Positions 1 through 64,000 of a stretch of DNA of 64,000 bases are shown one piece after another (position 1 is the stretch's first letter; each line of letters begins with the position of its first letter). The position numbers and the translations under genes were made by a program. The notes under the pieces were generated by a model that was given only the letters and a program-made list of their open reading frames with translations, searched no databases and was not told the DNA's origin. Source of the stretch: Paracyclopina nana (taxonomy: Eukaryota > Arthropoda > Copepoda > Cyclopoida > Cyclopettidae); the NCBI GenBank assembly GCA_019096065.1, contig JAGUCH010000002.1:818501-882500 (forward strand), in the 5' to 3' direction.

Positions 1-9
1 TTTTGTTAC

Positions 10-1738
10 CTCCACTGTCTCCTTGGCAAGCATCTTTGGAACCTCCTGCGCAAAGCATGTTATTTGTGACAGCAACAGCTGAATTGCCCTGATCTGCATT
101 CAGCATTTGTAAGCATTCTGTATTGGTGTATCCATCCACCAGAGCTTCCTAAAGTGTTCAAATGCACTAATGATCTTAGTTTTTGAATATGATATCAAAC
201 CTGCAGAATTTGGGAATTGTTTGTGCCAGCATAGCTCACAGTTCCCCAGCCACTAACTGTCATTTTCATGCCCTTCACATTCAAATTTGGGTTCCTGTAA
301 TTAACTTTCTTCAAAATAGTAAAGACATTTTTAACAAATATGTAGGCTGTCAATACTTACTTGAGGCATCTTGAATATTGAATTTTAGTTTTAACAACTT
401 TGATGAAAAGTCTCAAGTTAAAAAAAACTTACGTAAATAAGCAAACTGCGTTGGCTTTGTCATCAAATAAAATGGGCTGCTTCAATTTGATGATGGCAAA
501 ATCATTGTCCATGTTTTTGTTGTTGAAATCTGGATGCGTTTCCATGCTCTCCACCTCATAATATCTGAAACAAGAATTTCAAGTGCCTCAAGAACTTTTC
601 TCAAGATACCATTGACGTCACACAATGGAAAACATGGATGAAGATATGCCTTTGTATCAATGAAACAAAGGCAACTTTTTGACTTTAAAATTGAAATAAA
701 CAAAAAATCATACCTTGTATAGTCTTGGCTATTCTGCAAGTCATACTCTGATACCATGATGGCCAAAGGGTATTTGGTCTTGAGGAAAAAGGCCACACAA
801 TGGCCAGCTGTCAAAATGGTGGAAGGCCCAATTATACTTCCACCACAGAGAGGCTTTTGTCTGGATTTCTCATCTTTGGGGTCATATGCTCTGACAAGGC
901 CAACTTGCCATGGTATACTGTAAGGCTTGGCATTGATGCCATTGATGATCCTGGTATCTTCCAAATCTATGCCACATCTACAGGCATCAACAACAGCTGG
1001 TGTGACTGCAGTTGGAAAATAGCTGTTGAAATGTATTTTCAATTTTTGGAATTTTTACCTTCTTGTTTCAAGTAGACAGTTGCATTGAAGCCCTGGTTTG
1101 CAAATCCTTGCAAATGGGTGTGCAAAATTCTGAATGACCACCAGCCATTCCTGGCTGGAAAAATGATCTTCTTGTTGGACTCATCCCCACAAAAGTCATT
1201 GGGCCAACTGCAATAACACAACTAGAGCATTTCTTCTCTAAGCAAGATTCAGCTTACATTTTGTACTGGTTGTGATCAACCAAGCTGACAAAAGCATTAG
1301 TGCAAGTCTTCTTGTTTGGGTCCCTGGTGCCAACATTGAAGACATCAATGTCAAACACAACCTCTTCATTTGGAGGCACATCAAAGTCAAAGTAGCACCT
1401 AATCAAAGGCAATTAATTTGGGTCCACTGTACTGTGTTTGTTTGCTTGTTGCGGTGAGGCGCCACGTGGCTTTGTTTACATTTTGAAACTACTCACCATT
1501 TGTCATTGGCTTGTGGTTGAAAAGGGAAATTTTTGGAGGCCACCAAAAGAGCATTTTCATAATACACTTGGGTGAGAGCTGCTTTCATCTGGCAATCCAG
1601 CTTTGTCAGAACTCTGCACACATCCAAAGCCTCAGATAGGCCTATTATGGCCACCAACAAAAACTGCAAAGCATGCTTGAATAGTTACTAAAATTCCAAG
1701 AAAAAAAGCCTTGGTTTCTTTACCTTCAGCATCAACAT
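10..1738 (-). CDS. Secreted CUB-domain trypsin-like serine protease (partial, 3' end outside window)
   Basis: Exons on the minus strand, in order: 1724-1738, 1497-1663, 1258-1398, 1059-1207, 714-1005, 433-564, 201-294, 10-148; all junctions are GT-AG and keep one frame. The first two exons encode a signal peptide (MLMLKFLLVAIIGLSEA). Exons 2-4 encode a Cys-containing, beta-rich region that fits a CUB domain (pairs around VCRVL, KWCYF, KTCTN, DFCGD). The protease begins at the activation site R-IINGINAKPYSIPWQVGL. The triad is visible: His in TAGHC (exon 5), Asp in MDNDFAIIKL (exon 6), Ser in ACQGDSGG (exon 9 end). SGWG is in the 201-294 exon. Asp six residues before the Ser predicts cleavage after Lys/Arg. 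The layout is that of arthropod haemolymph or digestive CUB proteases; substrate unknown. The donor at 8-9 shows that the gene continues beyond the window. Confidence 0.9.
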
Positions 1739-2164
1739 GATTGACTGACTGTAGCTTAGGCTGTATTCTAGTGTATTTATATGAGTAAGGCCTAGCCTGC
1801 ATAATTAGGAAACGTGTGGCTTATTTACCAGCATTTTATTCATATGTGTGACATTGATAATGATCTGAAGTAGAGTAACCTTCATAGTATTTGGGTTAAT
1901 GTGCCAAGTGCACTTTTCATACCCTTTGGGGACACATTACATAAAGCCACATTTTCTCTTTGAATCTACAAATCTTTGAATTAGATCAGACAGAAAAAAA
2001 GCATCCAGAAGGCAGATTTCATCAGTGTTGCATAAGTCATGTTTCAAAAATGAACTACTGCTAAAACTTGCACCTTAAAGTATTTTTAGTGGGTCATAAT
2101 TATGCATTCTTGAAACTTGATCACTCTTTTAAAGCCTTGCTGCTATCATCTCAGTTATGTTTTG
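1739..2164. other. Intergenic region between divergent genes
   Basis: This 426-bp stretch separates the start codons of two divergent genes and probably holds both promoters. Apart from the minus-strand TATA box near 1777 I see no recognisable site. Confidence 0.5.
1774..1781 (-). promoter_or_regulatory. TATA box of the CUB/trypsin gene
   Basis: The minus strand reads TATAAATA about 36 nt upstream of the ATG at 1738. This predicts a very short 5' UTR. Position and sequence are the only evidence. Confidence 0.5.
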
Positions 2165-4741
2165 ATGATGGAGCCAAGAGTGGGTAAAAATAGTTCAGAA
2201 ACCAAAGCAACTAATGGCAGCAAAAAGGCCACTTCCAATAATAATGGAAGGAGATTTTTGCAAGCCCTTAAAAAAACACTCTCACGGTATAATTAGCAAA
2301 ATGTTCTTAACAAACAATTTCTGTTAGGTAAATTAACATCCATCTTCTAATTAGCCTTTTATAAAAGCGTCTAATAGTAATTGGAGTTAATTTTCTGCTT
2401 AAGTACACCCTTGTTTTTGCTAATCTTAAAGTTGAAATTTAGCATTTAATTAGCATTTTAATTTATAATATTTTATAAGGTTTTCATTAATTACATTTTT
2501 TAGCAATTCTTCTGGCGGTTCATCGACACAAACTTCCAATTCAAGCTCATTTGAAAGCGCTTTACAATCTCGCCCTTTAAGTATGGACACTGAAGAAGAA
2601 GAGGTGGATGAGAGACCGGCAATTGCCCCAATCCCAACTGTGACATCAGCTGAATTACCCAGTTTGCTCTACAAATGTCCAGCTTTGAATTGCTCTAGGT
2701 CCTTGACTAGATTGGAAATCATTGATCACTTGCAAGATCAGCATGCTGTGGTCTTTTCCGATCTGCCAAATTCACACCAAAACATTGTGGACTTGGGCAC
2801 CGAGTCGGTTTTTTTCAGGCCCAGTTCCGCTGCGTGGACTCCAACCTTACTAGCATTTGATGAGCAAGAATTCTACTTTGAAACATTTCGAGATTCAAAC
2901 GGACATTGGTAAGAATGAGCATTCATTAAAATTGGTTAGTTCTAAGTTACATGAGGGAAAAATCGCGTACTGGAAGGGTCATAACAAAGAGCGCGCACGC
3001 TCAATTGCACGCGCGACAGCTGACTTAAGAGTTGTTGGCTGTACTTCACCGCAAAATATGTTGGAAATGAGTTTCTATACCTTACAAGAAGCCTTTTAAG
3101 ACAAGGAAGCAAATTGAATTGACATTAATAGAATGGTAGGTTGGGGATTAATGCAATAGTTTGAGGCCTTCAATAGACCACAGCTCGATATTGAACGAAA
3201 AGGCCACAATCAAAGCTTCCTTATGCTTAAAAAGTTCAATAGCTTGAGACTTCTGAATTGAAAATAGAACAATGCAATATTTAAAATGACAATTTTGTAA
3301 AAGAGCTCATTTATTTCACTGTGACAGTTTTGGATTCATGTTGCTGTGACACTCTTATGTCACTGTGACACTGTTATGTCACTTTGACACTGTTATGTCA
3401 CTTTGACACTTTTTTGTCACTGTGACACTTTTATGTCACTGTGACACTTTTTTATCACTGTGACACTTTTTTGTCACTGTGACACTGTTATGTCACTGTG
3501 ACACTGTAATGTCACTGTAACACTGTTATTTAGGTAGCTGTGACACTTTTACATTACAGTAACACTTTTACATTACAGTAACACTTTTACATTACAGTAA
3601 CACTTTTACATTACAGTAACACTTTTACATTACAGTAACACTTTTACATTACAGTAACACTTTTATGCTGATGTGACACTGTTATGTTGCTGTTACACAA
3701 TTAAATTATGATACTTCGTTGCTGTTATGTCATTGTGACACTTTTATGTCACTTTGACACTTTTTTGTCACTGTGACACTTTTATGTCACTGTGACGCTT
3801 TTATGTCACTGTGACGCTTTTATGTCACTGTGACACTTATATGTCACTGTGACACTTATATGTCACTGTGACACTTATATGTCACTGTGACACTTATATG
3901 TCACTGTGACTCTTATATGTCACTGTGACACTTATATGTCACTGTGACACTTACATGTCACTGTGACACCGTTATGTAGCTTTTACACTTTTATGTCACT
4001 TTGACACTTATATGTCACTTTGACACTTTTATGACGCTTTGACACTTTTTATCTCACTATGACGTTTTGTAATTTCTAGACGCTTGCCTATTTTTACATT
4101 ATACACTTTACAGTATTTTTCAAAATTGCCTTTTTTGTGCAATTGTAAAAGTAGACTTCAATTGGACTTTCTCTGCTGAAGAGAAGGAAAAGATCATTGA
4201 CAAAATTGCGTTCTAAAATGAGTTTTTGATGGAAAGCTTTGTTTCAACGATGCTTGAAAAATAGCAGGATAAGCGGATTTGCTCTATATATTTAGGTATA
4301 TGTGGGTTTACCATTGTGGCAGCAATCCAACAGACCAATATTTGAGCCGAATTGAAGTGTTTAAGAGCAAAGCTCATGCCTTGAGCTATACAGGGCCCAT
4401 ATTAAGCCTCCAGCTTTCTAAAACGAAGGTAACTACCGAGTACCAACAAAAAAGGAAATTACTAATACAAAAGAAAAAAATATGCTAGCTTTAATTTTTG
4501 AAATGCTGATTAAAAAGCCAATCATTAAATTATTCACATTATTATTTATAATTATATAATTATTTATAATAAGAGACAAACAAGACCATTAAATAATAAC
4601 ATAAAGTATTTTTTTTAGGTGATACAAATTGGTTGTTGTTTGACGTTTTGCGACAATTTTGCGCGCAATTTGATGCAAGAGCTACCAGATGGGTCCTCTG
4701 GAATCGCCTACTCTGTATTTATTGACAAAAAGAAGCCATAG
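2165..4741 (+). CDS. Zinc-motif protein with SIAH/DUF4729-like C-terminal half
   Basis: Exons 2165-2286, 2504-2908, 4296-4428 and 4619-4741 join in frame (783 nt, 260 aa). The N-terminal 90 residues are Ser/Asn/Glu-rich and look disordered. A C-x4-C-x11-H-x4-H motif follows (CPALNC...H...H, about residues 108-128). The C-terminal part (W-Y-M-W-V-Y-H-C-G then a YLSRIEVF strand) resembles the substrate-binding fold of SIAH proteins and the arthropod DUF4729 family; this is recognition from memory and is uncertain. The first in-frame ATG pair (2165, 2168) was taken as start because upstream sequence is AT-rich and non-coding. Intron 2 is filled by a 19-bp minisatellite. The gene converges on the coiled-coil gene, with only 42 bp between the two stop codons. 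Function not known. Confidence 0.72.
3320..4070. repeat. 19-bp minisatellite (TTATGTCACTGTGACACTT type)
   Basis: About 40 imperfect 19-bp units inside intron 2 of the zinc-motif gene. Most contain the palindrome TGTCACTGTGACA. An inner block (about 3540-3665) uses a variant with ACATTACAGTAACAC. Some units near 3840-3960 are nearly identical to each other. Confidence 0.9.
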
Positions 4742-4783
4742 TACAAAAATGCAAAAAAAATGTACAGCTGTAGTTAAAAACTC

Positions 4784-7700
4784 TTAAAAAATTTCCATGT
4801 AGTCCAAAAACTTGTCAAATGGCATGGCGTCAGTGGTGGCTCGCGGCTTTTTCTCCACTACTTCTTCATCTTTGCCAATGGATTCAACTTCATCTTCAGA
4901 GTCAAGAGATTTCAAGTCATCCTGGATGGTCAGCTGATCATCCAGGATCGGCTCTTCAAGCACTTCCTCTTCTTTCTCAAGGAAGTCTGGCAAAGAGTCA
5001 ATTTTGAGGCTCTCATAAATCATTCCGCCCTCTTCGATCCATTCTTTGGTCACAGTTTTCACCCTGCCATCCATGACAATCAAATCTGGCTGTTTTTGAA
5101 GGATTTTGCTCGAAAAGTCACTGATTTGGTCCATAGTTTTCATGAGTGAGCTTCGCTTGCTGTCTAGCTGTGCCAAATCCTTTTGGCAGTCAGCTGAGAT
5201 GATTTGAGGCTTGGCCTTTTCTTCGGCCTTTTTCAAACTTTGGTAGAATCGTTGCTTTCTCTTTTCTATCAATTGTTCCCTTCGGAGTCTTTCTTTTTCC
5301 AACTCATCTTGGTGAGCTTTCCTTTTTTCCAAAGCTTCCTCTTTCTCCTTGGCTTCAATCATCTCAGCTTCTTTCCTCTTTTGCTCAGCACAAGGACACT
5401 GCAACATCAAAATTGACTTATTTACCAAGAGAAGAGCTATCAATTTTTGGTAGAAACCGAGTGTGACTTTTCACGCACGAGCCCAAGCGAGGAAGGTATT
5501 TTCACGTAAGAAGCAAAACTGAATTTTACCATGGGGAAATCGTTTTGCCCGGTTTCAATTGGCGAAAATCAGAGAAGTAAGGAGCCTTAACTTGACTTTT
5601 CAGCTTAGGAAGATCACAGCCAGCCCGTGAGCTGACTTAACCAGTCTACGTAAAGGACTATGCTTACATTCCTTATAAAAAGCGGGCTTACAATATCTAT
5701 TTGTATGCTGTACCGTAATTTAAAATGTGGCTGCTAAATAACTGAACAAGGTATTTAGAATGTTGAAACCTAGGGAATGTTTTTCAACTCGAGCCTGCGG
5801 GGTACATTTTGGCGTGGGCAAGCTGAGATTCATATTGAAATTGAAGGCTTTTGAAAGCCAATAGTCCATGTCGTCAAAGGTAAACAGCGCCCCCTATTGT
5901 GAAAATAGAGCTAGTATCAACGCAGCGGCGTAGCAATGGGAAATCACGTTTTTTGACTTTTTCTTGAAACCTATGCAGTATTTTCAAAAATGATGAAAAT
6001 AAACTCACAAGTATTTTTATCAACAGCAATTTTAGTGAAAAAATCACCTTTTGTGTATGTCATATTGACCCAAGAACTCAATATCCATCGGAACTATGTT
6101 TGTGGCAAAGAGAAGATTCTCTGAAATCAGGAACATTTTGTAAATGTCTTCAAATGATAGCTCATATTTTGGTTTTATGTTACAATATCATCAGTTTTTG
6201 TATAAAGTTGTAGGAAAAGGTGCTGCATTCAGGGGCCTAAGATCAGCGGAGGAATTTTCTGAAATGCCGGAAATGAGCTCCCTCTATAGTTTCTTACGCT
6301 CAAATGCAAGGCTTATTTCAGAGCATTTGCCAAATAGGAATTTTTTAATTGATTTTATATACTGTAATACGATTTCCTCGTGTTATAATTCAGTTTACCG
6401 ATCCGACTCAGCTCTTTTATATCACAGTCCTTTCTAAGCAATTTGGGGGATATTAAATACTTAACAGCCCTTGAATCAAATTTGAGGGATTTTAAGTAAT
6501 TTAATGCCCTCATATTCCATGGAAGTAATCCAAATTCCAAAGAAGTTGGAAAAAGAGAGGATCATCCAAGATTCGAACCTCAGACAGTTAGATTAGCATC
6601 CCAAAGCTTTAACCACTGAGCTATGGAAACATCATGAAAAGTGCATGCTATGTATAGGACTTTAACCATAATTTAAGTCAGATAAAGAAATAAAAAAAGT
6701 TAAGGAATGACCGGGGTTTGAACCCTAGACTCCTGAATCAAGAGCCTAGCACTCTAACCATTGTGCCACAGGAACACATCTGAAGAAATGGATTTTAAAA
6801 GTCTATTTAATTGCTCCCAACCCTCTGGATGCTAGCTAATGAGAGCCAGTGATATTCACATAGCAACTAAAAACCGAGCAGTATTTTCTAGGGCACGGGG
6901 CAGCCCGGTAACTTCATTAAAACACTCATAAATCGTATTACAGAATATAAAATTGTATATTCCGAGCTGGGGCACGTAAAATAGGGTCATTAAATAGCTG
7001 ACCTCGGATTTTAAAATGGAAAAACACTCGTACAATTACAGCCCTCGCAGGCTCGGGCTAGTAAAGCTGTACTCGAGTTTTCCCATTTTAAAATCCTCGC
7101 TCAGCTATTTAATGACCCTACTTTACGTGCCCCAGCTCGAAATAAATAACTATTTTAGCTTACCTTGTCAGGATGGCCATCTCCAGGAATTCCAGACAAA
7201 ACTTCAATGCAGACTCGATTTGATTGGAGCCGATAAGTTTTTTGCAGCATGTTGGCATAAGTGGCTTCCAGCTTGTCCAATTTGTCCCAGGCATCTTTCA
7301 TATTTTGCTGAATCACATCTGCTTTCTGGTTGATTTGTCTCACCAGCAAATTCACTTTCAAATCTGATTTTCCAGAGCAGATTCGCTTAAAGTGGAAATC
7401 CCCACAAGTTGTACAAGACTGAAAAATGAAAATAAAGAAAATAAAATATATGACTCAGCAAAACTACTTCCCCTAAAATTCTGTATTTTCCTTTAGTTAA
7501 AGTATGTAGGCTTCAAGGGTACTTAGATGGCCATAAATGGAATCATTGACATTAGAAATCCTCTTTATTACTTTTTCAGGGATTTTCCTTGAATAGGAAA
7601 TTTTTTTACCTGGTATTTCTGAAACTTTTTCCTCTTTGAGCTCACCACTCTTCTTTTTCTCTTTTTGCCCCCTTTCCTCTTCCATCCTTCCAATCCTTGG

Positions 7701-8104
7701 GCTCTTTTGAGTTTCCAAGCTTCCAGCTCTTTTTTGGTCAACTTTTTCCTCTTTTTGCCATGGTCAACTTTGGCCTCAATCAGGTGGTATTTATGCAATA
7801 TACCACTAATAATATTTTGCCTGATTGTCTTGCACAAATGGGACTGCGTGGTTTTTTTCTCATATCTGCCTTTCCTGGGGTCAGATGAGACCAAATTGAC
7901 ATTGAACTCATGGGGCTTTGGTACCACTTCAACTTTGGCTGAGAGGATCTCTGAGGCTACCAATTCAGTCCAACCTTTCTTGTCTTGGGTCACTCCTTCC
8001 AAAATGGGCGATCTTCCCCTTAAAATCTGGTTGGTCCTTGACAAGGTGAACAGCTTCAAAATGTCCCTGCTGGACACTGGGAGCTTGACTTGCCTTCGAT
8101 CCAT
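4784..8104 (-). CDS. Basic/coiled-coil protein with Cys-rich motif, function unknown
   Basis: Three exons: 7610-8104, 7164-7418, 4784-5398 (1365 nt, 454 aa). Start ATG 8104 opens MDRRQVKLPVSSRDILKLF. Residues about 120-165 are extremely basic (runs of K/R), a likely nuclear signal. Exon 2 starts with S-C-T-T-C-G-D-F-H and has a further Cys at I-C-S-G; exon 3 starts with C-P-C, so a small zinc site across the junction is possible. Exon 3 has a long charged helix (KRKEAEMIEAKEKEEALEKR) predicted to be a coiled coil, then an acidic tail (EEEVLEEP, DSEDEVES). I do not recognise the family; a chromatin or RNP role is only a guess from charge. Upstream in-frame sequence before the ATG exists but is probably 5' UTR. 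Confidence 0.7.
6559..6630 (-). ncRNA. tRNA-like sequence (pseudo-tRNA or SINE head)
   Basis: The minus strand reads with an A-box-like TAGCTCAGTGGTTA and a B box GGTTCGAATCT at tRNA spacing over 72 nt, followed by TTTTT, a Pol III stop. The 5' and 3' ends do not form an acceptor stem, so a functional tRNA is unlikely. It may be a degenerate tRNA gene or a tRNA-derived SINE. Confidence 0.45.
6704..6775 (-). ncRNA. tRNA-like sequence (second copy type)
   Basis: Another 72-nt unit with A box TGGCACAATGGTTAGAG and B box GGGTTCAAACCCC, followed by a run of seven T. As in the neighbour, the acceptor ends do not pair. Same orientation, 73 bp apart. The two differ in sequence, so they are not a recent duplication. 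Confidence 0.45.
6963..7139. repeat. Imperfect palindrome, MITE-like hairpin
   Basis: Arms 6963-7019 and 7083-7139 are inverted copies of 57 bp with about five mismatches. The central 60 bp is itself partly inverted (ACTCGTAC...GTACTCGAG). No coding capacity. A folded-back miniature transposon is the simplest reading. Confidence 0.8.
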
Positions 8105-8879
8105 TATCAGCCTCCAAAATGAAAATAAATAGCTTTGGGGAGACAAAAGACATTTGATTGAGTAACAAGGATGATACATAGAGCTGGAATTCAATGAATC
8201 ACTTTCATGTGTAGTGATAATGATCAATTAATTTAAGTAACTCTACCTAATATCTTTGATAAGAGGAATACATGAGAAAATAGACTTACAAAAAACAACC
8301 AAGGCACAGTGGTTCAAAATCCCTTCAGTAAAAATTGACTTTCAGAGCTCCAAATTCTGCACATTTCCGCAGCCAATTTTGATGAATAATTATTAAATGG
8401 AGTCTGATTACCCTCATAAACATAATAGATAAAAGTCATTCGATGCCAGACAAAAGTTATAGAATCCTGAAAGTAGGCAAAATTGGCTGTTCTACTGTTT
8501 TCCCTTATGAAAACTGTTTCAGACAAATTTTCATTTTAAGTACAAATTTCAATCTTTTTCTACGAATTCTCAACAATTTGAGCTATTTTCTTGACTAGGG
8601 AGGCCTCCAAAAAAAGAAGCTGAAAGTTGGTGGCAAAATGAGGATTTGGTGATAAAAACGGCGTTTTGAACCACCGTGCAAGGAAAAGTCAAGTGAGAAT
8701 CTCGTCTGGAAATCTCTACTTGATATTTCAGCTGATAATCTCTAATGAGGATAGGACTCTAGGATATTTTCTAATGAGAGACTCAACTTATCATACCTTC
8801 TGGGAAATTCTACTAGGATCCTCTACTGAACACAGACTAAGAATTTCTATTGAGAATCTTCGTCTCAGCAAAAATCTTT
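8105..8879. other. Upstream of coiled-coil gene, no feature seen
   Basis: AT-rich sequence with no supported exon; probably promoter and 5' UTR of the minus-strand gene. The 3' part grades into the 13-bp minisatellite. Confidence 0.4.
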
Positions 8880-9400
8880 GAAGTTTTCCTCTGAGAATTT
8901 CTAGTGAGAATTTCCACTGAGAATATCTACTGAGAATCTCCACTGAAAATCTCTACTTAGAATCTCTACTGAGAATCTCTACTGAGAATCTCTACTGAGA
9001 ATCTCTGCTGAGAATCTCTACTGAGAATCTCTACTGAGAATCTCTACTGAGAATCTCTACTGAGAATCTCTACTGAGAATCTCTACTGAGAATCTCTACT
9101 GAGAATATACACTAGAATATCTACTGAGAATATGTACTTAGAATATCTACTGAGAATATTTACAGAGAATCTCTATTGAGAATCTTTACTGAGAATCTCT
9201 ATTGAGAATCTCTATTGAGAATCTCTATTGAGAATCTCTATTGAGAATCTCTATTGAGAATCTCTACTGAGAATCTCTACTGAGAATATCTACAGAGAAT
9301 TTCTACTGAGAATCTCCACAAGAATATCTACTGATAATTTCCACAAGAATATCTACTGAGAATCTCTACTTATAATAGGTACATATACTGTGAATCTCTC
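8880..9400. repeat. 13-bp minisatellite (TACTGAGAATCTC)
   Basis: About 35-40 tandem 13-bp units; the middle is regular, edges decay into variants such as TATTGAGAATCTC and AGAATATCTACTG. It contains the CTGAGA core seen in the neighbouring arrays. Confidence 0.92.
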
Positions 9401-10299
9401 TTTATAATTTTTTTAGAATTCCTACTTCAGAATCCCTACTTTAGTATCTTTTCTGGGAACCTCAATTAAAGTCTTAGTTAAGTGTCTTTTTCAGCAAAGC
9501 TGAGTATTCAAAATAATTACTTCCTTGAAATAGCAACTGAGACGCTCACCTGATAAAATTACTAAGAAATGTTTGAAGAAATAACTTAGATGTAAAAATG
9601 AAATGTCACTCACAGAAATTCTTTGGACACTCTCAGGACTCCAGAGCAGAAATGAACGGCAGCAATGCGAGAAATCACGCTTTTGAAGCTAAAGTGGCAA
9701 GGCTCGAATTCAGCCAATTTTCAGCTTTAACTAAGTGAGGTTTCTCATTTCTCAATTGCGACTTAAGTCTATGTACTTTCCCAAATTATTAACAGTTTTA
9801 GCTTCTGTATTTCAGGTTGCTTGCATGTGCTGACCAGTTGCTCAAAATGAGGGCTGAGACCGAGCTAATCTCATTCGTGACAGCAATTTCGTTTTGAAGA
9901 AAGCCACTCATAGAGAAAGTGGTTTGCATGAAAACACATAAACCTAATAAGAGTCTGAGGTACCAAAAACCAAAATGGCAAAAAAACCAGAATCCGACTC
10001 TTAAAAAAAGCGTGATTTGTGTACTTTTTATCAGTAGTCCAATAGAGCAATAGAAGTGAAGTCAAGCTTTTTGTGAAACAGACTTTATATTTGCTCATGG
10101 CACAAATGCCATTTTACCTTCATGTAGACATCACTGCAACATAAAAGTATCTATGGATTTCCTGCACTTTGAAACCAGAGTGAAAAGTGCATTTTCATCT
10201 TGGCAACTTCCGCCAAAATCCTGTTGACTTTTCAAATGAACCGTGACATTTATATATAATTAGAATTGCTGATTTCTCACTCATAACATTGCAGATCAT
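9401..10299. other. Non-repetitive spacer between arrays
   Basis: No exon, RNA gene or repeat supported. A 75-codon minus-strand open frame near 9871-10098 has no recognisable features and is treated as chance. Confidence 0.4.
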
Positions 10300-11580
10300 A
10301 TTCTTTTGCTGAGACTCTACTGAGACTTAATTGAAACTCTACTAAGACTCTACTGAGACTCTGTTGTGACTCTACTGAGACTCTGTTGTGACTCTACTGA
10401 GACTCTACTGAGACTTTACTGAGACTCTACTGAGACTCTACTGAGACTTTACTGAGACTCTTCTGAGACCCTACTGAGACTCTGCTCAGTATCTACAAAG
10501 ACTCTGCTGAAGCTCTTCTAAAACTACTGAGAGTCTATTGAGACTCTACTGAGACTCTACTGAGACTCTACAGAGACTCTACAGAGACTCTACAGAGACT
10601 CTACTGAGACTCTACTGAGACTCTACTGAGACTCTACTGAGACTCTACTGAGACTCTACTGAGACTCTACTGAGACTCTACTGAGACTCTACTGAGACTC
10701 TACTGAGACTCTACTGAGACTCTACTGAGACTCTACTGAGACTCTACTGAGACTCTACTGAGACTCTACTGAGACTCTACTGAGACTCTACTGAGACTCT
10801 ACTGAGACTCTACTGAGACTCTACTGAGACTCTACTGAGACTCTACTGAGACTCTACTGAGACTCTACTGAGACTCTACTGAGACTCTACTGAGACTCTA
10901 CTGAGACTCTACTGAGACTCTACTGAGACTCTACTGAGACTCTACTGAGACTCTACTGAGACTCTACTGAGACTCTACTGAGACTCTACTGAGACTCTAC
11001 TGAGACTCTACTGAGACTCTACTGAGACTCTACTGAGACTCTACTGAGACTCTACTGAGACTCTACTGAGACTCTACTGAGACTCTACTGAGACTCTACT
11101 GAGACTCTACTGAGACTCTACTGAGACTCTACTGAGACTCTACTGAGACTCTACTGAGACTCTACTGAGACTCTACTGAGACTCTACTGAGACTCTACTG
11201 AGACTCTACTGAGACTCTACTGAGACTCTACTGAGACTCTACTGAGACTCTACTGAGACTCTACTGAGACTCTACTGAGACTCTACTGAGACTCTACTGA
11301 GACTCTACTGAGACTCTACTGAGACTCTACTGAGACTCTACTGAGACTCTACTGAGACTCTACTGAGACTCTACTGAGACTCTACTGAGACTCTACTGAG
11401 ACTCTACTGAGACTCTACTGAGACTCTACTGAGACTCTACTGAGACTCTACTGAGACTCTACTGAGACTCTACTGAGACTCTACTGAGACTCTACTGAGA
11501 CTCTACTGAGACTCTACTGAGACTCTACTGAGACTCTACTGAGACTCTTCTGAAACTCTTCTGAGATTCTACTGAAACTT
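10300..11580. repeat. 11-bp satellite array (TACTGAGACTC)
   Basis: About 110 units. From roughly 10580 to 11545 the units are essentially identical; the left 200 bp is degenerate (TTACTGAGACTC, CTCTGTTGTGA). Every frame is periodically open or closed by the repeat; it is not coding. Confidence 0.95.
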
Positions 11581-11584
11581 AACT

Positions 11585-11745
11585 TAACTGAGAATAAACT
11601 CAGTCTCTACTGAGAATATACTCAGTCTCTGCTGAGACTGCACTCAGTCTCTACTGAGACTGCACTCAGTCTCTACTGAGACTGCACTCAGTCTCTACTG
11701 AGACTGCACTCAGTCTCTACTGAGACTGCACTCAGTTCATACTGA
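11585..11745. repeat. 22-bp satellite with hairpin unit
   Basis: Roughly six or seven units of ACTCAGTCTCTACTGAGACTGC. Each has the perfect stem CAGTCTC / GAGACTG around the loop TACT. It adjoins the 11-bp array and equals two of its units in length. Confidence 0.85.
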
Positions 11746-13655
11746 GACACCTCTGAGACCCTTTTAAGGCTCTGCTTAGGCTCTGCTGGGACTCTGCTGA
11801 GCCACTAATATCTACTGTACACTTTCAGTGAGTGTATTACTCACAACAAACATTCCCAGAAGTGACTTTTGCTTGAAAATGCAAATAGCAAAATTGACAG
11901 GCAAGAGTCAATAACCATCAAAATCAGGTTTCGGCCATGCAAATCAGCTTTCGCGTTTGTTCCCAAAACGAAAGGAGAAAACTTATTGACTTTTTTCACA
12001 GGTCACTGGTCTAGTTTTGTGTGTCGAGAAATTGGAGCGCAATTGAGACACTCATTTACCGGAAAATTCTTGAGGGAGGAAATTCCAGACTTCTGATATT
12101 GGAGATAAATTGGTATTGGCATAAAAGGATATCGATTTCATTTCACTGTATGTTAAAGAACCTAATTTCTCACAAATCCTACAAAAATCTGGAAATTTTG
12201 TCAATAATGAAAAAAATATTGAAAACATCTCCATAGAATATCGAAAAGAAAGATGTTGTTGATATTCAAATATGATTATGAAATGCACTTCAAAAATAAG
12301 CTTTATTTCTAAACATGCCTAAAAAGCATAGAATTAATTTATGCCACTGAAAGTCTTGCATATTTTATTACACTTTTTTAAAGACATATGTAATTTTCAT
12401 TCTATTGAAGATTTGAATTTTCTTGATGCAAATTATAGAGGATACATTCAATTGTAGTATCTTTTGAAAAACAAAGACTAAACTTCTTTTGCTGTTGCTA
12501 GGCTTCATTCAAATGCTGCTAAAACTCTTACATATCTCTTAGCACTTGCTATTATTCTTTTTTGAGTAGTACGTTTTCCATCTGACAAAAAAGCCAAGAT
12601 TTTTCAGCTTGAAAATGCACTAAAATATTCCAGTTGTATCCATTAAGTAAATTTCCCCTGAGCCTGTATCTCTTTTTGACATTTGAACAGGTGAAACCAT
12701 ACTTTTCTATTGCGTCAATTCCAAATCAGATTATTGCTGCCATTTGGCCTCCCTTTGTTCAATTTGACTCAATTCACAGTGGGGCAGATGCTAGCCGAAA
12801 ATTCGCATTTTTAGACAAGCGAGAAAAATACGTTAATTCTGCATCTATTAGCTAAATGTTAATCGGAAATAAGCAAAATGTGGAATTTGAGAGACTTTTA
12901 TAATGCTTTTGAGCTTTTTATTTATTTTGGATGAGAGAGTAAGACCTCGGCGTCGGCGAATCAAATCAGCTGACTCGATTTGACGGAAAATTCGTAAATA
13001 AAAATAGCTACTCAACCTCTGACTTGTAACAACTTTTCCCAGCCAAGTAGCAAAAAGTAGCACTTAAAACCAATTTTGAAGGATCCATTAGCCTGATTTC
13101 TGACTAATTTCACCAAAATTGTCAAACCGAATTGATCCGGGGAAGCAAAGCAAGGGTGTGAAAATATCTGAATTTTAGGCCTTCTTTTTGGGTTTTTGAG
13201 CTTGATGAAGCTCACCAATGATGTAAAAAAAGCTGAATTTTAGACTCTCAACTTACCGAAAAAACATCTAAAGATTGATCAGAACCAAATTAGTTTAATG
13301 AAATTTCAAGATTTCTGAGGCCTATTTTTTAGGCCTAGCCCGTTTGACGAAAAAACTCACATGCGAATTTTCGGCTGCTGAGGAGTACACTGTGCAATTG
13401 GGTGAATTGTGTAAATGTCTAGAGCATTATTAACATATCTAGCTTTTGTTATACAACCTGGCCATGTAAATGCATTACTAATCTTGTTGTGCTCCAATTG
13501 ATAATCAGTGCAGAAAATGCATAATTTGCAACTCCTAAATCTTCATCTAACTTTTCCATGCACTGACTTTTGAAAATGATTTCCTTTTGATCAGTCTTTT
13601 GTGTGACTTGAGACAATGCTGTGAGAAACTTAAACCAACTGTTCAATTACTTGGA
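11746..13655. other. AT-rich intergenic stretch, no gene seen
   Basis: Nearly 2 kb without a supported exon. Open frames of 65-78 codons occur on both strands but have no domains, no good splice sites around them and overlap each other. Confidence 0.4.
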
Positions 13656-13659
13656 CCTT

Positions 13660-14560
13660 ACTTAGACCAGACTAAGTCCTCACTTAGATCTTACTGACTC
13701 CATGCAAAAACTTAAAACTATTTTGACTGAGACCTTCTTGAGACTCAAGTGAGACCTAGGTGAGACCTAAATGGGACCTCACTGAGACCCTATTGGGACA
13801 AATAGCTGTGACCTAACTGAGAACTTATTGAGATCTAACTGAGACCTAAGAAAGACCAAGACCTCCCTGAGACCTTCTTGGGACACAACTGTGCACTATA
13901 ACCTATCTGAGAACTTACTGAGACATTACTGAGACCTTGTTGAGACTAAAGTGAAACTTAACTGACGACTCGTTGAGACCCAAGCTATGCAAAGTGAGAC
14001 CTAACTGAGACCTAACTGAGACCTTACTGAGACCTAACAGAGAGCTTACAGAGACCTCTTTGAGACCTTCTTGGAACACAAGTGTGACCTAACTGATAAC
14101 TTACTGAGACTTTATTGAGACCCAACTGAGACTATAATGAGACCTCACTGAGACCTCATTGAGACATAACTGAGACATCACTGAGAGATCACTGAGACAT
14201 AACTGAGACCTAAATGAGACATAACTGAGGCCTTACTTAGAGCCTGCTGGGGCATAACTGAGAACTATCTGAGACATAACTGAGACCTCATTGAGAACTT
14301 ACTGAGACTTAACTGAACCCTCAATTAAACTTTAATGACTAGCAGAGGCATAACTGAGACAATACAGCACAGAGGTCTCTGTCAGAACAAATACTTAGAG
14401 CTTTCAGACGACTGATACCTTCTGTGATCTCCGTGAACCCTTTTGGAGACCTTACTGCCCTTATCAAGACTTAACTGAGACCTTATTGATTTATGAGACT
14501 TTCCAGAATCCTTCCTAATACCTAAATAAAACCTTTGAAGATTAATCAAGACCTTTTGAA
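13660..14560. repeat. Degenerate GAGACCTAACT-type array
   Basis: Loose tandem repeats of about 11 bp (ACTGAGACCTA) with many substitutions and length changes. The CTGAGA core is again visible. It looks like an old array. Confidence 0.75.
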
Positions 14561-15059
14561 ATCAGACCTTTTTTCATGACCTTCCTTTAAGTAAAGTCTG
14601 CAAAACCTGTGACTTCACTCATACCTTAAAAAGACTTAATATACCTTACTAAGTCCTTGTAAGAACATGAGCTATTGAATTTATATATGTAGCATTTCCT
14701 ATGAGCTCTGATTGGCCAAACACAGTCATTTTAACCAGCTTATTGACCTAAATTGGCGGTTCAATTGGTACGTGAAGCCATCTCATGATAATGCCAGACT
14801 GCAAATTCAGCTGAGTGTGACCATTTTCTCACACTAGTTGATCAGACCTTGAGGTGGTCAGACATGACTGAAACATGCTTCAGTTAAGGCAGTTTTTCAG
14901 TGCAATCATCCACTTTTCTGCTGTTATGTTCATAAGTGAGGCAAATACTGAGAAGGAGGAAAGATTGAGCATCGAGGCAAGATCAGCGAAGCCCTGGCAG
15001 AATTACGTGGTAACTCAATTACCATTGACAACGCAGAAGACACTGTGAGTACAACATTT

Positions 15060-15870
15060 AGCTGCTGAGAACCGAGACATGAGACAGAGCTGAGAACTGC
15101 CAAAATTCTAAGAACTGAGAAGTTGATGAGGACTGAGTTGCTGCTGAGACATGATATTTTGTTGAGAGCTGAGAATTTGATGAGGACTGAGAATTTTTGA
15201 TGAGAACTGAGAATTTGACGAGAACTGAGAATTTGACGAGAACTGAGAATTTGACGAGAACTGAGAATTTGACGAGAACTGAGAATTTGACGATAAATGA
15301 GATTTTGATTAGAACTGAGAATGTTTGATGAGAACTGAGTTGCTGCTGAGACATGAGATGAAGTTGAAAGCTGAGAATTTGACGAGAACTGAGAATTTGA
15401 TGAGGACTCAGAATTTGATGAGAACTGATAATTTGATGAGGACTCAGAATTTGATGATAACTGAGAATTTGATGAGAACTGAGAATTTGATGAAAACTGA
15501 GAATTTGATGAAAACTGAGAATTTAATAAGAACTGAGAATTTGATGAGAACTGAGAATGTTTGATGAGTACCAAGAACTGAGAATTTGTTGATGTCTGAG
15601 AATTTTTTATGAGAACTGAAAATGCAGAAACTACTGAGAATGCAGAAACTACTGAGAATTCAGAAACTGCTGAGAATTCAGATACTGCTGAGATTTCAGA
15701 GACTACTGAGAATTCTGAAACTTTTGATAATTCAGAAACTGCTGAGTATTCAGGAACGGCTGATAATTGATAGCTTGCTGAGAATTCTGAAACTTTTGTT
15801 AATTCAGAAATTGCTGATAATTCAGAAAATGTTCATAAATAAGAAACTGCTGATTATTCAGTAAGTGCAA
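15060..15870. repeat. 18-bp minisatellites (GAATTTGATGAGAACTGA and relatives)
   Basis: Two adjoining blocks. From 15060 to 15610 the unit is GAATTTGATGAGAACTGA or near variants, some 15 bp long (GAATTTGACGAGAACTGA). From 15615 to 15870 the unit is GAATTCAGAAACTGCTGA. Because 18 is a multiple of 3, long open frames exist on both strands (Ser/Asn/Phe-rich on one, Met/Arg/Thr/Glu on the other), but no start, splice or domain supports a protein. Confidence 0.88.
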
Positions 15871-16764
15871 GTAGAAGCCAACTTTTTAAACAATTTTGGT
15901 GAACATAAGGCGAACTTTTACTAAAAAAAAGTATGTGTACCTTTATTTTAAGCAGCTTAATGCTTCAAATTGTAATTGTGTAAATGAGAGCGAGCATGTC
16001 TAGTAATCATCTTTTGCCCAAAAAGAAGGGGAAGGAAGTGAAACAAAACTCACGTTTTCCTCAAAGCTACCAATTTGGAAAATTAAGAAAGCAAAAGATT
16101 CTTTGTGTACTTTCAACGACTTTTTGCTGCAATTGTGCAAGACCAATTTATGAGGCAACTTTAAACGTGTACTCTTAAAAGAAAATAGTGAGCACTTCAT
16201 TTTAAGTAGAAAAAAAGGCTTTTAGTTTTGAGTGAGCCTCTACTTATTTTGGTAAGTAGCTTTGAATTTCCCGCGCTTTTTTTTGCCGCGCAATTTTTGT
16301 TGTTGTTTCCATTTCCCGGTTTGTTCTCTAATCTAATTTTCCAAACAAGAGGGCAGAGCTTTGGCTCATTACTAACAAGAAAACTTATTCAGGTAGAAAT
16401 TGGCGGGAAATTCAAATTGATTTGTAGCAACTTTTCCTTGCCAATTTCCTAGCTTATTTATCAATTTTCAATACTCAATAAAACATAGTGAGTACTTTTT
16501 TCAGGGAAAGCTTTACCAATATTTGCAAACTCCCAATGCATTTTGACAAAATATCCCTTTTTTCCAATTATGAAAAACAACCTGAAGTGAGGCCATAATT
16601 TGAAAAGTAAATATGATGACAATGCACAAAAAATCTATTTTTACCTTTCTTTGGTAACCTTGAATAGCAAAAAGGTGAAAAGTCATCAAGAAATACCAAA
16701 TAACAAGAGTGACTGTGAGAAAAAGGGGTTTGATTGGTATATTAGCAGGTATTAAAAGCTCCAC
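15871..16764. other. Intergenic, upstream of the C1q gene
   Basis: No supported feature apart from short AT-rich runs and the TATA box at its right end. Several 60-80 codon frames are judged to be chance. Confidence 0.4.
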
Positions 16765-16774
16765 TATATAAATA
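16765..16774 (+). promoter_or_regulatory. TATA box of the C1q-domain gene
   Basis: TATATAAATA lies 35 nt before the ATG at 16800. If used, transcription would begin only a few bases before the start codon. Confidence 0.45.
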
Positions 16775-16799
16775 ACCTTGTCCTTGTACTCAAAATAGC

Positions 16800-18393
16800 A
16801 TGTTGGACGTCCCTTATGATCTCAGCCACTACCAATTTACTAATAACAAGGAAATCACCGCCAATATGGAGCCACAAGTAGTAAGTGAAAATGCTTCAAA
16901 GCCAATTTATTTAGTGATTTGTATTCAAAAAAGTGTTTATTTATTTACACTTTACATTTTTAAGGATGGAAAAAAGCCTGGTCTCATTAAAAGTAGTTAA
17001 AACTACAATTAAGTATTTTTAGTAGATTTTTTAATTTTTAGCCAAGTAGCGCCACTGATTTGCAGTTTTTAGCCACATCACTACCCTTTTAAGGAAAGAA
17101 ATGCGAATTTTAGCAGAAAAAGTATTTAGAGGAAAGGATAATTTGGCTCTTACCTGAATTCTGTGGAAATTAGGCTTAAATCCACAGAATCAAATGGAAC
17201 AGCAGCCACTTTACTGCAATTTTCCAAACAATTGGTTGTTTACTTTGAATCTCATTTTATGCCCTTATTTACTAGGTTATGATGGAATTTCAAAGCCAAT
17301 TGAAAACCATGTGGTCCAATGTGAATTCTCTTAGGTCTGAAAATGAAAAGCTGAGACAAGAGCTGCACTCAGTTTGGTACTGAAAATCCCTCTAAAATTG
17401 GGTTATTTTGGGCATAAATATAATTTCTTAATTTAAGGTCAGACAATGAGAAGATCAAAGCAGCTTTAGTCCACTTTCAGAAAAACATTCTTGCTTTGAC
17501 ATCCCACATTCAAAAACTGCATCATTCAGAGCCCCATGAAGATTCCAGTGAAAAAGAGCCAGAAAGAGGCTTTGCTTTGCTTAATTTGGAGCCAAGGCTG
17601 GAGCTGGTGGAAAATGAGGCTTCCAGCCTCTCAAGGCAGCTTATGAATATTGAAGAAGCTCATTTGAGTGACTACAGAACTTTAATGGGGAGAATTAACA
17701 AGGTGGAAGACAATTTGAGTGGTTTCATAACATCTTTTAAATCATCCACAACAACAGCTGCTCCCATAACAAAAGCAGCCACCATAACATCAACCACTAC
17801 AATATCAACAACAACAACAGCTGGCATAACAACAACAACAGCTGACATAACAACAACAACAGCCGAAATATCAACAACAACAACAGCTGAAATAACAACA
17901 ACAACAACAGCTGACATAACAACAACAACAGCTGACATAACAACAACAACAGCTGACATAACAACAACAGGTGATGTAGTAAAATTAGAACCTGAGTCTA
18001 GACCTACTGCTGAGCCTAGGATAGGAACTACTCTATCATCAGCAGACCCCAAAAACAATATTGGTAAGGGCTTTTCCATTTAATGCTGATCAGCAATAAG
18101 TGGTCAAATATTGTCATTTTCTTTCCAAAGTGATATTTTGTGCATCCAATTCCAATGACATGCAAAGATCTCTCAATGCCACCCTCAAGTACAACACTGT
18201 AGAGTACCAAGCAGAAAATTGGTTGAATGAGGAGTCAGGTGTGTTCACAGCACCAGAATCAGGTATGCTTTTATTATCTGTATTACAACAGTACAAAAAT
18301 ACATTAGACAGATGCACATTCTTGAGTTTTGTTGTGGTGCTGAAGTTGCTGGGACCCAAGCCTCAAGTGGGGATTGAGGACCCAATGGCCTAG
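16800..18393 (+). CDS. Coiled-coil, Thr-rich, C1q-like protein with truncated C1q domain
   Basis: Exons 16800-16880, 17276-17376, 17438-18063 and 18131 onward join in frame. The first three give a helical region (SENEKLRQELHSVW, WSDNEKIKAALVHFQ) likely to trimerise, then a second helix, then about 65 residues of TTTADIT-type repeats (a mucin-like stalk). Exon 4 encodes IVIFCASNSNDM...YNTVEYQ...GVFTAPESG, the first half of a C1q domain. The usual second half (Y-F-x-F strands) is absent: reading on through a GTATGC donor-like site ends at 18393 inside the neighbour's antisense. No signal peptide is seen at the chosen start. Either a distal exon is missed, or the gene is truncated. C1q proteins act as soluble pattern-recognition or adhesion molecules. 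Confidence 0.6.
17755..17975 (+). repeat. 21-bp coding repeat (ACAACAACAACAGCTGACATA)
   Basis: Ten or so in-frame 21-bp units in exon 3 encode T-T-T-T-A-D/E-I. Units at 17890-17960 are nearly identical, which suggests recent expansion. Confidence 0.9.
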
Positions 18394-19840
18394 CAGTTTA
18401 GTTGAGCAAAACAACACCATCAAGAAATTGCACAGTAGACCAACCACTCTGATCCACACTGGGTAACCTTGAGCATGTTTTTGCACACACTCCAAGATGC
18501 CTTCCATGCCCACCAACTCATAAGAGTCACTCACCAAGACAAAGAGTCGACTGGCCAAAAATAGTCCAGAGGTCACCTGAAAATATTGAGAAAATTATAG
18601 AGACTGGAGAGACTTAAGAGAGTTGAGTAGGTCTTACAGCATTGGTCAGGGCCAGTTTCTCCTCAAACTTCCTCTGACTCAGAGTGGACATTTTGCCCAG
18701 TTGGTCCACTGGATTGGACATGATTGGATGGATGATGAGGCAGCCATTGATCACATGCTGCTCAGTTTTGTGGAGGATTCTGGCAGAGCCTGAGGCAATC
18801 AGAGGACCGTCATTTTCCTCAAGTGAAGAAGCCCTTCAATAGAAAGATTAAAGTTATGATCTTGATCTCCATTCATGACTTTTAAAGAGGATCACTCAAG
18901 ACTTAGCTATCCCGTCAAAAGTTACCTATTGCATTCTCCTCTGCCTGTTAGGCTGCTTCTTTTTGGAGGGAGTTGAACCTGGTTCCTGGCCTGGATGGTT
19001 TTGTAGATCCTGCTGTTGTAGTAGACCACCACAATGAAGGGTAGAACCCCCAAGAAGATCAGATGGAGGGCTGACATGATTTGACCATAGATCTGGTCAG
19101 TCCTCAGGGAGGTGGGACTGAGAATGGTCTGAAAGTGACCTCCAGCCCTACTGTTGATGTACTCCACTTTTGTCTCAAAGCCTCTTGGGAAAGCCATGAT
19201 CAGAGCCAGACATCCAACTGGCATGAATACTTTGCACACCATGCTCTTTCTGGAGCAAGAACCTTCAGATTCTGATTGTTGTCTTAGGCTGAAAAAAAAG
19301 AATTGAGAGTTAGGATTTGCAAGGGTCTTAAGAGTACCAGTAGGTCTTACTTGATCGGTGTGTGGACAGCGATGAATCTGTCGAGTGTAGCACCAACTTC
19401 CACAAATATGGTGAAGGCTGCACTGAAGACTTGCAGAGGGTAAAGAAAGTGTGGCCAGAGGAGGATGTGACCATCAGTCAGCATGTTCCTGAATGGCTGA
19501 AAGCAAAAATTAAGAATAGAGGTTAGGAACCGCTCTCTTAGAACAGTAGGTCTTCCCTTCTAAATCATACCTTTCTGAAGGAATCCACAAATTTGGAGAT
19601 CAAGTAGACATTTTGTGCCATGCCCAAACCAATGAGCAGAACTTTGAAGCAGTAGTTCTGCTGTCCCAAGCTGTGTCTCACTTTGAGTAGAACCACACTG
19701 TTGGCACAGAGTCCCATTAGTGCTACAGCACAAGTGAAAACTCCACTGATCCAAAACTCTGCTTGCTCAATGGCAAATGTATCCCAAGTTGTCCAGTGAG
19801 GACAATTGGCTGTGTTTGAGGCATTATTGAGTAGTCTCAT
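18304..19840 (-). CDS. Class A G-protein-coupled receptor (peptide-receptor type)
   Basis: Five exons: 19571-19840, 19351-19496, 18926-19288, 18638-18833, 18304-18576; all junctions keep phase (1248 nt, 415 aa). An N-terminal N-glycosylation site (NNAS) precedes TM1 (FTCAVALMGLCANSVVLLKV, with the expected Asn). TM2-TM3 follow; the ionic-lock motif reads LDRF rather than DRY. TM4 (VFMPVGCLALIMAFPRGF), TM5 (LIFLGVLPFIVVVYYNSRIY), TM6 (about 18540-18576 side) and TM7 (LLCNFLMVLFC) can be seen; a canonical NPxxY is not evident. The pattern resembles insect FMRFamide-type receptors. Ligand unknown. The 3' end overlaps the C1q gene on the other strand. Confidence 0.8.
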
Positions 19841-20659
19841 ATTTTGTGACCTTACTTCTCAAAGGCTAGGCCTTTTCTGAGGCCTCAACTTTACAGAAGA
19901 ACAACTTCCACAGCGAGCGCTCATTTCAATCTCTCTTTTCTTCTCTCTCTCCATTTTTTGCTGCTCAGTGTTGGAGTTACTCTCTCAGCTCTGCATCAAG
20001 AGATTACTGTTAATGAAACCTAAGACCCACAATTACTGATTAGGCCTACTTATCCTGTTCTTATGAAGGGGGACAACTGTGATGTCACCCTTAATCATTT
20101 GAAAACTAAACAGGAATTTTTCTTTAAAATGTTATTAGTTTTGTGGTTTTTTTTGAGAAAAAAACAATTATCAAAGAAAAATCAAGTAAAAAACTAGAGT
20201 TTTGTATTGAGCTTATCTTATATTAGCATATAAAAGATTGATGAAAGATCAATTGACATGACATGAAGCAATCATGGATCATTTTTATAGCTGTTCTATT
20301 GTAGGTAATTGAGTTTGTGTGACATTTTCCTTTCACTTCCTGATTTGAGTATCTAATTTAAGGCCAATGAATGATATTTAGCTTTTTGGTAACTTTAGAT
20401 GCAGCCCAATTAATATAAGAAAAGGAGGATTAAATTACCAATTACCTTCTGATTGGGCTAATAATTGTGAGGCAAAACTGCGTACAGACTCATAGATAAA
20501 TAAGTGGCAAATGATAATTATTTTTTGTCCATCCTAACTAACCTTAAAAAAGATTGATTCAGTCTTGATTAATCGACCTTGACTGTTGAAGACTTGACCA
20601 GAAAAAAGCAAAATCAAGTTTGCCTAAGAAGAAGGTTAATTTCCATACTTAAAGGGGCT
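19841..20659. other. Upstream of the GPCR gene
   Basis: Contains the probable 5' UTR and promoter, with a pyrimidine-rich stretch (TCTCTCTTTTCTTCTCTCTC, 19930-19949). No TATA box or other gene is recognised. Confidence 0.4.
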
Positions 20660-22400
20660 GGCAAATGGATCACTATGATTTGACACAAATGAGGCATTGC
20701 TTTTTTTGACTATAGGACTACCCGATTTTTTTTGCTCAGCTCTTCAAGGGCCCCATGGGGTCGCCAAAACACCAAGGATTTTTTCTCTGCGTGCCCGGGA
20801 AGTGCCTCAAATTGACGATTTTTATTGGCCTTGCCATCCACCATTTCGCGATTTTTTTTAATCGAAGTGTATTAATTTTTCCGTCAAATTGCCGCGCGTT
20901 AAGTACGCACTCGCGCTTCGCACAGTGTGACGTCAGATAGACATAAGCTGAAAAAAACAAACAGCAACAACTGCAATGTGGGCAGAATTTGAGGCTAAAA
21001 TGCCCGAGACTTTTTGTTGATAATTACTGGAAAAAAGAGCTGAATTTGAAGAGGAAACCGGGCCGCATTTTCCGAGACTTTCTAGCCATCATTACAGCAA
21101 TAAAAAGCCGATTTTGAAGGAAAACCGGGCCAAACTGCCGGATAAAGGAGCCAAGCATTGCCGAGGAACAGAATTCCCGTGAAAAAGAGGCCATGATTCC
21201 TTGTGAAAAAGAGAGCTGATTTAAAAGAGGAAACTAGGCCAAAATGCCAAGCATTGCAGAGGAGGCAAGCAGAATTCCCGTGAAAAAGAGGCCACAATCC
21301 TGTGAAGAAATGGCCACACTGCCTGAATAAGGAGCCCATATGCTAAATGCCAAGGAAAGTTCTCTAAAGGTCCTCTATTAAACTGAATGGACTTGATTAA
21401 TACAAGTTGCTCAACTAGAATCTTTAAGCATCTTAAATGATGCTAATAAATATATTGCGTTTATCACAGTTTTTTAAACAAAAACACTTGGCATTATGAA
21501 ACTCCAGCAGACATCTCTATGGGATTGCCACCATCCACCTCTAAAAATGAGCTGTCATCAAGGACATGAGCAGTGTAGTGCCCTGAATCCAAAGAGCCTT
21601 TGTGCTCGAGGCTTTTTGACGGCTGAATCCGAGGCTTTTTGACAGTGAATGTTGAGGCTGCTTTGACGGCCGAATCCGAGGCTTTTCTACGGCCGAATCT
21701 GAGGCTTTTTACGGCCGATTCCGAGGCTTTTTGACGGCCGAATCCGAGGCTTTTTGACGGCCGAATCCGAGGCTTTTTGACTGTGAATGTTGAGGCTGAT
21801 TAATGGCCGAATCCGAGGCTTTTCTACGGCCGAATCCGAGGCTTTTCTACGGCCGAATCTGAGGCTTTTTACGGCCGAATCCGAGGCTTTTTGACGGCCG
21901 AATCCGAGGCTTTTTGACGGCCGAATCCGTGGCTTTTTGATGGCCGAATCCGAGTTTCTTTGACTGCGAGTGTTGAGGCTGCTTTAACGGCCGAATTCGA
22001 GACTTTTTGACGGAAGAATCCGAGGCTTTTTCACTAAGAATGTTGAGGCTTGTTTCATCTGCCTTTTTTTATTCTTCTTTTTTCTGTTGGGCAGAAAATC
22101 AGCTGTTTTTCACGAACTGTGAATGACGATGACGTCACTACGGAGAGCGCAACGCAATTAACGCGCGGCAATTTAACGGAAAAATTAAAACTCCGGGTTA
22201 AAAAAAATTCGCGAAATGGCGGATGGCAAGGCGGATAAAAATCCTCAATTTGAGGGACTTCCCGGGCACGTAGAGAAAAAATCGTTGGTGTTTTGACGAC
22301 CCCATGGGGCCCCTGAAGAGCTGAGCAAAAAAAATCGGGTAGGCCTATAGTCAAAAAAAGCAATGCCTCATTTGTGTCAAATCCTGGCGTCACATTTGCC
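20660..22400. mobile_element. Non-autonomous DNA element with long terminal inverted repeats
   Basis: Sequence at 20660-20940 recurs inverted at 22120-22400, starting GGCAAATG, then nine unmatched bases, then GATTTGACACAAATGAGG. Both arms carry CCCCATGGGG-type sequence, a run of A/T and TGACGTCA. The interior (20941-22110) has partial duplications (CAGAATTCCCGTGAAAAAG twice) and a 23-bp array but no transposase. No target duplication was found with certainty. A foldback or TIR-type element mobilised in trans is likely. Confidence 0.75.
21590..22055. repeat. 23-bp tandem repeat (GAGGCTTTTTGACGGCCGAATCC)
   Basis: About 20 units with variants (TTTCTACGG, TGTGAATGTTGAGGCTG). Two higher-order blocks can be seen, because the TGTGAATGTTGAGGCTG variant recurs at intervals of about 140-180 bp. 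It lies inside the inverted-repeat element. Confidence 0.88.
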
Positions 22401-22567
22401 ACATTTTTAGTTAATTGTTTTTACTAAAATTCTAGATTTTTAAAAACATAACACATCCAAAATGAGAATTTTTTACTTCAATCTAAAAATTAAATTTTAG
22501 TTATGACACTTTTTGGCCAGCAAAGTGCACTTTTACCTTTTTGCGCTCCGCTCGAATAATCCAAGGC

Positions 22568-23623
22568 ATGAAGGCACCTCTCCGCCTTGGACACCTAAAA
22601 AGACCTAATGCATTTTTTGAATTTTTGCTTTTAGGCTATTATGCATTCATAATTGACTTCAGCACTAGAACCTGCGGATTTTTGTCCCTTTGTGGGCCAA
22701 CTGAAGTTCATCTGCTGAAAAATGACGAGATTGTCAGGATTTTGGCGAGAAATGTGGCATTGGACCGGAAAGCTGATCTGGATATGGTAACTATCGCAAC
22801 ACTCTTACTAAATCTCGCGAAACCTATCCCCAAAAAAGCCATTTTATCCCTAAATCTTCCTGAAAAATGTATTCACATGAAAGTACCCTTTCAAAAAGGG
22901 AAATTATTCTGTGATCAAATAATGGGTTTTTTCCAACAAAAATGACTTCTATTTTTCCATTAAAACATTAAAGGTTTCTTTTTCATTTTCAACACTAAGT
23001 TTATTAATCTTTCCATCATATCTCGCGAAACCTATAGCAATTTATCCCAAAATCTTATTTCATGTAGTTTCAAGAAAGTACCCTTTTATAAAATGAAATG
23101 ATTTTTCTATCCATCAAACATTGAAGGTTTATTTTTCAACATTTTCAACATATATCTTCCAATAATAACAGCTAAAAAGAAATATTAGATTCAAATATGG
23201 CTAATTTTGGCAAAAGCACAGTGGATAATTTTCGAACTCGTTAAATTCAGTTGGAAATTAAATGTTCCTCAAAACAACATTAAATGCAGACTATTTGCTC
23301 TTTTAGTTGCAAAATAACCCACTTAAAAAGAAATTCAAGTTTTTTAAAACAAATAGTTAAAAAAAGTAATAATCACAGCAAATTAAGAACTGGTAATTAA
23401 AAGTGCCAAAATTACCCATATAGTAGCACAAATGTATAACAATTAACACCAATCAGCCAACAATAAGCGTGGAACTATTTTTCCTCTACAGGTGTCAACA
23501 ACGGTCATAACAGACGGGTCAGCTGGGGATGAATTTTCGTTGCTTCTGGTTAACACAGTGGGCGATTCAGGGGTGTTTGAGGTGCGCTTTTGCGGCTACC
23601 TAATTGGAATACCGGCTCACTGA
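22568..23623 (+). CDS. Small protein of unknown function, possibly frameshifted
   Basis: Open sequence 22568-22785 ends at ATG|GTAACT, and exon 23492-23623 follows a good acceptor (CTCTACAG); they join in phase (D-M-V-S-T-T). The first part may really start at an acceptor at 22634 (TTTTTGCTTTTAG), so the ATG at 22568 is uncertain. The visible protein has YYAFIIDFSTRTCGF and ITDGSAGDEFSLLLVNTVGD, which look like a beta-rich domain, but I do not recognise it. After the stop at 23621, the +1 frame stays coding-like for about 35 codons (RLTEEHLEGEGRSSL...KVKLDP, stop near 23721), so a one-base frameshift or a missed intron near 23612 is possible. The inverted-repeat element ends only 170 bp upstream. 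Confidence 0.45.
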
Positions 23624-23719
23624 AGAGCATCTGGAGGGTGAGGGCCGTTCCAGCCTCACAATGTCGTCTGGCGCCAAACCGGCGGAGGAATTCGAGGAGC
23701 TCAAAGTCAAGCTAGATCC

Positions 23720-24153
23720 ATAAGGATCCAACGAGCTCTGGACTGACATAGATCTTCCCCCGCCTCTATATTTCCTGCTATGAACCTATAAAAATAGATA
23801 TTTTAGACCTCAATTAAAATAGTTCCAATGGACTATTTTCAACAAAAGTAGTTCTTCATTGAAATAACACTCCTGATAAAAAATTTAAATAGGTAAAAAA
23901 AACTTAAAGATGAACTTGAAGGATAATTTGGAAGGTTTTTGAAAAGTACTTTGGCAATTGCTCCGCGGAACAATTGGTAAGGAAAATAGTTCCCCATAAA
24001 AGTAATTTGTCTAAATTGCCCAATTTGCACCTGATGCAAGTAGAAGTCAAATTGGCAAAAAAAGGGGCACTAAATGAGGCGGAAATGTCTGTGTTTTGCC
24101 AAAGTTTGTTTACTTTTCCTTTTTGCATACTTTTTGGTGTTGTCATGTCAGTG
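23720..24153. other. Spacer between convergent genes
   Basis: AT-rich, no supported exon. It should contain the polyadenylation regions of both flanking genes. Confidence 0.35.
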
Positions 24154-27100
24154 TCAAAGTTTTTGTTTTACCTCCTTTGAAGTTGGGCCCTTTAGAGGCT
24201 CAACTGAAGTTGGATCTGCCTGATATGCCAAGGCATTCATAATTATGTGGTAGGGCACAATTCCCAAGGGATGTATTTCCTTCATGAGCACATTGGCAGG
24301 AATCATGTGGAAATGGATGTAATCCAGGAAGCCATTCAAAGTCTCTGACAGCCTTTGACCTCCACTGGAATCACAATATTTCTTGCTCCACATCAGAGCA
24401 GCCTAAAATATAGGTAGAGAATGCCTCTTTACTGCCACCAACTAAATCTTGGGTGAATAATACACACTTGTATTCCAATGAAAATTCAAGTCACGTATTT
24501 CAGCTTACACCAATGGCCTTCTTTAGAAGAGTAAATACTAGACTGTGTGTGTACATGCCTAGCTACTTCAACTTTTATACAACGTTATAGGGAAAAGTTT
24601 TCAAATTACTCGGGAAATGTAAAAGAACTGGTTAATGGCTGAAGTACTACCTGAAATTTGGAGAACTCATCTGCCTTCAGCTCCTCGCGAGCTAATATCA
24701 ACCTCACCACGTGCTGTGGCAGCAGAGCAAAAGAACCCAAGTTCAAGACCTCATTGCCATGCTCGTCCACAAACTCCAGGACCTGAAAAGTAGCAAAATA
24801 AATAGTGAGAAAGTGTAACAAGTTTTGTGACTAGGCACATATTTTAGTGACGAGCAACGTCAGTGACTAGTAACCGCAGTGACTAGCAATCTCAAAGAAG
24901 ATAACTACGTCAGTGACAAGTCACCTCAGTGACCTCAGTGCAGTGACTAGCAATCTAAACGAAGAGTATTTTGAATAGTAGCAAGAGCTACTGAAAATAT
25001 CAGTGACTTGTGTAACATTGACCGTAAAAGTCGGTGACTATTAGCATCAGTGACTGGTAATATCAGTGACTAGCAACGTCAGTGACTGGTAATATCAGTG
25101 ACTAGCAACGTGAGTGACTGGTAATATCAGTGACTAGCAACGTCAGTGACTAGTTATCAATATAACTGGTAAGCCAAGTCGTTGGTAGCATCAGTGACAA
25201 GTAATGTTAGTGACTATTTGTGTCAGTGAATTGTTATGTCTGTGACGAGTATTGTTAGTCACTAGTAATGTCAGTGACTATTGGCATTGACGACTGATGT
25301 AATCAGTTGTAAATCAGTGACTATTTTGGTATGTGGCTGATAAAATCAGTGCTAGTAACATTGGTGACTAGTTATGCCAGTCACAAGTAATGTCAGTGAC
25401 TAATACTACTAGTGACTGGACACATTGTAGTGATTGGTGAGTTAAGTGGCTGCTAACATCAGTGACTAGTTTAATATGTGACTAGTGATGTCAGTGACTA
25501 GTAAAGTCAGTGACTTTTGTTGTCAGTAGCTATCAAGGTCAGTGAATAGTAACATGAGTGACTGGTAGCAATGATGATTGTTAAGGTAAGTGGCATTTTA
25601 TATCAATGACGAGTAACGTCAGTGACTAGTAACATCTGTGACTAGTAACATCTGTGACTAGTAACATCTGTGACTAGTAACATCTGTGACTAGTAACATC
25701 TGTGACTAGTAACATCTGTGACTAGTAACATCTGTGACTAGTAACATCTGTGACTAGTAACATCTGTGACTAGTAACATCTGTGACTAGTAACATCTGTG
25801 ACTAGTAACATCTGTGACTAGTAACATCTGTGACTAGTAACATTTGTGACTAGTAACATCTGTGACTAGTAACATATGTGACAATTATTGTCAGTAGCTA
25901 TCAAGTTCAGTGAATAGTAACATGAGTGACAGGTAACATCGATGACATTTAAGGTAAGTGGCTTTTGACATCAATGACTATAGTAACATCAGTGACTAGT
26001 AACATCTGTGACAATTATTGTCAGTAGCGATCAAGGTCAGTGAATAGTAACATCAATTTATGAGCATTGTAAGTGACTTAGCGTCAGTGACTAGTGGAGT
26101 CAATGGGTAGTAATACTATGAGTGACTATTATAGTCATTGACAGCATGAGTGACAAGTACAGAGAGTGACTACTGCTGTCAGTGACTTATAGTGTGACCA
26201 AGGCTTATAGAGTCTAGATGTGAAATATAATATAAGAGCCAGATAAAATTAATAATGTATTTAATTGACAGCCTAACCATAATTAGTGAGGTAGCTTTGG
26301 TTTTGGTAAGTAAGTGACTCATTTATGAAGTAACTAGTTTACCCCTTTTCATTGCTGAATCAAAGCACTTGTAAAAAAATAAAAGTACTCTTACAGGGCA
26401 ATTTATAAATCAAGGAAAGTTCAGTGTGGCCAAAAAAACTCATCCATGAGTGGGTCAGTAAGCACTATTTAAGGCTTTCTTTTAGCCTTTCAAAAATAGG
26501 GTACATAAAGTTATTCAAGACAGTCCAGTTTTAATCAGATTGAACTATGTAAATACCAAACTTTGATATTTGTGAGCACTTTGAAAAAGCAGGAAAAGCT
26601 TGAAATAGAAGCTACAGTATTGCAGTGTAGGCTACACTTGTTGACATTTTGGCTACCTTTTGGACCAAGTATTTGGTGCATTTGTATTGGATGTATCGCT
26701 CAGCTGTAGCCAGTAAAGCGCACACTGTATCCACAGTTACACAACATTGAATAAACCCCGAACAAGCACGTTTCAGCTCATCCAATCCGTAATAATCAGC
26801 AGCATTCATCACACCTGCAAACAAAGAAGCAATCTTTGGTTACACTGCTACAAGCTAAGCTGATATTTTCAACTACCAAAAAGTGCACAGATAATTGTAT
26901 CAATACAGTACACAATCAAGTTGCTTTTTCTTCCTTAAGTGTTGCTTTTCAGTTTTGGAAACTGAATAACATAATTGATGAAAGTAGATCTTCAAGTCTC
27001 ATTATTTTTACATTTAATTTGAGGGGTTTTTTGTCAAATATTTGCGACAAGATTTAAAATGTTGTCAAAATACAAGCTGTATCTGAATACATCGGTGGAA

Positions 27101-29122
27101 CTGGTTAAAAGCAAAATTCCAGGTAGAGATTTCGTTTTAAATATGGATATAACAGGAAGTGATGAGTTTAAGGTTATAAAATTACCTAAGAGAGTTCTGG
27201 GCTGAAGAGTAACACAACCAGTGTGAATGTATTCGATCAATTGGCGGAAAACATCTGGCTCAAATTCCTCTATAATCAAAGTCTGATGTTGATGTGCTGT
27301 TGGCTGAAAGGAAAAACGGGAGTTTTGTGTTACACCTGCTTTAAAAAGGTGCACACAATAAATACAGCAAAAACATGACTGGCAGTATCTAGACAAGTAA
27401 ATACATTTTTCTCCAAAAGAAGGTGAAATGCTTTCACTTTTCTCCTTTTGAGCTGGAAAAGCTGATTTCTTTGAAAAAGCTACCAACCAAAATGTTGAGT
27501 TTTGAAGAAAAATTTGGGCTTTTTTCCATAGGAATAAAGCAGCCAATTTTGAAGTGAACTTGCAAAATAAAATTTGTGAAAGCAAATAAATACATTTTTT
27601 CCAAAAGAAGGTGAAATGCTTTCACTATTCTCCTTTTAAGCAAGAAAAGCTGATTTATTTGAAAAAGCTACCAAAATGTTGAGTTTTGAAGAAAAATATG
27701 GGCTTTTTTCCATAGGAATAAAGCAGCCAATTTTGAAGTGAACTTGCAAAATAAAATTTGTGAAAGCAATGATCATTAGAAATTTCCTTTGGAAGGTCCT
27801 TTGTTTTGTCAACCGAATTAATCAAGTTCCCAGCAACATTCATACATAAAGAGCAAAGCTGACTTTTTTTAGACATTTATGGCTAATTAATTTGCTTTGT
27901 TCAAGCTTTGTTTTAAAGCTTACAGATTGTTTTGTTGAAGAAGAATACAATCAAAGCAAGCAATGATCATCAAAGGCTGATGACTTGTAAAATTACAAGC
28001 CTTACAAGCTGCTTCATTGAATTGATCTCTCTTTTCACTTCAATAGTTTTCTTTTTTGGCCAAATCTCTATTATTATTTACAAAAGTGAAAATCTGAAGA
28101 CTTGATGCAAATGTCAATATTACCCTCAATTTGATTGGCAGTGGCAGCAAAACAGCTTCTGGTCCCATGGGAATCAAGATCAGCTTTACTACTATAACAT
28201 TAAGCTACTGCTCTATTATGCTCCAACATAAGTCACTTGTTTATTGAGATAAAGTCAGAAAAAGCTTATGCAGATTTACCAACTTACCAATTAAATGTAA
28301 AAAAAAATTATGACCAAGGATGATGGGCCTTTTTTCATGTATCATTGAGATTTCTTTTGAAAAAAGGCTGAGACTTAATTTTTAGTACTCATCAAAGTAT
28401 CATATTTAGTATGCAAGTTGGTAAGGTACATTTGGTGATGTTTAAATAAAGTTAAGCATTTTAGCTTCATGAAATGTAATAGGAAAAATCACTAAAATCT
28501 CAACTTTTGCAATATCTCTTCAAAAATGGAAAAAAATATTTTCAAAAAATTATTTTTAATTTTTTTAAAACTTATGCTTTTTTAATACTGAACAATATTT
28601 TATAGTACTAGATTCTCGTTCATAAAAAGCCAACTATAAAAAAAGACCTTTTTAAATAATTTGAAAGCTTTTTCTAGAATCCTAATAGAAAGCCTGTTTT
28701 TTTTTTAAATCACACTCTAAGCAAGAAACTGCTTACTTGCTGTGGATTTTGCATGTTAAGCAAAGGCTCAGAGCTCCTCTTGATGAAAGCTCTCAGTTTG
28801 CTCTCAGCTTTGACAGGTTCCTTCTTTTTGGGCTCCTCTTTTTTGACATTCAGCAAATTTTGGAACACCCTTTAGGAAAAAATATAAGATGTGGGTTTCT
28901 GCCCTAAAATTCAAAAAAAAAACAATACCTTGATCTTGCACAGAGGACAGCTTTGACAGCACACACCGGTTCTCTGGTATCACCGACCAGAAAAGTGACA
29001 TCACACAATTCTGGCATTGAGGCCAGGAATCTCATGTCCTCGGCAAGTCCAGACTTGTTTTCAAAGATGCTGATGTCATCCAAGTCCTCAGTGGGGGACA
29101 CCAAGACTTCAGTGGCGGCCAT
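24154..29122 (-). CDS. gprs-like: BTB-BACK protein of the serine-enriched protein (gprs) type
   Basis: Six exons: 28929-29122, 28737-28869, 27186-27303, 26657-26814, 24651-24782, 24154-24402 (984 nt, 327 aa); all GT-AG and phase-consistent. The BTB domain begins at MRFLASMPELCDVTFLVGDT; exon 2 is a basic insert (KRSSEPLLNMQ); exon 3 ends the BTB (EEFEPDVFRQLIEYIHTG). The BACK domain covers exons 4-6 (YYGLDELKRACSGFIQCC, then ALMWSKKYC and NALAYQADP). The order and wording match the insect 'serine-enriched protein' as I remember it; BTB-BACK proteins usually dimerise and often serve as Cullin-3 adaptors. Unlike the long insect protein, no Ser-rich tail is visible: the frame stops soon after BACK (24154). 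A donor-like GGTAAAA near 24175 leaves room for missed 3' exons. Confidence 0.85.
24835..26190. repeat. 16-bp minisatellite (GTGACTAGTAACATCT)
   Basis: Fills most of the intron between exons 4 and 5 of the BTB gene. The core block 25620-25880 has about 16 nearly perfect units; flanks are degenerate (GTGACTAGCAACGTCA, GTGACTGGTAATATCA). Each unit contains the palindrome ACTAGT. Confidence 0.9.
27396..27770. repeat. Tandem duplication, unit about 190 bp
   Basis: Sequence 27396-27585 is repeated at 27586-27770 with a few percent differences and a short deletion. It lies within the long intron between exons 2 and 3 of the BTB gene. The unit has no coding signs. Confidence 0.85.
27771..28736 (-). 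other. Rest of BTB-gene intron 2
   Basis: AT-rich intron sequence with no further repeat, exon or RNA gene that I can support. Confidence 0.4.
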
Positions 29123-29540
29123 TTTTGCCACCAAAAGTCACTCTTTTACCCGGAAAATGGCTTCATTGAATCCAGAGCAAACCTTCCTGCCATCAACAGT
29201 TGGCAGGTACAAGTGTTACCAGACATTGATCACAAAAAAAATACCAAAAAAAAAATATTTTTATTTGAGGCGCACATTTTGGAGCACAAACCTAAAAGTC
29301 AAGGCCATTATAAACAAAAACAGAATTGAAATGGCAGACATTATAACAGAAAATTGAGGTATTTGATGAAAATGTCAGAGAAACCTTATAAAAATCACTC
29401 ATCTTCCAATATGTATTCTGGGATGGGAACAGCGAAAAAATACCATAATGTGAAAGAGAAGATGAAACAGGACTTGTTTACTTTTCATGAGTGACCAGTG
29501 CGCCGGTCGAGCGCTCGCGCGCGCGCATCAAAACAAAGCG

Positions 29541-29548
29541 TGACGTCA
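29541..29548. promoter_or_regulatory. CRE/ATF-type site upstream of the BTB gene
   Basis: Palindromic TGACGTCA in a CpG-rich patch (29510-29560, with GAGCGCTCGCGCGCGCGC) about 420 bp before the start codon. The CpG clustering in AT-rich DNA supports a promoter role; binding is inferred. Confidence 0.45.
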
Positions 29549-31284
29549 CGAAAACGCGTCAAAAAAACGAATTTTCCGCTACGCAACACATTTAAAGAAA
29601 ATTCAGGCAATTTAAAAGCGCTTTCTTATCCTATTGTATTCCATATTTATCAAAAGGGTCGGTTTTGGTAAGCTATCTGGAAACGCTGGCGCAACAGAGC
29701 TTTCTTTTTTCTATTAAGTATTAGCAACCATTTACAACACAGTGAGGGAAAGCTGGCTAAAAAGTAACTTCAAATATTTTTTCGAGCACTTGCACTTGGC
29801 ATTTTAGTAAAGTCTAATTGAAAACTAATTAATAGCTTTTTGAATGTTTGACCTGGCTCACTAGCGTTTTCAATCAAATATTAGGAATGAGAATTGAGGC
29901 TTTGCTTTTTGGCTATGCTGAGAAGAGCCAAGATTTTTATCTACCATTTTTTCAGGGCTCCCAACAAGATGGATATGTCACATGAAAGCAAGGACATAAT
30001 ACTATAACAAGGTTGTACTGTAGAAGCATGTATTTTGTCCAGACCCCGAAATACACATCCATCAAGTTGTAGCTCATTTTGTACCATGCATCACAATAAT
30101 AAAAACCACTTCTGTATATGTCTCATCTTTGCTTCATCCCTACTAATGTGATCTCAATAAGATCAATTTATGGAGTTTTTTAATAGCTGTAATTTAAAGT
30201 GTATTTTTTAATTCAAAAAATGAAAATACAAGTTTGACAATGTATTTTATTATGTATTCATGTATTGTGATTTTCAAAAGATTTTTCATGGTTTTAGCTT
30301 AGGTATATTAAGTTGTGAAAGCCTAATTTTAAAGCTTGCTTTTAGCATTAAAAACTGTTCTCTTGTATCTACTTCTCTTATTTTGGTTATGCCAGGGCTA
30401 TCTCTAACGAGCAATCCTGACGGAACTAAGTCATATTTAATCACGAAACTAAATTAAGCTTTTTCGTCCTCACCTAGTTGGCGCTGCAGTTGCGCTAGAA
30501 CATTAAAAAATGCGGCAAATTCAAACTGCAAATCTGGCTTAACATGTGCGCCGGCGAGTACTCCTTTCACATGCCCACAAGAGCTACCAGACAAATCCAA
30601 AATAAAATTAGCCTATCACAATTACAGGCTTTTTTAAATAGATTTCGGCATTAAATATGATTTCCACAGCAAAAACTATAATGAAAATCCACAGATCTAC
30701 CTAAAATTTCGTCTTGAACCTTACCACAGCGTAGTCACTCGATTAGTAACGGTACAGCTGCCGTAAGAGCTCACCTTATTAGTATAGATCATCTTGGGTT
30801 ATGCAATTAAGGATTCTTTACATAATGACAAGCCTTGATTGAAAGGCTTGAATTGATGGCTCGTTTTGACGTCAGTTTGCTTCTGCATGAATGATTGCTC
30901 ATCATCCAGATCTGGTTACACAAAATGTGTACTGAGCTATTCTTATCTGGAAAATTGGAGGCACATTTCTTCTGTGGGCTGAAATAGATGAGCACCTATC
31001 GATGTGCCTATATAATAGATTATCTCATCAATACACAAAACAACAGCAATAATCTAACCCAAACTTTGGCCTGATTTGCCCTCGTGGTCCCAAACACTCA
31101 AGGTGCTTTTTATAAAGAAAAAAAAATACGAACTTAAAAAACTAAAAGGAAAATATCAATGCTATTCAACTTTTTGCCTTTATTTTGAATTTCAGTCTCA
31201 GCCACTGAAGATAAATCTGAGAGCTGATCAAGAAGTCTCATAACTTCCATAATTGTTTTGGTGAAAAAATTAAAAAGAGGATCT
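29549..31284. other. Intergenic, no gene seen
   Basis: About 1.7 kb of AT-rich sequence between the BTB promoter and the first retroelement. No exon, RNA gene or repeat is supported. Confidence 0.4.
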
Positions 31285-31481
31285 TGTAGGGGTTCGAACA
31301 CTCTGAGACCTACGCGCTACACCTTACTAACTTATAGCTTACAAGACTCCATCTTAGTTGGAAGGATATGTCGTCGAGCTGTTTGCTCGCGCATAGTCGT
31401 TTATTTACTGCTGTACAATTGTAGTGCTACCGCACGAGAGGAGGCGAGAGCGCAGGTACGCAGGCTCGGGATCCTGCTACA
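31285..31481 (-). repeat. Candidate 3' LTR (197 bp)
   Basis: On the minus strand it runs from TGTAGCAGG to CCCCTACA, directly after the polypurine tract, and includes AAATAAA as a polyadenylation signal. Only its first 42 bp match the far end of the element, so the left boundary (31285) rests on the TG...CA ends and the 4-bp duplication alone. Confidence 0.5.
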
Positions 31482-31491
31482 ATTTCCCCCT
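31482..31491 (-). other. Polypurine tract
   Basis: AGGGGGAAAT immediately precedes the LTR start TGTAGC on the minus strand; it overlaps the stop codon of the env-like frame. It would prime plus-strand DNA synthesis. Confidence 0.65.
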
Positions 31492-33985
31492 ATTGAAGCG
31501 TGGCCGTGTCCTCACGGCGCAATGCTGGCACCCTATGTCGGGGGGATCCCGTGGCTGGAGGTACCGGGGAGATAGGTGGACCGGTGGTCGCTCCTCCTTC
31601 CATCGGTGACTTCAGGGGCGTCGAGGTCGCGGAGGCCACAGTATTGGGTGCTGGGGCCGAGGGAAGCACAGCCATAATGTAATTGTGCATGGTCTCGTTC
31701 TGCCTTGCCAACGCGTCGACTTGGGCCTGCAGGTTCCGGTAGAGGCCGTCTTGTTCTTTAAATAGAGCCTCCTTCATGCGTTGGCGGAATCCAGACCGGC
31801 GGGGCCCATCGGTTTCTCCTGGTTCTGCGACCCCATACTTAGGGGGCGCCTCGTCATCATCCTCTTCATCTCCGTCGCTGAGGGCGGCCAGGGGGTACGC
31901 CTCGGTTCCTTCCCGGGTTCGAGGTCGGCGCCGGCCGCGTGTCGGGGGTTGATCTTCGTCATCGTCGTCCCCGCCAGGGAACAGGATCTGATCGTGCCCA
32001 AGGTTGGTAAGCATCCGCCACGGCATTTCGACCATAAGGAAGGCCGTGTGCCACAAAGCCAAGAACATCCACCAACCCAGTCCGCGTCGTCGGTACAGGA
32101 TGATCATCCGGATGACGGCTCCGAGGATCAACTTGATCAGACCGATAGTGATGAGAGTCCCTGTGAAGTAGGAATAATACTTCCCTACTGAGCTGAAGAA
32201 AGGGATGATTGCGCTGCCGACATGGTCCACCATTTGATCTATGTCTTCCTGCGTCCACAGCGTAGTCGACCTGCTGCCCGTGATGAGCGAGTTGTGAAGC
32301 ACGTTACTGGTGATAGTGTTCACCACGGCCTCCCGACTGCTAAACAAGTGGAGGTAGAGGATGTGGTTGGCCCGTTGTTCTGCCGAGAACACTCCACCCC
32401 CTAGTCCTCGGCTGATGTCGTAATGTCCGCTCCGGGGGCCGCGTCCGACATGGGGTTGAGTTGCGTAGGGCGATACAGGCGTGGATCTGGGGGTGGCACA
32501 CATCCACTGATTATGGATCTTCCATTTAATCGGGGTGATGGAATCGCATGGGACCACGCTGGGCCGGGTCGGTCAGCACGAAGGAAAGAGGGTCCGCGAA
32601 TCGTGTCTCGTTGTTCACCAGCACGGGAATCTCCTGTGTGCAGTTCGCAATAGACCTGGTGACGGCTTGAACCGGGTAGCAGGAGGTAACATAGGCTACA
32701 GCCCCGGCACGGGTGACTAGATGACCTGGCCCGTGGCTATCAAGGGTGGCGTACGATGAGGAGCCGGAGGCCATACTCTGAAGCTTGGAGTGCAGGATCG
32801 ATCGTTCGTTCTTGCAGATAAGTTCCTGGAGGAACTTGAACCTGTCCTGGATATGCAGCGCATGCTGCGAGTGCACGAATGCCAGCTGGGTCTGTATATT
32901 CGCACCGTCCATGTCCTCCGGGTGAAGATACTTGGCCTGGAGGGGTCCATCCCGGGTCCCACAATCAAGACGGCGAAGTCACGGAGCTGAGTGGTGAACA
33001 GTCGCCGCTGGCACATGGACTGCACGCCCTTGAGGACGAACCCCGCGAACCGCGACTCTTCTTCGTGGGCGAGGAGGAGCAGGTCCCCTAGGTGACCCGC
33101 GTTGCCGCTGAAGCTGGACGAGTTGCGGTGAGGGTATAGAATGGCCGGCCCTTTGTATACCTCGCTCAGTTCATCTTCGCAGCGGGGGGTCTTGCGCTTA
33201 GGCCACACGATGGTGCCCTCGGCGTCGTCCTGCACGATCAAGTCCTGGAAGTTGGCTGTAAGGTGGTTGGAGAAGACCACCCGCCCATTGGCCGGGTTTA
33301 GCTTCCCGTAGATCGGCTCCACCAACGCATGGATCGTGGTAGTTTCATATGATTTATAAAACGTCACGCCACCACTGATGAAAGTGGTTGTCGTGCACTT
33401 GTGATCCTTGTCGAGCCCACCCTTGGAGAAGTACGACAGGGACACGGGGGTATTGAGCGTGACTTGGACCTTCTTATTCTCCACCAGCAGGAAGCGTTTC
33501 TCGGCGGCGTCTCGGCAGGCTTGCGGCGTTACCAGGTAGGGCCTATTTACGTCCGTCATTTGACTCCCATAACTGATGCTATCGTATCCGCAGCGGGTAA
33601 CTTCCCGCGATATGTGTACTCGACACCGGTATGCCTTGACGGAGAGGGTCGAGGCCGTCTGCAGTACCTGAATCGTGACATTGACCGGCGACTGATAAGA
33701 GCTGCGAATATCTTCACAGAGTTCAGGCTGGCTCAGGTCGATAGCTTCGTGCATGGCGTCCGGATGCGCGCAGTCATAGGTGGTGAACGAGGTCACCTTG
33801 GCGTCTGGGGTGTACAAATCGGCTGGTCGTGGTGACTGCCCTGGGAAGGCTGCTGCTTGGGCCACTTCGTTGAGGAGGATCCAGTAGCTATACCCGAAGA
33901 AGACGAGGAGCATCAGCGTGGGGCTGCACAAGCAATGACCTGGATGCATGGTGGACGTAGTACGTAGTGGTGAGCTAGTGTACAC
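31490..33985 (-). pseudogene. Env-like glycoprotein, broken (chuvirus-type resemblance)
   Basis: Three overlapping minus-strand frames cover the region: 32717-33985, 32526-32912 and 31490-32557. The first has a hydrophobic leader (LCSPTLMLLVFFGYSYW) and an ectodomain with many Cys (YDCAHP, CRVHISREVTRCGYDS, PQACRDA) and an NSSS glycosylation site. The last holds a long hydrophobic membrane segment (ITIGLIKLILGAVIRMIILY) and an acidic/Arg-rich cytoplasmic tail with PP-x-Y-like PPKYG. Frame changes near 32950 and 32550 disrupt it. The Cys pattern recalls glycoproteins of Chuviridae (negative-strand RNA viruses), which are known to have been captured by arthropod LTR elements; this is from memory and unproven. 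It would mediate entry if intact; here it is broken. Confidence 0.6.
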
Positions 33986-34268
33986 TTTATAAACACTTTA
34001 TGAATTCCTTTTGCTAGGAGGTAGTTGGTTATTAACTCAGACTGCAAGAGAGAAGGTAAACGGTTATTATACGCTTGTTTGTCTTGTTAGTGTTTGCGCC
34101 CGAATGTCATGGTTTATATAGCATGAGCATGTGTTAATAATGCAGTTATGATACATATGTGATATGAAATATGGCATGAATGTGGCATAAATGGTGTGCA
34201 CCCCCCCAAACTTTGTCATGAGGGAGCAATATTGGTGCGTATTATAGTCTTTTTACACTTGGGTTGTA

Positions 34269-36382
34269 TCAGTCCTGAAACACGTCGTCGCACGTTTCTG
34301 CGGTAGCTGCTGACGGCGCCGACGATGATGTTGAGTGAGAGGCCTCTTTGATCGGTGACGGAATGGACGGTCGAAGAGGTAGTGGCCGCGGTTCTAGCGG
34401 CGGGAGCAGGTATCTAGTAGCTTGGTGCACAGTTGGCGGCTTGTCCTGCAAATGCTGCAGTGGCAACGTATCTTCGTCGGTCGTGCTTCTCCTGTCACCG
34501 CTGCGTGTTTTGGATCTAGACCGTTTGGTGACCGCCTCTGGTCCACCTAAGAATCGCTCGGTGTCAGCCTGCAACATTTCCGCATTTGATCGTCGTTTCC
34601 TTTTCACCACTGTGCTAGTGCGATTGGGCTCGTCGTTGCCTGTAGTAGGGCTTGGCAGTTGCGGAGTGTTGTGTGGAGACTCATTATCTGGTGTGGATGA
34701 GCGTTCATCCGGATCGGATTGGTACCGAGTGCAGTCGTACTCAGGTATCGTGGGGTCATCGTTGAAGGCCGGGAGGGGGTCATCTCGGGCTTCTGGGAAC
34801 CCGTATTCTCTGTCCTTCGGGGCCACCGCATACTCATAAGGTACAGCGAGGTCATTAGCGGGCTCTGCCGCGACTTCGAGTGGCGGGTCCGCGAGGAATT
34901 CGGCAGATTCGTCACCTAACATAGACAGATCCAAATCCTCGGCCGGTGGTGCAGTAGACACGTTGCCTTGATCTTGATCAGGTGGGATGTACAACTTGAG
35001 GCGGTCTACCGAGACGACCTGGTTTCGCGCTCGAGTCCAAGACGGGTCTGGTGCTATTTCGTAAGTGAGCTCGTTCACCCGTTTTTCAATTGTCCACGGT
35101 CCCGTCCAGAAGGTTTGTAGCTTCTTGGAGATGCGTGGAATGACCTTCGGAGTGAACAGCCACACTTTCTGTCCCACTACAAACGCACGCTTGTCCATGT
35201 GGTAAGCCCGTCGTTGTCGCTCTATCGAGTTGGAGATGTTCTTCCTTGCCCATTCGTGTGCTAGTTGTATTCGCTCCTTCAGTTGCTTGGCGAACCGGCC
35301 TGCTTGCGTGGCCTTCGCTACAGCCGGCTGCGGGTCCCCAAAGATCAAGTCCAGGTTGGTTGACGGTTGGCGACCAAAAACCATTTCATACGGTGCCATG
35401 CCCGTTGAGCGGTTCTTGGTGGTACGGAGGACGAAGAGGGCGAAGGAACGACCTCGGCCCAGTCCGCGTATCGACCTTTGACCATCTTCCTGATGAGCTC
35501 GTTGAGATCCCGATGCGCCCGTTCGACCGGGTTGCTGCGCGGGTTGTATGAAGGAGTAGTGGTGGCTTGTATTCCCAGGGCCGCGCATACTTCCCGCATG
35601 AGATGGGCCGTGGAAATGAGTCCCTTGATCGGTGTGTAGTCTCTCTGGAAGGCCGAATCTAGGGATGATTTCGGTCGTCAAAAACCGCACGGCTGTTTCG
35701 GCATCATTGGAACCGCACGGGAAAGCTTCGATCCATTTGGTGAAGACGCACTTAGCGGTGAACAAGTAGCGGTGACGGTTCGACGAAGGCTGGAACGGCC
35801 CTACGTAGTCGAGGCTCAAGATCTGGAGCGGGTAGCCCGCATAATGCGATTTGAGGGTGTGCAGCTGGTTTTTCTGGCCCGGCTTGGACCGTTGGCAAAG
35901 GAGGCAGGACTTGACGACTTCATCGGCCAGACAGCGTCATGCCTGGGAAGTAAAAGTGCTGAGCGGCCCTGTGGACCACGGAATCGCGCCCTTGGTGTCC
36001 CATGGTGTCGTGTACGTGGCGGAGGCTGGCTTCCTGCCACTGGCGGGGCACCACCAGCCTCGAGGTTTGCCTCTTCCGATCCAGCAAGCGAAGAGCACCC
36101 TGCCGATCCATGGTCATGGAGCTTAGTTGCTCCAGCAGCACGCGGCCTCGAGGTGATGCGGCGTTGAGGTTCTCCTGCGAGGCGACTGTTTCAGTCGCAC
36201 CAGCTGTCTCATGAGGACCAGGTCGTCGTCCTCCTCCTGGGCCTCAGCCCACGCTTCCGGCCGTGGGAATCAGCTTGAGATTAGCCACCCGGAAAAGTCA
36301 TCATCCGAGACGTCGGAGCTGATATGGTCACCCCGCTGTGCCAGGTGGGGCGCTCGGCTGAGGGAATCGGCATTGCCGTGCT
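34269..36382 (-). pseudogene. Integrase part of the Gypsy-type pol, frameshifted
   Basis: The HHCC finger (H-x3-H near 36050, C-x2-C near 35890) is split by a frame change near 35920. The catalytic core shows the first Asp (SLDYVGPF) and second Asp (HTDQGTHF) in the frame 34269-35819, but the Glu segment (NPVERAHRD) lies in another frame (35345-35599), so two shifts flank it. Frame is regained at STGMAPYEMVFGRQP. A GPY/F-like module (FWTGPWTIEKRVN) follows, then a tail of about 200 residues rich in Pro/Ser/Asp. Pol as a whole is dead. Confidence 0.85.
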
Positions 36383-39300
36383 TCACTCCCGCCCGGTGCA
36401 CCACTTGAAGTCGTAGTTGGAGATGGTGTCGAGCCATCGGCCCAGCATTCCCGTGGGCGCTTCCATGGAGCGGATCCAGAGGAGGGCCCGATGGTCAGTG
36501 CGCAAGATGAACCGGCGGTGTTGCAGGTAATACTTGAATTGCTTGATGAAAATTATTACGGCCACCAGCTCGCCCTGATTAGCGGAATAGTTGCCTTGAG
36601 CAGCGTTCAACTTTTTGGCGCCGTACAAGATGACTCTTTCCTTGCGATCTTGGACTTGGGAAAGAACCCCCCCAACAGCCCTGTTTTCTTGCGAGAAATC
36701 CGTGTCCAGGATGAAAGGGTTAGGCGAAGAGAAGTCCGGATAGGCCAGTACAGGCGCAGAGGTCAGCCTTCTCTTGAGTTCGTCGAAAGCGGCCTGAAAC
36801 TCCGGGCTGGGTTGAAAAACATGGTTGTCGCTGGTGCCGTCGTCCTTGGAGAGCTTGTCCGACAGGGGCGCCGCGACATGTTGGTACTTCTCAATGAAGG
36901 ATCGGTAATAATTGGCCTTGCCAAGGAAGATACGCAGCTGCTTCCTGGTGTTAGGCAGAGGCCATTCACGGATGAGGTCAATGTAGGCTGGCATGACCTC
37001 GAGACCCTGAGGAGTGACAACATGCCCCAAGTATGTCACTCTGGATTGGAACAGGTGACATTTTGACGGCTTCAACAGAAGTCCTGCTTTCTCGTGGGCC
37101 TGCAGCACCAGGCGCAAGTTGCGGAGGTGGGACTCGAAGTCGGTTGAATGAACTAAGCAATCGTCGAGGTATGGAAGGGCCACGTCCCATGATATGCCCT
37201 CCAGTACCATTCTGTTAAGGCGGCTGTACGTCTTGGGCGCATTGGTGAGGCCGAAGGGCATCTTGAGGAAGGCGTATGAGCCGTCTCCTGTGGAAAAGGT
37301 GGTCTTCTCCACGTCCTCTGCCCGTATGGGAACCACGTTAAAGGCACCCACCGCATCCAACGTTGAGAATACCGTGGAGCGGGCCAATCGGCTGAGGTTG
37401 TCCCTGACGTCTCCGATGGGGTGTGAGTCGACTACAGTAGCCTTGTTGAGTTCCCTATAATCCACGCACCATCGCAGCGTGCCGTCCTTCTTGCGAACGG
37501 GAACGAGAGGCGCGGACCACGGTGAAGTGATGGGCGTGATGACTTCTTCCTCCAACCACTTCTGGATCTGCTCCTTCAGGGACGCCTCGAGGTTCGGGTT
37601 GATGGGTCGCCGACGGATGTTGATGGGCTTCGTCCCAGGCTTAAGGTCTATGGCGTGCTCGACCAGTGTGGTCTGCCCCGTGCGGCCGTCGAATGAAAAG
37701 GCTCCGACATGGGCCGCGAGCAGGGTGGCGGCTTGAGCCAGCCGCTTGGGGTTATCCTTGAGCATGTCGTTCTCGTTCAGCTTGAAGGTGTCAATGATAA
37801 GGTCGGCCTGCTCGTAACGGCGCTTGGCCTCGGATTCCGACTGCTTCCGGCTGGTACTGCGGGTGGTGACCGGCGTGCGCACCGCGTGCACCGAGGGAGC
37901 AGCCTCCGTTCCGCTGGGGTCGTCGCTTTCTTCGTAGACACGGAGAGTGCCGTAGGTCACTCCACCTTTAAGGCGGAGCGGGTGATCCAGGGGGTTCAGC
38001 ACCCCAACTGCCAGGCTGCCGCCGGCCCGCGGCTGGACTAATGCAATGTTCCAGGGCGCCAGCTGCGTCTGCGCAGCAAACTGGGGCTCTGCCTCGAGGG
38101 CGGCGGCCCGCGTGGACCCGTGAGGCCAGTGAGGGGCTACGGCGGCCACCAGGGTGACAGTGCGGGCTGGAATGTTGACGGGCCGCAGGATCCGGACTTC
38201 ATACTCTTCCTGATCCTCGGCAGGTTGGAGGGCGCCCACCAGCGGGATCTGCTTCCCGTGCACGCGCAGGGTCCCTTGGGAGTGGAGCTGGTCGATGCGG
38301 TGGTGGCTCAAGAAGGGCCCTGACAAGTTGAAATCCATGGAGAGGTTCCGCACCACTGCGGGTCGGATAGAGAAGGAGTGAGGGTGATTGCCCAGCTGCA
38401 CTCGCAGTGGCTGCCGTAACTCCCCTAGGACCTGGAGACGTTGCTGTGCGTGGGCGGTGCCCACCGCGGGCATGTCGAGCATGGGTCGGAGACCGTGGGG
38501 AAGAACTCCAAGTCGGCGGGCAAAATTCTCGGAGATGCACGTGCGCCAGCTGTTGCCGCTGTCGACCAGGGCCCGGGCCTTGATCTTGCCGATGCGAATC
38601 GGGACTTGAGCCATGAATCGTTGATGGCTGGCGATGTGGTCGAGAGCTGCTAATATGGAGGAAGGTGAGGGGACCCGGCTGGAGCTCTCTACAACCGGGT
38701 CGAGTCGTTTCGGTGCCGCATCATCCGAGACCTCGGATTCGGGTTCCTCCTTGGGCGTGGCCTCGTAGATTTCATTGACTCGAGCCTTTTTGTTGGTCTT
38801 GCCCGACGAGCCTTGCCGATCGGAGGTCCTTTTCTGGTCGGAGGCGCGCCTTCGTCCTCGACCTCGGGAACTCTGCCCTCGACCCGCCTGGTCCTTGTTG
38901 AGGGAAGCTGCGTGAGCCCACTTGTCGATCTTGGGGTCGTAGCGGCCAGTACGTTTGTCGGAGTCGAGGGTCCTGCATTCGCTCTTGCGGTGGCCCTTAC
39001 GCTCGCAGTAGAAGCATACGATCGTGGAGTCGTCGCCGGTTCCGGGAATCATGGCGGCAACGCGGCCTTTACCTTGCCCCAACGACAACCAACATTCAGC
39101 TTGACTGGCGGCTTCCAAGGCATCGGCCATGGTGGTGAATTTGTGCCCGGCGATGCCCATGACCACATCCTTGCGATGAAGCTTGGTCACAAACATACGG
39201 ATCAAGTCGGGGTAGGTCTCGACCTCCTTGGCCAGCTCAGGCTTGGCGCGGACGAAGATGCTACGCAGTCTAGCGTGCCATTGGGGAATCCCTTCATCAG

Positions 39301-40057
39301 AGCGCTGATGGGCCGTTTCGAGGGCTATACGGGCCACCTGGGACGACGTGGCGGTGACGAAGAACCTCTCGTAGGCGTCGAGCAGGTGCTTGAGGGTGAA
39401 GTTTTCGTCCGTCAGGAACAGATCTACCTCATTGATAGTGCGAAGTGCCGCACCCACCATGGCATGCTTGACCTCCAGTTTCTTGGTGGCCTCGGTGTCC
39501 TTGGACCCCAAGAAGGTGGCTTCCACATGGAGGCGGAAGGTGAGCCACTTGTCAGCTTCCGTGTCCTCGAACTTTTCGAGTTTGCGCTTGCGCCCAGAAC
39601 GAGCAGCGGCGTTTTCAGCCTCGAGACGGCGGGTGTTGATCTCCAGGAGCCGTAGCTCGGCCTCTTGTTTGCGGGCCTGTGCATCCGCCTGCCGCTGGGC
39701 CTCTATGGACTTCAGAAATTGCAGCAGCATCGACTGCGACAGCCCCTCAGTGTCGGGGTTGGCGCCAGCCGGGTTGGTCTCAGCTGGTTGGTTGGGCGGA
39801 TCCGTTCTAGCCCCGGACCCGGGGCGAGGCCTGGTCCCGGTAGCGGCCTCAACGGCCGATCCTTGGTTCCGCGGAAACCCAAGAGGGTCTAGGCCAGAGC
39901 GGCTCCCGGCGGCGGCCCCATGGGCCCCGAGGGTGCTTAAATCGGCTTCGAAGCGTTGTTGGAGCCCGGTGGGGTGTGGCCCCAACTCGTGGCTGTCTGG
40001 GGACGCCCCGAGCTCCTCGTTTGCGGAGGTGTGAGGAGGAGATCGTTCGACAGGCAT
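36383..40057 (-). CDS. Gag-Pol (gag, protease, RT, RNase H), ends by frameshift
   Basis: One frame of 1225 codons from the ATG at 40057 (MPVERSPPHT). Gag has a coiled-coil stretch and one CCHC knuckle (CFYCERKGHRKSEC). The protease active site reads LVDSGNS. RT has the fingers motif (WCVDYRELNKATVVDSHP), the F-S-T-L-D segment and YLDD. RNase H has ILDTDFSQ, NQGELVAV and LRTDHRAL. The order and motifs are Ty3/Gypsy. The frame ends at TGA just after the RNase H core (near 36385), where a one-base change near 36408 separates it from the integrase part. A longer frame upstream of the ATG is thought to be leader. Confidence 0.85.
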   Translation of the reverse strand: MPVERSPPHTSANEELGASPDSHELGPHPTGLQQRFEADLSTLGAHGAAAGSRSGLDPLGFPRNQGSAVEAATGTRPRPGSGARTDPPNQPAETNPAGANPDTEGLSQSMLLQFLKSIEAQRQADAQARKQEAELRLLEINTRRLEAENAAARSGRKRKLEKFEDTEADKWLTFRLHVEATFLGSKDTEATKKLEVKHAMVGAALRTINEVDLFLTDENFTLKHLLDAYERFFVTATSSQVARIALETAHQRSDEGIPQWHARLRSIFVRAKPELAKEVETYPDLIRMFVTKLHRKDVVMGIAGHKFTTMADALEAASQAECWLSLGQGKGRVAAMIPGTGDDSTIVCFYCERKGHRKSECRTLDSDKRTGRYDPKIDKWAHAASLNKDQAGRGQSSRGRGRRRASDQKRTSDRQGSSGKTNKKARVNEIYEATPKEEPESEVSDDAAPKRLDPVVESSSRVPSPSSILAALDHIASHQRFMAQVPIRIGKIKARALVDSGNSWRTCISENFARRLGVLPHGLRPMLDMPAVGTAHAQQRLQVLGELRQPLRVQLGNHPHSFSIRPAVVRNLSMDFNLSGPFLSHHRIDQLHSQGTLRVHGKQIPLVGALQPAEDQEEYEVRILRPVNIPARTVTLVAAVAPHWPHGSTRAAALEAEPQFAAQTQLAPWNIALVQPRAGGSLAVGVLNPLDHPLRLKGGVTYGTLRVYEESDDPSGTEAAPSVHAVRTPVTTRSTSRKQSESEAKRRYEQADLIIDTFKLNENDMLKDNPKRLAQAATLLAAHVGAFSFDGRTGQTTLVEHAIDLKPGTKPINIRRRPINPNLEASLKEQIQKWLEEEVITPITSPWSAPLVPVRKKDGTLRWCVDYRELNKATVVDSHPIGDVRDNLSRLARSTVFSTLDAVGAFNVVPIRAEDVEKTTFSTGDGSYAFLKMPFGLTNAPKTYSRLNRMVLEGISWDVALPYLDDCLVHSTDFESHLRNLRLVLQAHEKAGLLLKPSKCHLFQSRVTYLGHVVTPQGLEVMPAYIDLIREWPLPNTRKQLRIFLGKANYYRSFIEKYQHVAAPLSDKLSKDDGTSDNHVFQPSPEFQAAFDELKRRLTSAPVLAYPDFSSPNPFILDTDFSQENRAVGGVLSQVQDRKERVILYGAKKLNAAQGNYSANQGELVAVIIFIKQFKYYLQHRRFILRTDHRALLWIRSMEAPTGMLGRWLDTISNYDFKWCTGRE

Positions 40058-40218
40058 GATGAATGAGCGGCGGCTGCAGAGCGAAAGGGGTTGGCTTAAG
40101 GCCTTGGTGAAAGTAAGTGAATGAATATTTACCGAGAGTGGCGTAAAAGCGCGAGAGCAGGGGTGTAACAACTTGGAGTGAATCCAAAGAACTGTGTCTT
40201 TTCACCTGGTACTCGATC

Positions 40219-40225
40219 TTTTATA
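40219..40225 (-). promoter_or_regulatory. TATA box before gag of the Gypsy-type element
   Basis: TATAAAA on the minus strand, within GAGGCTATAAAAGATC, about 165 nt upstream of the gag ATG. No primer-binding site could be found between it and gag. Confidence 0.5.
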
Positions 40226-41179
40226 GCCTCTCTCATCCCCTGTGCAGCGGCCGCTCACCCGCAGCATCCGCTGCATTTTTCCGACCCTCGGGTGATCGTT
40301 TTAGCATGGCAATTGAAATTGTTTGTGCGATCCGGTCCTCGATAGGAGATTTTGACGATCGTAAAACAAGAAGGTTGTTTGGAGCGACTGCTGTGCATGC
40401 GAGAATAATGGCTTTTAGTGCGTTGACAGACAATCTTGATAATTGCCTTGCACATGTGAAGCACAGCATGCAGCCCTCATAAAGGGGCCAGTTTTACGGC
40501 TTGTTTATTGGCACTCTCTTGCCTCACTGCAAGATGGCCGATGCGTAAATTGCAGCAGCGGCAATTATGCGTTGAAATGCATTGGAATGGAGCGGCTCTG
40601 GCTCTGCCTCAGGGGGGTTGCTGGCCCGCCCTGTGTGGCTTCTGGGCGACCGCGGCCTCGAGGCCGTCGATCGTGACGTGCGGGGGTGTGGCCGACCCGG
40701 CAGTTCGCTGCGCAGGTATTCGAATCGGATTGGGAGCATGAGAATGAGCAGAGAATTGATCGTGCTGATCGAATTTGATTTATTAGCATTTGCGATGCAT
40801 GTATAGTGACTAGCTCTCATTTAGTGGCTCGTTACACTTTTCTGTTGAGTGATGCGATGCCCACTGTGTTATGCGCTTCCGGTGGTCCGGGGTAGATGGC
40901 CTCTTCCCAAGGGCACCCGGCCTCGACGCGGAAACGGTCCTGGTGTTTGGACCCAGGGGGCACAGCATCCGCACTCGGTGTCTCGGGGGACGACGCGGGT
41001 GGCGGGATCTGCTGCCCAAGCTGCTCCCTCTCGTGAGCTTCTGGTAGCCTCAGCCACCGTAGCCTCAGCGAGGGTGAGGTTGGTGTTCGTGGCATACTTT
41101 CAGCCGGAACGCACTAATATTGCTTCCTCTCCCCGGTCTTATTTTTGATCGTTGTCGGAAACAACGACTTCCCAGGGGT
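40226..41179 (-). other. 5' region of the Gypsy-type element
   Basis: GC-rich, no protein supported; presumably U3 of a long 5' LTR plus promoter, but it has no counterpart at the left end of the element. Many 60-100 codon frames here are effects of base composition. Confidence 0.4.
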
Positions 41180-41221
41180 GGAGGCGGGAGCGAAGGTACG
41201 CAGGCTCGGGATCCTGCTACA
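41180..41221 (-). repeat. Outer 42 bp of the 5' end, shared with the 3' LTR
   Basis: Matches 31440-31481 with two substitutions. It begins TGTAGCAGG on the minus strand and abuts ATCT in the flank. Confidence 0.8.
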
Positions 41222-42095
41222 ATCTAGTATCGACAATTTAATTACATAATTGTATGAACATAAAAGAATATTAGTTTATGGTTTTGAGTTTTAGAAAAAC
41301 ATTGTTAATCATTACTTTTAGGGTAATTTATCATTTTTTTCATCAACTTGCTCCTGCTGTTAGTTTGTGGCAATTAATTGCTTAATTACTTTCAAGCAGA
41401 CCTTAGAAGATTAGGTAAGAGCTGATTAACTATTAACCCTAATAAATCAAATCCCATTAAGTGTTACAACCTTTGAAAGTGTTTGAAAAATTAAAAAGTG
41501 TTTTATCTCCATTAGTTTATTTACCCTGTTCTTTTAACAACTTGTACTCTTTAATGAAGTCTTAGGGTGAACACAGATTCCTTAGAGTTTTTTGTAATTA
41601 TCCGAATCCCCAATCAATTGCAAGTATTTCACTTTAGAGTACAAATCCAAAGATAAAACCGAGTGTCAACACAAAAAAACCAACATATGTGGTTAATTTC
41701 CATCAACAAAGCTAATGCGTACAGTTCAATGATATTTTCAATAAAAAACCAAACTCAAAACAAAAATGAAAGTAATGAAGCTCATTGGTCATCTTTAACA
41801 TTTGTTGTCAGTTCCAAATACTGAATTTCAGTATGGAAGCAAAATATTGATAAACATCGACATTTTCTTTTTTTTCTTTTTTCTTTCCTTTTTTTCCTTT
41901 GTTCTTTTCTTTTCTTTTTTGGTAAGGCTCTTCTGCTCTAGAAAGAGCATCATTTCAGTATGGGAACCCCAGTGCGCTTTTTCTCTATCAACTCAGCTTT
42001 TGCTTCACATTGGAGAGCAGACAGAATATTACCACCACAGTCTATAGAGACCTTTGCTACTGACAAGGTCATTCAAAACTCATAACCCAACTGAC
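41222..42095. other. Intergenic, no gene seen
   Basis: AT-rich with a T/C-rich run at 41865-41920. It contains the upstream region of the Ly6 gene. No further feature is supported. Confidence 0.4.
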
Positions 42096-44532
42096 ATGAG
42101 GACTGAAAGGCTCATTTTCAGCCCTTTATTGGCTCTCATTCTCCCAACTTTCCTTGGTGAGTACACATATTATATCTAGAAAATAAAACACCTTTTAATT
42201 TTGTCACTTTGGGCACACATTTTTGCTAAAAAATTAAGGCCAAATTATCCAGTGTGGCCTCAGAGGCTCCCTCCCTAGCTTGCCAAGTTTGAGCTTTGAT
42301 GCCTTTTTCATGGAGCAATTTGACGAGATTTGCATAACTGCTTCAATTCCTATTCAAGAAAATATGCATGCACACACAATTCACCCGAAAATAGCCAGAG
42401 GAAGTGACATTAAATCCCCTTTTCATCCAGATAAGAAGATTTTCTCCTATTTTTGGCATTTTGGCTACTTATTGAGTAGTACATTTTTTTGGCTATTTTC
42501 TCAAAATTTAAAGTTTTATAATGATAAAAAATGTCCCCTTGCAAGAGACTTCTATTAATCTTGGAACACTCTGCAACTCAAATTGACAAAATAATCCATT
42601 GGCTCATTATCTTCCGCGTCTTTGATCGTGGCCTGCTTACGGTTGTTATTGCTTCTTATTTACTGACATCGCAACCTCGTCAGTAAATAAGAACCGATAA
42701 CAACCGCAACCATGCTACGATCAAAGACGCGGAAGATAATGAGCCATTGTGTTGTACTGAAGGCAATTTTTGATCAAAACCCATTGTGTTCCTTCAGGAT
42801 ACAAAAGGAGACTTAAGAGGTCTCTTTTGATTCATAAAGGGCTTTTATGAAAGGCATAAATCACTAATAACGCATGAGTTATGAGCAAAACTTTGTTTTT
42901 GAGATGCTAGCAAGTATTTTCCACTTGTGAAATACAACCAAGAAACAAAAACATATGTATCAAGCTGTATTTATGTATTCCACACTAAAAACTGTATTCG
43001 GATACATTTCAAGTCACTAAGTATTTTGAAGCAAAATTGTTGATAACACTACAAAAAAGGTGTTTTTGAATTTTTAATTTCATTCAATAAAAGTTCTCAT
43101 GGATCTCGCTTATGTTAAATTACTAATTAGGCACTTACTTGAGATGCGTAGCATTACACTGGAAAAGGGAGCAAAGCATGAATATAATTGATGGAGGGGG
43201 AAAATCTCCATAAAATAGCATATTTTCAAGTGGCTCATGCCTACTTATATAGGCAAGTTTGCTTAACAAGTTAAATGCAAAACAACATTTTGGTACTTAG
43301 CAGAATAATCGTATCATATGCTTCTCCTCCACTTAACCTGAAAACACAACCAAATCAGGATCAAAACAGGAGAGAAAAGCTCTTATTTTTCTCATTCTGC
43401 ATGAAAATGACTACCTCACAATTTTTTACATCATTAAAAACAGTGGAGAGGCCATAAATTCAGAATCTGCTCGAAGTTCAAGCTTAGATTGTGAAACTTT
43501 AATATATCAGTAAAATCTTATACCTATATACGGTACAAAAAATTACCAGTCTATTTCCATTTAAGGTACACAAAATTACAAGTTAATTCTGATTTTCATG
43601 TCAGGTTCTGCAGCTGAAGCTCTCTCATGCTACCAATGCACAACATACAAAGATGAAGGCCTCAACTGCTTGGAAAATTATCGCACAGAGCCCAAAGAGT
43701 GTGAGCCTGGATACAACCACTGTATTGTCATCACTCAGTACACATTAAAAAGTAAGACTTTGAATATCCTGTGTTAAAAATGCCCTTGATAACCTGGTTG
43801 ATTATTGCAAAAAAGGTTTAAAGCATGAGCTTCAATTTGCTAATTACCGGATTTTTTCAAACAAATGCTGAAACGGTATCATGTTACAGCAATTGAAATC
43901 CTAGCTCAATGTTAAGCCAAACTTGACTCTGGGACAGATCATTTCAGGCATAAAAATAGGAGCATCTTTTTAAAAATAGCCACAAGACTCAAATTTTCAT
44001 TATAGATACCAAATTCAATAGAGCAAAAACTCATAAAGCTTCAGGTGTACTGCAAATACGATCACTCTATATTGTACAATATATGATTAAAGTGTGATGG
44101 AAACATGTAATTAAATCCTGAAATATCTACATTTTGCAATGGTAATTTCATAGATTTGCTAGCACGTGCGTCACGGCGCGGCGCGCCTCCCGCCTACGCA
44201 GCTAGAACGTCAGCTGACTTTGTTTACCTTTTTTCGCAGACAACACGCCCACGCCGGAATACTTCCGCGACTTGCAAACAGCCGAGACCATGACCTTTTT
44301 GGCACGTTCTTGTGTCCAAAGTCACGGTGGGGATGACTGCATGGTTGGTCGGGATAACATCAATGGCCAATCTTTGCTGGTGTGCAGAATGCATTGCTCC
44401 ACAGATGGCTGCAATTCAACGCAAAAGCTCAACAATTCCAGCTCCACTTTACTATTGGCCTCTTTTCTGTGGCTTCTTCTGCTTTCCAACTCCTTCACAC
44501 AATCAAAGTTATGGCTGATGGTGGCCACTTAA
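42096..44532 (+). CDS. GPI-anchored Ly6/three-finger protein
   Basis: Exons 42096-42156, 43605-43751 and 44240-44532 join in phase (501 nt, 166 aa). Exon 1 is a signal peptide (IFSPLLALILPTFLG). Mature protein starts LSCYQCTTYKDEGLNC, the classic Ly6 N-terminus, followed by CEPGYNHC, RSCVQS, DDCM, VCRMHC and the terminal CSTDGCNS. Ten or more Cys fit a three-finger fold. A hydrophobic tail (LLLASFLWLLLLSNS) after an NNSSS stretch predicts GPI anchoring at the cell surface. Ligand unknown; arthropod relatives act in septate junctions or receptor modulation. Confidence 0.85.
42157..43604 (+). other. Intron 1 of the Ly6 gene
   Basis: It holds the 146-bp palindrome at 42600-42745. The rest is AT-rich with no supported exon. 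Confidence 0.5.
42600..42745. repeat. Near-perfect palindrome, MITE-like
   Basis: Arms 42600-42667 and 42679-42745 are inverted copies (TGGCTCATTATCTTCCGCG... outward ends) with few mismatches around an 11-bp loop. CCATTG occurs at both outer junctions. It is unrelated in sequence to the palindrome at 6963-7139. Confidence 0.85.
43752..44239 (+). other. Intron 2 of the Ly6 gene with a CpG-rich patch
   Basis: The patch at 44160-44215 (CACGTGCGTCACGGCGCGGCGCGCC) stands out in an AT-rich intron. No exon seen. Confidence 0.5.
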
Positions 44533-44572
44533 TGCCACTGGCTCTCACATTAATGGTGTGATAATGCTGTCA

Positions 44573-44578
44573 AATAAA
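44573..44578 (+). terminator. Polyadenylation signal of the Ly6 gene
   Basis: AATAAA 41 nt after the stop codon. Confidence 0.6.
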
Positions 44579-45388
44579 ATATTAAACAAGAAATATATTA
44601 CACTGAAGCAAAAAGAAAAGTTATTTCTTGGAATTTGGTGCTTGAATTGAGCTCTGAGGCTGTACTTACTTGGCAGATTGTAAGTAGGATTTAGTGACAT
44701 GTTTTCCAAGCTTGAAATGTAAACAGGTCTTAAACCAAGTTTTTTTAAAAGGCTCAAAAATTTTCAAATATGATCCAAAAAATGGCTCTCATTAAAAAAG
44801 GTACTCTTAAAGCAAGCATAACATGCCTTTTTGAGCCTGAAATGCCCCTGTTTTCCATCATATTTTTCAAGTATATTCTGTACTCTAAGTAAAAATGAGA
44901 TGATTTCTATCATAATAAAATAATAATATACTATGTTTCTTATTGAAGAAAATGAGAAACTCTATTTTTTAAGAGATGTGGAGGAATCTGATTTAGAATG
45001 ACAAATGTTGAACCACTTTTGAAAATTAAACAAAGGCAATTTCAATTAAAGGGTATTTAGGAAATTGCACCCATAAACTTCCTGTGGAAAAAGTAATCAA
45101 AAAAAGTGGGAGCCTTTTGTCAGCTTTCAGGGGCTATTTATGAAAAAAGTTGGCTTGCATAAATCCTCCTTTATTTAAGAGCTTAACTATCAATTTCAAA
45201 TAGTGAGCACTCGTACTACTCCTTTTACAAAAAAGCCACTCTAAAAGCATCAACATGAAAATCAATCTTTACAAGCATGCATTTACTGCCAACCTTTGTA
45301 GGCAAATTCCAGGTAAAAGGCAAGTAGGATATCTACCTTGGTTGCTGCCCAAAAATTATGCTTTGTAACCAGTACTCACAAGTTTGAA
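44579..45388. other. Intergenic, no gene seen
   Basis: AT-rich spacer between the Ly6 gene and the first METTL24-like gene. No feature supported. Confidence 0.4.
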
Positions 45389-46684
45389 ATGCCCAAAAGT
45401 CATCTATTCACATTTGTTGGCCTTCTTTTGCATTGTGTCAACTCCCTGAACTTTGGAGCAGTGTCCAAATGGTCAAATATTGCCTTGGCAGAACAAGACA
45501 CAAAGAGGCAGCAAATTTTGGCCAACTTCTCAGCAGTCGAGTCGAAATGGGACAATAAAGAGTCGTACTACAAGCTCATAAGTCAACCAGTGCAAAATGC
45601 TTGTCATGTGTACAAAAAGTTGGCTGGGCGTTGGTCTTCAGGCTGTGGATTCATCGATGGCGAAAAGTTGGTGTGCATGGACGGAATTTACCAAGCGATA
45701 CAGAAAGGAAATTGCCTCATTTACTCGTTTGGACTTGCTGATGATTGGGACTTTGAGATTCTCATGGCAAAACTAGGTAAGACAAATCATCAAAGTACGT
45801 CAAAGTACCAAGTGCAAAACAAAAACTCATTACTAAACAGAAAAGATATTTCGAGGTCTACTACATTTATTAGGCTTCAATTTGAACCAGTCAATGACAA
45901 TCTGAGTTCAATAAAGCACAAGCTAGACCTAAAAAATGAACTGATTGCATTTGCAAAAAGAAAAGCTTTGAAATTGATGAAATTGAAAGAAAGATGCAGC
46001 CTTCATTGAAAGAATGATTGACTTTCACCATGTGAAAATTGGAGAAAGTCTTTTAAGGCATGTTGAGGACTTTGCCTGAAGTATAGCCAATATAACAATT
46101 TAAATGAAATTACATCAATGACAGGATGTACAGTGAGGGCTTATGATCCAAGCACAAAAGCAGTTAGACCAAAAGATGCATTTCATCCTTTGTTACACTA
46201 CTACAATATGGGCATTGGTCAAGTCAATGGCAAAGCCTACTTGACTCTTTCTAATGGAGAAGAAGAGATAATTCCAATGAGAACTTTGGAGCATTTGCTC
46301 AAAGAAAATGGTGACTTTGACAAAGAAATAACTTACCTTAAAATGGATGTTGAAGGTAACACAAAAACAGTTGAACACTTAACAAGGCTTTAAGTCATTT
46401 TCTTAGGTACTGAAATTTGGAGCCATCCCAATTGGCTGAAAACCAAAGTTTTAAGGAAAGTCCAACAGCTGGGCATTGAAATGCACACTTGCAATTCCAT
46501 TATTGACAAGAGCAAGATCAAAGTGTGGTTTCCCAAGTTGGTTTCATTTATGCAAGCTTTATTGGTCAAATATGGCCTTGTTTTGGCAGCCTACAACCCA
46601 AATTTGTGCCAGGAAAAGAGCCATGATGCTCAGAGAACCTTTTATTCATACCATGATGCACTTTTTGTAAAAAAAAAACAATAA
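45389..46684 (+). CDS. Secreted METTL24-like methyltransferase, copy 1
   Basis: Exons 45389-45776, 46125-46355 and 46407-46684 (897 nt, 298 aa). The ATG at 45389 gives a signal peptide (MPKSHLFTFVGLLLHCVNS); an upstream in-frame ATG is ignored for that reason. Domain signs: CKVYKKLAGRW-type start (ACHVYKKLAGRWSSGCGF), IYSFGLADDWDFE (a SAM-binding-like acidic loop), VRAYDPSTK, YLKMDVEG and IEMHT. These match the Methyltransf_21/METTL24 group; substrate unknown. It differs from copy 2 by a 51-bp intron at 46356-46406, right after the MDVEG motif. Confidence 0.78.
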
Positions 46685-46685
46685 A
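46680..46685 (+). terminator. AATAAA overlapping the stop of METTL24-like copy 1
   Basis: The stop codon TAA (46682-46684) lies within AATAAA. If used, the 3' UTR would be very short. Confidence 0.4.
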
Positions 46686-47156
46686 TTATAGTCACTAAAA
46701 AAGAGAATGAAGCCAGCCAGAGATTTTCATGTACTTATAAAGTATGAGTGAAAACAGGTTAGGGGTATGTACTTTCAAAACATAGCTTACTACTGTTTTA
46801 GTTTATACTTAAGACACATAATTAATTTCCAGCGCAAGAATAGTGGCAAAAAATAACCCATATAAAAGGAATTGATGTGTAACTGCATGGTAATTGCAGC
46901 CAGGTGAAAAACATAGCCTGGAAATTTTCATGATGTTGGCTTCTGCTTATAAAACCTTTATTTTTTCCCTTATTTTAAAGCTAAGAAAATATAAGAGCAC
47001 ACTTACCAAGATTTTTGAAAGGCCAACATCTCAATATTATGACTGAAAAGTTAATACTGCAAGTAAGAATTTTCCCACAAATGAGTTATTATTCTTGCTT
47101 GGCTGACCACTGCTGAAACTGAATATTGTAACAGTAGTAGACGTCTGGCAATCACG
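46685..47156. other. Spacer between the two METTL24-like genes
   Basis: AT-rich, no supported feature. Confidence 0.4.
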
Positions 47157-48397
47157 ATGAACACTACAATTTCTCTTATCATCTTATTCACGAGTCTGAT
47201 ATCAAATGCTGCAATTAATTTAGAGCAAGTGCTCAAATGGTCAAACATTGTTTTGGCTCAGCAAGATCAGCAAAGGCAGCAAATTTTGGCCAACTTCTCA
47301 GAGTCTGAGTCGAAATGGGACAACAGAGAAACATACTTTGAACTAGTTAGTCAACCAGCTCAACGTACTTGCAAAGTGTACAAAAAATTGGCTGGGCGTT
47401 GGTCCAACTCTTGCGGATTCATGGATGGCGAAAAACTAGTGTGCATGGACGGAATTTACCAAGCGATACAGAAAGGAAATTGCCTCATTTACTCGTTTGG
47501 ACTCGCTGATGATTGGGACTTTGAGATTATCATGGCAAAACTAGGTAAGACAAATCATCAAAGTACGTCAAAGTACCAAGTGCAAAACAAAAACTGATTA
47601 CTAAACAGAATAGATATTTTGAGGTCTACTACATTTATTAGGCTTTAATTTGAACCAGTTAATGTCAATCTGAGTTCAATGAAGCACAAGCTAGACTTGA
47701 AAATTGCACTGATTGCATTAAAACTATTTTATAAGTAATAATACTAAAAAAATTCAAAAACAACATAAACAGAACAATTGACAAGATCAACTAATGTGCA
47801 TTGCGTAATTTTGTAGTGTCTGAACAATTTAAATAGCTTCATTACATTGCCATTGCTATATAATCCTGGTTCAAATACATAGGTTGTGTAGTGAGAGCAT
47901 TTGATCCCAGCACAAAGCTGGAAGTTCCGGAAGCTGGCCAAAATCAGCCAAATATTCATCTTTACCGCATTGGACTAGGACCTGACAATGGGCACACCGT
48001 ACTGTATTCCAGTGAAGATGTACAAGAAACAATAAGAATAAGGACATTAAAGTCACTACTAACGGAAAATGGCGACTTTGGAAAGCCAATCACTTATCTC
48101 AAGATCGACATTGAAGGCTATGAAATATGGAGCATTCCAAATCTGCTCAAGACAAATGTTTTCAAGAATGTCAATCAGCTTGGCATCGAGATGCACACAG
48201 CAGCCATCAACAAGGCAAGAGTTAAATCGGCATACCCAAAATTGATCAACTTCTTCAAGACGCTTTCGAACAAATATGGGCTTGAATTGTTCGCATATCA
48301 GCCTAATTTATGCAAAGCCAAGGAATCAGATGGAGAAAGAAAGTTTTATTCACACCATGACTTGCTTTTTGTCAAATCACCTCAGCAGCTGACTTAA
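47157..48397 (+). CDS. Secreted METTL24-like methyltransferase, copy 2
   Basis: Exons 47157-47544 and 47883-48397 (903 nt, 300 aa). Signal peptide MNTTISLIILFTSLISNA. Same landmarks as copy 1: TCKVYKKLAGRWSNSCGF, GNCLIYSFGLADDWDFE, VRAFDPSTK, YLKIDIEGYEIWS, LGIEMHT, FYSHHDLLFVK. Exon 1 ends at the same codon and phase as in copy 1. The 3' half of exon 1 and the start of intron 1 are almost identical to copy 1 at DNA level, while exon 2 is clearly diverged. Confidence 0.8.
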
Positions 48398-49687
48398 ATA
48401 AGTAAAAGTGTGCTCCTTTTGTAGCTAAATTTGAATACCTTCAGAAAATCAGCACAAGCTTCTTAAAGCCGTTTTTTCATTGCCATTCATGGTTAGCCAG
48501 CAATCTATTGTAGTTAGGCACAAATCTATTTTGGCTATCAAGATTGTGCAATCTCTTTTAATAGCTTTTTTTCCTTAGTCACCCAAATGATAAGCACTAT
48601 TCAGCTCATTGTTGTGAATGAGTTTAGCTTTGAGATGATCATCAGTATAGCAAACATTTCAATTAGCATTTTTTTTAGGATTCTGTTTCATTGCAAAGGC
48701 CAGAACAAATAAAGAAAAAAAGCTTGTGATATTTGGTCAACTCTATCATAATATGCTTTTCTTGAGAAACTCTAAAGATGCTCAGGAAATTAAAACATTC
48801 AAAGTCGGCCTCAATTGGACAAACCATCACAAAGAATTGACAAGTATGACAACAAGAAGATTCTGTATTGATCAATAAGATCATAATTGAATTTTGGTTA
48901 TTCAAGCAAGAAGAAAATGCTTGACTGGTTCAACAATAGAGACAATAAACTGAATCTTCAAGGCTACTGACAAAAGATGTATAACAAATTGCCTTAAGGA
49001 ATCTTTTGTAAAACAAACATATAAAAAAGGGCTCCATCCAAATACAGATTCCAAAGATCATAAAGCTAGTAAAGATCACTGATCTTTGTGATCTATAAAT
49101 GGACATTTTTTGTTAATATTTAGATCACAGTGGTGGACGCGCTAGCTAAGCTTATCTATCATATGGACATTTTCTAGTTAGAGAAAACAGATATTCATAA
49201 TTAGATCACAATCAGTGTTTATGATCTATAAGTGGACCTTTTAAGATCATTGAAGACTCTACACAGCTTTTTACTTAGCCTTGGGTAAGCTAAATTGATT
49301 TATTTAAAAATGCAAGACTTGATTGAAGAATGCTTTATTATTCTGTCTTAAATCAAAACGGTGTCAATATTACTTATATTTTTCATAAACTCGTTCTTTC
49401 AATACAGTGTAGACAAAATGCCAAAGAGCAATTTCAAATCTCTTATGGTATTTGTTGGCTTTTAGTTCCTTTCTTTTTTATTGCTACTCACATCAACCTG
49501 AGGGCTAAATACCCTATTCCCTGACCAAACTAAATAAAATAAAATGAGTAAAATATCCCAGAGCCAACAGAGGAATAGTCTGCCTTTTCAAATAAATCAA
49601 TTAAGGGCCTGTTCACTTGCATATTATGGCTGTTATTTTGTCAAAATACTGGAGAGAAAACTTAAAATCTGAGAATTTTAATGTTGG
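48398..49687. other. Intergenic, no gene seen
   Basis: AT-rich. At 49080-49240, GATCTATAAATGGACATTTT and relatives recur with interspersed AGATCAC, a short degenerate repeat. No exon supported. Confidence 0.45.
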
Positions 49688-50289
49688 TGTGAAGCGTGAC
49701 ATATAGTGGGGCCCGATGAGCGCAGGCAGCGCGCAGGCAGCTTCATAGAGGACGAGAGCGAGGGAAGGCCCCGAGCAAGGAACGAGCCGGACCATCCAGG
49801 AGTCGCTTGTGGGACGCCATATCGCGATGTCCAATTAAGTTTTGCTGTACTTAGTGATTGCAGACTTGAGACCTGGAGGGTCTAAGATAGCAATAAAAGC
49901 AGACTATTGAATAACAAAACAGTGGTTTTTAGTGAACAAACTCCATCAAGAACTCAGCCTTTCAACCTGAGTTGTTCGCGTAGCGCTGACTTGAAGCCTC
50001 AGTTCATCCAGAGGCCTCTCAATTCGGTAGTGATCCTACGGTGTGGGATATCTCGCCTCTCAAGAGTCTCGTCTCCGGAACTGGAGGTGCATAGACGCTA
50101 TAGAGCCTTGAGGTCACAAGGGGCCGAGGAAGAGGCCGATCAGGACTGTCGTACCGGCCAGTCCACGAGGAGACCAGAGTGGTAGACTAGAGAGGTAGAG
50201 GCCCCTCGTCCCAAGGGGAAGTCGATCCAGCCTCAGAGTGCAGAATACGTATTTAGGCCTCTGAGGCCCCGGTCATCCAACCCCTTTCA
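49688..50289 (+). repeat. Candidate 5' LTR
   Basis: Runs from TGTGAAGCG to CCCTTTCA, ending one base before the primer-binding site. It contains AATAAA at 49892-49897. The 3' end is well placed; the 5' end is a guess from the composition change and could shift by tens of bases, since the partner LTR is outside the window. Confidence 0.55.
49892..49897 (+). terminator. LTR polyadenylation signal
   Basis: AATAAA within the candidate LTR, about 200 bp from its 5' end. Confidence 0.4.
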
Positions 50290-50290
50290 A

Positions 50291-50308
50291 TGGTGCCGCG
50301 ACCCGGGA
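50291..50308 (+). other. Primer-binding site
   Basis: TGGTGCCGCGACCCGGGA follows the LTR by one base. Its complement ends in CCA like a tRNA 3' end. From memory the nearest match is tRNA-Phe, with two differences; the primer tRNA is therefore only tentative. Confidence 0.65.
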
Positions 50309-51060
50309 GTGACCTGACAGGCGGAAGGATGGGCCTGTCAGTAGACCTCTAGGGAGTCTTCTTTGTCAGACCAACTGGCTTTGCGGGGGCACGGGCGGTG
50401 CAAGTGCCTAACTCGCGGGTTGGCCGATCTCGTCTGTCTCATCCTGACAGAAGATCGCGAATAGTGTAAAGTCGGCCTTCGGTGAAGGCAAAAAGGACCA
50501 CGTGCGCGAGGAGAAGGGCCCACAAGTGTGTATAAGACCCCATTTCTTGTCTCGGCGTGAGAGGAGTGCCGGGTACCCTCAGAGTCTTCGAGAGATATAA
50601 ACCTTTGTAGCCCGGGCTCTGAAAATACATTAGTCAAGTGGTGCGTTTGACTGCGGGGGGATCCAGGATTCCTAGCTTACGCGACTCGAGCCACGCCCTC
50701 TGCGAAGAAAGTCGAGGTCGGAAGGATTGGACTAGACTTTGGACGCCCCGATCGGAGGAATCAGAAGAAATCTCGAGATTGGGCGGAATTTACGACTCCG
50801 CACCTGCGAGCCGGACACTGGAGTGATCCCGAGAAGAAGGAGGGGACAAGACGTTTAGAAAAAAGAAAGCCGAACTCAGGACGAGTTCACGGGAATTGCC
50901 GCACAGTCAGGCGAAAGTCGCAGCAGACCGCCGCAAAATCCCAAAAGTTAAGAACTAAAATACAGTATATTTTGCTCTGCCCACTGCTAACGAAACGCTT
51001 TGCTTATTTCTAGCTCCACGGAAAAATTAGGGAAAGTTTTACGAAAAACTTTTCCCCCTT

Positions 51061-51232
51061 CTCAAGCTCGCACTTGAGACCAGATCTGCTCACTGCTAAC
51101 GTAGCTTTTCCTGGTTTTTGCTATAAAAAACCTCTTCTCTCAAGCCCAGCCTTGAGAAGTGCCTTGCCCACGTTGCTTTTATTGGTTTTTGCTGTAAAAA
51201 ACCATTTGTCCCATCTCAAGTCCAGACTTGAG
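51061..51232 (+). repeat. Three spaced hairpins with CTCAAG...CTTGAG stems
   Basis: CTCAAG-CTCGCA-CTTGAG, CTCAAG-CCCAGC-CTTGAG and CTCAAG-TCCAGA-CTTGAG lie 78 and 76 nt apart. Each is the end of a roughly 77-nt unit with shared TTTTTGCTRTAAAAAACC. The stems are conserved while the loops vary. Confidence 0.8.
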
Positions 51233-51444
51233 ACCTTTCACGCTTGACAAATTCCACAGTTAATTACGAATTCAAATAAAAACGGACAAGTGATTGACAA
51301 TTAAATAAAACGACTCTTCTGCTCAAATTATTACGCAAAAGTATCACCAAATTCGCACATTTCGCGCGCTGAAAAAGAGACCTTTTTCGCAGATTAAATC
51401 AGAGTAAAAAAGAGACATCTTTTGAAAAAATCCTAAGCTTTGCA

Positions 51445-51972
51445 CTGCAACCCACTTTCAAAAGTTGCAGAGCCAAGTTCAGCCACATCAAAACCCTTTT
51501 TTTTCACCAGATAAAACTAGTTTGCCTTCAACTCAAAACCCAAGCAAGACAAGCCCATAAATAAACTAGAAGGGCCTATTATCTTGCCAACTCACGCACA
51601 CAATTTTGCAACCTTATTCGCTACTCTCGAGCGTGGGCCGCAAGCTGTGTAGCCCCGAGTCATTTCAGCTCAGAAGAGAAAAACAGGTTTCTGCACAGCC
51701 AAATCTGGCCATCTACTCCAAGCATTCCTGCCTCATTTGGGACCCTTTTTCAAAAGAACCCATTATATTGCTATAATAAACGAATCAACTGCACTTTACT
51801 CGATTTTACGCGCACTTCGCACGCAGAAAACGAGAACGTTTTGCTACCCAACTCGCAGAGATAATTTCAGCCTCCACACTTTTATAAGGAAAATAAAAAG
51901 TACTCTATTGAATTAAACTTTGATTCAGCTGCAACCTACTTTCAAAAAGTTGTAGAGCCAAGTTTAGCCACA
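51445..51972 (+). repeat. Duplicated leader block
   Basis: CTGCAACCCACTTTCAAAAG (51445) recurs as CTGCAACCTACTTTCAAAAA (51929), each continued by GTTG-AG-AGCCAAGTT-AGCCACA. The unit folds as a hairpin (CTGCAAC / GTTGCAG); the second copy keeps pairing through G-U. Downstream, GAAGGGC...ACTCAC blocks at about 51570 and 52115 are also related, implying an old duplication of about 500 bp. Confidence 0.75.
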
Positions 51973-52284
51973 CAAAGAACCCTTTGTTACTTCAATCCAG
52001 CAATAAATTGTGAGGCCCAAAATCTTTCCCCACACAACTAACGAAAACCAGTTCTACTCTAATCTTTTGCACACATCACGATTTCAGCGAGACGGCCCAG
52101 CATAAAAAGTCTTGAAGGGCATTTTATCTAGCTGACTCACACCACAATTTAGCTTCAAGCCACCATCATAAACCTTGCCCGAAGGTTTTAAAGGAGCGGC
52201 CTAAACTGCACCTGCCAAACCACTTTTTGCACACTCGAGACTTCAATAGATATAACTTGAAATAAAATCTATCTGCCATCAAAC

Positions 52285-54666
52285 ATGGCTTCCAATGAAA
52301 TAACTGACATTCAAGACACTATGACCCGCGCACTTTATATCGCGAGAATTGCCAGCCATCTTGACCAAGATGAAGGCCAGGTAGACCGGGAAATTAATGC
52401 ACTCACGATTCTAAAAGGACCCATCGAAAATGTCATGCCTCTGTGGACCAAACGCGCGCGTTTCCCCGAGGAGCTCCCTGAAACACAATTGACCCAGCTA
52501 CAGCTAATTGAAGCCTGGAACACAGCCCGAAGTGAGGAAAATGACATTTGGCCACGTGAAAAGTCCGCCTCGGTCTCCGAGCACATTGTGACGATCATGT
52601 CAGGCCTGAGGGAGGGATCTGCCTTGATGCAACTTATGCAAGTCATACGCTACATCCTACACATAAAAAACTCTGGTATCGACCCGATTGTTGTTCAAAT
52701 CATCACGTATTTTCTTGGCCTTGAGGCCTTATCCGAGCTCATGGCCGTGAAAGAGAAGCTCACTGTAGTGGATAACATTCGAGCGGCCATCATAGCTGCG
52801 CTGCCAAATCCTCGCCAAAACATACTGCCTCTAGCTAAAGGAATCGAGATTGTTTCCATCATACTTGACCAGCAACAGATGCCTCAGAAAGATACTAATG
52901 TGCAACGAGAAGCCCAATTAGGAGGCATGAAAAAACCAGGAGTGTCTTTCGGGGACACGACAACGCTTGGAGCCCGGGACCACCTCTCGAGCACCCAAAA
53001 TAATACGAGCCAGACTCAAATGCCCAGCTTTGATGCCAGCCGCTTCCACACCTCGGTAGATGAAAATACATTATCAGAGGTGCAAACTAAAGTTCTAGCA
53101 GGGGAAAATACGACCCCTGAGGAGCAGCGAATATTTTACAACCACTTACGCGATTTATATAACGATCAGATAGCGACTACAGCATTAAACGCACTGCGAG
53201 CCATCTACAGAAAATACGTAGGGAGTGACAAAAACGCGCACCAAGCAACGGAAATTAAAGCCAGGATTGAGGCCATTACTCGAGATGGAATAGCCCTGGC
53301 AGAAAGCCGGGTTCAGCACGAATCCTTTGAGGAACCTATATTTAATAGAATCAGCAGAATGGATATCTCTAACGTCAACAATCGTGAAACCGCCTTAGAA
53401 GCGGCCTCGCAGCTTGTCGACCCATCGACAAACGAGCGCGACAAGCAGAGAGAAATTTCAGCCACACTATTATTACTCACGAATGAGCCCAACCTTACTA
53501 ATCTGCAGAAAGCAGCTTTTCAAGAAGCCTTTGTTAAAAACAGTCAAATGCTTGCAGCCCCGTCCGGAATTAGCAGCGTAACTTACTCACTCGAAAATAA
53601 CGAGCTGTACGTGCAACCTCCCCCGTGCGGAGCAGTTGCTCATCCGGACGCTAAGACTATTAAATTGATCCGACAGTCTCTGTACACGACGAAATTCGAT
53701 GCGAATTCCCCTGATAATCTGGACTCCTCGACGATGACCTTTTTCCGAGCGCTAGCCGACCAAGCATCTCTCAAGCAATGGTCTTGGAAGGCCACAATCG
53801 AAGCCTTATGCCTCATGTGCTCTCAAACCACGGTAGCAACGATACACACACTCATGATGGAAGGAGAGCAAGCCTTCCCCACTGTTTGGTCTTATCTGCA
53901 ATCATCGTCTCACACTAAGCCATCTTACCATGAAATCACACGAAAAATCAACAATTTGTATAACAACAACCAGCTCGGCTTCGGTCAAGTGATGGAGCGC
54001 TTCTTGACACTCCGCACTCACCAATATAAGGGAAGATCGCTAGGCCCAGGATCAGCTGTCGCAGCCACTCTCCTCGACGGTAAATCCTGGTTGGACAATT
54101 TCTATCCCAACGATGCCAACTTAATTGACGACCAATTTGAAAAACACTTGGCCAGCTCGGGCATTAAACCCAACAGCTCAGAAGCTTACCACGCATTAAT
54201 TCGATTAGTACAAAAAATGATTGGGAACAGTCCTCCACGTGCCCAGAAAGAAAAAGAGAAGGATCATCGATTGCCTTTCATCACAGGAGCCGAAAACCCC
54301 AAGCCTCGCGTTCATGCCATTGAAATCGAAGGATCTGACGCAGGATCACAGGCCGATCTACGCTCCGTAATACAGAAAATGATTAAAGACGAAATTCAAA
54401 TTGCCGCATTACAAGCCGTAAACGCTGGAGCAGCAGCTCAACCCGCTGCAAGCTCGAATGAGTTGAATCAATTCACCGACCCTGAAAAGACGGGTGCATG
54501 CTTACTCTGCAATCAAGCAGGCCACTTATTTAAAGTGTGCCGCGAATATCCGAATACGCCGCGCACACACTTTCGAAATGTAGGCCGCTGCAGCTTTTGC
54601 GGAGGCTACCACAGAGCCCTGGAAAATCTACTTTGCTGGAAAATCAAAAAAGAAGCATTAAAATGA
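52285..54666 (+). CDS. gag: Gag of the large LTR element
   Basis: A 793-aa frame from ATG 52285 (AAACATGG context). The N-terminal 600 residues are mostly helical with no recognisable subdomain labels; a capsid fold is assumed. Near the C-terminus are two Cys/His knuckles: CLLCNQAGHLFKVC (from residue 739) and CSFCGGYH...C about 20 residues later, the paired arrangement typical of BEL/Pao gags. Both would bind RNA during packaging. The stop TGA (54664-54666) overlaps the pol start. Confidence 0.88.
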   Translation: MASNEITDIQDTMTRALYIARIASHLDQDEGQVDREINALTILKGPIENVMPLWTKRARFPEELPETQLTQLQLIEAWNTARSEENDIWPREKSASVSEHIVTIMSGLREGSALMQLMQVIRYILHIKNSGIDPIVVQIITYFLGLEALSELMAVKEKLTVVDNIRAAIIAALPNPRQNILPLAKGIEIVSIILDQQQMPQKDTNVQREAQLGGMKKPGVSFGDTTTLGARDHLSSTQNNTSQTQMPSFDASRFHTSVDENTLSEVQTKVLAGENTTPEEQRIFYNHLRDLYNDQIATTALNALRAIYRKYVGSDKNAHQATEIKARIEAITRDGIALAESRVQHESFEEPIFNRISRMDISNVNNRETALEAASQLVDPSTNERDKQREISATLLLLTNEPNLTNLQKAAFQEAFVKNSQMLAAPSGISSVTYSLENNELYVQPPPCGAVAHPDAKTIKLIRQSLYTTKFDANSPDNLDSSTMTFFRALADQASLKQWSWKATIEALCLMCSQTTVATIHTLMMEGEQAFPTVWSYLQSSSHTKPSYHEITRKINNLYNNNQLGFGQVMERFLTLRTHQYKGRSLGPGSAVAATLLDGKSWLDNFYPNDANLIDDQFEKHLASSGIKPNSSEAYHALIRLVQKMIGNSPPRAQKEKEKDHRLPFITGAENPKPRVHAIEIEGSDAGSQADLRSVIQKMIKDEIQIAALQAVNAGAAAQPAASSNELNQFTDPEKTGACLLCNQAGHLFKVCREYPNTPRTHFRNVGRCSFCGGYHRALENLLCWKIKKEALK

Positions 54667-57600
54667 GCACCAACAATAAAGATTTAATTACACCAAATGC
54701 CTCACCCGCAGAGCCTCAAAAGGAGGCTGACAAAACAAAAAACGCTGACGCAGACGAAACTAAGAGCTATAACTACGAGCTGCCCCCTTTCATGCAGGGA
54801 CACTTTTCCCGAGAATGCGGAAAGGCCAGCTTTTCATTCTACAGAGCTCAATCTGAAGCAAAGAAACTTAAGGAAACAGGAGTAGCAGAAGTAGCCAAAG
54901 TGTCCACGAAAACTCAGACTGAGATCGAAAGTACTTGTCATTACTTCGACGACGAGCCTGCCGATATCATCGAATCTTGGGATTCGGTCAGTAACCAGGG
55001 GAAACCTAAAATTGACAAGCCCGTAACAATAATCGAAAATAGCCCATTAGCCGACTCCAACGAGGAGAAAACCTTACTAGAGCAAGGCAATGTATGGGAC
55101 TATGCAATTTACTCCTCACTGGCCATACTGGGAGCCTCCCTGGCCACCCAAGCTGTAAGGAACCCTTTAATTACCAAAGCAGCCTCTACGGCCATCATCA
55201 TCGCAGTCGCTGGTAAAACAGTAGCCGAATACGCTAAGAATAATTTAACCAATTTAACAAGATTACTAGGCCTAAATAAGGAAAGCAAGGAAAAAGAAGT
55301 AGCATGCTTGGAAATAACCAATCAGACCGTGCCCTGCGAAAGCAGCACTGCTGAGCTCAACAAAGCACCAATTCCCGAAACAAAACTTGAGATTTCCACC
55401 CCTGCTGATGCCCCAGTCTCGGCCACAGTCGTAGCCGAGACAGCTGAAGCAACAACCAATAATACAGTTGCAGCCGAAGATGATGATATAATGACCGTAA
55501 TTCAGTCCAAAATTAATTCAGTGCAGGCAGTAAACTTTAGCACACACGTAAAGAAATCCCTAGATGAAGTAGACGTCTGGGACAACGAGGACATTCAAAG
55601 TTGTCATTCACTAGAGTTAAATGACCTAGCAGATCGCCCATTCATCCACGTACAGCTACCAGGCCCGGTTTTCATCAAAGCGATGATCGACACAGGCTCG
55701 CAGAGCCAAATAATTTCGACAAAGCTCGTAGAAATCATTGAAAATAAATTAGGCTACAGCTTACCAAGAGTAGCCACTAGACACAAGCTAAAGGTATTTA
55801 ACGGCGACTCGATACCATCTTCCGAAGCAGTAGTACTACAAATCCTACTAGGAGGAAAAATACTACTGAGAAAAGTCATGTTTTTAATAGCAGATGTAGA
55901 AACGATGCTATTGATAGGCAATTCACTTTTCGCGCATAACGATGTAAGACTGACTTGTAAAGGAAATACACAATACATAGAATTAATTGGAAAAATGTCA
56001 AAATACGGTAAAATACCATTAGAATTATCATCGCAGGAGTTTTACCCAGTAATACTAACCCATTCAGTGGCATTAAGCCCAGGAGAAGAAATTACCACGT
56101 TAGCATACATCAAAGACGAAGCCCCCATATTGCCAGGCCTCGAGTACAACGAGGACACAGACTGGGAGGCCGACGAAGATGATGAATCGATTATCAGCCA
56201 TATATCCAAATTTGAAAACCAACCTATGCTCTTCGAAGCGGAAGAATTTTTAAAATCAGAATTAACGGATGGTGCAGTCACAAAAGCCGACCACAACGGA
56301 ATGGTGGCCATCAACTTGAGAAACACATGCGAATTTCCCATACGACTTGACGGACAGCAGATAGTTGGTCATGTAAATCTAATCGATTCGCACCGATTTA
56401 AAAAGACGAACAAAATAAATCGCATCAATCTGGGACTAAAAGCCATAGCTAGATACCCTTCCCAGTGTTATTGCCAGCCACATGGAATAATCGCCCAATT
56501 TTCAGACGTTAATGGGCTCACACGTACCACGTTCAATGCCTTCAATAGAGCAAACCCACTAAAAGGCAAAAATAGACCTAAGATTGTATACCGAGACATG
56601 CAGCTATTTTTAGCCAGCGACCAACAAGACTCATACGACCAACTTACGGACGAGTACTTGCAAAAATGGCTTTCGAAGAAAGAGATAACTCACATTCCAT
56701 GCATATTCGTAATTCCCGTTGAGCAACACTTATCGGGAGAAATGAAGAGGATTCTTTGCACATGCAATCGATTATTCAACAATTTTAAGCTTTTACATTT
56801 AAGACACAATCATTGTTGCCACAGACACCAAACATTAGCCACAGCCCCTATTACCTCTTTCCTAGCTGGATACGAATACACAGTTTTAACCATCTTCGCT
56901 GATGGCCTCGAATGCTTCAATTTCCAATACCAAAAGAACAAAGGAGAGGATTTCTATGACCTCGAAGTAATGGGCTCACGGCTGAGACTATACAAACTGG
57001 CCAACGATATTCATATCATCCTACACATCCGTCAAGAGGACGTGGAAGACATCGAATACACCACGGCCCTGATATACACTATATTGGGACAATTACGCTT
57101 CAAGCAAACTAGCGATTACATTTACGTACGGGCCGTGACCGAATGTCTAATAAATTTAAATGATAACCCTCTATTTTTAGCCAGCGCAGCAGCTCTCACC
57201 CTTCTTTCCGGGCTAAAATACTACCCCGAAGAAAGCACTTTTCAAGACCTACGTACAGACTATAATATACACCACTTTGTCTACATACCCGAAGGCTGCC
57301 GCTGCAACCTATGCCTAAAGCGAGAAAATGATCAACCAGTCACGGTCTGCGGAGTAAAGACAATCTTTGAAGGTCACCTGGGAGAGTACCACAACCGCCA
57401 GACGCTGATCAGAAAGACCTCAGAACTGGACTTAGTGAGCGCATCCCTAGACATAGCCGAACATACCGAGACGGAGAAACAGCTCTTTGAAGAAGTATAT
57501 CAGCTTCTAATAAATCACCCTTCTAGTATAACGGAGAACACGATATTCAACGGGCTGGGCGGCTATTTCTTCGCCACCCCTGATGAAGAGTTCGACAAGT

Positions 57601-60600
57601 TCGATCTGAGCCACATACCTGACAGCCACAGGGAGAAATTTAGGTCCCTTATGAAATCATACAACGACTGCTTCACCAATGATCCACGCGCGTACAAATT
57701 ATGGAACAGCCCTCCCATAGAGTTCGAAACAAAAGATAACGTAAAGGTCGTGGCCAAGGCCTATAATATGGGACGTCAGGACGTCGCACTCTGTGACCGT
57801 AAAATTGGCCTTATGCTGGCCAGTGGCTTGATTGAGCCCGTAGATGCAAGCCTTAATAAATTCGGTTCAAGCCCCTGTTTCATCCGCAATAGAAAAAACG
57901 ATGAAGACACCCCTATGAAGCAGCGCAAAGTCAGATTACTATATGATCTCCAGGAGCTAAACAGCCACATTGTCTACCGTGAGACAGGCCATGTAATCCC
58001 ACCAATACAAACACTTTTACCAATGCTCAATAAGGCCTGTCTGCTAACCACAGTAGATTACGCCTCGGGTTTCGACCAGTGCAGATTAGCAGAAAGCTCA
58101 GCTGATTTATCTTGCTTATGCGTAACCTCTCCACGAAGTATATACAGAGGCCACCTTTTCAGGCCCAAAACCATCCCGATGGGACTAGCACTATCACCAG
58201 TAGTTTTCTCTACAATTGTGCAACAGTCCTTACATCCCGAAATACTCGACAGATGCACATGCTATGTAGACGATTTGTGCCTGGCACGGATCAAAAACGA
58301 GCCCGCTCCCGCAGATGATAACGACTACGAATGCCATTTACGGGACTTCCAGCTCATGCTAGAAAGCATGCGCAACTTAAATGCCCTACTTTCATTAAAG
58401 AAAAGCAAAGTAGCAGTAAAAGAAGTTGAAGTCTTAGGCCACATAATAAAGATAGCTCAAAACGGACGAGTAACAATGGAAATGCCACCGAAATACAGGG
58501 ACGCATTTGACAATTACCCGCCACCAAAAACTAGAAAGCAACTGCAGCGCTTCGTAGGCCTCACAAATTGGCTCAGCCAATACTGCCCCAGCCTGGGAGC
58601 CTACATAGCCCCGATATTAGATATCCTTGGCACCGACGATGGCCGAGCTGGAAAATTCACCCTTTCTCCATTCCAAGAAAAATGCTTTAAAGCCATTGTC
58701 GAAGAAATAAAATTAGGCCTCACACTGGCCTTACCTTCTTACGGAGAAACATATGTAATAGTTGACGCAGGGACGATAAGCTACTCAGCACTACTGGCGG
58801 AAGTGGACTCTCAAGGCAAAATGGTCTGCCTCGGAGCCCACTCGGCCAGATTCCCATTAGCCATTGTACTCAATTACTGCTCATTCACAAAAGAATGTGT
58901 GGGAGTATTAGCAGCAGTCACACATTATAAGAAAATTCTTGATGCATGCACGCGAGTGATAATTATCACAGATTGCATGGCAATTGCTTCCATCCTCTCA
59001 CATTCTTTTACCACAAACAATTCGTTCATGACGCGTTTAGCATCTCGATTATATGCACTACCATACTCCTGGAGACTGAGAACAGTCCCAAGGGACCAAC
59101 TAGACGTGGTTGATGTTCTACTAAATAAATTTAAATTCTCGACCGACGAAACGATGTTTTTCGCCCCTTACAGTAACTCATGCCAGCTTACAAAAGACCT
59201 ATATGCAGGCAAGCTAGAACTGCCAGAGGATTTGAAAAATAAAGTAATAACCACGCAAGAACTTCTCACTCATATCTACAATACGTTACTAAATAATGGC
59301 CTTCTTTCCAAGCAACTGTTAGACAAACGTTTAGCATCGCTCCGAGACAAGTGGACTGACTTGATAGGCCCATGTGAAAATGAGCCATGGGACGAAGACA
59401 GCCTGGTCATTGTCAAAGATGACCCGCATGAAGAACCTATCAAGCACACTCATGAGGAAGAGATAAACCCTTACTCAGCCATAAGCTACTTAGAAAATAA
59501 CCCCGTAGTAGAAATACTTTCAGTAAAAAGAGCCCCCGAGCCGAGGCTACCGGGAATTACTCGCAATTTGCTCATTAAACTTCAGAGAAACTGCGAAGAA
59601 ACGCAAACTATTGTAAAGCTACTACTCATCAGCGATAAAAAGCACATCCCTCCGGAACTTTCAAGTCGCTTTAGGGTACTTGGCGCATCTATTCTAGTGG
59701 CTCGCAAGAACCTAAAAAGGCCTTTTTCGCAGGCCAGCAATACGAAAATATATATGAGCACTCATAACACAGCGTATTTACTGGCATGTACTCACTTATT
59801 ACACAACCACTTAGGTGCGAATAAAATGAATCTACTCTTTACACAATCCATGTACGGCACTTACAGTGCAAGAATTGCGCGCATCATATCCTCAGCATGC
59901 ATCCACTGTAGCCTAAACAAACAATCAAACACCCGGTTCATAGGGAAAAGCCGTTTCCCCTTACCGAAAGCCCCTTTTGACATGGTCTCCATAGACTTAG
60001 CATTCTTCGACGATACACTGATAACAGGAAGGAATGCCACAGTGGCTTTTATAATGGTAGACATGTTCAGTAAGCTTCTTATAGTCAAGCCTCTCACAGA
60101 TGCCAAATTCAAACAAATATCAACAGCCATGGAAGAGATATTCTCCACATATGGCACCCCAAAGCACATAATTGCTGACAACGGAGGTAACCTCACTCGA
60201 AATCTAGCCATGCAGGCATTAATAAATAAGTATAGCGTAGAGACGGTAGGACTACTATTCACTACTCCCCATAAGCATACAAATAGTTATGCAGAAAGTA
60301 ATATACGCCTATTAAGAAAAGCTCTACTGCAGAATCTGCAATGCTATAATAAAAAGCAGAGCGAAGTACTAAAATACACAGTGTTCGCCCTCAACAACCG
60401 ACCGTTAACCTTTTACAAATATGTTGATGAAAAAGGTCACACCATCATCCCTACACCGTTCAGCCTATTTTTTGACCGAAAGCCAGTTTTCGACATTGGA
60501 CATGACATTTATGACATTCTGTCGGAAACAGAAAAATTAGTACAGAAAAAACAATGGGCCGAAATAATACAAGAATATGATGAAAAGGAAGAAGAAAGGA

Positions 60601-62270
60601 TAAAAGTCATGTCAAAGACTGAATCCTTGTCCTTCAAACCAGAAATTGGAAGCCTCGTGTTCGTTCGACGATTGCCGGAAAACAAACACAGGCGAAGATT
60701 TATGGCCGAGTTACACGAAATTGTAGATATAACGCGCACCCAGGCCACAGTCAAGCCCTACTTACGTAAAGGAAAAGAACGACAAGTAGGCCTAGACCAA
60801 ATTAAAATATATCGCTTTCACGAGTTATACTCCATGCTTCCTGAAAAAGTCACCGATTTATTATTGCGTACTTACACTCCAGAACAAATTAGCAAAAATG
60901 AGAGCTCAAGGGAGATGAGACAGTTCCTGACCAACCCTTTGGTCAAGCCTCCTCACAAAAGGAAAACAGACGAGATCTCAGAAAGAGAACTGGTAGAACA
61001 GCTAATTTCGGAAACCACGTCGGACACTACAACCTCGTACGATAGACAACTGCAAACCGCCTTAGATGCAGGCAGCATTTTGCAAAGAAAGGCAGCTGAC
61101 ATATTTAAGCCTGAAGACATCGCTCGAGTAAGACAAAAAGCGCAGGATGTTGTTCTCGAAGATTGGAAACAGTTCAAGATCAGACATAAAGACTCCCCTG
61201 AACAAATAAAGGCCCAACTGGGCCTTGACAAAAACATGCCCTCGTTTAGACAGCTAGCTTTAGATAGGGTCAAAAACCAGGCTCCACAGCAAGACCCTAA
61301 AACGATGGAATACTCCACACCAGACAAACCAGCTGAACCAGTTAACCCAGACTACAGTTCCATATCCAAGGCATTCCCGAAGGACCGGGAGCAAAATCAA
61401 TCATTCGACACGGACGGAAGTTTTTCTCCCGACCACCCCATATTAAACGAGAATAATCTACAGGCCGAGCTTTCTAGAATCAATTTCCCGAACCGAAACA
61501 TGGACCTTGAAATCGAGTCTTTAGCTGACTCCTTCGCTAAGGCCTCCATTGAGCCTCAAGACCCACTGTTCTCGGGATTACTGCAACCTACAGACCTAAC
61601 TAAGGCCTTTGACAATACTAAAGAGTTCATCGAAGAATTCGAAAAACAGACCAGCTTTGTCAGCCCAGAGAGCAAAAATAAACTACTAGAAGGCTTTAGA
61701 AGACTATCACGAGCTTTCACTTCTCCCTTTAAATCACCCAAAACACGCCTAGAGGATGCAGGCACAGAAATGTCACCCCTGATTCCAAGCACTAACGATC
61801 CTTCACACGATCCTGACGTATACGAGGACGTGGGAGAATATGGGGCCACCGCCAGGCCGCCCACACCAGATGAAGAAGACGAATTAGTCTCACCACCTAG
61901 TATAGCGGACGAAGTGATGCGTAGACTGCGAGGCAGAAAACCAATAAATTACAGAGAAGCAAGAGCATACACAAAAAAGGTACACTATGTGCCACTCGAA
62001 CCCAGAGAAGGACCTCTGCCACTAGCAGAAAGGAGAAAACTTCGCGAAATATTCAACAGCGACAATGGTGATTCGCCCTATCGAGTCCAGTTGAAACATC
62101 ACGTATTACGAGATTGGAAGGGAAAACACGTCGTAGCACCGCGTTTCGACTACGCCATCTTCCTCAAAGCCATGGGGTTAGACAGCGAGAGCGACGAGCT
62201 ACAAAAAACATTAATGAAGCACAGAGTTACGCGAGACGACATGTACCACCTATATAAAGGAACACTATAG
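54663..62270 (+). CDS. pol: Pol polyprotein (protease, RT, RNase H, integrase) with extra domains
   Basis: From ATG 54663 it encodes about 2535 aa. Order: N-terminal region with two hydrophobic stretches (about residues 145-190); aspartic protease (MIDTGSQ, Asp343); an unrecognised Cys/His-containing region of roughly 350 residues (about 590-980: CYCQPHG, CTCNRLF, CRCNLC); RT (TTVDYASGFDQ; YVDD at 1201); RNase H (Asp1368, KECVGVLAA, IITDCMA); integrase finger (His1711, His1715, Cys1746, Cys1749) and core (Asp1778, Asp1839, Glu1878); a C-terminal module (EIGSLVFVRR); then a 500-residue acidic, Pro/Ser-rich tail ending in a basic folded segment. The open frame extends upstream to 54537 without an ATG, so a -1 frameshift from gag is an alternative to starting at 54663. 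Confidence 0.9.
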   Translation: MSTNNKDLITPNASPAEPQKEADKTKNADADETKSYNYELPPFMQGHFSRECGKASFSFYRAQSEAKKLKETGVAEVAKVSTKTQTEIESTCHYFDDEPADIIESWDSVSNQGKPKIDKPVTIIENSPLADSNEEKTLLEQGNVWDYAIYSSLAILGASLATQAVRNPLITKAASTAIIIAVAGKTVAEYAKNNLTNLTRLLGLNKESKEKEVACLEITNQTVPCESSTAELNKAPIPETKLEISTPADAPVSATVVAETAEATTNNTVAAEDDDIMTVIQSKINSVQAVNFSTHVKKSLDEVDVWDNEDIQSCHSLELNDLADRPFIHVQLPGPVFIKAMIDTGSQSQIISTKLVEIIENKLGYSLPRVATRHKLKVFNGDSIPSSEAVVLQILLGGKILLRKVMFLIADVETMLLIGNSLFAHNDVRLTCKGNTQYIELIGKMSKYGKIPLELSSQEFYPVILTHSVALSPGEEITTLAYIKDEAPILPGLEYNEDTDWEADEDDESIISHISKFENQPMLFEAEEFLKSELTDGAVTKADHNGMVAINLRNTCEFPIRLDGQQIVGHVNLIDSHRFKKTNKINRINLGLKAIARYPSQCYCQPHGIIAQFSDVNGLTRTTFNAFNRANPLKGKNRPKIVYRDMQLFLASDQQDSYDQLTDEYLQKWLSKKEITHIPCIFVIPVEQHLSGEMKRILCTCNRLFNNFKLLHLRHNHCCHRHQTLATAPITSFLAGYEYTVLTIFADGLECFNFQYQKNKGEDFYDLEVMGSRLRLYKLANDIHIILHIRQEDVEDIEYTTALIYTILGQLRFKQTSDYIYVRAVTECLINLNDNPLFLASAAALTLLSGLKYYPEESTFQDLRTDYNIHHFVYIPEGCRCNLCLKRENDQPVTVCGVKTIFEGHLGEYHNRQTLIRKTSELDLVSASLDIAEHTETEKQLFEEVYQLLINHPSSITENTIFNGLGGYFFATPDEEFDKFDLSHIPDSHREKFRSLMKSYNDCFTNDPRAYKLWNSPPIEFETKDNVKVVAKAYNMGRQDVALCDRKIGLMLASGLIEPVDASLNKFGSSPCFIRNRKNDEDTPMKQRKVRLLYDLQELNSHIVYRETGHVIPPIQTLLPMLNKACLLTTVDYASGFDQCRLAESSADLSCLCVTSPRSIYRGHLFRPKTIPMGLALSPVVFSTIVQQSLHPEILDRCTCYVDDLCLARIKNEPAPADDNDYECHLRDFQLMLESMRNLNALLSLKKSKVAVKEVEVLGHIIKIAQNGRVTMEMPPKYRDAFDNYPPPKTRKQLQRFVGLTNWLSQYCPSLGAYIAPILDILGTDDGRAGKFTLSPFQEKCFKAIVEEIKLGLTLALPSYGETYVIVDAGTISYSALLAEVDSQGKMVCLGAHSARFPLAIVLNYCSFTKECVGVLAAVTHYKKILDACTRVIIITDCMAIASILSHSFTTNNSFMTRLASRLYALPYSWRLRTVPRDQLDVVDVLLNKFKFSTDETMFFAPYSNSCQLTKDLYAGKLELPEDLKNKVITTQELLTHIYNTLLNNGLLSKQLLDKRLASLRDKWTDLIGPCENEPWDEDSLVIVKDDPHEEPIKHTHEEEINPYSAISYLENNPVVEILSVKRAPEPRLPGITRNLLIKLQRNCEETQTIVKLLLISDKKHIPPELSSRFRVLGASILVARKNLKRPFSQASNTKIYMSTHNTAYLLACTHLLHNHLGANKMNLLFTQSMYGTYSARIARIISSACIHCSLNKQSNTRFIGKSRFPLPKAPFDMVSIDLAFFDDTLITGRNATVAFIMVDMFSKLLIVKPLTDAKFKQISTAMEEIFSTYGTPKHIIADNGGNLTRNLAMQALINKYSVETVGLLFTTPHKHTNSYAESNIRLLRKALLQNLQCYNKKQSEVLKYTVFALNNRPLTFYKYVDEKGHTIIPTPFSLFFDRKPVFDIGHDIYDILSETEKLVQKKQWAEIIQEYDEKEEERIKVMSKTESLSFKPEIGSLVFVRRLPENKHRRRFMAELHEIVDITRTQATVKPYLRKGKERQVGLDQIKIYRFHELYSMLPEKVTDLLLRTYTPEQISKNESSREMRQFLTNPLVKPPHKRKTDEISERELVEQLISETTSDTTTSYDRQLQTALDAGSILQRKAADIFKPEDIARVRQKAQDVVLEDWKQFKIRHKDSPEQIKAQLGLDKNMPSFRQLALDRVKNQAPQQDPKTMEYSTPDKPAEPVNPDYSSISKAFPKDREQNQSFDTDGSFSPDHPILNENNLQAELSRINFPNRNMDLEIESLADSFAKASIEPQDPLFSGLLQPTDLTKAFDNTKEFIEEFEKQTSFVSPESKNKLLEGFRRLSRAFTSPFKSPKTRLEDAGTEMSPLIPSTNDPSHDPDVYEDVGEYGATARPPTPDEEDELVSPPSIADEVMRRLRGRKPINYREARAYTKKVHYVPLEPREGPLPLAERRKLREIFNSDNGDSPYRVQLKHHVLRDWKGKHVVAPRFDYAIFLKAMGLDSESDELQKTLMKHRVTRDDMYHLYKGTL

Positions 62271-62351
62271 CCCTCAGGCGCCAGGCGTACCGTCCCTTCT
62301 TAGCCACCCGTGCACCACTGCTCCTCAGTACACTCGCTTAAGCCTTGAAAA

Positions 62352-62984
62352 ATGGAGATTAACGCAAGCAATCTACTAGCTTGGAAACCTGAGAAGAAAC
62401 ATCTAGCTCTTGCATTGATAAGACAATACTGGGTGGGAATGAGCTTCTCATCGCCTACACTTCAAGAACAGGAGATTCTAAATGAGCTATATGGGTTCGG
62501 AGTATACCAACACGTAAAAAAGGTTATTAGACACAAAGCCTTTGTGCGGGCCACATATGACCTCCTGAGGCCTTCCCCATGGCATTCCTTAGTATCACGA
62601 GACACGATATCTTCCCACGACACCTCAAGCTTGTACAACTTCGACGAGCTGATTGGGCTTACCGACGCATTTATACGAAAAAATAAAGGAATAGCCTACA
62701 AGCAGGCACTAAGTGAACATTACCTCAGAAACCGACACTATCCAGAACATTTCAGGGATGAACACCTGCGCCCAACACCCATGCCTCTAGACGCATTATA
62801 CGAGAGCCTAATTAGCCTAATGGCCTGCCGTTGGAGACTGCACCTCAAAGGCAACCCAAAAATGGATCACGAGAAATTGGTGGCCATTCCAGAGCAATTC
62901 CTAGAGGACCACTGCCAGAAATACTGCGAAACAGACAAGCTTCGAATTAAATCAATTTTGGCCCTCTCAAACAGCGAAACCTAA
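62352..62984 (+). CDS. DUF5662-like HD-type accessory protein A
   Basis: A 210-aa ORF, 81 nt after pol. It has the pattern HKAFV (His61), SSHDTSSL (His89-Asp90), an acidic FDEL, then HYLRNRHYPEHF (His123, Asn127, His129, His133) and TPMPLDALYESL. The same order HK - HD-x-SKL - H-x3-N-x-HHPEH - MP/L-x-E marks DUF5662 proteins of phages, bacteria and large DNA viruses, as I recall them; they are thought to be HD-like metal-dependent phosphohydrolases of unknown substrate. No signal peptide or membrane segment, so it is not an env. One metal-site position (HH) reads HY. Expression is probably from a spliced or internal mRNA. Confidence 0.6.
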   Translation: MEINASNLLAWKPEKKHLALALIRQYWVGMSFSSPTLQEQEILNELYGFGVYQHVKKVIRHKAFVRATYDLLRPSPWHSLVSRDTISSHDTSSLYNFDELIGLTDAFIRKNKGIAYKQALSEHYLRNRHYPEHFRDEHLRPTPMPLDALYESLISLMACRWRLHLKGNPKMDHEKLVAIPEQFLEDHCQKYCETDKLRIKSILALSNSET

Positions 62985-63214
62985 CATAGCCCTGTCAAAA
63001 AAGGCCAAAGAACACGAAATTGCCAAGATAAATAAGAATAAAAACTAAAAGCCCTACATGTATCGTCAGGACAAATACACTAATGTGCCTTTCTCATAAA
63101 ACCTTCATTAAATTTATTTCATAATGCATAACACTTTTAGACCAGACAGCAGACAGTCTACTCATCACATTCTCGCGCTGCTACAGGAAACTTCGCAGTC
63201 TCTTTGCGTTCACT

Positions 63215-63847
63215 ATGGAGCCTACAGCACAAAAATTAATTATCAGAACTCCCGAATGGAAAAATACAGCTATACGGCTCATGAAAAAACATTGGATAGA
63301 CAAACAACCAATTCCACCCCCAATTGGGATGACGAACCTTATGGACCGCGCCATGTTACACGAGCTGGCACGATTCGGCATCGACCAGTACGTACAGCAA
63401 GTATGCACGCACAAAGCCTTTGTGACCAAAACTTACGAGCGCTTCATTCGCCCGCCGTGGGAAAACGTAATCTCGCGAGACGAGATCGCAGCCTACGACA
63501 ACTCCTCATTGTACGAATTCGACGAGTTGGTTGGCCTGACCGAAGGCATTATTCATGGCCATAAAGGAGCGGCCTACAACAGGGCCATCAGGCATCATTA
63601 TTTGCGTAACCAGCACCACCCAGAACACTACGTCGACGGAAATGGCCAGCCCTCTCCTATGCCATTTGCACCCCTACTAGCAAGCGCCTTAGGTCTGATC
63701 GCCACACGCTGGGAGAAACAGCTACAGGGCGACCCACAAATCGACGACAAAACCTTGTTAATGATTGAGCCCCAAACACTGGACAATTACCATGAGCTTG
63801 ACAAGATGCGAATTATGGGAATTATGTCTCTATTTAGGACACAATAA
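63215..63847 (+). CDS. DUF5662-like HD-type accessory protein B
   Basis: Second 210-aa ORF, paralogous to the previous one over the whole length (shared HKAFV, PW-x-x-x-ISRD, SSLYxFDEL-x-GLT, HYLRNxHxPEH, PMP). Landmarks: His66, Tyr94-Asp95 where copy A has His-Asp, His128, Asn132, His134, His135, Glu137, His138. So B keeps the HH pair but has lost the His of the HD doublet. Start ATG 63215 gives the same length as copy A. Either B has lost activity and acts as a partner of A, or the family uses different ligands. Confidence 0.6.
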   Translation: MEPTAQKLIIRTPEWKNTAIRLMKKHWIDKQPIPPPIGMTNLMDRAMLHELARFGIDQYVQQVCTHKAFVTKTYERFIRPPWENVISRDEIAAYDNSSLYEFDELVGLTEGIIHGHKGAAYNRAIRHHYLRNQHHPEHYVDGNGQPSPMPFAPLLASALGLIATRWEKQLQGDPQIDDKTLLMIEPQTLDNYHELDKMRIMGIMSLFRTQ

Positions 63848-64000
63848 ACTAGCACCGATAGTAATAAATACGTATAATAAATATATATATATATATATAT
63901 ATATTAAAACACAGCACACTCTCGCTCCCTAGTGCGATATATAACCCCCAAATATGACCTCAAATTCGGTTAGGGTGACCAGGTCACCATAACCTTTCAG
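63848..64000 (+). other. 3' untranslated part of the LTR element
   Basis: Contains AATAAA-like sequences and a (TA) run at 63880-63904. GGTGACCAGGTCACC at 63974-63988 is a short palindrome. No polypurine tract or LTR start is seen before the window ends. Confidence 0.5.

Follow-up and report, generated by a model that had tools for sequence, protein, structure and literature searches.

A tandem pair of DUF5662 genes between pol and an env-like gene in a young LTR retroelement family of the copepod Paracyclopina nana

Introduction

Captured genes in LTR elements are already known from bdelloid rotifers, whose LTR retrotransposons carry, according to the part of the publication consulted, a captured ORF3 such as GDSL or DEDDy after pol (PMC5408684). 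The element described here is similar to these in the gain of enzyme-derived genes downstream of pol, and differs from what that part describes in the gene family concerned, in the presence of two tandem paralogues and in having a separate env-like ORF. Virus-like LTR elements of animals also include Troyka, for which the part of the source consulted gives CG...CG ends and 3-bp target site duplications (TSDs) (PMC12440569), whereas the present element has TG...CA ends and 4-bp TSDs in all seven copies. Judged by title or start of abstract, none of the publications found in our searches concerned LTR elements with HD-type ORFs or further ORFs like those reported here, and the name DUF5662 was not found in the literature searched. 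To our knowledge, apart from the vertebrate retroviruses there are few descriptions of LTR elements that combine an env-like gene with additional dedicated accessory genes.

Here we describe an LTR element of P. nana in which two DUF5662 genes, ORFs A and B, lie between pol and a further gene (ORF C), are carried along by transposition and are maintained by purifying selection. The window referred to throughout is the whole stretch of 64,000 nucleotides analysed; positions beyond its end are given in continued coordinates, together with those of the locus that holds the downstream part of the element (L010).

Structure and Copies of the Element

The element occupies positions 49690-72551 on the plus strand (22,862 bp), of which 49690..64000 lie in the window and the remainder beyond its end. 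Its 5' LTR (49690..50289, plus strand, 600 bp, TG...CA) is preceded by a flank ending in GGTG, and its 3' LTR (71952-72551, L010:8452-9051, plus strand, outside the window) is followed by GGTG, the 4-bp TSD; the two LTRs differ by one mismatch in 600 positions. An LTR search of the first 4.5 kb past the window did not find the 3' LTR, which is situated further away. A 19-mer resembling a primer-binding site (50291..50309, plus strand) begins one base past the 5' LTR. The genome holds seven full-length copies (22,650-22,862 bp), all with 4-bp TSDs and TG...CA ends, and the eight bases right after the 5' LTR are identical in all of them. Given the paired TG...CA LTRs, the TSD and the primer-binding-site-like sequence present in 7/7 copies, the element is an LTR retroelement. 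The mismatches between the LTRs of each copy number 0, 0, 1, 1, 1, 1, and 3 (of 600 or 601 positions), and the element represents a young, virus-like LTR family of seven copies with an env-like gene. A search for the primer tRNA gave 11 exact matches, and the four of these loci that were checked held no tRNA gene; no Rfam family was matched in L010. TTAGG-type repeats, which are common in arthropods, were present at 8 of the 15 contig ends read, absent from five and read as N at two. Neither the nematode SL1 nor a bdelloid leader had any exact match in the genome, which speaks weakly against a nematode or bdelloid host.

The 793-aa product of the gag gene (52285..54666, plus strand) carries a CCHC-like knuckle in its C-terminal part, weakly matched by zf-CCHC_2 under the cut-off (E 0.016). 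The gene overlaps by about 130 nt with pol (54537..62270, plus strand), which lies in the -1 frame with respect to gag and encodes up to 2577 aa. In pol, the Pfam models RVT_1 and RT_RNaseH exceeded their cut-offs and gag-asp_proteas matched weakly, under the cut-off; the HHCC and DDE motifs of the integrase were assigned by eye in the translation, with no profile match. Judging by the domain order PR-RT-RNaseH-IN, which fits Ty3/Metaviridae, the element appears to be of the Ty3 type. Downstream of ORFs A and B follow 4.8 kb without a long plus-strand ORF common to the seven copies, then ORF C (68655-69548, L010:5155-6048, plus strand, outside the window; 297 aa as listed from a putative TTG start) and, upstream of the 3' LTR, the env-like ORF (69917-71815, L010:6417-8315, plus strand, outside the window; 632 aa). 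The latter is predicted to be membrane-anchored, with one hydrophobic segment (555-578) and 14 Cys, and had no relatives in Pfam, PDB or the protein database (best 7994 candidates scored). Damage was seen in the three C3 copies, in which gag, pol or env is broken, and in copy C5 the match to gag is spread over two frames; for C1 and C7, gag was read downstream of its first part.

Several further features were noted in and around the element. A 182-aa antisense ORF was rejected as a gene, as its ATG-started form of 169 aa is intact in only one of the seven copies. An antisense ORF of 186 aa (66333-66893, L010:2833-3393, minus strand, TTG start) is free of stops wherever the other six copies match it, with a dN/dS of 0.59 in the five of seven copies compared. 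The 11-mer GGTTAGGGTGA at 63968..63978 (L010:468-478, plus strand) is identical to the 11-mer adjoining the 3' LTR, and a second downstream copy is located outside the window at 64038-64048 (L010:538-548), both shortly past ORF B. Its three matches in L010 were a count reached by none of 200 shuffles, and all six remaining copies have it at least once past ORF B, while none was found in the pieces read of three sister elements; the 11-mer past ORF B may serve as a secondary primer site for the plus strand. A second LTR-type element in the window (31490-40171, minus strand) carries RT, RNase H, integrase and a fusion-glycoprotein gene. With E-values of 2.9e-28 and 6.9e-19, the Monjiviricetes_fusion match of this gene is split over two ORFs, and the env of the second element accordingly appears to be interrupted.

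The DUF5662 Pair and Its Place in the Element

The preliminary description of this DNA had reported two 210-aa ORFs after pol with HK, (H/Y)D-x-SSL, H-x3-N-x-H-x-PEH and MP motifs and had assigned them to DUF5662. Both ORFs are present on the plus strand, ORF A at 62352-62984 and ORF B at 63215-63847, 81 and 944 nt from the pol stop (62270), and the quoted motifs were found in both. The proteins are 42% identical to each other, and both exceed the cut-off of 27 bits for Pfam PF18907 (DUF5662), ORF A with 40.6 bits (E 2.6e-10) and ORF B with 35.6 bits (E 9.1e-9), which bears out the assignment; for ORF A, DUF5662 was the sole family matched at E-values up to 10. When the profile was run across the P. 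nana genome it matched 16 places, 14 of which are the members of the A/B pairs within the seven element copies and the other two an older rearranged relative (L024) and a stand-alone gene (L023). Since it matched in none of 14 control genomes, and in view of the 14 of 16 places that belong to element pairs, the PF18907 match is considered to be beyond chance. Both ORFs are open in 7/7 copies; in two cases, A in copy C1 and B in copy C7, the ORF was pieced together from two parts because it crosses a locus boundary.

The pair had also been placed in the position of env, which has to be corrected: the pair is followed by ORF C, by the env-like ORF about 6 kb downstream, and by the 3' LTR 8 kb past the pair. 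Its location within the element was confirmed. That A and B could instead be host genes beside the element, or a functionless passenger picked up once, is hardly credible; the stand-alone DUF5662 gene elsewhere in the genome (L023) is in keeping with such an origin, but the pair lies between pol and ORF C in seven insertions, each with a TSD of its own, which rules out host genes beside the element, and the purifying selection over diverged copies reported below argues against a passenger.

The pair was recovered in all seven copies and in none of the three sister elements read. With the RT region as query, the seven copies were found at 99-100% identity and 79 more sequences at 48-57% (86 scored out of 410 candidates), and the env-like ORF had relatives outside its own family at 29-32% identity (70 scored out of 118). 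The genome is hence rich in env-bearing LTR elements, with large sister families whose env is about 30% identical, and most of the sister env-like ORFs scored have no inner stop. Three sister elements, hand-picked from the RT and env match lists and not chosen at random, were read, and all three consist of pol, a gap, and then homologues of ORF C (E 9e-11 or better) and env (E 3e-67 or better). DUF5662 was not found in any of the three (best tblastn E-value for A or B: 1.3). As 3/3 sisters share the layout without the pair, it was probably gained in one lineage, namely that bearing A and B, a gain there being a simpler explanation than a loss from the sisters.

Origin and Relatives of the Pair

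Among the sequences found here, DUF5662 outside the element is mainly present in viral contigs (at least 29 loci). ORF A alone as query had no database relatives (94 candidates), and a profile of 14 sequences retrieved three relatives among 1393 candidates from the protein database. A tree was built from the 37 DUF5662 rows of alignment A3, which includes 25 of the 29 viral loci after omission of three duplicates and one fragment; it has a midpoint root and long branches that were flagged. In this tree, A, B and the gene of L024 formed a clade with support of 100/100, with A and L024 on one side (98/95) and B on the other (100/97). This clade is part of a 12-row clade (100/100), separate from the viral-contig rows, that comprises the element rows, the stand-alone gene and three proteins encoded on short ENA/JGI contigs. 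Because A and B fall into one clade, a single capture followed by a later duplication is probable, both genes of the pair then going back to one gene acquired by this lineage.

The stand-alone gene (L023:4840-5448, minus strand) has the full signature described below and adjoins an ankyrin-repeat ORF; tblastn of this gene against phage records found no match. L024 (C7:5689001-5698900) is an older mosaic, in which the end of pol (83% identity) is accompanied by an A-like gene that is 68% identical to A and has one stop; B was not found there, and pieces of another gag-pol adjoin. With respect to functional annotation, 12 of the 37 members match one PHROGs family without function, and NCBIfam and a defence library yielded nothing beyond scattered single or double matches among the 37.

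Signature Residues and Predicted Fold

The alignment yielded an H-HD-H-H-D signature, which is derived from this analysis and not from a published definition, and which is complete in 29/29 non-element DUF5662 sequences. Its His and Asp residues are presumably metal ligands. Like other DUF5662 proteins, A and B of the window retain the first His, the Asp of HD and H-x3-N-x-H-x-P-E; they differ from them in the loss of the last Asp, which is Ser in A and Gly in B, and in their occurrence as a tandem pair on a retroelement. In ORF B, moreover, the His of HD is replaced by Tyr (YD) and the Glu by Ala. A complete His/Asp set for an HD metal enzyme is therefore absent from A (last Asp missing) and from B (last Asp missing, YD).

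The HD-like nature proposed in the preliminary description thus received divided support. No sequence match to an HD family was found for A or B among the best 25 of 31 families matched by the 37 members. Nor was there a sequence match to the HD-domain proteins considered for comparison (HD-GYP proteins DvhD and PA4781, and PgpH), with respect to which the signature of A and B is also incomplete. Structure prediction, on the other hand, gives moderate support for an HD-like helical fold of A and B, with a bi-metal HD-GYP domain and PgpH among the structural neighbours of the model for ORF A; for the model of a phage-type DUF5662 protein, a second structure comparison (16 chains) had no HD chain among the matches listed.

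These observations bear on the alternative of an active metal-dependent phosphohydrolase function for A and B, perhaps exerted as a heteromer, which would alter the supply of nucleotides or remove a nucleotide signal and thereby aid reverse transcription or block a host defence. The structural neighbours just named would fit such an activity, as would the 8 of 11 signature columns retained in both proteins, the Asp of YD that B retains in 7/7 copies, and single Thy1 and NADAR genes near phage-type DUF5662 genes. We nevertheless consider this alternative rather unlikely, as the last Asp is missing in both proteins, B has the two substitutions given above, and two of the seven A copies have HG in place of HD. 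The phage-type neighbourhoods are likewise inconsistent: in 101 of 141 listed ORFs at 24 of 29 loci no recurring context was found, and only Metallophos recurs (two members; best 25 of 38 families by member number). A role in nucleotide metabolism deduced from these neighbourhoods was accordingly rejected.

A search of the viral Foldseek library gave three best matches with a probability of 1.00, two unnamed entries (E 0.007 and 0.009) and ORF57 of Cyprinid herpesvirus 1 (K7PC68; E 0.084, not significant; TM-score 0.53 on query and 0.27 on target). K7PC68 is a longer protein (453 aa) of a DNA virus, matched here by predicted fold. According to the part of the source consulted, ORF57 has no known function, is conserved across cypriniviruses and has a crocodile poxvirus homologue, and that of CyHV-3 is reported to be an essential virulence factor (PMC5588920). 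A relation between ORF57 and DUF5662 may be taken as a lead.

Selection and Putative Function of the Pair

Mean pairwise dN/dS (Nei-Gojobori; descriptive figures without error bars) was 0.23 for A, 0.20 for B, 0.06 for ORF C, 0.10 for env, 0.04 for pol, and 0.02 for gag. The calculation included six of the seven copies for A, B, ORF C, pol (first 2170 codons; one stop in one copy was skipped) and gag (last 358 codons), and four for env; the copies left out were split over loci, frame-broken or unmatched at the first residue. A and B are under purifying selection, yet of a looser kind than gag and pol, their values being about 5 to 12 times as high. The mean dS of the sense genes between copies (0.08-0.17) far exceeds the divergence of the LTR pairs, which indicates that the copies stem from several diverged lineages, each inserted recently.

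Purifying selection and the open state of both ORFs in all copies would also be expected if A and B served the particle in its structure or replication (e.g., by binding nucleic acid or Gag) with no host-facing role, and neither protein has a hydrophobic segment. We regard this as distinctly improbable in view of the sisters, which have the same pol/env plan and manage without the pair (3/3 read), and of the elevated dN/dS relative to gag and pol.

The loss of the last Asp in both proteins together with their faster evolution than gag and pol suggests that A and B most likely act by binding and not as the ancestral enzyme, and we favour a host-facing accessory role. An env-bearing LTR element would have gained one DUF5662 gene between pol and ORF C; the captured gene would then have duplicated into the tandem A and B, which transpose with the element; the ancestral metal-dependent enzyme function would have been given up, the site being either rebuilt or non-catalytic; and the two proteins, whether paired or acting next to each other, may bind a host factor or a ligand of the nucleotide type. 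Taken as a whole, this reading of A and B as a captured, duplicated, HD-like pair of binders of such ligands appears to us evenly balanced between right and wrong. A more specific version, in which the pair is non-catalytic and directed against a host nucleotide-based defence, with ORF57 of the cypriniviruses as a parallel recruitment of the same fold, is tentative and, as it stands, unlikely.

Implications

Seven young full-length copies and sister elements without the genes in one genome provide a natural comparison of elements with and without the pair. Through the A/B pair, the function of DUF5662 would become more accessible, as perhaps would that of ORF57 of the fish herpesviruses, which is still unexplained.
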